From positions 1 to 37,602 of the forward strand of contig NZ_JAPCID010000069.1 of the NCBI RefSeq assembly GCF_027587175.1: a stretch of DNA of 37,602 bases. Reading direction: 5' to 3'. This document shows positions 1 through 37,602 of the stretch, one piece after another. Source of the stretch: Solirubrobacter deserti (lineage in GTDB: Bacteria > Actinomycetota > Thermoleophilia > Solirubrobacterales > Solirubrobacteraceae). Position numbers and translations under genes: made by a program. Within the stretch, counting starts at the first letter, position 1; every line of letters starts with the position of its first letter. The notes below the pieces were generated by a model that was given only the letters and a program-made list of their open reading frames with translations, made no database searches and had not been told where the DNA came from.

Positions 1-1
1 C

Positions 2-811
2 GGCGCCGGCCCGGCGTTCGGCGGCGACGGTCCCGCTCGCGGCGGCGGCCGGCCCGGCGACGACTTCGCGCGCGACCCCGGCGCGTTCTCCCCGGACGTG
101 CCTGAGGGCGCGGTCACGTCGCGCAAGATGGTCATCTACGGCGTCCACCCGGTCGAGGAGGCGCTGCGCGGGCGGCGCAAGGTCCACCGCATCTGGGCGA
201 CCGAGCGCGGCTCATGGGAAGGGAACGTCACCGTCGTCTCGGCCGAGGAGATCGCCGAGCGCGCCGAGACGGACGCCCATCAAGGGGTTGCAGCTCTGGT
301 TGACCCTTACCCCTACGTCGACGAGGCCGAGCTGCTCGCGGTCGAGGCTCCGTTCCTCGTCGCGCTCGACGAGGTGACCGACCCCCAGAACCTCGGGGCG
401 ATCGCGCGGACGGCCGAGGGCGTGGGCGCGACCGGGCTGATCATCCCCGAGCGGCGCTCCGCCGAGGTCACGCCGGCGGTGTGCAAGGCGTCCGCGGGAG
501 CGGTCGAGCACCTGAAGATCGCGCGCGTGCGCAATCTGGCCGACTTCCTGGCCGAAGCCAAGGAGAAGGGCTGCTGGGTCTACGGCGCGGCGGCCGGCTC
601 GAAGACGTCGTACGACCAGCCCGACTATGGCGGCGGCGTCGTCGCCGTGCTGGGGGCTGAAGGCAAAGGGCTCAGGCCTCGGGTGGCCTCGATGTGCGAC
701 GACCTGGTGTCGCTCCCGCTGCTCGGACAGGTCGAGTCTCTGAACGTCTCGGCGACTGCCGCGGTGCTGCTGTACCGCATCTTGCAGTTCCGACTTGACG
801 CATCGACATAA
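2..811 (+). CDS. rlmB: TrmH/RlmB-family 23S rRNA (guanosine-2'-O)-methyltransferase, 5' end outside window
   Basis: SPOUT-class RNA 2'-O-methyltransferase that would modify a guanosine of 23S rRNA. The N-terminal substrate-binding domain starts at IYGVHPVEEALRG, coded from about position 131. The catalytic SPOUT domain shows NLGAIARTAEGVGATG (motif 1), VLGAEGKGLRP (motif 2) and SLNVSATAAVLLYR (motif 3), so all three SAM/knot motifs are present. The frame stays open from position 2. It encodes a Gly/Arg/Asp-rich, probably disordered stretch ahead of the first in-window starts (GTG at 98, ATG at 128). Actinobacterial RlmB proteins often carry such an extension, so I infer that the true start lies upstream of the window. 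If not, GTG 98 gives 237 residues. The TrmH versus RlmB assignment rests on domain layout only. Confidence 0.88.
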   Translation, partial: GAGPAFGGDGPARGGGRPGDDFARDPGAFSPDVPEGAVTSRKMVIYGVHPVEEALRGRRKVHRIWATERGSWEGNVTVVSAEEIAERAETDAHQGVAALVDPYPYVDEAELLAVEAPFLVALDEVTDPQNLGAIARTAEGVGATGLIIPERRSAEVTPAVCKASAGAVEHLKIARVRNLADFLAEAKEKGCWVYGAAAGSKTSYDQPDYGGGVVAVLGAEGKGLRPRVASMCDDLVSLPLLGQVESLNVSATAAVLLYRILQFRLDAST

Positions 812-822
812 GCCTGCCACCC

Positions 823-846
823 TGAGGTCACTTCAAGGTGAGGTCA
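823..846. repeat. Direct repeat TGAGGTCA x2 upstream of the sigma factor gene
   Basis: TGAGGTCA occurs at 823-830 and again at 839-846, a period of 16 bp, in the 139-bp gap between the rRNA methyltransferase and the sigma factor. Tandem sites of this spacing can bind a regulator on one DNA face. No clear -10/-35 pair was seen around it, so a regulatory role is only a guess. Confidence 0.3.
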
Positions 847-950
847 AGGGTTAGCGATGGCCCGAGACCTTGCCGTCTATCCCTGGCGCCGCGGGAGGTG
901 TGCGCCACAAGCGTTCGGGCCAGAGATGGCCCGGAAAGGACCCTGCGCTC

Positions 951-1601
951 GTGGCTCGAATTGCTCCCACCAAGTCTCAAGCTCAACTCCAGCTTGATGA
1001 TGCTTACCTCCTCGCCCTGGCCCGCCAGGGATCTCCAGACGCCTACGACCGGCTCGTCCGGCGCTACGCGTCGTTCGTGCGGCTGAAGGCGTCGTCGTAC
1101 TTCCTCGTCGGCGGGGACTCCGAGGACCTGATTCAGGAAGGCCTGGTCGGCCTGTACAAGGCGATCCGCGATTTCCGCCCGGACCGCGAGTCCTCGTTCC
1201 GCAACTTCGCGGAGCTGTGCATCACGCGCCAGATCATCACGGCCGTGAAGACGGCGACCCGCAACAAGCACACGCCGCTGAACGGCTACGTGTCGTTCAG
1301 CTCGACGCCGGCGGGCGCTTCCGACAACGAGCCGAGCCTCGACGAGATGCTCCCGGGCTCGACGGTCCACGACCCCGTCAACCAGGTGATCTCCTCCGAG
1401 GAGCTGCGCTCGCTCGTGGCGTGCCTGTCGACGGTGCTGTCCGAGCTCGAGTCGCGCGTGCTCTCGCTCTACCTCGACGGCCACTCCTACACGGACATCG
1501 GCGAGAAGATCGGCTGCGACTGCAAGACGGTCGACAACGCCCTCCAGCGCGTCAAGCGCAAGGTCGGCGCGCACCTGAACTCGCGGGCCGTTCTGAACTA
1601 G
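951..1601 (+). CDS. sigH: SigH-like RNA polymerase sigma-70 family factor
   Basis: Alternative sigma factor resembling Bacillus SigH (Spo0H) over its full length. Region 2 reads DAYDRLVRRYASFVRLKA followed by EDLIQEGLVGLYKAIRDF, the core-binding and -10 recognition helices. The linker carries LDEMLPGSTVHDPVNQV, typical of the SigH group. Region 4 ends in GHSYTDIGEKIGCDCKTVDNALQRVKRK, the -35 recognition helix-turn-helix. The start chosen is GTG 951 because GGAAAGGA lies at 933-940, about 10 nt ahead. A TTG at 870 would add 27 residues with no family resemblance. The product is 216 residues, normal for SigH. No anti-sigma gene is adjacent. In non-sporulating actinobacteria the target regulon of such factors is not obvious from sequence. 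Confidence 0.87.
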   Translation: MARIAPTKSQAQLQLDDAYLLALARQGSPDAYDRLVRRYASFVRLKASSYFLVGGDSEDLIQEGLVGLYKAIRDFRPDRESSFRNFAELCITRQIITAVKTATRNKHTPLNGYVSFSSTPAGASDNEPSLDEMLPGSTVHDPVNQVISSEELRSLVACLSTVLSELESRVLSLYLDGHSYTDIGEKIGCDCKTVDNALQRVKRKVGAHLNSRAVLN

Positions 1602-1620
1602 AGGCACTCATACTGCTCTC

Positions 1621-1980
1621 ATGCTCTGGCTCATCATCGTCCTGGTCGTCCTTGCCGTGCTGGTCGTGGGCGGGATCATCGCCCGCAACCGCCAGCTCGC
1701 CAGCACCCGCCCCGCGTTCGAGCGTGCGCTCGCGCAGGTGGATCACGATCTCGCCGCGGCCGCGGCGAACGACCGTGGCTGGGATCGCTCGGTCCTGGAA
1801 GCCGCTGCGCGACAACTGGTCGCCGAGCGCTTCGGGACCGAGCCGGAGGAGCTGACGCTCGTCGAAGTCATCGACAAGCCCGGCACCGACCAGGACCAAG
1901 CGGTCTTCACCGCCCGTGTGGGCGGCCAGCCGGAGCGAGTGGTGCTCGGTCGCCGCGAAGGCGACTGGATTGCGGCCTAA
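1621..1980 (+). CDS. Small single-pass membrane protein, unknown function
   Basis: 119-residue protein not recognised as a named family. Residues 1-21 form one hydrophobic helix (MLWLIIVLVVLAVLVVGGII), followed by positively charged ARNRQ. This predicts an N-out, C-in anchor with a cytoplasmic acidic and helical domain. The tail (roughly residues 75-119) reads as alternating strands with ERVVLGRREGDWIAA at the end. It starts 19 nt after the sigma factor stop on the same strand, so the two may be co-transcribed, but a functional link is not shown. The 3' end overlaps the convergent LOG-family gene by four bases (1977-1980). Confidence 0.7.
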   Translation: MLWLIIVLVVLAVLVVGGIIARNRQLASTRPAFERALAQVDHDLAAAAANDRGWDRSVLEAAARQLVAERFGTEPEELTLVEVIDKPGTDQDQAVFTARVGGQPERVVLGRREGDWIAA

Positions 1981-2702
1981 GCGGCCTTGCGGTGCTGGCG
2001 CGGTCGGCGGTGCTCGACCGCGTCCAGCGCGCCGTGACAGTCGTTCGGGTCGTCGGTCACGACCAGCGCCTCGACGTCCTCCGGGTTGATGTAGCCGTCG
2101 GCGAGCATCGAGTTCTTGAGCCAGTCGAGCATCCCGGCCCAGTAGCCGCTGTCGAACAGCACGATCGGGAAGTAGCGGATCTTCTGGGTCTGGCGCAGGG
2201 TCGCCGCCTCGAACAGCTCGTCGAGCGTCCCGAAGCCGCCGGGGAAGACCACGAAGCCGCTCGCGTAGCGGACGAACATCACCTTCCGCGTGAAGAAGTA
2301 ATGGAAGTTGATGCCGATGTCGCAGTATTCGTTGAGCGACTGCTCGTGCGGAAGCTCGATGCCGAGGCCAATGCTCGTCGCGCCGACGTCACGCGCGCCG
2401 CGGTTGGCGGCCTCCATGATGCCGGGGCCGCCGCCGGTGATGATCGCCCAGCCCTGCTCGCCCAGGTGGCGGGCGAGCTGGCGGGCCTGGTCGTAGCGCG
2501 GGTGGTCGCGCGGCGTGCGGGCGGAGCCGAAGATCGACACCGCCTTGCCGACGTGGTTGAGCTGCCGGAAGCCCTCGCGAAGCTCGTCCTGGATGCGCAG
2601 GACGCGCTGCGCGTCGGTGTACTCGGAGAGGATCGCGAGGGTCTCGGCCTCGAGCAGCTCTTCGTCGTCTGAGGTCGGATGGCGTGGTTCGCGCTGGGAC
2701 AC
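1977..2702 (-). CDS. LOG-family (TIGR00730) Rossmann-fold nucleotide phosphoribohydrolase
   Basis: Member of the 'lysine decarboxylase-like' LOG family. Characterised members cleave the N-glycosidic bond of nucleoside 5'-monophosphates (cytokinin ribotides, AMP). Diagnostic motifs are visible: SIFGSAR near residue 58, GGGPGIMEAANRGA in the nucleotide-binding loop, and PGGFGTLDELFE, the PGGxGTxxE catalytic signature. At 241 residues it is typical in length, with an N-terminal acidic extension. GTG 2702 is the start. It lies six bases after the stop of the DUF2339 gene on the same strand, so the two probably share a transcript. The exact substrate cannot be read from the sequence. No decarboxylase activity is implied despite older family names. 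Confidence 0.85.
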   Translation of the reverse strand: MSQREPRHPTSDDEELLEAETLAILSEYTDAQRVLRIQDELREGFRQLNHVGKAVSIFGSARTPRDHPRYDQARQLARHLGEQGWAIITGGGPGIMEAANRGARDVGATSIGLGIELPHEQSLNEYCDIGINFHYFFTRKVMFVRYASGFVVFPGGFGTLDELFEAATLRQTQKIRYFPIVLFDSGYWAGMLDWLKNSMLADGYINPEDVEALVVTDDPNDCHGALDAVEHRRPRQHRKAA

Positions 2703-2708
2703 TCCGAC

Positions 2709-4859
2709 TCAGAGTAGGGACCTCGGCCGGACCCGCTGCCAGGCGAAGGCGCCCAGCAGCAGCAACAGGCCGAAGACGATGAAGCTCGCCACCCGCGCGA
2801 GGCTGTCGAGCTCGGACAGGTCGTAGGTGAACACCTTCGCCGCCGTCAGCGCGATCAGGCCGAGGCCGGCGAGCCGCGTGGTGCGGTCGTCGGAGACGAG
2901 GCCGAAGATCAGCGCGCCGACGCCGGTGAGCGCCCACAGCACGCTGAGCAGCGTCTGGCCCGTGTGGTGCGCGCCGCCGAGCGTGACGACCTCGACGCTG
3001 GCCAGGTAGAGCAGCGCGAGCGGGATCGCCCGCCGGCCCTCGCGGGTGGCGGACAGTGCGGCGGTGACGGCGGCGAGCGCGGCGGCCGCCTGAAACGGGT
3101 GCTCGAGGCCGTCGATGAGCGCCGTGGGCGGCGCGAGCACGACGAGTGCGTGGCCGGCGGCGAGCGCGGCGAACGCCAGCGAGGCGCGCTTGTCGAGCAG
3201 GGCGACCAGCGCGGCCTGGACGGCGAGCGCGAGCGTCAGCGGCAACCCTTCGAGCACCAGCCCGGTGAACTGCGCCAGCGCTGTGAGCGCGAGCACATCG
3301 AGCACGATCACGCCGGACAGCCGCGCCGCCAGGAACGCGATCGCGCCGATGGTGCCGACGGCGACGAGCGCCTCGCTGGTCGGCGCGCCGCCCGCGAGCG
3401 CCTCGAGCGGCGCCTCGGTGGCGAGCAGGTGCCCGAGCGCGAGGACGAGCTGCGCGACGAGCCCAAGGGCGGCGAAGTACCAGTCCGCGTCGTGAGGCCG
3501 GCCGAAGAGGGCGTCGCAGGCGCGGGCGACGAGGGCGTGGCGTGGCGCGAGGCCGCGCGTGGCGCCGGCGGCCGCGCCCGCGGCGGTGCCGCCCGTGCTT
3601 GCGGCGGTGCCGGCCGTGTCTGCGGCGGTGTCCGCGGGCTCGCCGGCCGGTTCGTCGGCCGCGGGCGTGGCGGCACCCCGGAACGAGGCGATCAAGGCCT
3701 CGGCCGCGGCGGGGCGGCGGCGGGCGCCGAGGAGCGCGGCGAAGGCGAGGATCGGTCCGGCCCAGCCGAGGATGACCGGGAGACCGTCGGTGAGCTCGAC
3801 CAGCGCGAGGTCCGCGAGGCCGACGCCGATGCCGAGCGCGACGAGGGCAGTCGCCCGCGAGACGCGCGGGATGCGCAGCGCGACGAGACCGACGACGGCG
3901 TGCGCGGCGGCGAGCGCGACGAACCACCAGTCGGCGTCGGCGAGGCCGAGCGCGAGCAGCGCCGCGTTGAGCACGAGCAGCGCGGCGGGCTGCGCGCGGA
4001 TGTCCTTCACACGAGCGTCGAGGCCCAGCGCCAGCGCGACGCTCAGCGCGCCGAACGTCGCGAGCACGAACGCGGTCGAGCCGTGCGACGGCGACTCGAT
4101 CCACAACCACGCCCACCACTGCAGCGTCACCGTCGCGAAGGCCGCCCAGCCGAGCAGGGTCCAGCGCTGCCAGACCACGAGCCGGACGCCGGCCGCGTAC
4201 GCGATCGCGAGGAACAGGATGCCGCCGTCGTCGAGTGCGCCGAGCGCCGCCGGCGACCACAGCGCGCCGAGCAGGCCGAGCCAGCCGATCGGCGTGGCCT
4301 TCCAGCGCACGCCGAGCGTGGTGGCGGTCGCGCCGACACCGAACGCCAGCGTCTGCGCGATCTCGACCGGGATCAGCTCGTACACGGCACCCGCCATCAC
4401 GAGCGTGCCGAAGAGCCCGGCGATGCCGACCCCGGCCGCCGCCAGCGCGGCCTCGGTGCGGTCCTTGTGCTCGCGCAGCCAGATGCCCGCCCCGAGGAGG
4501 CCGGTGGAAAGCAGGCCGGCGAGGACGGTGCGGGCGCCCTCGCCGAGCCAGCCGCGGGAGATCGCGATCGTGAGCAGGAACGCGAGCCCCGCCAACACGG
4601 CGATCCCGCCCAGCCAGGCCAGCACGGACCCGCCCAGCACGTCCTCGAGATCGCGCTTGGGCCGGGCGGCCGGGGCCGCGACGGGCGGACGGATCGGGGT
4701 TGGAGGGTTTGGCACCGCAGAAGGGCCGAACCCTCCACGCGGGGGCGTCCACGTCGGCGGCGCGACCCAGCGCGGTTCGCGTTGGCCCTCCAGCTCGCGC
4801 ACTCGTGCTTCGAGCGCGGCGGCGTGCTCTTCCAGGGCGGATATGCGGTCCTCGACCAT
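2709..4859 (-). CDS. DUF2339 multi-pass membrane protein
   Basis: 716-residue protein with a cytoplasmic coiled-coil start (ISALEEHAAALEARVRELE), a Pro/Arg linker, then about 20 or more closely spaced hydrophobic helices to the C-terminus, ending AWQRVRPRSLL. This layout and the segment GGSVLAWLGGIAVLAGLAFLL match DUF2339 predicted membrane proteins, whose function is unknown. The start ATG 4859 is chosen because AGGGAG sits about 8 nt upstream and the coiled coil starts here. An in-frame earlier start at 4916 lies inside the TetR operator region. A hydrophilic Ala/Thr/Gly-rich loop is coded by a 21-bp tandem repeat. The gene is divergent from a TetR regulator with paired operators between them, so it is probably that regulator's target. 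Confidence 0.82.
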   Translation of the reverse strand: MVEDRISALEEHAAALEARVRELEGQREPRWVAPPTWTPPRGGFGPSAVPNPPTPIRPPVAAPAARPKRDLEDVLGGSVLAWLGGIAVLAGLAFLLTIAISRGWLGEGARTVLAGLLSTGLLGAGIWLREHKDRTEAALAAAGVGIAGLFGTLVMAGAVYELIPVEIAQTLAFGVGATATTLGVRWKATPIGWLGLLGALWSPAALGALDDGGILFLAIAYAAGVRLVVWQRWTLLGWAAFATVTLQWWAWLWIESPSHGSTAFVLATFGALSVALALGLDARVKDIRAQPAALLVLNAALLALGLADADWWFVALAAAHAVVGLVALRIPRVSRATALVALGIGVGLADLALVELTDGLPVILGWAGPILAFAALLGARRRPAAAEALIASFRGAATPAADEPAGEPADTAADTAGTAASTGGTAAGAAAGATRGLAPRHALVARACDALFGRPHDADWYFAALGLVAQLVLALGHLLATEAPLEALAGGAPTSEALVAVGTIGAIAFLAARLSGVIVLDVLALTALAQFTGLVLEGLPLTLALAVQAALVALLDKRASLAFAALAAGHALVVLAPPTALIDGLEHPFQAAAALAAVTAALSATREGRRAIPLALLYLASVEVVTLGGAHHTGQTLLSVLWALTGVGALIFGLVSDDRTTRLAGLGLIALTAAKVFTYDLSELDSLARVASFIVFGLLLLLGAFAWQRVRPRSLL
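3580..3642. repeat. 21-bp tandem repeat (3 copies) inside the DUF2339 gene
   Basis: Three successive 21-bp units begin with GCGGCGGTG at 3580, 3601 and 3622. On the minus strand they code a seven-residue Ala/Thr/Gly period in a loop between membrane helices (ADTAGTAASTGG region). The period is a multiple of three, so copy-number change would keep the reading frame. Confidence 0.6.
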
Positions 4860-4876
4860 CGCAGCGGCTCCCTTTG

Positions 4877-4905
4877 TTGACCATCGGTCGATAACCGCAT
4901 ATACG
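4877..4905 (+). promoter_or_regulatory. Candidate promoter of the tetR gene
   Basis: TTGACC at 4877-4882 and TATACG at 4900-4905 are separated by 17 bp, a good sigma-70-type spacing. The -35 box is partly covered by the left operator palindrome, which fits autorepression of the TetR gene starting at 4965. No equally clear promoter was seen for the minus-strand DUF2339 gene. Confidence 0.45.
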
Positions 4906-4946
4906 AGGCTCGGCACGAGCGGTTACAGCGCTATCGACCAACGGTC
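4879..4946. promoter_or_regulatory. Paired TetR operator candidates (GACC-N3-GGTC)
   Basis: Two palindromes of form GACC-N3-GGTC lie between the divergent tetR and DUF2339 genes, at 4879-4889 (centre ATC) and 4936-4946 (centre AAC). Including flanks, the 15-mers 4879-4893 and 4932-4946 form an inverted pair (TATCGACC core) matching at 13 of 15 positions. The sharing of an uncommon palindrome on both sides of one spacer is strong evidence for a dimeric repressor site, most simply the adjacent TetR protein. Confidence 0.65.
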
Positions 4947-4964
4947 AGGTACGCTGACCTGAAG

Positions 4965-5570
4965 ATGTCCGAAGGTCCCGCGTATCAGCGGCTCGCCGTG
5001 GATGAGCGGCGGCGCCGACTGCTCGAGCTCGGCGCGGACCTGTTCACGCGCCACGGCTACGACGAACTGTCGATGGCCAAGATCGCCAAGGAGGCGGGCA
5101 TCAGCAAGGCGCTGCTGTACCACTACTTCCCGAGCAAGGAGGCGTACTTCGTCGCCACGCTCGAGGAGAAGGCGAACGAGCTGCAGCGCCGCACGGTGCC
5201 GAACCCGGAGCTACCGCCGTTCGAGCAGCTCGCGGCGAGCCTGGACGAGTACCTGAAGTGGATCGAGGAGAACAAGTCCTCCTACGACAAGATGATCCGC
5301 AACGCGGGGGCGGCGCCGGAGGTCCGAGCGCTGCTGGACCGGGTGCGCACGGAGACGGCCCACCGCATCCTGCAGGGCCTGAGCCCCGAAGGCCCTCCGA
5401 AGCCGCTCCTCAGAACCGCGATCCGCGGCTGGCTCGGCTTCCTGGACGGCGCGTGCCTGGACTGGGTCAATCACGGCGACGTGGACAGGGAGACCTTGCA
5501 CGGCCTCCTGCTGTCCACGCTGATCGCCAGCGTCCTCGCCGTGGGCGAGGACCCAGCGGCTAAGGGTTGA
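4965..5570 (+). CDS. TetR/AcrR-family transcriptional regulator
   Basis: 201-residue one-component regulator. The N-terminal helix-turn-helix is textbook: ELGADLFTRHGYDELSMAKI, then AKEAGISKALLYHYFPSKEA (about residues 19-60), ending in the conserved YHYFPSKEAYF recognition helix. The C-terminal half is all-alpha and would hold the ligand pocket and dimer face. It contains WLGFLDGACLDWV, similar to TetR_C domains of actinobacterial regulators. The ligand is unknown. It is divergent from DUF2339, and two GACC-N3-GGTC palindromes lie in the 105-bp spacer, predicting control of itself and of DUF2339. Its last 11 bases overlap the convergent FKBP gene. Confidence 0.87.
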   Translation: MSEGPAYQRLAVDERRRRLLELGADLFTRHGYDELSMAKIAKEAGISKALLYHYFPSKEAYFVATLEEKANELQRRTVPNPELPPFEQLAASLDEYLKWIEENKSSYDKMIRNAGAAPEVRALLDRVRTETAHRILQGLSPEGPPKPLLRTAIRGWLGFLDGACLDWVNHGDVDRETLHGLLLSTLIASVLAVGEDPAAKG

Positions 5571-6138
5571 TCTTCTCGAGATCGACGACGAACACGAGCG
5601 TCGCGCCCGGCGGGATCGTCGGGGGCGCGCCGGCGTCGCCGTAGGCGAGGTCGGACGGGATCGTCAGCACGCGACGGCCGCCCTCCTTCATGCCCTCGAC
5701 GCCCTGGTCCCAGCCCGGGATGACCATGCCGGCGCCGAGCTGGAACTCGAACGGCTCGCCACGGTCGAAGGAGTTGTCGAACGGCGTGCCGTCGCTGTAG
5801 AGCACACCCGAGTACTGGACCTGGACGGTGTCGCCGGCCTTGGCCGCCGTGCCCTTGCCCTCCTCGAGGTCCTCGCTGACGAGCTCGGTCGGGCCTTCGC
5901 CGCCCGGCGTCTTGATCTCGGGCTTCTCGCCGACGTCACCGGTGACCTCGACCTCACCACCGCCGGAGCTGGAGCCGCCCTCGGCGGCCGGCGTCTCCGT
6001 GGGGGCCTCGGTCGGCGCCTCGGTCGCGGCCTCGGTGGCCGTGGGCGTGGCGGCGGTCTCTTCGGGCTCATCGTCGCCGCACGCCGCGAAGGCGAGCGCG
6101 AGGGCCACTGCGGGCATGGCAAGTAGATGTCGGCGCAT
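5560..6138 (-). CDS. FKBP-type peptidyl-prolyl cis-trans isomerase, lipoprotein
   Basis: Predicted extracellular lipoprotein of 192 residues. The signal peptide MRRHLLAMPAVALALAFAAC ends in a lipobox (FAAC) with Cys20 as lipidation site. Residues 21-75 form an acidic Thr/Pro/Glu-rich low-complexity tether with repeated TEAPTEAP units. The FKBP domain follows (about residues 85-192), with VQVQYSGVLYSDGTPFDNSF, FQLGAGMVIPGWDQGVEGMK and IPSDLAYGD. These include the Tyr, Asp, Phe and Ile/Trp residues that line the FKBP active site. It would help protein folding outside the membrane. It lies 25 bp after upp on the same strand, so the two may be co-transcribed, although they have no obvious common pathway. 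Confidence 0.9.
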   Translation of the reverse strand: MRRHLLAMPAVALALAFAACGDDEPEETAATPTATEAATEAPTEAPTETPAAEGGSSSGGGEVEVTGDVGEKPEIKTPGGEGPTELVSEDLEEGKGTAAKAGDTVQVQYSGVLYSDGTPFDNSFDRGEPFEFQLGAGMVIPGWDQGVEGMKEGGRRVLTIPSDLAYGDAGAPPTIPPGATLVFVVDLEKINP

Positions 6139-6163
6139 AGCGGCAGCCCAGGGTAGTGGGCGA

Positions 6164-6793
6164 CTACCTATCAGTACCGAAGATGCGGTCGCCCGCGTCG
6201 CCCAGCCCGGGCCGGATGTAGCCCGTCTCGTCCAGCTCGCGGTCCAGCGCGGCGGTGACGATCGACACGTCCGGATGCGCTTCTCGCAGCGCCGCGACGC
6301 CCTCGGGAGCCGCTACGAGGCACACGAAGTGGATGCGGCGTGCGCCCGCACGCTTCATGCGGGCGATGGCCTGGACGCCGCTGCCGCCCGTGGCGAGCAT
6401 CGGGTCCACGACGAAGACCTCGGCGTCCTCGACGCCGGACGGGATGTTCTCGTAGTACCCGACGGGTCGCAGGGCCTCTTCGTCGCGGTACATGCCGAGA
6501 TGACCGACCCGCGCTTCCGGGACCAGACGCAGGAAGCCGTCCACCAGGCCCAGGCCCGCGCGTAGGATCGCGATCACGAACACCTCGTCCGCGAGCGTGA
6601 TGCCGGGCGTGCGCTCCAGCGGCGTCTCGATCTCGACGTCGGCGCCGCGCAGCCCGCGCATCGCCTCGTAGCCGAGGATCAGCGCCGCGTCGGTCATGGT
6701 CTCGCGGAACACGCGGTGCGGCGTGTCCTTGTCGCGCAGGATCGAGAGAAGCCGCCGCAGCAGCACGTGATCGACGACCGTGACCCCTTCCAT
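6164..6793 (-). CDS. upp: Uracil phosphoribosyltransferase
   Basis: Pyrimidine salvage enzyme converting uracil and PRPP to UMP. It is 209 residues, the usual size. The PRPP-binding loop reads VDPMLATGGSG (about residues 129-139). The uracil-binding C-terminal segment GYIRPGLGDAGDRIFGT is complete, and ETPLERTPG and AILRAGLGLVDGF match conserved UPRT blocks. ATG 6793 is the only start giving a family-like N-terminus; the frame extends upstream but reads as non-coding there. It is divergent from the nucleoside operon with only 27 bp between the start codons, which suits shared control: uracil released by phosphorolysis of uridine could be re-used by this enzyme. Confidence 0.93.
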   Translation of the reverse strand: MEGVTVVDHVLLRRLLSILRDKDTPHRVFRETMTDAALILGYEAMRGLRGADVEIETPLERTPGITLADEVFVIAILRAGLGLVDGFLRLVPEARVGHLGMYRDEEALRPVGYYENIPSGVEDAEVFVVDPMLATGGSGVQAIARMKRAGARRIHFVCLVAAPEGVAALREAHPDVSIVTAALDRELDETGYIRPGLGDAGDRIFGTDR

Positions 6794-6820
6794 CCCCCGG
6801 AACCTACTAGTGTCGGGCGT
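6794..6820. promoter_or_regulatory. 27-bp divergent promoter region between upp and the nucleoside operon
   Basis: Only 27 bp separate the upp ATG (6793) from the GTG of the CYTH-deaminase gene (6821). It contains TACTAG at 6805-6810, a plausible plus-strand -10 element about 10 bp before the GTG. It is centred on the palindrome ACTAGT (6806-6811), which could serve the minus strand too. Any -35 elements would fall inside the coding regions. Leaderless or near-leaderless transcripts are implied. Confidence 0.35.
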
Positions 6821-7723
6821 GTGGCAGCGCCGCGGCGCAACATCGAGCTCAAGGCGTCGGACCCGGACCCGGAGCGTTCGCTGGCCGTCGTCAAGGGCCT
6901 CGGCGCGCACGACAAGGGCCTGATCCGCCAGCGCGACACATACTTCCGGGTGCATACGGGGCGCCTGAAGCTGCGCGAGGAGGAGCCGGGCGGCGCGACG
7001 CTGATCCAGTACGACCGCGTGGACGCCGACGAGGCGCGCGAGTCCCAGTACCGCCTCACCCCGATCGACGACGCCGCGACGCTGAAGGCCAGCCTCGAGT
7101 CCACGCTCGGCGTGCTCACGGTGGTCGAGAAGGAACGCCACCTGCTGCTGTGGCAGTCCGTGCGCATCCACCTCGACGTCGTCACCGGCCTGGGCAACTT
7201 CATCGAGCTGGAGGGCGTCGCGACCGCCGGCTCGGACCTCGCGCTCGAGCTCGAACGCGTCACCCGCCTCACCGAAGCGCTGGAAATCGCGCCGGAGCGC
7301 ATCCTGCGCAACTCCTACTCCGACCAGGTGGTCGGCTCCGCCGCCCTCGTCGACGCCGCCCGCGCCGTGATGGAGCGCGCCCACGCGCCGTATTCCAACT
7401 ACAAGGTCGGCGCCGCGATCCGCGCCGAGGACGGCTCCATCCACGTCGGCGCGAACGTCGAGAACGCCGCCTACCCGCAGGGTCAGTGCGCCGAGGCGTC
7501 GGCGATCGGCGCGATGGTCGCCGCCGGCCGCACGCGCATCACCGAGGTGGCCGTGATCGCCGACTCCGACGACTTCTGCGTCCCGTGCGGCGGCTGCCGC
7601 CAGCGGCTGCGCGAGTTCATCGCGCCCGGCGCGGAGATCCACCTGTGCGCCCGCAACGGCGCCCGTCAGACCACGACCCTCGACGCGCTGCTCCCGCGCT
7701 CGTTCGGACCGGAGTTTCTATGA
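6821..7723 (+). CDS. CYTH-domain / cytidine deaminase fusion protein
   Basis: 300-residue two-domain protein. Residues about 6-168 are a CYTH (CyaB/thiamine-triphosphatase) domain of the 'RNxExK' subfamily: NIELKA at 7-12, RQRDTYFRVHTGRLKLRE, then RIHLDVVTGLGNFIELE and the terminal SYSDQV. CYTH enzymes act on triphosphates in a beta-barrel with metal. Residues about 172-300 are a cytidine deaminase: AHAPYSNYKVGAA, then NAAYPQGQCAEASA with the zinc ligand Cys223 and catalytic Glu225, and PCGGCRQ with Cys256 and Cys259. It would turn (deoxy)cytidine into (deoxy)uridine. GTG 6821 is the only suitable start. The stop overlaps the next gene (ATGA at 7720). The fusion suggests that triphosphate chemistry or sensing is tied to cytidine salvage; this is inference. 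Confidence 0.9.
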   Translation: MAAPRRNIELKASDPDPERSLAVVKGLGAHDKGLIRQRDTYFRVHTGRLKLREEEPGGATLIQYDRVDADEARESQYRLTPIDDAATLKASLESTLGVLTVVEKERHLLLWQSVRIHLDVVTGLGNFIELEGVATAGSDLALELERVTRLTEALEIAPERILRNSYSDQVVGSAALVDAARAVMERAHAPYSNYKVGAAIRAEDGSIHVGANVENAAYPQGQCAEASAIGAMVAAGRTRITEVAVIADSDDFCVPCGGCRQRLREFIAPGAEIHLCARNGARQTTTLDALLPRSFGPEFL

Positions 7724-8484
7724 AGCTCGGCATCATCCTCGGCTCCGGCCTCGGCGGGCTCGCGGACGCGCTCACCGACGCCGAGCGCATCCCCTACGCC
7801 GAGCTCGAGGGCTTCCCGCAGCCGAGCGTCGCCGGCCACGGCGGGACGTTGCACCTCGGCACGCTCTCCGGCCTCCCGGTCGCGGTCTTCCAGGGCCGCA
7901 AGCACGTCTACGAGACCGGCGACGCGCGCGGGATGACCGTGCCGATCCGGTGGCTGAAGGCCCAGGGGGCCGAGGCGCTGCTGGTCACCAACGCCGCCGG
8001 CTCGCTGAACGCCGAAGTCGGCCCCGGCCGCCTGATGGCGATCTCCGACCACATCAACCTGCTCGGCGTGAACCCGCTCACCGGCCCGAACGACGACGCG
8101 ATCGGCCCGCGCTTCTTGAGCATGCGGGACGCGTACGACCCCGAGCTGCGAGCCACGCTCCACGCAGCGGCGCGAGCCTTGGACATCGACCTCGCCGAGG
8201 GCGTCTATCTCGCCACCGCCGGCCCGACGTTCGAGACCCCGGCCGAGATCCGCGCGTTCCGCACCCTCGGTGCGGACGCGGTCGGAATGTCTACGGTTCC
8301 CGAGGTGATCCTGGCTCGCCACGCCGGGCTGCGCACCGTCGCGGTCTCGGCGATCACGAACCTCGCCGAGGGCATGGGCGGCGAGGAGCTCTCGCACGAG
8401 CAGACGCTGCGCAACGCCGACGTGGCGGCGCGCGACCTCGTGCGGCTCGTTCAACGATTCGCGGAGGACTATGCTCGCGGCTGA
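7720..8484 (+). CDS. punA: Purine nucleoside phosphorylase (trimeric PNP-I type)
   Basis: Splits purine nucleosides with phosphate into base and (deoxy)ribose 1-phosphate. Conserved blocks are GIILGSGLGGLAD at the N-terminus (phosphate-binding Ser), VAGHGGTLHLG, GRKHVYETGD, LLVTNAAGSLN and TAGPTFETPAEIR. The purine-site region follows: GADAVGMSTVPEVI, then AITNLAEGM. At 254 residues it is slightly shorter than the usual 265-285 because the N-terminus starts directly at the first strand. The start ATG 7720 overlaps the previous stop as ATGA, implying translational coupling. It shares 14 bases with deoA at its 3' end. Confidence 0.92.
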   Translation: MKLGIILGSGLGGLADALTDAERIPYAELEGFPQPSVAGHGGTLHLGTLSGLPVAVFQGRKHVYETGDARGMTVPIRWLKAQGAEALLVTNAAGSLNAEVGPGRLMAISDHINLLGVNPLTGPNDDAIGPRFLSMRDAYDPELRATLHAAARALDIDLAEGVYLATAGPTFETPAEIRAFRTLGADAVGMSTVPEVILARHAGLRTVAVSAITNLAEGMGGEELSHEQTLRNADVAARDLVRLVQRFAEDYARG

Positions 8485-9769
8485 GGTGCTTCGCAAGAAG
8501 CGCGACGGGGGGACCTTGAGCCCGGAGGAGATCGGCTTCCTCGTGGGTGGCATCACCGACGGAGGCCTCAGCGACGCCCAGGTCGGGGCGCTCGCGATGG
8601 CGTTCTTCACACGGGGCCTGGACCCCGACGAGCGGCTCCATCTGACCACCGCCATGCGGGACTCCGGCAGCGTGATGCGCTGGGACCTCGGCAAGCCGGT
8701 GCTGGACAAGCACTCGACGGGCGGCGTCGGCGACAAGGTGTCGCTGATGCTCGCGCCGATCCTCGCCGCGTGCGGGGCGGCCGTGCCGATGATCAGCGGC
8801 CGCGGGCTCGGGCACACGGGCGGGACGCTGGACAAGCTCGACGCCATCCCGGGCTACGTGAGCACGCCCGCGACCGAGGTGATCCGGCGCGTCGTGGGTG
8901 ACGTGGGGTGCGCGATCGTGGGCCAGACCGCCGACCTCGCGCCCGCCGACAAGCGCCTGTACGCGACCCGCGACGCCACCGGCACGGTGGAGTCGATCCC
9001 GCTGATCGTCGCTTCGATCCTCTCCAAGAAGCTGGCCGAGGGCCTGGACAGCCTCGTGCTGGACGTCAAGACCGGCAGCGGCGCGTTCATGGCCGAGCGC
9101 GACGACGCCTTCGCGCTCGCGGACGCGCTCGTGGAGGTCGCCAACGGCGCCGGCGTGAGCACGGTGGCGCTGATCACGGACATGAACGAGGTGCTCGGCA
9201 CGACGGCGGGCAACGCGCTCGAGGTCCGCGAGGCCGTCGACTACCTCACGGGTGCCGCGCGAGAGGCACGGCTGCACGAGGTCACCGTGGCGCTGGCGGC
9301 CGCCGCGCTCGTCCAGTCCCGGCTCGCCACCGACGAGGACTCCGCCCGTTCCCAGGTCGAGGAGACGCTGAGCAGCGGCGCCGCCGCGGAGCGCTTCGGT
9401 GCCATGGTGGCTGCGCTCGGCGGGCCGGCCGACTTCGTCGAGCAGCCGACGCTGCCGGAGGCGTCGGTGACCCGGCCCGTGGCGCCCGAGCGCCCGGGCT
9501 TCGTGACCGCCGTCAACGCGCGCGCCGTGGGCCTCGTGGTCACCGGCCTCGGCGGGAACCGCCGGCGCGAGGACGACCAGATCGACTACGGGGTGGGACT
9601 CTCGCGCATCGCACCCATCGGGGCCGAGGTCGGCCCGGACCGGCCGCTGGCGATCGTCCACGCGCGCGGCGACGGCAGCGCGGCCGAGGCGGCCACGGCG
9701 TTGCTCTCGGCGGTGACGATCGGCTCCGAGCCGCCCGCCGAGCGGCCCGTCCTGCTGGGGCGCGTGTGA
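8471..9769 (+). CDS. deoA: Thymidine (pyrimidine-nucleoside) phosphorylase
   Basis: 432 residues, normal for the family. It phosphorolyses thymidine or uridine/deoxyuridine. The N-terminal alpha domain shows VLRKKRDGGTLSPEEI, and the signature DKHSTGGVGDKVSLMLAP (from about residue 79) carries the phosphate site. MISGRGLGHTGGTLDKL and DVKTGSGAFM complete the active site. The C-terminal domain (NARAVGLVVTGLGGNR) is also intact. The start overlaps punA by 14 bases and the stop overlaps add as GTGA, so translation of the three is probably coupled. It could take the deoxyuridine made by the upstream deaminase. Discrimination between DeoA and Pdp cannot be made with certainty from sequence. Confidence 0.92.
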   Translation: MLAAEVLRKKRDGGTLSPEEIGFLVGGITDGGLSDAQVGALAMAFFTRGLDPDERLHLTTAMRDSGSVMRWDLGKPVLDKHSTGGVGDKVSLMLAPILAACGAAVPMISGRGLGHTGGTLDKLDAIPGYVSTPATEVIRRVVGDVGCAIVGQTADLAPADKRLYATRDATGTVESIPLIVASILSKKLAEGLDSLVLDVKTGSGAFMAERDDAFALADALVEVANGAGVSTVALITDMNEVLGTTAGNALEVREAVDYLTGAAREARLHEVTVALAAAALVQSRLATDEDSARSQVEETLSSGAAAERFGAMVAALGGPADFVEQPTLPEASVTRPVAPERPGFVTAVNARAVGLVVTGLGGNRRREDDQIDYGVGLSRIAPIGAEVGPDRPLAIVHARGDGSAAEAATALLSAVTIGSEPPAERPVLLGRV

Positions 9770-10752
9770 AGCTCGCGGAGCTGCACGCGCACCTCGAGGG
9801 CACCGCCCCGCCCGCGCTGATCCAAAAGCTCGCGGACCGCAACGGGCTGAGCGTCCCGGACGGCGTGTTCGAGACGCCCGAGAAGTTCAAATGGGTCGAC
9901 TTCCTCGACTTCCTGCGCACGTACGACCTCGCCGCGAGCGTCATCCGCACGCAGCAGGACTACCGCGACATCACCTACGAGTACCTGGTCGCCTGCGCCG
10001 CGGAGGGCTCGATCTACCATGAGCTGATCGTCTCGCCCGACCACGCCGCCGCCGTGGGCTTGAGTGACGAGGCGCACTATGAGGCGATCGCGCAGGGCAT
10101 CGACGACGCACGCGCCGACACCGGGATCGAGGCCCGCATGCTCGTCGTCGCGATCCGCAACTTCGGGGTCGAGCGGGCGGTCCAGATCGCCCGCGACCAC
10201 GCCGAAGAGCGGCATCCGTACGTCGTCGGCTTCAACCTCGCCGGCGACGAGGCGGGCTATCCGCCCGCGCAGTTCCGGGAGGCGTACGAGATCGCTGCCG
10301 CGTCAGGACTGGGTTGCACCGTCCACGCGGGCGAGCACGCGGGCGCCGAGTCGGTCCGGGAGGCGCTCACGCTCCCAATCACGCGGATCTCGCACGGGGT
10401 GCGGGCGATCGAAGACCCTGCACTCGTCGCGGAGATCGTCGAGCGGGGCATCGTGCTCGAGGCGTGCCCGACGTCGAACATCGCGACAAGAGTCTTCGAT
10501 TCCTACGAGGAACATCCACTCCGCAAACTCCATGAAGCGGGTGTGAACCTCACGTTGGGTTCTGACGACCCTCCCTATTTCGGCTGTAGCATCGGCGGCG
10601 AGTATGCCGTCGCGCGAGAGCGCTTCGGCTTCGAGGAGGGTGAGCTGCAGTCGATCACGCGCACGGCGGTCCGGGCGTCCTTCGCGGACGATGCGGCCAA
10701 GGCCACTCTGCTCAATCGAATTACTGCCTCAGACGACCGCCCCGGCCAATAG
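9766..10752 (+). CDS. add: Adenosine deaminase family protein
   Basis: 328-residue metal-dependent amidohydrolase, typical for adenosine deaminase. Metal and catalytic motifs: ELHAHLEGT (HxH), CTVHAGEHAG (third zinc His plus catalytic Glu), RISHGVRAI (catalytic His) and LGSDDPPYF (catalytic and zinc Asp). EACPTSN is also family-typical. The GTG 9766 start gives the HAHLEG motif at residue 7-12 and overlaps the deoA stop as GTGA. It would convert (deoxy)adenosine to (deoxy)inosine, feeding punA upstream. Related deaminases act on adenine or aminofutalosine, but the operon context favours a nucleoside substrate. Confidence 0.88.
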   Translation: MKLAELHAHLEGTAPPALIQKLADRNGLSVPDGVFETPEKFKWVDFLDFLRTYDLAASVIRTQQDYRDITYEYLVACAAEGSIYHELIVSPDHAAAVGLSDEAHYEAIAQGIDDARADTGIEARMLVVAIRNFGVERAVQIARDHAEERHPYVVGFNLAGDEAGYPPAQFREAYEIAAASGLGCTVHAGEHAGAESVREALTLPITRISHGVRAIEDPALVAEIVERGIVLEACPTSNIATRVFDSYEEHPLRKLHEAGVNLTLGSDDPPYFGCSIGGEYAVARERFGFEEGELQSITRTAVRASFADDAAKATLLNRITASDDRPGQ

Positions 10753-10794
10753 GGTCGCGGCGGGTCGCTTCAATTTCCAAAGGAGTTCCGGCCG

Positions 10795-11841
10795 ATGCGC
10801 CGACCACTTCATCTCATCGCCTTGCTGGCCATGGTGTGTTCTTTGTTCGTTGCCGCGTGCGGCTCGGAGGAAGAAGAACCGGCCACCGGCGGGAACAAGA
10901 CCGCCGAAGAGACGCCGGCGAAGGAGGCCATCAAGGTGGGCCTCGTCACCGACATCGGCGGTCTGAACGACCGTTCGTTCAACCAGCTGGCCAACGAGGG
11001 CCTCGAGCGGGCCAAGGCCGAGCTGGGCGTCGAGACCCGGGTGCTGATCTCGAAGGCCAACTCGGACTACGTGCCGAACCTCTCGACCCTCGCGCAGCAG
11101 CAGTACGACCTGGTCATCGGGGTCGGCTTCCTGATGGCCGACGCGATGAACACCGTCGCGCCGAAGTTCCCGAACACGAACTTCGCGATCATCGACGTGG
11201 ACGCCACGACGATGAAGGCCAAGCCCACCAACGTCTCCGGCGCGCTGTTCAAGGAGAACGAGGCGGGTTACCTCGTCGGCTACATGGCGGGCCTCTACCT
11301 CAAGGACGAGGGCGGCGGCACGGCGAGCTCGGTCGGCGGCCAGAAGATCCCGCCCGTGGACGCGTACATCGCCGGCTACCAGGCGGGCGTGCAGGCGGCC
11401 AACCCGGAGGCGAAGGTCGTCAACGGCTACTCGCAGAAGTTCGACGATCCGGCGCCGTGCAAGGAGCTCGCGCTCGATCACATCGCGCAGGGCGCGAAGG
11501 TCGTCTTCCAGGTCGCCGGTGGCTGCGGCCTCGGCGCGCTGGACGCCGCGAAGGAGAAGGGCGTGCAGGGCATCGGCGTGGACGCCGACCAGGCCTACCT
11601 GGGCGACCAGATCATGACCTCGGCGCTCAAGAAGGTCGACGTCGCGGTCTACGACGAGATCAAGGCCGTGCAGGACGGCTCGTTCAAGGGCGGCGACAAC
11701 CGCCTCTTCGACGTCAAGTCCGGCGGCGTCGGCATCGGCGAGACCAACGAGGTCGGCGCCAAGTACGCCGATCAGATCAAGGCCGAGCAGGACAAGATCG
11801 CCTCCGGCGAGCTCACCGACATCCCCAACACCGTTCAGTAA
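10795..11841 (+). CDS. BMP-family nucleoside-binding lipoprotein of an ABC importer
   Basis: 348-residue solute-binding protein of the Bmp/PnrA family, which binds purine and pyrimidine nucleosides. The signal peptide MRRPLHLIALLAMVCSLFVAAC ends in lipobox VAAC, followed by an acidic tether. The family opening VGLVTDIGGLNDRSFNQLAN is clear. SGALFKENEAGYLVGYMAG and VFQVAGGCGLGALDAAKEKG are the hinge and sugar-binding blocks. A strong ribosome site AAAGGAG (10779-10785) precedes ATG 10795. It is the first of four transporter genes and follows add by 42 bp, so the importer and enzymes look like one transcription unit. The strong ribosome site would give the higher expression usual for binding proteins. 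Confidence 0.92.
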   Translation: MRRPLHLIALLAMVCSLFVAACGSEEEEPATGGNKTAEETPAKEAIKVGLVTDIGGLNDRSFNQLANEGLERAKAELGVETRVLISKANSDYVPNLSTLAQQQYDLVIGVGFLMADAMNTVAPKFPNTNFAIIDVDATTMKAKPTNVSGALFKENEAGYLVGYMAGLYLKDEGGGTASSVGGQKIPPVDAYIAGYQAGVQAANPEAKVVNGYSQKFDDPAPCKELALDHIAQGAKVVFQVAGGCGLGALDAAKEKGVQGIGVDADQAYLGDQIMTSALKKVDVAVYDEIKAVQDGSFKGGDNRLFDVKSGGVGIGETNEVGAKYADQIKAEQDKIASGELTDIPNTVQ

Positions 11842-11844
11842 GCA

Positions 11845-13354
<1,510 letters not shown>

Positions 13355-13371
<17 letters not shown>

Positions 13372-14533
13372 CTCCGAGCTCCCGCCCAACATCACCGTCG
13401 CCTCGCGGATGGCGACGTTCTTCCGCGGCGGCGGCATCCTCGCCCCGCTGATCACGATCCTCGTCGCGTTCCTCGCCGGCGGCCTCGTCGTGCTGGCGAC
13501 CGGCCACAACCCGATCGAGACCTACCAGGCGATCTTCAAGGGCTCCGGCTTCAACTGGTTCTTCCCGTGGCTGTCGGAGGACGACCGGATCATCGCGGCC
13601 CTGAACCTGCAGCAGACGCTGATCCTGACGACGCCGCTGATCCTCACGGGCCTGGCGGTGGCGTTCGCGTTCCGCTGCGGCCTGTTCAACATCGGCGGCC
13701 AGGGCCAGTACATCCTCGGATCGATCTTCGCCGTCTGGGTCGGCTCCTCGTTCGACGGGATGCCGGCGCTGCTGCACGTGCTGGTGGCGATGCTCGCGGG
13801 CGTGCTCGCCGGCGCCGTGTGGGCGGGCATCGCGGGCCTGCTGAAGGCGCTCGCCGGCACCAACGAGGTGATCTCGACGATCATGCTCAACTGGATCGCG
13901 ATCTGGACGGGCGTGTGGATCTTCAACCTCGGCAGCCCGCTGCAGAACGACAACCCGGACCAGGTCGACGTGCCGGTGTCCAACGACATCGTCGAGGGCG
14001 CGAAGCTGCCGGTGTTCTGGGGCGACCCGCAGCTGCAGGGCCTGCACATCGGCATCTTCATCGCGCTCGCCGCGCTCGTCGTCTTCTGGGTGTTGCTCAA
14101 CCGCACGACGCTCGGCTACGAGGTGCGGGCGGTGGGCTTCAACCCGGACGCCGCCGAGGCCTCCGGCATCAACGTGCGGCGCAACTACGTGATGGTGATG
14201 GCGATCTGCGGCGCCTTCGCGGGGCTCGGCGGGGCGCTGGACCTGCTGGGCTGGCAGTTCCGGATCGCCACCAACGACATCCAGACGCACACGCTGGCGT
14301 TCTTCGGCATCGCGGTCGCGCTGCTCGGGCGCAACACGGCGATCGGGACGCTGCTGGGCGCGCTGCTGTTCGCCGGGCTGCTGACCGGCACGTCCGTGCG
14401 CAACCTCGACCCGACGGTCTTCGAGCCCCAGCTGGCCACGAACCTCACCTACATGATCCAGGGACTTGTCGTGCTACTGATCTCGACTGACGTGCTGGTC
14501 GTGTATCTGCTGCGGAGGCGGCGCCGGAAATGA
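13355..14533 (+). CDS. ABC transporter permease (nucleoside importer, NupP/YufP type)
   Basis: 392-residue BPD_transp_2-family integral membrane protein. It has about ten hydrophobic helices, beginning with LITILVAFLAGGLVVLATG. LAVAFAFRCGLFNIGGQGQYILG is the family-typical loop that follows the first helices. AGTNEVISTIMLNWIAIW is the probable ATPase-contact region. The insert around 170-200 (NDNPDQVDVPVSND) is predicted periplasmic-side or extracellular. The start overlaps the ATPase gene and the stop overlaps the second permease as ATGA, so all three membrane components are translationally linked. It would pair with the next gene product as a heterodimer. Confidence 0.91.
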
Positions 14534-15690
14534 CCGCGAAACGGATCGGATGGGGTGCCGTCGTCCTCGGGTTCTTGGCGTTCTTCGTCGCGGTGCCGCC
14601 GCTGACGGTGCGCTCGCCGATCGTCGTGATCGTGATCGCGGTGGCGGCGATGGCGGCCGGCTCGTACGCGATCACCGCCGGCGAGAAGCGGCTCGGCTGG
14701 GGCGGCATCATCGCCGGCATGATCGGGCTCGTCGGCGGCTACGCGGCCACCCAGTCCGGGGTGGCGAACCTCGAGCGGGTCGTCGTCTGGGGCGCGCTCG
14801 GGGCCGCGACGCTGCGCTACGCGACGCCGCTGATCTTCGGCGCCGTCGGCGGGCTCTTCTCCGAGCGCGCGGGCGTGATCAACATCGGCCTGGAAGGCAT
14901 GATGCTGATGGGCGCGTTCTTCGGAGCGTGGGGTGCGGACGTCACGAGCTCGTGGCTGCTCGGCATCGTGATCGCGATCGCGGCGGGCGCCGTGTTCGGG
15001 GCGATCCACGCGCTGTTCGCGGTGTCCTTCCGGGCCGACCAGATCGTCTCCGGCACGGCGCTGAACCTGCTGGCGGTGGGCGTCACCGGCTACCTGTTCG
15101 TGGAGGTCTACGGGGACCTCGGCACGCCCGACGACCTGCCGTCGGTGCCCAACGTCTCGCTGCCGATCGACTGGCTGCCGCTGCTCGGCGACATCTTCGG
15201 GGACCTCAACCTGCTCGTGTGGCTCGCGCTGGCCGCGGTGCTGATGACCTGGGTGTTCATGTTCCGGACGTCGTGGGGCCTGCGGCTGCGGTCCGCGGGC
15301 GAGAACCCGCTCGCGGCCGAGACGGCCGGCCTGAACGTCGTCCGCACGCGCTACCTGGCCGTGATGGCTTCAGGCGGGTTGGCGGCGATGGGCGGCGCGT
15401 TCCTGTCGATCGGCTTCCTGCACACGTTCACGCAGAACATGACCGCGGGCCGCGGGTTCATCGCGCTGGCGGCGCTGATCTTCGGCCGCTGGCGCCCCGG
15501 GCTCGCGTTGGCGGCGACGTTGCTGTTCGGGTTCGGCAGCGCGCTGGCGCAGCGGCTGCCGGTGTTCTCGCCGTCCGGCGCGGTGCTCTTCCAGGCACTG
15601 CCGTACGTGCTGACGCTGATCGCGGTGACCGGCCTGATCGGCCGCTCGATCCCGCCGCTCGCCCTCGGTCGCCCATTGCCGAGAAACTGA
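14530..15690 (+). CDS. ABC transporter permease (nucleoside importer, NupQ/YufQ type)
   Basis: 386-residue second permease of the BMP-type importer. The family block FSERAGVINIGLEGMMLMGAF (about residues 113-133) is diagnostic. RADQIVSGTALNLLAVGVTG matches the conserved cytoplasmic coupling region, and GLRLRSAGENPLAAETAGLN the next loop. The N-terminus carries an additional pair of hydrophobic helices (residues about 10-80) before the conserved core, slightly more than in the shortest homologues. ATG 14530 overlaps the previous stop. This is the last gene of the nucleoside operon, and 88 bp without a clear terminator follow. Confidence 0.91.
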   Translation: MTAKRIGWGAVVLGFLAFFVAVPPLTVRSPIVVIVIAVAAMAAGSYAITAGEKRLGWGGIIAGMIGLVGGYAATQSGVANLERVVVWGALGAATLRYATPLIFGAVGGLFSERAGVINIGLEGMMLMGAFFGAWGADVTSSWLLGIVIAIAAGAVFGAIHALFAVSFRADQIVSGTALNLLAVGVTGYLFVEVYGDLGTPDDLPSVPNVSLPIDWLPLLGDIFGDLNLLVWLALAAVLMTWVFMFRTSWGLRLRSAGENPLAAETAGLNVVRTRYLAVMASGGLAAMGGAFLSIGFLHTFTQNMTAGRGFIALAALIFGRWRPGLALAATLLFGFGSALAQRLPVFSPSGAVLFQALPYVLTLIAVTGLIGRSIPPLALGRPLPRN

Positions 15691-15777
15691 AGGTAAAGGC
15701 GAGCATCCCCTCCACCCCACCCCGATCATCCGACCTAACCGGGTTGACCTGCGTGCCGCCGTGGAATGCTTGACCGC

Positions 15778-16299
15778 ATGACTCTCCGGCGCCGGACTCT
15801 GGGAGTGCTGATCGCGCTCGGGCTCACGATCTCCGCGTGCGGCGGGTCTGGCGAGCCCGATCGGTTCTCGCTCACGACGCCGAAGGGCGCCGCGCCGGAG
15901 CCGCAGCGCGCGCCGGTCACGGACGCCGAGCGGCGGGTCATCCGCGGCTGGTCGGCCGAGCTCCAGCACGGGGACGTCAAGGCGGCCGCGAAGTACTTCA
16001 GCGTCCCGAGCGAGGCGGTCAACCTCGCGCCCGAGCCGGAGCTGCTGACCACGGGTGACGTCGTCAAGCTCAACGACAGCTTCCCGTGTGGCGCCAAGCT
16101 GATCAGCGGCGTCGAGCGCACCGTCAACCAGATGCTCGTCGCCGACTTCGAGTTCGTCAGCCGGCCCGGCGCCGAGTGCAACGACGTCGGCACGCGGGCG
16201 ACGTTCGCCTTCCTGATCGACGCCGACGATCACATCTCGCGGCTCATCCTCATCGTCGATGAGAACGAGCCGCTGCCGGACGACTCGATCGTCGCCTAA
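15778..16299 (+). CDS. Putative lipoprotein, unknown function
   Basis: Predicted exported lipoprotein of 173 residues. The N-terminus MTLRRRTLGVLIALGLTISAC has a basic region, a hydrophobic core and lipobox ISAC. An in-frame ATG at 15766 would add four residues; neither start has a good ribosome site. The mature part resembles a small cystatin/NTF2-like fold: an alpha helix (DAERRVIRGWSAELQHGDVK, then AAAKYFSVPSEAV) is followed by strands and a pair of cysteines (FPCGAK and AECNDVG) that could form a disulphide. I do not recognise a named family. The stop overlaps the convergent response-regulator gene by four bases (16296-16299). Confidence 0.72.
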   Translation: MTLRRRTLGVLIALGLTISACGGSGEPDRFSLTTPKGAAPEPQRAPVTDAERRVIRGWSAELQHGDVKAAAKYFSVPSEAVNLAPEPELLTTGDVVKLNDSFPCGAKLISGVERTVNQMLVADFEFVSRPGAECNDVGTRATFAFLIDADDHISRLILIVDENEPLPDDSIVA

Positions 16300-16700
16300 C
16301 CGAGGCTCGGGCTCACGTAGCGCTCGCCGCGCGTGACGGCGTCGAGCCCGTCGATCAGCTCGGGCAGGCCGCCCTCCTTGAGCACGATCCCGTCCGCGCC
16401 CGCCTCGAGCACGCCTTTGAGCTCGGTCGGGTCCGTCGTGGCCGTGAACACGACCACCTTCGTCTGGGCCTCGGCCTCTGCCAGCCGCCGGATCAGCCCT
16501 TCGCCGCCGCCCTCGGACGCGAGATGCAGGTCCACGACGGCGACGTCCGGCGCCGTCGCGAGCACCAGCTCCGCCCCGCTCTCCGCCGTTCCCGCGACGC
16601 CGGTCACGTTCCAGCCGCGCTGCTGCAACACGTCACGCAGGAAGATGCGCAGCGCGCCATGGTCCTCGACGATCGCCACGCTGTGGCCCTCGGTGCTCAT
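16296..16700 (-). CDS. Single-domain response regulator (receiver only)
   Basis: 134-residue CheY-like receiver. The acidic pocket is Glu12-Asp13, the phospho-acceptor Asp57 (VAVVDLHL), the switch Thr86 (VVFTA) and the conserved Lys108 (IVLKEG). The C-terminus ends in ALDAVTRGERYVSPSLG. That sequence normally links a NarL/FixJ receiver to a LuxR helix-turn-helix, so this protein stops exactly where an output domain would begin. No DNA-binding domain or partner histidine kinase is nearby. It may act through protein contacts or be a truncated NarL-type regulator. The ATG at 16700 is supported by the family N-terminus. Confidence 0.85.
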   Translation of the reverse strand: MSTEGHSVAIVEDHGALRIFLRDVLQQRGWNVTGVAGTAESGAELVLATAPDVAVVDLHLASEGGGEGLIRRLAEAEAQTKVVVFTATTDPTELKGVLEAGADGIVLKEGGLPELIDGLDAVTRGERYVSPSLG

Positions 16701-16717
16701 GCCAGCCTGTTACCCGG

Positions 16718-17008
16718 ATGCCGGTCCTGGTCGACCCCTTGAATCACTACGCCTACGTGCCCTTCACCGTCAAGGACTGGTGCCACATGGCCGTCGACGG
16801 CTCCTTCGAGGAGCTGCACGCGTTCGCGGCGTCGCTCGGTATCCCGCGCAGCCGCTTCCAGGGCGACCACTACGACCTGACGCCGTGGATGCGTGAACGG
16901 GCCGTGGCGCTGGGAGCCGAGGAAGTGCCGACGCGGGAGCTGCTGCTGCGCATGGCGGGCCCGCGCGGGGACCGTGCCCGCCGCCGGCGGGCCGTGCGCG
17001 GTTCATGA
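16718..17008 (+). CDS. DUF4031 domain-containing protein
   Basis: 96-residue small protein matching DUF4031 along its length. It begins MPVLVDPLNHYAYVPFTVKD. Then come WCHMAVDGSFEELHAFAASLG and RFQGDHYDLTPWMRERAVALG, with the conserved Trp-Cys-His, Glu-Leu-His and His-Tyr-Asp triplets. Function is unknown. Proteins of this family are often found beside varied metabolic genes. The ATG starts 17 bp from the divergent response-regulator start, so the two promoters must overlap. The last 15 residues are Arg-rich and not conserved-looking. Confidence 0.75.
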   Translation: MPVLVDPLNHYAYVPFTVKDWCHMAVDGSFEELHAFAASLGIPRSRFQGDHYDLTPWMRERAVALGAEEVPTRELLLRMAGPRGDRARRRRAVRGS

Positions 17009-17120
17009 GACCGGAAACGGGGATCGTGTTTTCAGCGTCACACCGATCTCGGCACGCTGTTCGCGTCCGGCGGCGCCGCCGTGCCGCTGCGGATCGCGAC
17101 CGTCACCGCCCTGGCGCTCG

Positions 17121-18044
17121 TCACGCTGTGGTGCGTGCTGCCGGTGGCGCGCCGCGCTTCGCTGCGCCGCCGCTGACCGCGGCCGTCGCGGCGTCGGCGA
17201 GCGCCGCCAGCAGGGCGGCGGTGGCGGGCGGGTCGGGCGGCTCGCCGTAGGTGGCGGCGTAGATGTGGCGCTCCCAGCCGGGCAGCTCGGTCGCGACGAC
17301 GCCGTCGACGTGGTGCGCGCGCAGCGCCAGGCCGGACTGGATCGCGATGCCCAGGCCCGCGGTCACGAGGGCCTGCATCACGACCATGTCGTCGGAGCTG
17401 AAGCCGATCCGGGGGTCGAAGCCGGCGTCGGCGCAGATCGTCAGCAGGTGGCTGCGGCAGCGGTCGCAGCCGCCGACCCAGGTCGCGTCGCGCAGGGCGG
17501 CCAGGTCGGGCTCGGGCCGGCGGGAAAGCACGTAGGTCGGGTCGTCGAGCAGGTGGTGCAGGCGGATGCCGGCCGGTTCGGGCTCGGTCTCGTCGTAGCG
17601 GAAGACGATCGCGACTTCGATCTTGCCGGTGCGCAGGAGCTCGATCGCCTCGGGCGGGTGGGTGTCGAGGAGGTTGAGCTGCAGGCCGGGGTGCTTGGCG
17701 GCGAGCGTCGCCACCGCGAGCGGGACGAGCGACCCGATCGCGGAGGCGAAGCCGGCGAGGCGCACGCGTCCGGCGGTGAGGCCGACGTGGGCGGACAGCT
17801 CCGCGCCGGCGGCGTCGATGCGCCCGAGGATCTCGGCCGCGCGGTCGGCCAGCAGCTGTCCCGCCGGGGTGAGCCGGATCCCGCGGCCGACCCGCTGCAG
17901 CAGCTGCGCGCCGGTCTCGGCCTCCAGCCGGGTGAGGTGGTGGGTGACGGACGGCTGCGAGTAGTGCAGCTCCTTCGCCGCCGCGGTGACCGACCCGTGG
18001 CGCGCGACCGCGTCGATGACGCGCAGCCGGTTGACGTCCAGCAT
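17121..18044 (-). CDS. LysR-family transcriptional regulator
   Basis: 307-residue regulator. The N-terminal winged helix-turn-helix is typical: LRVIDAVARHGSVTAAAKEL, then HYSQPSVTHHLTRLEAETGA and the linker LLQRVGRGIRLTPAG (residues about 7-67). The effector domain starts near residue 92 with GRVRLAGFASAIGSLVPLAV and contains the two alpha/beta subdomains. GGCDRCRSHLL has two cysteines that could serve redox or metal sensing. It is divergent from a cysteine-dioxygenase-like gene, and a perfect T-N11-A box overlaps its own start codon. This predicts autoregulation and control of the neighbour, possibly by a sulphur amino acid. The effector is an inference. Confidence 0.87.
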   Translation of the reverse strand: MLDVNRLRVIDAVARHGSVTAAAKELHYSQPSVTHHLTRLEAETGAQLLQRVGRGIRLTPAGQLLADRAAEILGRIDAAGAELSAHVGLTAGRVRLAGFASAIGSLVPLAVATLAAKHPGLQLNLLDTHPPEAIELLRTGKIEVAIVFRYDETEPEPAGIRLHHLLDDPTYVLSRRPEPDLAALRDATWVGGCDRCRSHLLTICADAGFDPRIGFSSDDMVVMQALVTAGLGIAIQSGLALRAHHVDGVVATELPGWERHIYAATYGEPPDPPATAALLAALADAATAAVSGGAAKRGAPPAARTTA

Positions 18045-18065
18045 TCATCAACCCTATCTATGAAT
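18043..18065. promoter_or_regulatory. LysR box ATTCAT-N11-ATGAAT
   Basis: A perfect 6-bp inverted repeat, ATTCAT (18043-18048) and ATGAAT (18060-18065), is separated by exactly 11 bp. It fits the T-N11-A rule for LysR-type regulators. It overlaps the start codon of the LysR gene and lies 55 bp before the dioxygenase-like start, as expected for an autoregulated divergent pair. Confidence 0.65.
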
Positions 18066-18119
18066 GGGCACGAAAGTTGGCATTGGACGTATCCGGGCGG
18101 CGCGACGAAGCTCCACGAC

Positions 18120-18632
18120 ATGCCCGCCACGCAGATCCGCCCCGCCGGTCAGCTGGCCCCGCTCGTCGCCGGCATCCGCAGCGTCGTCGAGCGCCACGCC
18201 GACTGGACCGAGACCGCGCTGCTCGTCGCCGACGAGCTGCGCCGCAACCTGCTGACGCCGGACGTCCTCACTCCCGAGCAGCGCCTCGGCTCCCCGGACG
18301 ACTACACCGGCCACACGCTGCACGTGGAGCCCGACGGCTCGTTCTCGGTCGTCGCGCTCGTCTGGCGCCCCGGCCAGCTCACGCGCATCCACGACCACAT
18401 CACCTGGTGCGCGTTCGCCGTCATCCAGGGCGTCGAGCACGAGGAGCTCTACAGCGCCGAGCTCGAGCTGCTCGGCGAGAGCGACAACCACGTCGGCGAC
18501 GTCAGCGGCTTCGCCCCGCCCGGCGACATCCACCGCGTGCACAACACCGCCGACACGACCGCGATCTCGATCCACGTCTATGGCACCGACGTCACCCGCG
18601 TCGGCTCCAGCGCCCGCCGCTACTACGACTGA
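18120..18632 (+). CDS. Cysteine dioxygenase-like cupin protein
   Basis: 170-residue double-stranded beta-helix protein. The metal site is visible as RIHDHITWCAFAVIQGVEHE (HxH near residue 87) with a further histidine in DIHRVHNTADTTAISIHVYG, as in thiol dioxygenases that oxidise cysteine or a related thiol to the sulphinate. The cysteine of ITWCAF sits where cysteine dioxygenases carry the Tyr-crosslinked Cys. ATG 18120 is chosen because the fold starts here; an earlier in-frame ATG at 18060 lies in the LysR box. It follows a divergent LysR gene and precedes a DHFR-like gene by 15 bp. The thiol substrate is not certain. Confidence 0.78.
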   Translation: MPATQIRPAGQLAPLVAGIRSVVERHADWTETALLVADELRRNLLTPDVLTPEQRLGSPDDYTGHTLHVEPDGSFSVVALVWRPGQLTRIHDHITWCAFAVIQGVEHEELYSAELELLGESDNHVGDVSGFAPPGDIHRVHNTADTTAISIHVYGTDVTRVGSSARRYYD

Positions 18633-18647
18633 AAGCGAGCCGCCCCG

Positions 18648-19274
18648 ATGTCCTCCGTGTATGTCCACTTCTTCTCGGTCTCGCTCGACGGCTTCGGCAC
18701 CGGTGAGGGCCTGAGCCGCGAGGAGCCGTTCGGCCACGCCGGCGAACGCCTGCACGAATGGATCTTCGTCACCCGCGGCTGGAAGGAGGGCGGCAGCGGC
18801 GGCGTCGACGACGCCTTCGTCCAGCGCCACGACATGGGCATCGGCGCCGAGATCATGGGCGCCGGCAAGTTCGGCTATCCCGGCTGGGAGAACGACCCGG
18901 ACTGGAAGGGCTGGTGGGGCCCGAACCCGCCCTTCCACACGCCGACCTTCGTCCTGACCCACCACACCCGTCCGTCGATCGAGATGGAGGGCGGCACGAC
19001 CTTCCACTTCCGCGACACCTCCCCGGCCGAGGCGCTTGAAGAGGCCCGTGCGGCCGCGGGCGGCCAGCACATCCGGATCGGCGGCGGCGCGAAGACGATC
19101 CGCAGCTTTCTCGCCGAGCGGCTGATCGACCACATGCACGTCGCGGTCGTCCCGATCCTGCTCGGGCGCGGCGAGCGCCTGTGGGACGGACAGGAAGGGC
19201 TCGAGCGCGACTACGCGATCGAGTCCGTCTCCTCGCCGAGCGGCGTGACGCACCTGACCTTCACGCGCAGGTAG
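18648..19274 (+). CDS. Dihydrofolate reductase / RibD C-terminal family protein
   Basis: 208-residue NADPH-binding reductase-like protein of the DHFR/RibD_C superfamily. VHFFSVSLDGFGTG is the first strand and loop. GAEIMGAGKFGYPGW carries the nucleotide-binding region. FVLTHHTRP, HIRIGGGAKTIRSFLAERLI and HMHVAVVPILLGRGERLW match the family core and the GGG cofactor loop. Family members are often annotated as DHFRs but do not reduce dihydrofolate. The substrate is unknown. It is close behind the dioxygenase-like gene on the same strand. Its last 64 bases overlap, tail to tail, the end of the OLD-family gene, an unusually long overlap. Confidence 0.85.
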   Translation: MSSVYVHFFSVSLDGFGTGEGLSREEPFGHAGERLHEWIFVTRGWKEGGSGGVDDAFVQRHDMGIGAEIMGAGKFGYPGWENDPDWKGWWGPNPPFHTPTFVLTHHTRPSIEMEGGTTFHFRDTSPAEALEEARAAAGGQHIRIGGGAKTIRSFLAERLIDHMHVAVVPILLGRGERLWDGQEGLERDYAIESVSSPSGVTHLTFTRR

Positions 19275-20776
19275 GACCCGGGCGGCTCGGCCGGCGGCTG
19301 TTGCCGGCGCAGCCACTGGAGCCCTTCGCTCAGGTAGCGGGGCACGCGCCACTGCGGGCACTCGATCGCGTAGAAGAGCGCGAAGGCCGACTTCGTCCAC
19401 GTGCGGGCGGCGGCGGCGGCCCGCAGCGCCAGGTCGTCGGTGCCGCCGAGCTCGGTCTCGAACAGCTCGGGGTTCGCGAGGATGAACGCTTCCTCGAAGG
19501 TGCGCCCGCACTCGTCCCCGTCGCGTTCCGGAACCGGGTAGGCGAGTCGACGGGCGCCGGCGAGCTTGTGCCTGCTCCGCAGCGAGAGCAGCTCGCCCGG
19601 GCTGATCTCCGTGTCGGCGAACCAATCGGTGACGGCGGCGTTCGCCGTTCGCGTCGCGGCGGCGACGGGCACCCGCTCGTGGTGGTCGTCGAGCGCGTCG
19701 ATGTCCGTGACGACCAGGGTCGGCAGCTCGAGGAAGTCCAGCAGTCCGAAGAATCGCTGCGCGTGGGCCGCGCCGACCTCCAGGAGCACGCCGTGGCGAC
19801 CGGAGAGCCCTTCGCGCCGGATCATCGCGGGCAGCAGCAGCCGCTCGGTCGTGCCGTCGACGAGGATCGCGTGATCGGCGAACAACAGCTCGCTGCCCGT
19901 CAGCTTCAGGTAGCGGTGGACGAACTCGCGGTCGAGCCCTTCGACGGTGGCGCCGAGGTCCTTGACCGTGGCTGAGCGCGTGCGTCCCGCTGCGCGGAAG
20001 GAGCGGATCGCAGTGAGCGGCGCGTGGTTGGCGATGCGCGGGGAGCGCGTGGTCACCACGAACTGCACCGGGCGCGGGGGCATCTGGCTGACGCGGTTGA
20101 GCTCGTGGATGAACACCTCCTGCGCCGGCGGGCACAGGTGCGCCTCGGGGTGCTCCACGAACGCGAGATGGACGCCGGCGCGGGCGTGGAACCGCTGCGG
20201 AAGGTCGCTCAGCTGCTCCCGCGCGCCGATGAAGTGGAGCGCGAGCTGCCGCTCGAGGGCCGCCCACTCCACCCGGCGCGCGTTCACCTGCAGCGTTCGC
20301 TCGAACGCCGCGCCGACCCGCGGCCGGAGCTCGGCGAGGAAGGTCGCCTTCGCCCCGTCATCGTCCGCGACCGGCTCCAGGCCGCCGAACAGCGCCTCGA
20401 GCTTGCCCGCGGCCAGCTCGAATCTCGCGCGCAGGACGGCGTCTTGAGCGGTCCCGTCGGCCACGACGATCCGCAGCTCGATGAAGGGCAGCGCCGCCCG
20501 GACCCGCCCCTGATCCTCAGGGTCCTCCAGGTGGGCCCGGTGCGCGTCGAGGAACGCGCGCTGCGCGCAGCGCGAGAAGTCCTCGAGCTCAAAGCGCGAC
20601 GGCGACTGAAAGCGCCGGAAGAGGTCCATGAACGACGTCTTGCCGCAGTTGTCGGGCCCGACGATCACCGTCGTGACCTGCGCGTCCTCGTCGCTGAGCC
20701 CGCTGCTCGCCACGAGTGAGACATCGGCGCAGGCGAGCAGGCGGAAGTTGCGTACGGAGATGGACTTGATGTGCAT
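19211..20776 (-). CDS. OLD-family ATP-binding/TOPRIM nuclease-like protein with degraded ATPase
   Basis: 521-residue protein of the OLD (overcoming lysogeny defect) type. The ATPase start is clear: IKSISVRNFRLL, then Walker A GPDNCGKT at 40-47. FVEHPEAHLCPP (206-217) matches the Walker B block EEPEAHLHP, but the catalytic second Glu is His. VTTRSPRIA replaces the usual THSP switch histidine by Arg. Only about 15 residues separate HFIGAREQL from Walker B, so the ABC-signature region seems deleted. The TOPRIM half looks intact: ILVDGTTERLLLP (304-316), VTDIDAL (356-362) and FEEAFI. Family members are DNA nucleases in phage defence (for example GajA). No UvrD-like partner is adjacent. ATG 20776 lies in a hairpin arm. 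Confidence 0.8.
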   Translation of the reverse strand: MHIKSISVRNFRLLACADVSLVASSGLSDEDAQVTTVIVGPDNCGKTSFMDLFRRFQSPSRFELEDFSRCAQRAFLDAHRAHLEDPEDQGRVRAALPFIELRIVVADGTAQDAVLRARFELAAGKLEALFGGLEPVADDDGAKATFLAELRPRVGAAFERTLQVNARRVEWAALERQLALHFIGAREQLSDLPQRFHARAGVHLAFVEHPEAHLCPPAQEVFIHELNRVSQMPPRPVQFVVTTRSPRIANHAPLTAIRSFRAAGRTRSATVKDLGATVEGLDREFVHRYLKLTGSELLFADHAILVDGTTERLLLPAMIRREGLSGRHGVLLEVGAAHAQRFFGLLDFLELPTLVVTDIDALDDHHERVPVAAATRTANAAVTDWFADTEISPGELLSLRSRHKLAGARRLAYPVPERDGDECGRTFEEAFILANPELFETELGGTDDLALRAAAAARTWTKSAFALFYAIECPQWRVPRYLSEGLQWLRRQQPPAEPPGSYLRVKVRCVTPLGEETDSIA

Positions 20777-20814
20777 CGGCTACTCGCGAAGTCTCGAACC
20801 GCGAGCCGATGCAC
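20771..20814 (-). promoter_or_regulatory. Inverted repeat covering the OLD gene start codon
   Basis: GTGCATCGGCT (20771-20781) and AGCCGATGCAC (20804-20814) are perfect 11-bp complements. CGCG repeats inside each arm could extend the stem with a small bulge. The start codon of the OLD gene (20774-20776) is inside the downstream arm of the transcript. Read as RNA this buries the AUG; read as DNA it is a 44-bp dyad that could bind a repressor. An in-frame stop two codons upstream rules out an earlier start. Confidence 0.7.
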
Positions 20815-20867
20815 GTCAATATCGGCATCTATATAGAGTCAGTCACTCAGGTAGATAGGTGTCAGAG

Positions 20868-22019
20868 TCAGCAGCCGTAGCCGTCGCGGTCGCGGTCGAG
20901 CTCGTACACGTCAGGTCCCACCACGCGGACGGTGCGGCCGATGTAATCAGGGCCGTTGCCGTCCCCTCGACGGCAGTCGTAGTCGGAGGAGTCGGCTCTC
21001 AGGCACGCGCCCGCGTAGCTGGGGTGGCAGTCCGGCGAGGCCAGCGAGGCCACCCCGTACACGAGCGCCGGCGTGAGCACGATCGCCGTGCCGGCGACGC
21101 TCCACATGCGCTTCGGGGTCAGTCCGCGTCGCCGTGCCCGCGGCTCGCGCGTGACGCCGGCCGTCCGCGGGATCGCCTGGTGCGGTCGCTCGAGTGCGTC
21201 GTGGAGGTCGGCGACGAGCGTGCGGGCGTCGCCGTGACGCTTCGCGGGGTCGAGCGAGAGCGCACGCAGGAGCACGCGGTCCACGGCGGGGTTCAGGCGC
21301 TGGTTGCGCCGTGAAGGCGCCACCGGCTCGGCGTCCGCCGGCTGCGTGAGCCCACGCGGCAGCGTGCCGGTCGCCGCGCGATAGGCGATCGCGGCCAGCG
21401 CCCAGCGGTCGCTGGCGGCGGTCGCCGCCCCGTACATGAGGGTCTCCGGTGCCATGTACGCGGGCGTGCCGGGTACCCGGCCCGTGCCGGTCACGGTCGA
21501 GACGTCGTCCGCGAGCGCGATCCCGAAGTCGGTCAGCAGCCCGCGCCCGTGCTCGGCGTCGATGAGGATGTTCGCCGGCTTGAGGTCGCGATGGACGACA
21601 CCCCGGGCGTGGCAGCAGTCGAGGCCTTCGGCCACGCCGGCCAGCAGCTCCAGGACGTCCTCGAACGCGGGTCGCCGCTCGCTGAGGAAGCGGTCCAGCG
21701 AGCCGCCCGGCACGTAGCGCATCGAGAAGTAGCGCCGGCCCTGGTGCTCGCCGCGCGCGTAGATGGGCACGACGTTCGGGTGCTCGACGGACGCCATGGC
21801 GTCCACCTCGCGCTCGAACCGGCGCATCAGGTCCGGCGCCAGGGCGAGCTCCGGCCGGATGAACTTCCGTGCGACCTTGCGCTTCGGTGACCGCTCGGCG
21901 GCCAGGAAGACCTCGCCGAACCCGCCGCCGCCGAGGCGCGCCTCGATCCGGTAGCCGTCGACGACGTCGCCCGGCGAGAACCGGGAGGGAAGGTCGTTCT
22001 CAGCCGCGACCGCGCACAT
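20868..22019 (-). CDS. Transmembrane Ser/Thr protein kinase with Excalibur-like extracellular domain
   Basis: 383-residue Hanks-type kinase. The glycine loop is LGGGGFGEVF (29-38), followed by Lys52 (VARKF), the helix-C Glu71, HRDLKPAN with catalytic Asp145, DFG at 164-166, and GTPAYMAPE. After a basic linker a single membrane helix follows (TAIVLTPALVYGVASLA). The outer domain reads DCHPSYAGACL, DYDCRRGDG, then RVVGPDVYELDRDRDGYGC. This resembles Excalibur calcium-binding modules with a DxDxDG loop and four Cys, but it stops before the final Glu. It may sense calcium or the cell surface and signal inward. PASTA repeats are absent. An FHA protein 4 kb away could be a phospho-reader; this is speculative. 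Confidence 0.88.
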   Translation of the reverse strand: MCAVAAENDLPSRFSPGDVVDGYRIEARLGGGGFGEVFLAAERSPKRKVARKFIRPELALAPDLMRRFEREVDAMASVEHPNVVPIYARGEHQGRRYFSMRYVPGGSLDRFLSERRPAFEDVLELLAGVAEGLDCCHARGVVHRDLKPANILIDAEHGRGLLTDFGIALADDVSTVTGTGRVPGTPAYMAPETLMYGAATAASDRWALAAIAYRAATGTLPRGLTQPADAEPVAPSRRNQRLNPAVDRVLLRALSLDPAKRHGDARTLVADLHDALERPHQAIPRTAGVTREPRARRRGLTPKRMWSVAGTAIVLTPALVYGVASLASPDCHPSYAGACLRADSSDYDCRRGDGNGPDYIGRTVRVVGPDVYELDRDRDGYGC

Positions 22020-22059
22020 TGCGCAGGGAACCTACAGCGCAAACGCGCCGCAAAGCAAG

Positions 22060-22087
22060 CGCGCCCCGGCCGAATGGCCAGGGCGCG
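22060..22087 (-). terminator. Hairpin terminator after the small secreted peptide gene
   Basis: CGCGCCCCGGCC (22060-22071) and GGCCAGGGCGCG (22076-22087) form a 12-bp stem with one G-U-type mismatch around the GAAT loop. On the minus strand the hairpin lies 12 bp after the stop at 22099 and is followed by a weak T-rich stretch (CTTGCTTTGC). It would separate the peptide gene from the kinase gene downstream. Confidence 0.6.
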
Positions 22088-22098
22088 GTGCAGCGCTT

Positions 22099-22284
22099 CT
22101 AGTGCCCGGACGCCTGGCGCTGGGCGTCGCAGACGACGGGATCGAAGATCGGCGTCCCGTCGGCGGCGTAGCACAGCGGCGTCGGCGGCGGGGGCGGATC
22201 CTCGTCGGCGAAGGCCGGCGCGGCCGCGCCGGCCAGCGTCACGGCCGTCAGGAGGGTGAGCAGGGACTTGGTGGAACGTGACAC
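22099..22284 (-). CDS. Small secreted peptide with two cysteines
   Basis: 61-residue product. The signal peptide is clear: basic start MSRSTK, hydrophobic SLLTLLTAVTLAGAAA, and cleavage site PAFA before DEDPPPPP. The mature peptide is about 34 residues: a Pro-rich opening, then LCYAADGTPIFDPVVCDAQR with Cys separated by 13 residues, likely a disulphide loop. The start GTG 22284 has GGGGAGGA four bases upstream. A hairpin terminator follows. The family is not recognised. The strong ribosome site plus terminator argue that it is a real gene rather than a chance ORF. Confidence 0.72.
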   Translation of the reverse strand: MSRSTKSLLTLLTAVTLAGAAAPAFADEDPPPPPTPLCYAADGTPIFDPVVCDAQRQASGH

Positions 22285-22303
22285 AGAGTCCTCCCCTGTG
22301 AAT

Positions 22304-22326
22304 GAGTTGACTTACACTCACAACTC
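22304..22326. promoter_or_regulatory. Inverted repeat GAGTTG-N11-CAACTC
   Basis: Six-base inverted repeat at 22304-22309 and 22321-22326 with 11-bp spacing. It sits in the 162-bp gap between the secreted peptide gene (minus) and the LuxR-type gene (plus), 20 bp from the peptide start. This stretch is clearly richer in A/T than its surroundings. The repeat could be an operator. No regulator is assigned. Confidence 0.3.
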
Positions 22327-22432
22327 TCAGTCGGTTTCCGTCAGCCGCCATCACTGACTCAGGTAAGTGACTATTACGGTTACGGAGGGGCGACCACCGT
22401 GAAGGGAGGGGTGTCATGTCGGCGCGGTGCGC

Positions 22433-22438
22433 TATAGG
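22433..22438 (+). promoter_or_regulatory. Possible -10 element of the LuxR-type gene
   Basis: TATAGG lies eight bases before GTG 22447, and GTGTCA at 22411-22416 is a poor -35 at 16-bp spacing. A transcript from here would begin on or next to the GTG, giving a leaderless mRNA. There is no Shine-Dalgarno sequence directly ahead of the GTG, consistent with this. Confidence 0.3.
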
Positions 22439-22446
22439 GTGCGGGT

Positions 22447-25305
22447 GTGCCCGAGCGGATCTCGAGCCCGCGCCTGATCGGCCGCGAGGCCCAGCTCGAC
22501 CGGCTGGGCCGGCTCTATGACCGCGCGGCCGCGGGCGAGTTCACCCTGGCGCTGATCAAGGGCGACGCGGGCATCGGCAAGTCGCGCCTGGTGCGGGAGC
22601 TTCAGACGCCCGGCGCGCTGACGCTGCGCGGCAGCTGCTTCCCGATCGCCGGCGAAGAGGCGCCCTACGGGCCTTTGGTCGCCGCGCTGCGCGACGTGCC
22701 CGGCGATCGGCTCGCCGCCGCGGCCGACGGGCTGCCCGAGGCGCTGGTCGCCGAGCTGGCGTCCCTGCTTCCTGCACTCGGTGGCCACGCAGTGGCCGGT
22801 CGTGACAGCTCGCGCGGCGCCCAGGGCCGCCAGTACGAGTACCTGCTGGAGCTGCTCGCGCGGCTGGCCGAAGAGACGCCGGTCGTCCTGGTCATCGAGG
22901 ACATCCACTGGGCCGACCCCTCCACGCTGGACTTCCTGTCTTTCGTAGCCCGCAACGCGCGCCGCGAACGGGTCCTGCTCGTCGCCACGCACCGTCTGCA
23001 CGACGGCCGCGACCTGCAGGCGCTCGAGCGCTACGTCGACCAGCTCGAGCGCTGCGCCGCCGTCGAGGCGATCGCCCTCGGCCCACTCGACGAGGCCCAG
23101 GTCAGCCAGCAGATCGAGGCGATCCTGCTGCGTGCCCCCGACGTGGCCGTCACCCGCCGCATCGCCGCGCGCACGCAGGGCAACCCGTTCTACGTCGAGG
23201 AGCTGATCGCCCACGGCGGCACGGCCGAGGCGCCCCTGGCGCCCGGGCACGCCGCCACGCTGCTCGAGCGCGTCCGCGCGCTCAGCCCCGAGACCCAGCA
23301 CGTCGTGCAGGTGCTCGCCGCCTTCGGGCGCGCGGTCGAGCACGACCTGCTGGCGCGCGCGGCCGCCGTGGCCGAGCCCGAGCTGTCCCGGCGGCTGCGC
23401 AGCGCGGTCGACTCCCACGTCGTCGAGGCCGGCGGCGCGATGCTGACGTTCCGCCACGCGCTCACACGCGAAGCGGTCTACGAGGCGCTGCTGCCGGGGG
23501 AGCGCCAGCGCCTGCACCGCGCCGTGGCGGGCGCGCTGCGCGAGCGCCGGGACCTCACCGACGCCGCCGAGCTGGCGGTTCAATGGCGGGCGGCCGGCGA
23601 TAGCGCGGCGGCGCTCGAGGCGTCGCTGGAAGCGGCGCGGGCCGCCAGCGGCGTCTATGCCTACAGCGAGGCGGTCGAGCACTACACGGCCGCCGTCTCC
23701 CTCTGGAGCGCGCCCGGCGCGCCTGAGCTCGACCACGCCGCGATCCTGCTCGACGCCGCCGACGCGGCCTACCGGGCGGGCGCGGACGAGCTGCCGATCC
23801 AGTGGTGCGAGCTCGGGCTGGCGACGCTCGGTGAGAACCCGGACCCGCACCGGGCCGCGGCGTTCTTCGAGCGGCTCGGCCGCTTCCAAGACCATCACCT
23901 CGACAAGTCGCTGACCATCTACAGCGAGGCGCTGGAACGCCTCGACGACAGCGCCAGCGCCGAGCGCGCCCGCCTGCTCAGCAACGAGAGCCTCACGCTG
24001 ACGCTGAACGTGCGCTGGGACGAGGCGCGCGAGCGGGCCGAACGCGCGCTCGCGATCGCGCAGCGGGCGGGCGCCGACGCCGAGGAGGGCTTCGCGCGCT
24101 CGGTGCTCGGGCTCGTGCTCGCCTACCTCGGTGACTTCGAGGCGGCCGAGCAACACCTCGGCATCGCGCGGCGCATCGGCGAGGCGCTCGGGCGGCCCGA
24201 GGATGTCACCGGCGCCTACGTCCACCTCGGTGAGATCCGCCGGCTGCGGGGCGACCTCCCCGGCGCCTTGGAGGTCATGGCCGCCGGGATCGACGCGTCG
24301 CGACGGCTCGGCGTCGAAGCCTCCTACGGCCGCTACTTCGCACTCAACGCCGCCGAGGACGAGTTCGAGCTCGGCCACTGGGACGCGGCGCAGGCACGGA
24401 TCGACCGGCTCGAGGGCGCGTCGCTGACCTGGACCGAGACGTTGCTGCGCCTGACCGTCTCCGGCCAGCTCGCGGCGGGGCGCGGCGAGTTCGAGCGGGC
24501 GCGGGCCTGGCTCGACGAGGCGAGCGGGCAGTTGCGTGAGTCCTCGGCGACGGAGTGGACGGCCTACGTGGCGGCGTGCGTGGTCGAGCTGCAGCTGACG
24601 GCGGGCGAGCCCGACCAGGCACTGGCGACCGCCGTGGCCGAGCTCGAGCGCGTGCGCGGGCGCGAGGAGCGGCTCTACACGCCGGCGCTGGTGAGCACGG
24701 CGGTGCGCGCGGCGGCGGACGCGGGCGCGCCGGACGAGGCCGAGCGCCTCACCGCCTGGCTGGCGGCGTTCCTCGATGAAGCGTCGCCGCCGATCGCCCT
24801 CGCGCATCTGGCGGGCGCGCGTGCGGAGTCCGCCCGTGCGCGCGGCGCCTCGTTCGCCGATGAGTGGGCCGGGGTCGCCGGCCACTGGGACCGGCTCGTC
24901 CACCCCTACCGGGCCGCGTACGCCCGCGTGCGGGAGGCCGAGGCCCGGCTCGCCGACCGTGAGCGCGAGGAGGCGGCGCACGCGCTCTCGAAGGCGCTCG
25001 ACGTCGCCAACGCGCTCGGCGCGCTCCCGCTCAAGGCGTGGGCCGAGAGCCTCGCCACCCGCAAGCGCCTGCGCCGCGCCGTCGTCGGCCAGCTCGAGTC
25101 CGCCGGCCCCGAGGAGCGGCTGACGCCGCGCGAGCTGGAGGTGCTCAGGCTCGTCGCCGAAGGTCGCACCAACCGGCAGATCGGCGCGGCGCTGCACATC
25201 ACCGAGGGCACGGCCGCGCTGCACGTCTCGAAGATCCTCGGCAAGCTCGACGTCAGCACGCGCGGCCAGGCCGCCGCGCTCGTCCACCGCTCCGGTCCGG
25301 CCTGA
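22447..25305 (+). CDS. Large ATP-binding LuxR-family (LAL) transcriptional regulator
   Basis: 952-residue LAL-type regulator. The N-terminal AAA/STAND ATPase begins LIGREAQLDRL, with Walker A GDAGIGKS at 39-46 and Walker B VLVIEDIHWADPSTLDFL near 150-170. The middle (about 380-860) is helical TPR-like, for example YAYSEAVEHYTAAVSLW and ERAERALAIAQRAGADAEEG. The C-terminal LuxR helix-turn-helix reads RLTPRELEVLRLVAEGRTNR, then QIGAALHITEGTAALHVSKI. Such proteins bind ATP and an inducer through the TPR region, then activate nearby genes. The target is not evident, as the gene is monocistronic-looking. GTG 22447 is used because the RLIGRE block follows at once. Confidence 0.9.
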   Translation: MPERISSPRLIGREAQLDRLGRLYDRAAAGEFTLALIKGDAGIGKSRLVRELQTPGALTLRGSCFPIAGEEAPYGPLVAALRDVPGDRLAAAADGLPEALVAELASLLPALGGHAVAGRDSSRGAQGRQYEYLLELLARLAEETPVVLVIEDIHWADPSTLDFLSFVARNARRERVLLVATHRLHDGRDLQALERYVDQLERCAAVEAIALGPLDEAQVSQQIEAILLRAPDVAVTRRIAARTQGNPFYVEELIAHGGTAEAPLAPGHAATLLERVRALSPETQHVVQVLAAFGRAVEHDLLARAAAVAEPELSRRLRSAVDSHVVEAGGAMLTFRHALTREAVYEALLPGERQRLHRAVAGALRERRDLTDAAELAVQWRAAGDSAAALEASLEAARAASGVYAYSEAVEHYTAAVSLWSAPGAPELDHAAILLDAADAAYRAGADELPIQWCELGLATLGENPDPHRAAAFFERLGRFQDHHLDKSLTIYSEALERLDDSASAERARLLSNESLTLTLNVRWDEARERAERALAIAQRAGADAEEGFARSVLGLVLAYLGDFEAAEQHLGIARRIGEALGRPEDVTGAYVHLGEIRRLRGDLPGALEVMAAGIDASRRLGVEASYGRYFALNAAEDEFELGHWDAAQARIDRLEGASLTWTETLLRLTVSGQLAAGRGEFERARAWLDEASGQLRESSATEWTAYVAACVVELQLTAGEPDQALATAVAELERVRGREERLYTPALVSTAVRAAADAGAPDEAERLTAWLAAFLDEASPPIALAHLAGARAESARARGASFADEWAGVAGHWDRLVHPYRAAYARVREAEARLADREREEAAHALSKALDVANALGALPLKAWAESLATRKRLRRAVVGQLESAGPEERLTPRELEVLRLVAEGRTNRQIGAALHITEGTAALHVSKILGKLDVSTRGQAAALVHRSGPA

Positions 25306-25380
25306 CCTATATGGCTCCCGCGGACAGATATGCAGTTCCTGCGATGACGCGCGGCGGGGCTTGGCCTAGCTTCGGCCAGC

Positions 25381-25905
25381 ATGAGCCTGCCGGCCGCGAT
25401 CGAGTGCGGCGACGCGCTGATCGTCTTCGAGGGCCCGCGCCGGATCCGTCACCGCACCCCGGAGCCCCTGGACCTGTGGCCGGACGCGCGGGAGGCCGAG
25501 GACGTCCGGGCCCGCATCGAGCATGGGCGGCCGATTCTCGTGATCCTCGGCGGCCCGCAGGCCGAGGCGACGCTGCTCAGCGAGCGGTTCGCTGAGGCGC
25601 CGCCCGCGCTGGCCCGGTTCGCGCACGCGATCGCGCGCGAGCTCGCGCCGCTCCCCGTTCCCGCGCTGGACTGGCTGCCCCACGACCTACGCGACCACGG
25701 CCTGCGCTTCCTGCGCGCCAGCGTGTCGCACGCACGCCGCACGCCCGCACTGCTGCGCCCGGCGCTGTCCCTCGACGACCGCGCCGCGGCCTGGCCGCAC
25801 GTGCGCTTCGCGCATCTCTCCGGAACCGGCGCCACCGCGCACGAGCTGTCCCCGGTGGTGGCCTACGCGTTCGCGGACCTCACCCCGCCGCGGCTGACGC
25901 GCTAG
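25381..25905 (+). CDS. Hypothetical protein, unknown family
   Basis: 174-residue soluble protein not recognised. It is rich in Ala, Arg and Pro. PILVILGGPQAEATLLSERF suggests a strand-loop-helix, and RFLRASVSHARRTPALLRPA is strongly basic. No signal peptide or membrane helix is seen. Third-position GC is high throughout, supporting coding. A short inverted repeat (TGGCC at 25362-25366, GGCCA at 25374-25378) lies just before ATG 25381. No ribosome site is obvious. The stop overlaps the convergent FHA gene by four bases. The preceding region has TATATG at 25309-25314 as a loose -10 candidate. Confidence 0.6.
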   Translation: MSLPAAIECGDALIVFEGPRRIRHRTPEPLDLWPDAREAEDVRARIEHGRPILVILGGPQAEATLLSERFAEAPPALARFAHAIARELAPLPVPALDWLPHDLRDHGLRFLRASVSHARRTPALLRPALSLDDRAAAWPHVRFAHLSGTGATAHELSPVVAYAFADLTPPRLTR

Positions 25906-26639
25906 CCGTAGTCGCCGGCGTCGAGCAGGTGCCGCTGCGCGAGCGCGACGAGCTGGAGGCGGTTCTGCTCCTTGGTCCCGCGCAGGTCGTAGAGCCGGTA
26001 GAGGTCGCTGAGCAGGTCGCTCACGCGTTCCGGGCCGATCGGCGGCTGCAGCCGGGCCGCGATCTGCGCGTTGCTCGGCGTCGCCACGAGCTCGCCCGGG
26101 GCGGCGAAGAACGGCCGGCACAGCTCCACCAGCACCTCCCGCTGGCGAGCGGTGGGCTGCGGCAGCTCGTCGCGGTCCGACGTGCGCCCCTCGTCGAGCG
26201 GGACGCCGCCGACCAGGAGGAAGCGCTCGCCCGCGAGGCGCACGTCATGCTCGCCGGCGTCCAGCTGCGCCGGCCGCGCGGGCATCCGCGGGGCGAGCAT
26301 CCACGATCCGGTTTCGACCGCGACGCCCTGGCGCAGCCGCACGGACCGGTGCTCGGTGCCGTGCTTGGACGCGGTGTCCAGCAGGTACACGCAGACCGCG
26401 GGCGGGTCGCCGTACGTGCGCAGCGTGATCTCCGCGTGCTCGCGCGAGACCTTCCGGTGCGCCGGGAACGAGACCGTGCCGTCGACCCGTCCGACCGTGG
26501 CCGGCGCGCGCGGTGTCAGGGCGTGGATCCGCAGGACGCCGTCGGCGTCGCGCCAGGCGACGTACGGCTGGCCGCCGGCCACCTGCGCGATGCGGGCGAG
26601 CTCCGCGGCACCGTCCGGGCGAACCGGTTCACCAGGCAC
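25902..26639 (-). CDS. FHA-domain protein with C-terminal helix-turn-helix-like region
   Basis: About 245 residues. The forkhead-associated domain (about 45-110) carries the phosphothreonine-binding residues: VGRVDG (Gly50-Arg51), KVSREHAEI (Ser65, Arg66, His68) and TASKHGTEH (Ser91 to Thr95). The C-terminal part, from PTARQREVLVELCRPFF through SNAQIAARLQPPIGPERVSD to LYDLRG, looks like a winged or LuxR-like helix-turn-helix. It therefore may couple binding of a phosphoprotein to DNA binding. GTG 26639 is preferred. The frame is open further upstream, but that part reads through a tRNA gene fragment at 26670-26713 and cannot be original coding sequence. A Ser/Thr kinase lies 4 kb away. Confidence 0.82.
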   Translation of the reverse strand: MPGEPVRPDGAAELARIAQVAGGQPYVAWRDADGVLRIHALTPRAPATVGRVDGTVSFPAHRKVSREHAEITLRTYGDPPAVCVYLLDTASKHGTEHRSVRLRQGVAVETGSWMLAPRMPARPAQLDAGEHDVRLAGERFLLVGGVPLDEGRTSDRDELPQPTARQREVLVELCRPFFAAPGELVATPSNAQIAARLQPPIGPERVSDLLSDLYRLYDLRGTKEQNRLQLVALAQRHLLDAGDYG

Positions 26640-26669
26640 GTACGCGATCGGCGCTCGTCGTCTGCACAA

Positions 26670-26713
26670 GCCGGAGATCGGATTCGAACCGACGACCCAC
26701 CGCTTACAAGGCG
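26670..26713 (-). other. 3' half of a tRNA-Thr(UGU) gene (likely att-site remnant)
   Basis: On the minus strand this reads as the anticodon loop CTTGTAA (anticodon TGT at 26706-26708), the 3' anticodon-stem strand GCGG, a variable loop, the T arm with GGTTCGAATCC, and the 3' acceptor strand CTCCGGC (26670-26676). Upstream of the anticodon loop only CGC still pairs. There is no D arm, and no GCCGGAG acceptor 5' strand is present. Integrating elements that use tRNA genes duplicate exactly such 3' portions, leaving a fragment at the far end. No second copy is seen in the window. Confidence 0.75.
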
Positions 26714-26790
26714 CAAGTGCCTGCCGTTCGCAAACACAGTTAACGCCTGGAAAAACGGCGCTTTCACGGCGTTCCGCGGAGGTTGTCGTA

Positions 26791-26816
26791 CCCGCCGATT
26801 TCGCCGAATCGGTGGG
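26791..26816. terminator. Hairpin next to the tRNA fragment
   Basis: CCCGCCGATT (26791-26800) and AATCGGTGGG (26807-26816) pair over 10 bp with one G-U, around a TCGCCG loop. It lies 7 bp beyond the stop of the minus-strand frame ending at 26824 and could terminate it. On the plus strand it is followed by GTTTCTGTC. It may alternatively be an integrase or recombination site, given the tRNA scar 80 bp away. Confidence 0.4.
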
Positions 26817-26823
26817 GTTTCTG

Positions 26824-27183
26824 TCACCCAATTGTCACCGAACGGCGGCCGAGGTCGGCCGCGTGCGAGGAGGACGCGGCGACCGCGTAGTAATCCCGGT
26901 GTGCTCGGTGGAGCCAAGTCGTCCCATCGCAGGTGGACGACCGCGCTGCGCCGAACGACTGTTGGCTGGCGCTGCCGGTGCGGCGCGTGGTGAATGCCGT
27001 GACCCACTCGCACGGCACTGACGGCGTCCCGGTGCCGTAGCACGGGGAAGTCCACGAGATGTGCAGGTGCGCGGCGCAGGCGGGGGCGTGGCAGGTCCGT
27101 GGGGAACCAAGGCCGGGGAAGCCCTCGCAGCCGACGAATTGCATCGCCGGGATCAGCGGGCAGACCGGCCGTGTGCCGGCCAA
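26824..27183 (-). pseudogene. Possible truncated gene: Cys-rich C-terminal fragment with HLHISW motif
   Basis: From about 27183 (TTG) to the stop at 26824 this frame has strongly GC-biased third positions, the best coding sign in the gap. It gives about 119 residues, or 106 from ATG 27144. It reads CEGFPGLGSPRTCHAPAC, then HLHISWTSPCYGTG and VPCEWVTAFTT. The HLHISW sequence resembles the HxH metal strand in M15/M74-like peptidoglycan peptidases, followed by a Cys-rich tail. No signal peptide, N-terminal metal ligands or good ribosome site are present. I infer the 3' remnant of a secreted peptidase gene; a small intact gene of unknown function is the alternative. Confidence 0.35.
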
Positions 27184-27264
27184 TCGACTTACTTTGAGTA
27201 CGCGCGGTGCGCGTGGTGATGTCGCCGGCTCCGTATCGTCTGGAGTCGGGGAGTCCAATCCGCA

Positions 27265-27522
27265 ATGATCTCGTATGTGAACACAGCCATGTGTCCTCAA
27301 TGTGGCGGCACGGACCATCGGCCGGTCGCCGGCGGTTTCGTTGACTGCGTGAGCCGAGTTTTCACGGGATTCGTCCCAAAGACGTTCAACGGCAGCGCCT
27401 TTGCCAACCCCGCAGGTCCGTTGATCAGCGAATGCGGTAACCGGTTCTACTCAGATCACGATCTGACGCCGTTCCTCGGGTTCTCTGGCCCCGCTCGCGG
27501 AACGGGTTCACCGATGACATAG
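27265..27522 (+). CDS. Small Cys-rich (zinc-ribbon-like) protein
   Basis: 85-residue ORF. MCPQCGGTDHRPVAGGFVDC gives a CxxC knuckle and a later Cys; SECGNRF supplies a fourth. The pattern suggests a small zinc ribbon, though the last spacing is long. GGGGAG at 27248-27253 precedes ATG 27265 by 11 bp. A second ATG at 27289 starts directly at MCPQCGG. The base composition is less GC-rich than in neighbouring genes, consistent with acquired DNA next to the tRNA scar. Family and function are unknown. Confidence 0.5.
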   Translation: MISYVNTAMCPQCGGTDHRPVAGGFVDCVSRVFTGFVPKTFNGSAFANPAGPLISECGNRFYSDHDLTPFLGFSGPARGTGSPMT

Positions 27523-27548
27523 CCCGGACGAGCCGTCATGGACCGCCG

Positions 27549-27569
27549 GCACCTGTCAGGTGCGACAAT
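27549..27569 (+). promoter_or_regulatory. Palindrome and -10 element ahead of the 27578 gene
   Basis: GCACCTG-T-CAGGTGC (27549-27563) is a perfect 7-bp dyad around one base. It is directly followed by GACAAT (27564-27569), a -10-like hexamer nine bases from GTG 27578. A repressor on the dyad would block the promoter. No Shine-Dalgarno is visible, so the message may be leaderless. Confidence 0.45.
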
Positions 27570-27577
27570 GCGAGTAC

Positions 27578-28330
27578 GTGGCCGAGAATCTGACTGCTGC
27601 GGAGCTCTACGCCAAGGCCGCTGAGCTGTTCCGCGACGACCAGGAAGCACTGCTCGAGCTGATGCACGCCCAGCTCGAGTCGATCGAGGCGCGCGAGCCG
27701 AACGGGCACGACGCGGAGAGCTGCCGGCTGGCGATGCTCGCGGCGGCTCCGGTCGGCGCGCAGGTCGGGCTTTGGCGGGCGCGGGCGCTCGCCCGGTTCG
27801 GGTCCGTCGGTTGGCTCGAGGGCGTCGCGATGATGATCATGAGCGACGCGTTTCGCCAGCTCAGCGTGGTCAACGACGACTACGTCCGGGGCCGCACGCT
27901 GGACCGCATGCAGATGTCGGAGGAGGCACTGCAGATGCTGCGAGAGCTTCGGCACTTCACCGCGGGCGAGCGGCGCTTCGACTTCGGCCCCACGCCCGCA
28001 CTGGTCGCACGCGTCCTGCCCGAGAAGTCCGGCTTCATGCTGACCGTCGCCGGTCGGCTCGACGAGGCGCGTGCCAGCTACGAACGCGCGCTGGCCGAGA
28101 CGAAGGGCGATGAGCGCGGCACCATCAAGGTGCAGGCGGGGCTCGAGGTCGTCGGCTACCTCCAAGCGCTGGCCGACGGCGCGCAGACCGAGCCGTTCGC
28201 CACCGCGACCGCCGATCTCGCCGAGCGGGCGGCAGCGGCGGGCCAGCCCGACATCGCGCGCGACGCCGCGCACAATGCCGAAGTCATGCGCCACCGCGGC
28301 CGCGACCTCGCGCCCTACGAGATCCTCTGA
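27578..28330 (+). CDS. Hypothetical helical (TPR-like) protein
   Basis: About 250 residues from GTG 27578; an in-frame start at 27560 lies inside the upstream palindrome. The protein is almost entirely helical and soluble: LTAAELYAKAAELFRDDQEA at the start, and GRLDEARASYERALAETKGD near 175, which is a good single TPR-like hairpin. DLAERAAAAGQPDIARDAAH lies near the end. No catalytic motif is recognised. It is alone on the plus strand between the tRNA scar and the long minus-strand cluster. Its 3' end overlaps the last gene of that cluster by 16 bases. Confidence 0.65.
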   Translation: MAENLTAAELYAKAAELFRDDQEALLELMHAQLESIEAREPNGHDAESCRLAMLAAAPVGAQVGLWRARALARFGSVGWLEGVAMMIMSDAFRQLSVVNDDYVRGRTLDRMQMSEEALQMLRELRHFTAGERRFDFGPTPALVARVLPEKSGFMLTVAGRLDEARASYERALAETKGDERGTIKVQAGLEVVGYLQALADGAQTEPFATATADLAERAAAAGQPDIARDAAHNAEVMRHRGRDLAPYEIL

Positions 28331-29052
28331 GGCTGCGGGCTGAGGTCGAGCCGCGCGCCCGCGCGCTCGGCCCAGCGCTGCCAGAAGCGCCGGATCGCGG
28401 CCTGGCGCTCAGCGCTCATGTTGAGCCCGCCGGGGTGGTAGAGCAGCAGCGGCATCTCGACCGTTACATTTTGCAGGTCGGCCAGCAGCCCCGCCTGCTC
28501 GAGGCGGTCGAGCAACGCCGTGATGCCCGCTTCGGAGAGGTCGACGTCGTGGAAGTCGCCGACGGTCTCGCTCGTCTGAATCCCGTCCGAGAGGATCGTC
28601 AGCCGGTCGCCGGGCGCGAGCACGTCCGCGGCGACCACCGCGGCCTCGACGAGCGCGGAGCCGCGGGCTGAGACCGGCGGGTCGGTCATCATCGACTCGA
28701 AGTCCGTCCGCGCGACGTTGACGTTCTCGGTGATCTCGCCCGGCGCGTAGTCGGGGCTGTCGCGGTGCTCCTCGCTGGGCCCGACGGGCGCGAACAGCGG
28801 AGCGCTTTCGGCGATCGGGTCGCCGGCGGCGATGATCAGGCACAGCCGACCGGAGCCGCGCTCGCCGATGTGGCGCGCGAAGGAGGCGAACGCGCCGGCG
28901 TACTCCGAGCGCGCGGTGCGCGTGGAGCCGGAGACGTCGGCGAGCGCGCAGCCCGAGGCCAGCTGCTGCGGTCCGTCGTCGTCGCCACAGCCGGCGGCGG
29001 CGAGCGCGGTGCACAGGAGAGACAGTGCGAGGGTCCTGCGGGTGGGGGTCAT
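28315..29052 (-). CDS. vWA-like lipoprotein
   Basis: 245-residue predicted lipoprotein. The signal MTPTRRTLALSLLCTALAAAGC ends in lipobox AAGC, followed by an acidic spacer. The mature part looks like a von Willebrand A fold: CALADVSGSTRTARSEY gives a DxSxS-type MIDAS metal site. GSALVEAAVVAADVLAPGDR carries the later conserved Ser/Thr position, and LTILSDGIQTSE the next strand with Asp. It would hold a divalent metal and bind a partner outside the membrane. It is the last gene of the minus-strand cluster; its ATG overlaps the previous stop (ATGA, 29049-29052), so it is translationally coupled to the four-TM protein. Confidence 0.75.
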   Translation of the reverse strand: MTPTRRTLALSLLCTALAAAGCGDDDGPQQLASGCALADVSGSTRTARSEYAGAFASFARHIGERGSGRLCLIIAAGDPIAESAPLFAPVGPSEEHRDSPDYAPGEITENVNVARTDFESMMTDPPVSARGSALVEAAVVAADVLAPGDRLTILSDGIQTSETVGDFHDVDLSEAGITALLDRLEQAGLLADLQNVTVEMPLLLYHPGGLNMSAERQAAIRRFWQRWAERAGARLDLSPQPQRIS

Positions 29053-30461
29053 ACGGGCTCCTGATCCAGCCAGCTCCAGCCGGCCGGAGAGTTCCTGGGA
29101 GGGATGGGATCGGGCGCCGGTTCCGGCGCCGGTTCTTCGACGGTCACGAACGGCACGTCCGGTGTGACGGGCTCCGGCTCCGGAGCGGGCGCCGGCGGGT
29201 TGCCGCCGACGACCGTCGGGACGACGACGGGCTGCGTGCTGATCGCACGCTGCGGGTCCAGCAGCGCGAGCGCGATCTCCTGCGCGGAGGGCGGCTCGGG
29301 GAGCGCGAGCTCGAGCGCTCGCACGCCGCGCGCGTGGCAGGCGCGCTCGTACTCGATCCGCAGCCGCGCCGTCAGCTCGGCCGCGGCGGCCGCCTCGCGC
29401 TCGCTGAACGCGCCGACGTGCAGGTCGGACGCGTCGAGCCGGCGCGAAGCCTCCGTGAGCCGCACGCGCTGGGCGGCGACCTTCTCGACCGCCTCGCGCC
29501 GGCGCGTCTCGGCGGCCGCGTCACGCTTGCGCCACCCGCGGTGCGGGTGCGCGACCGTCGCGCGCATCGACAGCGTCATCGCGGCCAGCAGCGCGGCGAG
29601 CGTGATCGGGACGACGAAGGCGAGGTTCGGACCGTCCTGCGCCGCCTCGGCGCTCGGACGAGCGTCACCCTGGGGCGCCGCGGCACCGAATCCGCGGCCC
29701 GTCGTCTGCCCCGCGCTCGCCTGGCTGCGCAGCTGGTCGCGGTAGGCGAGGTTGTCCTCGCGCCCGGTCGCGAGGGCGACGACCGCCCAGCCGACGCACC
29801 CGATCGTCGCCAGCGCCAGCACGACGAGGGTCAACCGCGCGAGCCGCCGGTGGTGGGTCACGAGGCTGCCGAGCCCGAGGCCCCCGAGCTCCGCGCCCGC
29901 GGTCAGCAACAGAGCGAGCGCGGCGGTCACCTGCACGGCGGTGCGCGTGTCCGTCTCCAGCGCCGGGCGCACGGCGGGCGCCGAGAGCTGCACCTCGAGG
30001 AAGAACAGGATCGGGAACATCAGCAGCGCCACGAGCGGGTGCGTGAGGCGCGTGCCGGTGGCCGGCTCGTCCGGCTCCTCCACGCGCAGGCGCTCGCGCT
30101 CGGCCACGGCGCGCCGCTCCGCCTGCTCGGCCAGCTCCACGGCCTCCTGCGCCCCCGCCACGCCGGCCACGGCGGCCGCCCGCTCGGGTACGTGCGCGCG
30201 CAACTCGAGCGCGACGCCCGAGCGGGTCAGCTGCGAGATCTCGTCCGTCAGCGCCGTCGTGACCGGGCCGGGCCCGACCAGGCCGCGCTGGGTGGCGGCG
30301 GCGAGGTCGCGCGCGACGGCGTCCACCCGTGCCGCGCGCGCCGCCGCGCTGTAGCCGCGCTCGGCCGCCGCGGGGTCCTCGCGGTGGCGCGGGAGGCTCG
30401 GCACGAAGTCCTCGCCCACGATCGGGCGGGTGCCCGGCACGACCTGTGGCGGCGCGCTCAC
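29049..30461 (-). CDS. Four-TM membrane protein with coiled coils, unknown
   Basis: 470-residue protein not matched to a family. The N-terminal 140 residues are soluble and helical (AAVAGVAGAQEAVELAEQAE, then RRAVAERERLRVEE). Four membrane helices follow: PLVALLMFPILFFLEVQL, VTAALALLLTAGAELGGLG, LVVLALATIGCVGWAVVALA and VVPITLAALLAAMTLSM. Next is a basic and coiled-coil segment (KRDAAAETRRREAVEKVAAQ), and the C-terminal 90 residues are Pro/Glu-rich and disordered. GTG 30461 overlaps the AAA+ stop (GTGA) and the end overlaps the vWA gene. The layout suggests a membrane platform linking the cytoplasmic ATPase to the external vWA lipoprotein; this is inference. Confidence 0.72.
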   Translation of the reverse strand: MSAPPQVVPGTRPIVGEDFVPSLPRHREDPAAAERGYSAAARAARVDAVARDLAAATQRGLVGPGPVTTALTDEISQLTRSGVALELRAHVPERAAAVAGVAGAQEAVELAEQAERRAVAERERLRVEEPDEPATGTRLTHPLVALLMFPILFFLEVQLSAPAVRPALETDTRTAVQVTAALALLLTAGAELGGLGLGSLVTHHRRLARLTLVVLALATIGCVGWAVVALATGREDNLAYRDQLRSQASAGQTTGRGFGAAAPQGDARPSAEAAQDGPNLAFVVPITLAALLAAMTLSMRATVAHPHRGWRKRDAAAETRRREAVEKVAAQRVRLTEASRRLDASDLHVGAFSEREAAAAAELTARLRIEYERACHARGVRALELALPEPPSAQEIALALLDPQRAISTQPVVVPTVVGGNPPAPAPEPEPVTPDVPFVTVEEPAPEPAPDPIPPRNSPAGWSWLDQEPV

Positions 30462-32263
30462 GAGCGCTCCTCGATCCGCAGCGTGCCGTCGGGCGCCAAG
30501 CCCGCGCGCACGGGCCCGCGGGCTCCGTGGATGAGCGCGGAGCGCAGCGGCCGGACCAGCAGCCGGCGCGTCAGGCGGACCATCTCACGGCCGTCCCAGC
30601 GGCCGTCGGCGTCGAGCTGGGCGTCCAGGGCGGACGCGAGCGACGCGTGATCGATCGAGACGTTCACACCGTGGTCGTCAGCGAAGTTCGTCTCGATGTG
30701 ATGCGCCTGGCGCGCGGCCAGCCCAGGCAGGCTCGCGCGGCGCAGGATGTCGTAGGGCAGCACGTCGCCCGCGATGCGGCTCCACAGCGGGCGCCCGACG
30801 CGCTGCAGGTCCGGGTTCTCGCACAGCGCGCGCTGCGCGATCGCGCGCGTCTCGGCGAGCAGCTCGGCCGTGTCGGGCGGGCCTTCGGGACGCGCCACCA
30901 GGCGCGCGATCTCGCCGTCGCCGAGGTTGCAGGTGAGCAGCACGGCAGCGTGGGCGAAGCTCGCCGTGCGGTTGCGGCCGTCGGTCAGCCGGCCCTCCTC
31001 GATCACCGCCAGCAGCAGCGCGAGCACGTCCGGGTGCGCCTTGTCGATCTCGTCGAGCAGCACCACGCGCGCCGGGCGCTCGGCGAGCGCGTCGGTGATC
31101 GCGCCGCCCGCCTCGTAGCCGACGAAGCCGGGCGGCGCGCCCGTCAGGCGCGCGACGTCGTGCGGGTTGCGCAGCTCGGAGCAGTCGACGCGCAGCAGGT
31201 CGTCGGCGTTGCCCGACAGCGCGCGCTGGAGCGTCCGCGCGGTCTCGGTCTTGCCCACGCCGGGCGGCCCCGGCATCAGGGCGACGAGCCGCGGAGGCCC
31301 GAGCCGCTCGCCGGCGGGGCGCTGCGGGTCGGGCCAGCGCGCGTCGGCCAGCCGCTCGAGCAGCCCGTCGATCGCGGTCGGCTGGCCGATCACGTCACGC
31401 CGCAGGCGCTCGCCGAGGTCGTCCAGAGCGAGCGCCTCGAACGGCGTCCCCTGCGCGTGCCGGCGCGCCAAGCCGCTGAGCAGCGCGCCTGGCCGCCCAA
31501 GCTCGGTCGCCAGGTGGCAGGAGGCCCGCCGCGCCTGCTCGAGGTCGCGCACGGCGCGGCCCGGGAGACCGTCCGCCAGCGTCTGCAGCGCGGCGTCGCG
31601 CTCGTCGCCGGCGAGCGCGGCCGCGCCGTGGAAGCCGCCGCCGAGCAGTCGCAGGACCGCGCCGCGCTCGTCACGCTGGGGCGGCGACGCGTGGACCGTG
31701 CGCACGCCCGGCATGCCCTCGATGAACGGCACGCCCGCCGGCGCGCACACGATCACCGCGTTGCGCGGCGCGACGAAGCCGTCGCGCGCGACGCACTCCG
31801 CCTCGCGCACCGCGGCGCGCAGGATCCCCAGCGCGCGCCGGCCCGTGTCCGTGGACGCGTCGAAGAGCAGGTCGCAGTCCTCGAGCAGGATCGCGCAGCA
31901 GCGCCCGCGCTGGGCGACGAGCGCGCGGATCGCGCGCATGATGTCCAGCGGCGACGCCGCGCCGAGCCGCGGGGCGGCCGACGCTCCGAGTGCGTCGCGA
32001 GCGACTGGCGCGGCCGCGAGCAGCCGCTCGGCCTCCGCGCGGTCGCGCGGATCGATCGGCGTCAGGCCGTCCGCGGCGTCGGCGCTCAGGACGAGCTCCG
32101 CGCCTGCGCCGGTGCGCAGCTCCTCGCGCAAGGCGTGGCGCTCGTCCAAGACGCGCCCGTCGAGCAGCGCCTCGTCGCCGACGTGGCCGCGCAGGACCAC
32201 GTGCGCGCCGTCCGCCACGGCCGCGGCGACCGCGGTCAGATGGGGTGAGGTCAGGGCCGTCAT
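30458..32263 (-). CDS. AAA+ ATPase: P-loop-less first module plus ClpB-like second module
   Basis: 601 residues. The first half (about 20-290) resembles an AAA domain without Walker A: it has a Walker-B-like AILLEDCDLLF (124-134) and a sensor-like NAVIVCAPAG. The second half is a clear Hsp100/ClpB D2-type module: VIGQPTAIDGLLERL, Walker A PGPPGVGKTE (331-340), the substrate pore loop GAPPGFVGYEAGG (375-387), Walker B VLLDEIDKAH (401-410), then EEGRLTDGRNRT and the sensor LLTCNLG. It should thread or remodel a protein partner. ATG 32263 overlaps the previous stop as ATGA. An N-terminal dead module with an active C-terminal one recalls Ycf46-type AAA proteins; that comparison is from memory. 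Confidence 0.85.
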   Translation of the reverse strand: MTALTSPHLTAVAAAVADGAHVVLRGHVGDEALLDGRVLDERHALREELRTGAGAELVLSADAADGLTPIDPRDRAEAERLLAAAPVARDALGASAAPRLGAASPLDIMRAIRALVAQRGRCCAILLEDCDLLFDASTDTGRRALGILRAAVREAECVARDGFVAPRNAVIVCAPAGVPFIEGMPGVRTVHASPPQRDERGAVLRLLGGGFHGAAALAGDERDAALQTLADGLPGRAVRDLEQARRASCHLATELGRPGALLSGLARRHAQGTPFEALALDDLGERLRRDVIGQPTAIDGLLERLADARWPDPQRPAGERLGPPRLVALMPGPPGVGKTETARTLQRALSGNADDLLRVDCSELRNPHDVARLTGAPPGFVGYEAGGAITDALAERPARVVLLDEIDKAHPDVLALLLAVIEEGRLTDGRNRTASFAHAAVLLTCNLGDGEIARLVARPEGPPDTAELLAETRAIAQRALCENPDLQRVGRPLWSRIAGDVLPYDILRRASLPGLAARQAHHIETNFADDHGVNVSIDHASLASALDAQLDADGRWDGREMVRLTRRLLVRPLRSALIHGARGPVRAGLAPDGTLRIEERS

Positions 32264-32940
32264 CGCCCGGCGCCGCGACCCGCGGCGTGCGCCGCCCGGC
32301 CCGCCGGCGCCTCGGGCTCGGCCACCGCGACGTCGATCCCCGCACGTCGCCACGTCTCGGCCATCCGGCGGCTGAGCGCGAGCTCGGCCTCGCAGCCCAC
32401 GAGCGCGCCCGCCGAGGTCTGCAGCTCGTGGACGCCGGAGGCGGCCATGTCGAGCGCGAGCGCGCGGCCGTCCGCGGCGAGGTTGATGTCCACCTGCCCG
32501 CCGGCATAGCTCGTGCGCACTGACAGCGTCCCGTCCGCGGTCCGCCGGGCCTGCGTGCCCGGGACCATGCCCTCGGGCAGCGCGTTCACCAGCCGCGCGA
32601 GCACGAGCTCCTGCTCGGCGCGGGCGAGCGCGGCGCGCTCCTCCGCCTGCTCGAGCGCCTCGACGGCCGCGAGCGCGTCGCGGGTCGCAACGCGCGTCGG
32701 CGCCGACACGGCGCGCGCCAGCGCGGCGTCGGCCGCGGCGCGCAGGCGGGGCGGAGCGCAGCGTCCGACCGCTTCGCGACGGGCGGCGAGCCGCTCCATC
32801 GCGGTGCTCGCCGAGCGGGCGGCGCAGGCGGTCTGGACGCGAACGCGGCGACCGGCGAGGAAGCGGTCGCGGGCGGCGGCGAGCTCCGCCGCGGTGGCGG
32901 CTCCGGCGATGACCCGGAGCGGGATGGTGACTCCACTCAT
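32260..32940 (-). CDS. Hypothetical coiled-coil protein between radical SAM and AAA+ genes
   Basis: 226-residue soluble protein, family not recognised. The first 130 residues are helical and Ala/Arg-rich (AAATAAELAAARDRFLAGRR, then AALARAEQELVLARLVNALP). The second part has strands that could form a small beta sheet: GTLSVRTSYAGGQVDINLAA, then DGRALALDMAASGVHELQTS. Cys occurs in VGCEAELAL. It is translationally coupled to both neighbours (ATGA overlaps at 32937-32940 and 32260-32263), so it probably works with them, perhaps as the radical SAM substrate or an adaptor. In other bacteria, small DUF2997/DUF1257 proteins occupy this place beside AAA and radical SAM genes; homology is not demonstrated. 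Confidence 0.68.
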   Translation of the reverse strand: MSGVTIPLRVIAGAATAAELAAARDRFLAGRRVRVQTACAARSASTAMERLAARREAVGRCAPPRLRAAADAALARAVSAPTRVATRDALAAVEALEQAEERAALARAEQELVLARLVNALPEGMVPGTQARRTADGTLSVRTSYAGGQVDINLAADGRALALDMAASGVHELQTSAGALVGCEAELALSRRMAETWRRAGIDVAVAEPEAPAGRAAHAAGRGAGR

Positions 32941-33593
32941 GACCCGCTGGCCGCCGTCTCGTCCGCGGATGTGACGCCCGCCAGCCAGTCGCGCAGGTGC
33001 GGCAGCGGCGGCACGCCCGTGACCAGCAGCCCGAGCTGCTCGTCGAGCTCGAGCTCGAGGCCGGCGGACACGTCGGGCGTGAGCTGGCCCGCGTGGAGGC
33101 CGCTGAGGTCGATCAGGCGCTGGTTGCGCGACCCGCGCCAGCGCAGGGGCGCGTGCCGGCGCTCGACGTAGGGCCCGTCCACCAGCAGGTCGGCGCGCTC
33201 GAGCAGGGCGCGCTGCGCGGGCGCTCCGGACCGCCGCAGCCACTCGAGGCGGTAGCCCGTGTAGACCATCACCGACAGGCCGGGCCGGCGCGTTCGCAGC
33301 AGGTCGACCACGCGTGTGAGCGCGGCGGCCTGCAGCATCGGCTCGCCGCCGGAGAACGTCACGCCGTCGCCTCCGGCGGCCACCAGCCAGTCGACCAGCG
33401 CTTCGACCGCGTACGGCGTGCCGCCCCGCGGGTGCGTCTCGGCGGCGAGACAGCCGTGACAGCGCAGTTCGCAGCCCTGCACCCAGACCGCGGCGCGGTC
33501 CCCCGGGCCGAGGACGGCGGTCGAGCGCTGCAGGCGCGCGACGTAGACCGTGCCGGGTTCGTCGATCCCGTGATGGCGGGTCACGTGACCCAC
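32937..33593 (-). CDS. Radical SAM activase-like protein (NrdG/PflA type, single domain)
   Basis: 218 residues. The [4Fe-4S] cluster motif is WVQGCELRCHGCLAAE with Cys41, Cys45 and Cys48 (CxxxCxxC). SAM binding is shown by TFSGGEPMLQA (79-89). LVDGPYVERRHAPLRWRGSR matches the conserved C-terminal block of NrdG-type activating enzymes. There is no SPASM or second cluster domain. Activases of this class usually form a glycyl radical on a partner enzyme, but no glycyl radical enzyme or anaerobic ribonucleotide reductase is nearby, so the target is unknown. It overlaps the upstream gene by 13 bases and the downstream one by 4. Confidence 0.85.
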   Translation of the reverse strand: MGHVTRHHGIDEPGTVYVARLQRSTAVLGPGDRAAVWVQGCELRCHGCLAAETHPRGGTPYAVEALVDWLVAAGGDGVTFSGGEPMLQAAALTRVVDLLRTRRPGLSVMVYTGYRLEWLRRSGAPAQRALLERADLLVDGPYVERRHAPLRWRGSRNQRLIDLSGLHAGQLTPDVSAGLELELDEQLGLLVTGVPPLPHLRDWLAGVTSADETAASGS

Positions 33594-34378
33594 TCCGGCC
33601 GGGGCGGCACGACGTCCGGCTGCGCGCCGAAGTCCGCGCTGTCGGCGAGCGCGCCCGGCGCGAGCGCCGCGAACGCGGCGGAGACGTAGGCGGCGAGCAG
33701 CTCACCGGCAAGCGCGCGCTCGGCCGTGGCGAGCTCCGCCGCGCGGGTGGCGATGGTGTGGACGCGCTCGCGCGCCTCGAGCGCCTCCGCGGACGCCTCG
33801 CTCGCCTCGCGGTGAGAGCGGACGGCGGAGCGCCGCAGCGCAGTCAGCCGCGCCGCCTCGGGCGCCGGCGAGCGCTCGCGCGCCGCCACCACGATCAGCG
33901 CCGCGCAGGGCGTGAGCGCGGTCAGCGCGGCCAGCGCCGTCCACAGCGCCGGCGCGTCGGAGCGCAGCGCCAGCACGAGCACGGCCGCACCGGCCAGCCC
34001 GGCGACGGCGATCCCGAGCGCGAGCGCGCGGGCCAGCGCGGCGCGCTCGAGCGGCGGCAGGTCGCGCTCCGTGCTCGGCACGCCCTCCGCGTCGAGTGCG
34101 TGGCGCGCGGCGTCGCGCTCGGTGAGCGCGAGCCGGTGGCGGTGCTCCGCGGCCTCGGCGTGCGCCTCGGCCTCGGTGATCAGCTCTGCCCTGCGGGCGG
34201 CGAGCAGGCCCATGCGCCGCTGGGCGAGCGCGCGGATCTCGTCGGCGAACGGCAGGCGACGACGGAGCAGGTCGTCCTGGTGGCGTACGGCGTCCGCGCG
34301 GCCGCGCTCCTGGGCGTACGCGCGCAGGTGCGCGTGCTCGGCGGCGGGGGCGAAGGCATCGGGGGTGGCGTCTGACAC
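33581..34378 (-). CDS. Coiled-coil protein with central two-TM hairpin, unknown
   Basis: 265-residue protein with symmetric layout. A long helical N-terminus (LRAYAQERGRADAVRHQDDL through AEAHAEAAEHRHRLAL) is followed by two membrane helices (ALALGIAVAGLAGAAVLVLAL and LWTALAALTALTPCAALIVVAA) and a second helical region (REASEASAEALEARERVHTI). The tail is Pro-rich. GTG 34378 is chosen because GGAGGTGG lies nine bases upstream; a TTG at 34387 directly abuts that site. It overlaps the radical SAM start by 13 bases. No family is recognised. Both coiled coils would lie on one side of the membrane, probably the cytoplasm. Confidence 0.7.
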   Translation of the reverse strand: MSDATPDAFAPAAEHAHLRAYAQERGRADAVRHQDDLLRRRLPFADEIRALAQRRMGLLAARRAELITEAEAHAEAAEHRHRLALTERDAARHALDAEGVPSTERDLPPLERAALARALALGIAVAGLAGAAVLVLALRSDAPALWTALAALTALTPCAALIVVAARERSPAPEAARLTALRRSAVRSHREASEASAEALEARERVHTIATRAAELATAERALAGELLAAYVSAAFAALAPGALADSADFGAQPDVVPPRPEWVT

Positions 34379-34411
34379 ACACGCCAACCACCTCCGCCGC
34401 CGCCGGTGTGA

Positions 34412-35740
34412 CTACGGCAACACGCGCAGCTGGGTGACGCCGGGATCGACCCCGGTGACCTTGCCCCCGCAGGAGCGCACCTCGCGCAGGTACTCCACCG
34501 CCTCCCGCGTCACTCGGAAGCCGGGCAGGAGCACGGGGATGCCGGGCGGGATGGCCTCGACCGCCGCGGCGCTGATGCGGCCGATCGCCTCCGTCACGTC
34601 AAGCGTCACGCCGTCGCGGTAGGCCGCCCGCGAGGCGGCCGACGGGTCGCTGTCCGGCGCCGAGCTGAGCGTGGCGAACGGGTCCGACGGCAGCCGCGGA
34701 GGTGTCCCGGGCTCGGCCAGCTCGCCCTCGAGCTCCGCGACCAGCGCGTCCACGGCGCGCTCCTCGGCTCGCTCGGGCAGCTGGAAGGGGAAGAGGAACA
34801 TGATCGTGTTCAGGCCCGCCGTCTCGAGCGTCACGCCGTGCGCGTCGATCAGCCGGTCAGAGAGCTCGTGTCCGCGGCGTCCGTAGGCGGTCAGCGCGAA
34901 CGTCGTCTTGGTACGGTCGAAACCGTCGACGCGGTCGCTCAGCGCTTCCAGCCGCTCGGGCGTGACGAAGCGCTCGAGCCCCGGCAGGCGCTCGGCGACG
35001 AGCGTGTTCAGGCGGTCGGTGCGCTCGATCGAGGCGGCGATCAGGTCACGCCCGTCGACGGCCAGCTCGCGGTGCGCGGCGTCGATCGAGGCGAGCAGGT
35101 GAAAGCTCGGGCTCGTCGTCTGCCAGTGCTCGTGCGCCTCGGCCATCAGCGCGCTGTCCACGCGCGTCTCGCGCCACAGGATGATCCCGGTCTGTTGCAG
35201 GCTCCCGCCCTGCTTGTGCGTGGACTGGATGACGATGTCGGCGCCCTGTTGGACGGCCGGCGTCGGCAGCTGCTCGTGGAACGCGAGGTGCGCGCCCCAC
35301 GCCTCGTCGACCACCAGCAGCCGGTCGGGATCGCCGGCGCGGACGACCTCGGCGATCTCGCCGACGCGCGCGGCCAGCCCTTCGTAGGTCGGGCTCGTCA
35401 GCAGCACCGCGCGGGCGTCCGGCCGGCGCTCGAGCGCCCGTGCGACCTCCTGCGGCGACGGCGGCAGCAGCGCCCCGAAGGTCGTGTCGTAGCCGGCGGG
35501 AAGGAACTCGAACCCGACGCCGAACGCCATCAACGCGTGAATCGTCGAGTGGTGGGCGTTGCGCGCGACGAGCACGGTGGCGTCCGGCGCCAGGCGCGAG
35601 AGCATCAGCAGCACGGCCTGGTTTGACCCGGAGCTGCCGGTCACCGACATCACGGCTCGGTCGGCGCCGTGCAGCTCCGCGATCAGGTTCTCGGCGGCGC
35701 CGAACGCGCCGTCGTGCGAGGAGGGGGTTCCGAGGCGCAT
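34412..35740 (-). CDS. Orn/Lys/Arg decarboxylase-family PLP protein, N-terminally short
   Basis: 442-residue fold-type I PLP protein. Active-site features are SVTGSSGSNQAVLL (cofactor phosphate), NAHHSTIHAL (His stacking on PLP), VVDEAWGAHLAFH (Asp145) and STHKQGGSLQQTG with Schiff-base Lys176. The C-terminal domain includes RDGVTLDVTEAIGRISAAAV, then EAIPPGIPVLLPG, typical for the group. Family members usually carry roughly 60 or more residues before this point, including a PGHK segment that shapes the active site. Here the first codon falls at TPSSHDGAFGAAENLIAELH, and the in-frame sequence upstream meets a stop without family resemblance. The substrate is unknown, and an altered or lost activity is possible. 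It lies 10 bp behind the 70-residue ORF. Confidence 0.85.
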   Translation of the reverse strand: MRLGTPSSHDGAFGAAENLIAELHGADRAVMSVTGSSGSNQAVLLMLSRLAPDATVLVARNAHHSTIHALMAFGVGFEFLPAGYDTTFGALLPPSPQEVARALERRPDARAVLLTSPTYEGLAARVGEIAEVVRAGDPDRLLVVDEAWGAHLAFHEQLPTPAVQQGADIVIQSTHKQGGSLQQTGIILWRETRVDSALMAEAHEHWQTTSPSFHLLASIDAAHRELAVDGRDLIAASIERTDRLNTLVAERLPGLERFVTPERLEALSDRVDGFDRTKTTFALTAYGRRGHELSDRLIDAHGVTLETAGLNTIMFLFPFQLPERAEERAVDALVAELEGELAEPGTPPRLPSDPFATLSSAPDSDPSAASRAAYRDGVTLDVTEAIGRISAAAVEAIPPGIPVLLPGFRVTREAVEYLREVRSCGGKVTGVDPGVTQLRVLP

Positions 35741-35750
35741 CGCGGCCAGC

Positions 35751-35963
35751 CTAGAGCTTCTGCTTGGCGGCCGAGATGGAGACGTCTGAGGCGTAGATGT
35801 CCTCGACGCGGGCGGCGCCGGTCAGGACCGACGGCGTGGCGAAGCGGTCGCGCCCGCGCACCTGCGCGGAGTTCAGCGTCGCGGCGAGCGACGCGCCGAA
35901 ACGCTGGTCGAGCTCCTCGCGGGTGTAGCGGGGGACCTGGCGGGTGATCGTGGAGGTCGTCAT
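35751..35963 (-). CDS. Small 70-residue protein in the radical SAM/AAA+ cluster
   Basis: Short soluble protein with no Cys, no membrane segment and no known family. It starts MTTSTITRQVPRYTREELDQ and ends RVEDIYASDVSISAAKQKL. A GGAG ribosome site lies five bases before ATG 35963, within CGTGGAG, the same sequence that precedes the 57-residue gene. It is 10 bp upstream of the PLP gene. A Ser/Thr-rich tail and small size make it a possible substrate or regulatory subunit of the cluster, but nothing in the sequence proves this. Confidence 0.65.
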   Translation of the reverse strand: MTTSTITRQVPRYTREELDQRFGASLAATLNSAQVRGRDRFATPSVLTGAARVEDIYASDVSISAAKQKL

Positions 35964-36005
35964 GCACGCTCCACGGGCGCCCGCCCCGGCTTACGACACG
36001 GCGGC

Positions 36006-36497
36006 TCAGCGGCGCTTGGAGCGCAGGTAGAGCCCCCCGACAACGAGCAGCACGCCGAGCGGTCCGATCACCGACGCGACCTGCAGCGCGAACCTCACGC
36101 CCTCCTCGAGCAGCGCCGGGATCAGTGCCGCGAGCGTGCCCCCGCCGAGGAAGTAGAGCGCGAGCGAGACGAGCGCCGGCAGGCCGAACACGAGGAAGAG
36201 TCCGATGCGCACGCCGACGCCGACGTCGCGCCGGCGCTGCCAGGCCCGCTCGCCGGACATCCACGTGCGGCTGACGTCGGAGGGGCGCACGTCACGGATC
36301 GTGCGGGTCGTCCAGCCGCCGTCGAACTCGACCACGAGCGAGGACGAGAACCAGCCGTTGCGAACTTCGCGCACGATCCCCGTGCTCCCCTTCGGCACGG
36401 AGGTCGCGCCGGTCAGCGCGTCCATCCAGCCCGACGCGATCGCGCGCCGGGCGCGCACGTGGTCGCCCACCTGGGGCGAGCCGAACAGCAGGCTCAC
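36006..36497 (-). CDS. SH3-like domain protein with two TM helices
   Basis: 163 residues. The first half has a small beta-barrel pattern: VGDHVRARRAIASGWMDALT, then GSTGIVREVRNGWFSSSLVV and EFDGGWTTRTI. This looks like KOW/SH3-like 'motility quorum' folds. The second half has two membrane helices (IGLFLVFGLPALVSLALYFLGG and VASVIGPLGVLLVVGGLYL) and a basic RSKRR end. No family was identified. ATG 36497 overlaps the stop of the preceding 73-residue gene (ATGA). It may anchor or sense at the membrane for the downstream cluster. Confidence 0.68.
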   Translation of the reverse strand: MSLLFGSPQVGDHVRARRAIASGWMDALTGATSVPKGSTGIVREVRNGWFSSSLVVEFDGGWTTRTIRDVRPSDVSRTWMSGERAWQRRRDVGVGVRIGLFLVFGLPALVSLALYFLGGGTLAALIPALLEEGVRFALQVASVIGPLGVLLVVGGLYLRSKRR

Positions 36498-36715
36498 GGC
36501 CGCCGCAGCAGCGCGCGCGCGGCGCGCCGCGGGTCAGGAGTGGCGTGGACGCCGGGGATCATGCGCCGGCGGCGTTCCGACTCGGCCTGGCGCTCCCCCT
36601 GCAGGCGACGCTCCTCGAGCTCACGCTCGCGGTGGTCGCCGTACATCTCCTCGTGGTGCGCCGCCCGGCCGGCGGGCGAGTCGTAGTCGCTCGGGTCCGG
36701 CGCGAACGTGTTCAT
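36494..36715 (-). CDS. Small charged helical protein
   Basis: 73-residue protein from ATG 36715; a TTG at 36745 would add ten low-complexity residues. It is very rich in Glu and Arg: HHEEMYGDHRERELEERRLQ and GERQAESERRRRMIPGV suggest a single long charged helix or coiled coil, with a basic tail. No family is recognised and no ribosome site is obvious. It is coupled to the SH3-like gene by a four-base overlap. Confidence 0.55.
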   Translation of the reverse strand: MNTFAPDPSDYDSPAGRAAHHEEMYGDHRERELEERRLQGERQAESERRRRMIPGVHATPDPRRAARALLRRP

Positions 36716-36791
36716 CAGGGCGCCGGCCGCGGCGGGCGCCCCCAAGGCCGCCGCCCCGCCGGTGCGGGAGGGACTGGTCCTCCGGCCCTGG

Positions 36792-36965
36792 TCAGGCCTG
36801 CCCCCCCCGGGGTGGCGCGCCCTCCGGCCGGTAGGCGACGTCGGCGGCCAGGATCGAGGCCAGGCGGCCGGTCGGCTCGGCGTCGCCGAGCGCGATCAGG
36901 GCCTGCGCGTGGGCGAGCTCGCGCCGCGCGAGGACTTCGGGGGTGAGGCTGGCGGTGGCGGTCAT
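36792..36965 (-). CDS. Small 57-residue protein, first gene of the cluster
   Basis: Soluble 57-residue protein: LTPEVLARRELAHAQALIAL, then GDAEPTGRLASILAADVAY, a helix pair followed by a Pro/Gly tail. GGAG ahead of ATG 36965 is the ribosome site, in the same CGTGGAG context as the 70-residue gene. Family unknown. It begins 70 bp from the divergent gene at 37036 and so probably defines the 5' end of the minus-strand transcript. A 76-bp gap to the next gene holds no visible terminator. Confidence 0.55.
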   Translation of the reverse strand: MTATASLTPEVLARRELAHAQALIALGDAEPTGRLASILAADVAYRPEGAPPRGGQA

Positions 36966-36972
36966 GCCCACT

Positions 36973-37007
36973 CCACGTGGGCCGCGCGCGACTTGCGACA
37001 TGTCACA
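36973..37007. promoter_or_regulatory. Two palindromes in the divergent intergenic region
   Basis: Between the two divergent start codons lie CCACGTGG (36973-36980, overlapping the GGAG ribosome site) and GACATGTC (36997-37004). The second extends to TGNGACATGTCNCA at 36994-37007, a 14-bp dyad. Their position suits an operator controlling both directions. No clear -10/-35 hexamers were found. Confidence 0.4.
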
Positions 37008-37035
37008 CCGGTGCCTCCGTCAAGGACCAGAGCCC

Positions 37036-37602
37036 ATGCAGACAGTTGATTCCCGGCTCGTGCTCGCCTGGCGCGTGCTCGGCGACGATGGCGACCACCT
37101 CGACCCCGAACGCTGGCTCGCGCTCGGACGCGGTCTCGCCGCGTGGCCCGGCGCGCCGCTGCGCGTCGAGCGGCGGATCGTCGTCCCCGCGCGCGACGCA
37201 CTGGTCGCCGACTGCGTGATCGTCACCGCGGACGGGCTCGGTGTGATCGTCGACCGGCTCGAGCTCGAGCGCGACGTCGCGCAGCTCGTGCGTCCCGTGC
37301 TGGCCGACGCGCGCTGGCGGCTGCTGCGCGGCGAGTCGGCGCTGAGCCGGGAAGGCCTGGCGTTCAAGGCGCTCGACGCCGCCGAGCTCACGCCTGGCCC
37401 GATCGAGCCGCTCTCGCCGGCCATGCGCGCCTCGCTCGCGGGGGCCGTCGGCGCGCTCGCGGAGAGCTGCGAGCGCGCGGCGCTGGCGATCGAGCTCGAG
37501 CCGCCCGCCGGCGACGAGCGCGGTCTGCGCTGCCGCGTGCGCCTGCTGGCCGCCGACCGGCTTGCGCCCGCCGCGCTCGCGCACGCCGCCGCGCTGTGCG
37601 AC
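37036..37602 (+). CDS. Unknown protein, divergent from the cluster, truncated by window end
   Basis: The frame is open from ATG 37036 to the last base (189 residues visible) with very high third-position GC. AAGGA at 37022-37026 is a reasonable ribosome site. It starts MQTVDSRLVLAWRVLGDDGD and continues with a strand-rich part (PLRVERRIVVPARDALVADC, then VIVTADGLGVIVDRLELERD) and an Arg/Ala-rich helical part with several Cys. It has no signal peptide or membrane helix so far and is not recognised. It probably shares control with the minus-strand cluster. Confidence 0.7.
   Translation, partial: MQTVDSRLVLAWRVLGDDGDHLDPERWLALGRGLAAWPGAPLRVERRIVVPARDALVADCVIVTADGLGVIVDRLELERDVAQLVRPVLADARWRLLRGESALSREGLAFKALDAAELTPGPIEPLSPAMRASLAGAVGALAESCERAALAIELEPPAGDERGLRCRVRLLAADRLAPAALAHAAALCD

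What the first reader, a model, noticed from the sequence alone, without database searches (positions are those of the whole stretch)
26670..27540. tRNA-Thr 3'-half scar: likely end of an integrated element
A 44-bp fragment from anticodon loop to acceptor end has no 5' half. Tyrosine-integrase elements entering tRNA genes leave such a copy at the end distal to the intact tRNA. From the orientation, inserted DNA would lie at higher coordinates, so the orphan cluster might ride on it. The next 850 bp are less GC-rich and hold a gene remnant and a Cys-rich ORF. No integrase is seen here, so an old, eroded scar is equally possible.
Basis: partly seen in the sequence, partly recalled or inferred. 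Interest (0 to 1): 0.62.

Follow-up and report, generated by a model that had tools for sequence, protein, structure and literature searches.

The report
End of a tRNA-inserted mobile island
The broken tRNA piece marks one end of a 75-kilobase block of mobile DNA that entered a threonine tRNA gene of a soil bacterium and carries an unusual biosynthetic gene cluster plus virus-defence genes; the kind of event is common, this particular family appears undescribed.

Summary
Confirmed. The 45-nt tRNA-Thr(UGU) 3' half (window 26669-26713, minus) is an attR site: one end of a 74.9-kb island in a Solirubrobacter genome. The intact tRNA lies on contig C51, whose end overlaps the window's right end. 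In a same-species assembly both copies sit on one contig, same orientation, 74,910 bp apart. A tyrosine integrase lies between them. An 18-bp motif, probably an integrase arm site, has exactly two exact copies in the genome, one by each end. In relatives G006 and G004 no fragment was found at the tRNA; G006 lacks the element's ParB marker. Joining the flanks restores a complete tRNA gene. S. soli carries a 116-kb, largely colinear relative in the same tRNA gene, with a type IV conjugation module; that module was not found in the window's element, so it is best called an ICE-derived island. The window's orphan cluster lies inside it. Known kind, apparently undescribed family. Most novel open reading: integration swapped the T-stem of the host tRNA.

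The parts
26669..26713 (-). attR: displaced 3' half of tRNA-Thr(UGU), anticodon loop to discriminator base
   Evidence: complete tRNA restored when joined to the 5' half on C51
26822..26839 (-). Arm-type site GGTGACAATTGGGTGACA, probable integrase arm-binding site (role inferred); its only other exact copy in the genome lies beside the intact tRNA, C51:17928-17945
26714..37602 (.). Distal 10.9 kb of the 74.9-kb island; continues on contig C51 (81920 down to 17845)
   Evidence: C51 end overlaps the window end by 52 identical bp, the last 3 bases of C51 not matching; continuous in G001:C378:772943-847852
27002..27177 (-). Remnant of the 3' part of a lytic transglycosylase gene, the most distal backbone gene of this element family
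   Evidence: the same gene is the last shared backbone gene in S. soli and in G002
27265..27522 (+). Cys-rich ORF of 85 aa, no clear relative found
27578..37602 (.). Left part of the orphan cluster (ClpB-type AAA, NrdG/PFL-activase-like radical SAM, Orn/Lys/Arg decarboxylase fold, unknowns); continues on C51 with two radical SAM proteins, carbamoyltransferase, nitroreductases and YcaO
   Evidence: two marker genes found only in this species
17009..26660 (.). Block between conserved chromosome and attR: OLD-like ATPase/TOPRIM, Ser/Thr kinase, LuxR-type ATPase, FHA gene; 20.8-26.66 kb has homologs elsewhere in G002 (part), G003, G005 and G006
8472..17008 (.). Conserved chromosome that lies beside tRNA-Thr(UGU) in relatives
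   Evidence: G003, G004, G005, G006 by DNA; in G002 tested with the 96-aa gene at 16718-17008 only

Best explanation
The fragment is attR, the distal end of a 74.9-kb integrated island in the only tRNA-Thr(UGU) gene found in this Solirubrobacter. A tyrosine integrase (515 aa by my gene call, on C51) recombined an element's attP with the tRNA gene at the anticodon loop. The element brought its own 3' half, which rebuilt an intact tRNA (attL), and pushed the old 3' half to the far end, which is what the window shows. Shown: both att copies, orientation, spacing, an integrase with the expected catalytic residues, matched motifs at both ends, relatives without a fragment, restored tRNA on joining. 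Inferred: exact crossover, role of the motif as an arm site, and past excision or movement. Whether one event or two made the present island is left open (first rival). The backbone is that of an ICE family with a type IV conjugation module in S. soli and G002; the module was not found in this copy, so it would need help to transfer. It carries the orphan cluster and defence genes as cargo.
For: Own assembly: intact tRNA at C51:17771-17844; C51 end overlaps window end (52 identical bp), giving 74,910 bp. G001: fragment 772898-772942 and tRNA 847853-847926 on one contig, same strand, 74,910 bp between, no N runs. Integrase domain at C51:26442-26954 and C378:838743-839255; R304, H421, R424, H447 and Y457 invariant in the 4 aligned sequences (roles recalled). 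18-bp motif: exact matches in 3 of 81 genomes (G000 two, G001 two, G002 one), reversed control none; S. soli was not in that set but has it by its tRNA. S. soli: 92% identical integrase beside tRNA and motif, largely colinear backbone, fragment 116 kb away and 0.45 kb from conserved chromosome. G006 and G004: conserved chromosome, 1.5 and 3.8 kb, then tRNA; no fragment found. ParB marker in 4 of 6 genomes searched, not in G003 or G006. Joined flanks give tRNA-Thr(UGU) in G000 and S. soli.
Against: No read data, circle or transfer was seen. G000 and G001 differ in the window only by one 94-bp patch and are not independent. 9.7 kb of non-syntenic DNA lies between attR and the conserved chromosome, and the integrase ends 8.4 kb from the tRNA instead of beside it as in S. 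soli, so more than one event is likely. The remnant of a second transglycosylase gene near attR also hints at two elements. No second tRNA fragment was found to prove a tandem array. The nearest relatives G003 and G006 have the same T-stem as the intact gene without this ICE's ParB marker, which is not what the simplest donor-recipient story predicts.
Confidence: 0.93

Rival explanations
1. Composite island (a sub-case, not exclusive of the best explanation; its odds are contained in those): attL and attR come from two different integrations at the same tRNA. An older element left attR, the transglycosylase remnant and perhaps the 17.0-26.66 kb block; a later one brought integrase and attL, and the boundary between them was lost.
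For: The transglycosylase remnant is 80.7% identical to the resident gene and 78.4% to the S. soli one, so it is not a recent duplicate. The integrase ends 8.4 kb from the tRNA. The interval between the conserved gene and the tRNA, fragment or (G002) arm motif is 0.45 to 9.7 kb in six genomes, with no tblastx hit at E 1e-6 among the six. G003 has its own fragment 5.5 kb from the same tRNA.
Against: Both ends carry the identical 18-bp motif that has no other exact copy in the genome; no internal tRNA fragment was found.
Confidence: 0.3
2. Old eroded scar unrelated to any present element.
For: The fragment differs from the intact tRNA at several positions.
Against: The differences keep the T-stem paired and resemble the type seen in G002, G004, G034 and the S. 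soli fragment; the joined tRNA is complete; integrase and matched motifs are present.
Confidence: 0.03
3. The tRNA 3' half was copied by ordinary duplication, as may be the case for the array in another genus (G052), without any integrase.
For: G052 holds extra tRNA-Thr 3' halves in tandem among repeated genes, so other routes may exist.
Against: Here the copies flank a 75-kb insert with integrase and matched motifs, and S. soli repeats the pattern.
Confidence: 0.02

Closest known systems
tRNA-integrated genomic islands as catalogued by Islander (PMC4383910; abstract and passages seen)
   Same: Intact tDNA, displaced 3' fragment in the same orientation, integrase between, length within 2-200 kb, anticodon-type crossover (2083 of 3919 islands there)
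   Different: Distal flank is not the chromosome seen there in relatives; T-stem of fragment and intact copy differ
T4SS-type ICEs of Actinobacteria (Ghinet et al. 2011, PMC3218068; passages and section 9 seen)
   Same: S. soli and G002 relatives have an integrase, a TraG-type ATPase and a coupling protein; the Frankia example Fcci3350 also carries a RiPP-type gene and defence genes
   Different: That study looked only for MOBF (TrwC) relaxases; here the coupling protein also carries a Replic_Relax domain. The module was not found in the window's copy
Actinomycete ICEs (AICEs), FtsK/SpoIIIE type (PMC3218068, passages seen)
   Same: Tyrosine integrase and tRNA target; some pSE211-type integrases use tRNA-Thr
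   Different: No FtsK or Rep hit among the 39 of 57 gene calls scanned; the relatives use a T4SS. The study found AICEs only in Actinomycetales

Membership tests
tRNA-integrated genomic island | Intact tRNA plus displaced 3' fragment, same orientation, fragment downstream of the tRNA | tested here: met
tRNA-integrated genomic island | Tyrosine integrase gene between them | tested here: met
tRNA-integrated genomic island | Site without the island in relatives | tested here: met
   G006 and G004: chromosome and tRNA 1.5 and 3.8 kb apart, no fragment found
tRNA-integrated genomic island | Native chromosome directly beyond the distal fragment (not one of Islander's filters) | tested here: not met
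   0.45 kb in S. soli, but here a 9.7-kb block intervenes
ICE (conjugative) | Type IV secretion genes and coupling protein in the element | tested here: not met
   0 of 13 S. soli genes at 22.4-45.4 kb hit the 140-kb region of G001 at E 1e-6; 10 of the 13 are in G002
ICE (conjugative) | Backbone homologous to an ICE | tested here: met
Integrative mobilizable element | Own relaxase or oriT | tested here: inconclusive
   no relaxase among 39 of 57 gene calls scanned with Pfam (recount); oriT not sought
AICE | FtsK/SpoIIIE-type translocase and Rep protein | tested here: inconclusive
   none among 39 of 57 gene calls; the FtsK family itself was not searched
DISARM defence system (cargo) | DrmA, DrmB, DrmC plus methylase or DrmD (definition recalled) | tested here: inconclusive
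   strong DrmA and DrmB hits; DrmC not sought, membership not claimed
Mobile element in practice | Excision or transfer | not testable with these tools
   no reads or experiments

The most novel reading that the evidence does not exclude
Integration rewrites the only tRNA-Thr(UGU) gene found in the host: the element's 3' half carries an ACGGG/CCCGT T-stem, while the displaced halves carry GTCGG/CCGAT here and GTCGG/CCGTC (with a U-U mismatch) in S. soli. T-stem pairs tune EF-Tu binding (recalled), so this ICE family may systematically swap the T-stem of a host tRNA, with a possible effect on translation.
Probability: 0.35. Interest if true: 0.5.

Novelty: new member of a known kind. Interest (0 to 1): 0.36.

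Why it matters
It fixes both ends of the island, so the orphan cluster can be treated as mobile cargo and not as a core trait. It also shows an apparently undescribed ICE family of Solirubrobacter with and without its conjugation genes, and a hot spot at tRNA-Thr(UGU), where G002 has a further island with similar ends but no integrase found. Because the T-stem differs between the displaced and the restored tRNA, the site keeps a record of which half came from where, which makes a tRNA-remodelling effect of integration testable.

Tried and rejected
Second tRNA-Thr 3' fragment at 16.9-26.6 kb, to prove a tandem array: best score 24, within the best scores of 20 single-base shuffles (19-27). Chromosomal inversion as the cause of the displaced 20.8-26.66 kb block: rejected, because gene order on both sides of the tRNA is otherwise that of the relatives. 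Source of the block: its neighbours in G006 were searched in 7 genomes; G000 gave only short weak matches (best E 3.6e-6 and 1.1e-9), so no source locus was found; G001 has an 81% match to part of one neighbour that G000 lacks, so the two assemblies differ in content there. Idea that the block entered by tRNA-Met in G006: that tRNA's 3' end points away from the block, and in G003 the match to its flank is 12 kb from the block. tRNA-Leu 3' fragment at the far end of the G002 ICE: none found except one 17-bp reverse match at E 0.11. Integrase relatives in viral contigs: none, by a scan that reaches close relatives only; in phages and plasmids only partial matches below 60% identity, none covering 80% (99 and 27 records). 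Invertible segment as the cause of the 94-bp patch at 36736-36829: no interval fits. Rfam on 26.0-28.2 kb: only a microRNA match far below its gathering score. Papers: Solirubrobacter with genomic island gave 7, with integrative and conjugative 1, none about such an element by title or abstract start; some searches were seen as listings, with passages from PMC9897764, PMC4383910, PMC3218068 and PMC11104534 and one section of PMC3218068.

Full report
What was checked. The window is the whole contig C91 of a 7.09-Mb draft in 129 contigs. Relatives identify it as Solirubrobacter: the contig of the same-species genome G001 has the length of NZ_QPKJ02000004.1, Solirubrobacter sp. CPCC 204708, and that of G005 the length of a contig of S. 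soli DSM 22325. The fragment is at 26669-26713 on the minus strand and runs from the anticodon loop to the discriminator.

The other end. The only other match to the fragment in the genome is an intact tRNA-Thr(UGU) at C51:17771-17844. The right end of C51, reversed, overlaps the window's right end by 52 identical bases, its last 3 bases not matching, so the two contigs abut and 74,910 bp separate the copies.

Integrase and att arms. A tyrosine integrase lies between the copies; an alignment with three homologs keeps R304, H421, R424, H447 and Y457 (catalytic roles recalled, and in line with the match of residues 294-460 to the Int protein of PDB 6en0). GGTGACAATTGGGTGACA occurs twice in G000, twice in G001, once in G002 and in none of the other 78 of 81 genomes; the reversed control never occurs. 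In G000 one copy starts 84 bp from the tRNA and the other 109 bp from the fragment, in the same direction relative to them. S. soli was not in that set; it has the exact motif beside its tRNA and a weaker one, 4 of 17 bases different, near its far end. More distant integrase homologs (43-47% identical) lie beside tRNA-Gly in L062 and L064 and beside a tRNA-like sequence, which ARAGORN does not call, in L063.

Relatives. In S. soli the 92% identical integrase abuts the tRNA, and a fragment lies 116 kb away, 0.45 kb from the conserved chromosome. Its element and the window's share int, DrmB, DrmA, NERD helicase, C5 methylase, PDDEXK, SNF2, AAA, ParB-like and transglycosylase genes, and a restriction enzyme at only 33% identity, largely in the same order; three small backbone genes lie beside int in S. 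soli but after the methylase here. S. soli adds a TraG-type ATPase, a coupling protein with a Replic_Relax domain and a TrbL-like protein, the last below its Pfam cut-off. None of the 13 genes of that stretch has a match in the 140-kb region of G001. G002 has a largely colinear ICE with 10 of these 13 genes, its first shared gene 1.6 kb from tRNA-Leu. In G006 and G004 the conserved chromosome and the tRNA are 1.5 and 3.8 kb apart and no fragment was found. The ParB marker was found in 4 of 6 genomes, not in G003 or G006; G004 was not in that search.

Cargo. GC and GC3 fall in the defence part (66.6%, 0.80) but not in the biosynthetic cluster (74.0%, 0.92), against flanks of 70.7 and 71.8%. Of 57 gene calls in the island 39 were scanned with Pfam (recount). 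The cluster holds YcaO (SagD-like), a SagB-like dehydrogenase, two variant radical SAM proteins, an NrdG-like radical SAM protein, a carbamoyltransferase and a decarboxylase-fold protein, each below the NCBIfam cut-off of its best model. YcaO was found in 2 of 7 genomes of the genus and a second gene in 2 of 146 of the family, both times G000 and G001. DrmA and DrmB hits are strong, but I did not test for a complete DISARM system.

What does not fit one clean insertion. Window 17.0-26.66 kb was not seen beside the tRNA in the relatives; parts of it have homologs at other places in G002, G003, G005 and G006. The interval between the conserved 96-aa gene and tRNA, fragment or (G002) arm motif is 0.45, 1.5, 3.2, 3.7, 3.8 and 9.7 kb in six genomes, with no tblastx hit at E 1e-6 among the six; the only hits there are two weak ones between the G003 interval and the G002 island, and blastn gave one weak 118-bp match between the G004 interval and the window's island. 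A transglycosylase remnant lies at 27002-27177, and 8.4 kb separates the integrase from the tRNA. I take this as a hot spot with repeated gain and loss; no second fragment was found to prove tandem elements.

The tRNA itself. Joining the 5' half on C51 to the fragment gives a complete tRNA-Thr(UGU), likewise in S. soli, there with one T-stem mismatch. The T-stem is ACGGG/CCCGT in both intact genes, GTCGG/CCGAT in the window's fragment and GTCGG/CCGTC in that of S. soli. Of 31 intact genes examined (G000 and G001 both counted, S. soli not among them), 3 (G002, G004, G034) have the GTCGG/CCGTC form. If the simple model holds, the crossover lies before the T-stem, at the anticodon part. In S. soli the fragment borders the conserved chromosome, so the swap there is well supported; here the intervening block leaves it open, and the near relatives G003 and G006 have the ACGGG form without the ParB marker of this ICE.

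Verdict. Known kind; this family was not seen in the paper searches made.

Noticed in passing
window 36736-36829: 26 mismatches in 94 bp against the same-species assembly G001 while the rest of the 37.6-kb window is identical. Not an inversion; probably a sequencing or assembly error.
   Followed up: partly
L066:15543-18413 (S. soli, G005): A single 956-aa protein carries a coupling-protein ATPase match (TrwB_AAD_bind) and a Replic_Relax domain, as if coupling protein and relaxase were fused; a homolog is in G002. A paper search for such fusions was seen as a listing only.
   Followed up: partly
G002:C1:3902859-3924849 (L071, L034): Island of about 22 kb at tRNA-Thr with arm motifs near both ends (one with a mismatch), but none of the 12 integrase matches of G002 lies in it and no distal tRNA fragment was found: perhaps mobilised in cis by a relative, or decayed.
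   Followed up: partly
L123 (G052:C2:94650-103680): Another genus: at least four extra tRNA-Thr 3' halves in one orientation beside the intact gene, among diverged repeated genes that look by eye like secreted pentapeptide-repeat proteins.
   Followed up: partly
window 20868-26639: Kinase, LuxR-type ATPase and FHA genes form a block found at other chromosomal places in relatives, with an oxidoreductase-like gene beside FHA in G003, G005 and G006 (named by eye).
   Followed up: partly
window 19211-20776: OLD-like ATPase with TOPRIM domain, a possible defence gene, just outside the island.
   Followed up: no
L027:1910-16546 and L028:39-878 (G001): Defence genes in the island: C5 methylase, NgoMIV-like restriction enzyme, DrmA, DrmB, NERD-helicase; DUF3644 (PDC-S19) nearer the tRNA.
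   Followed up: partly
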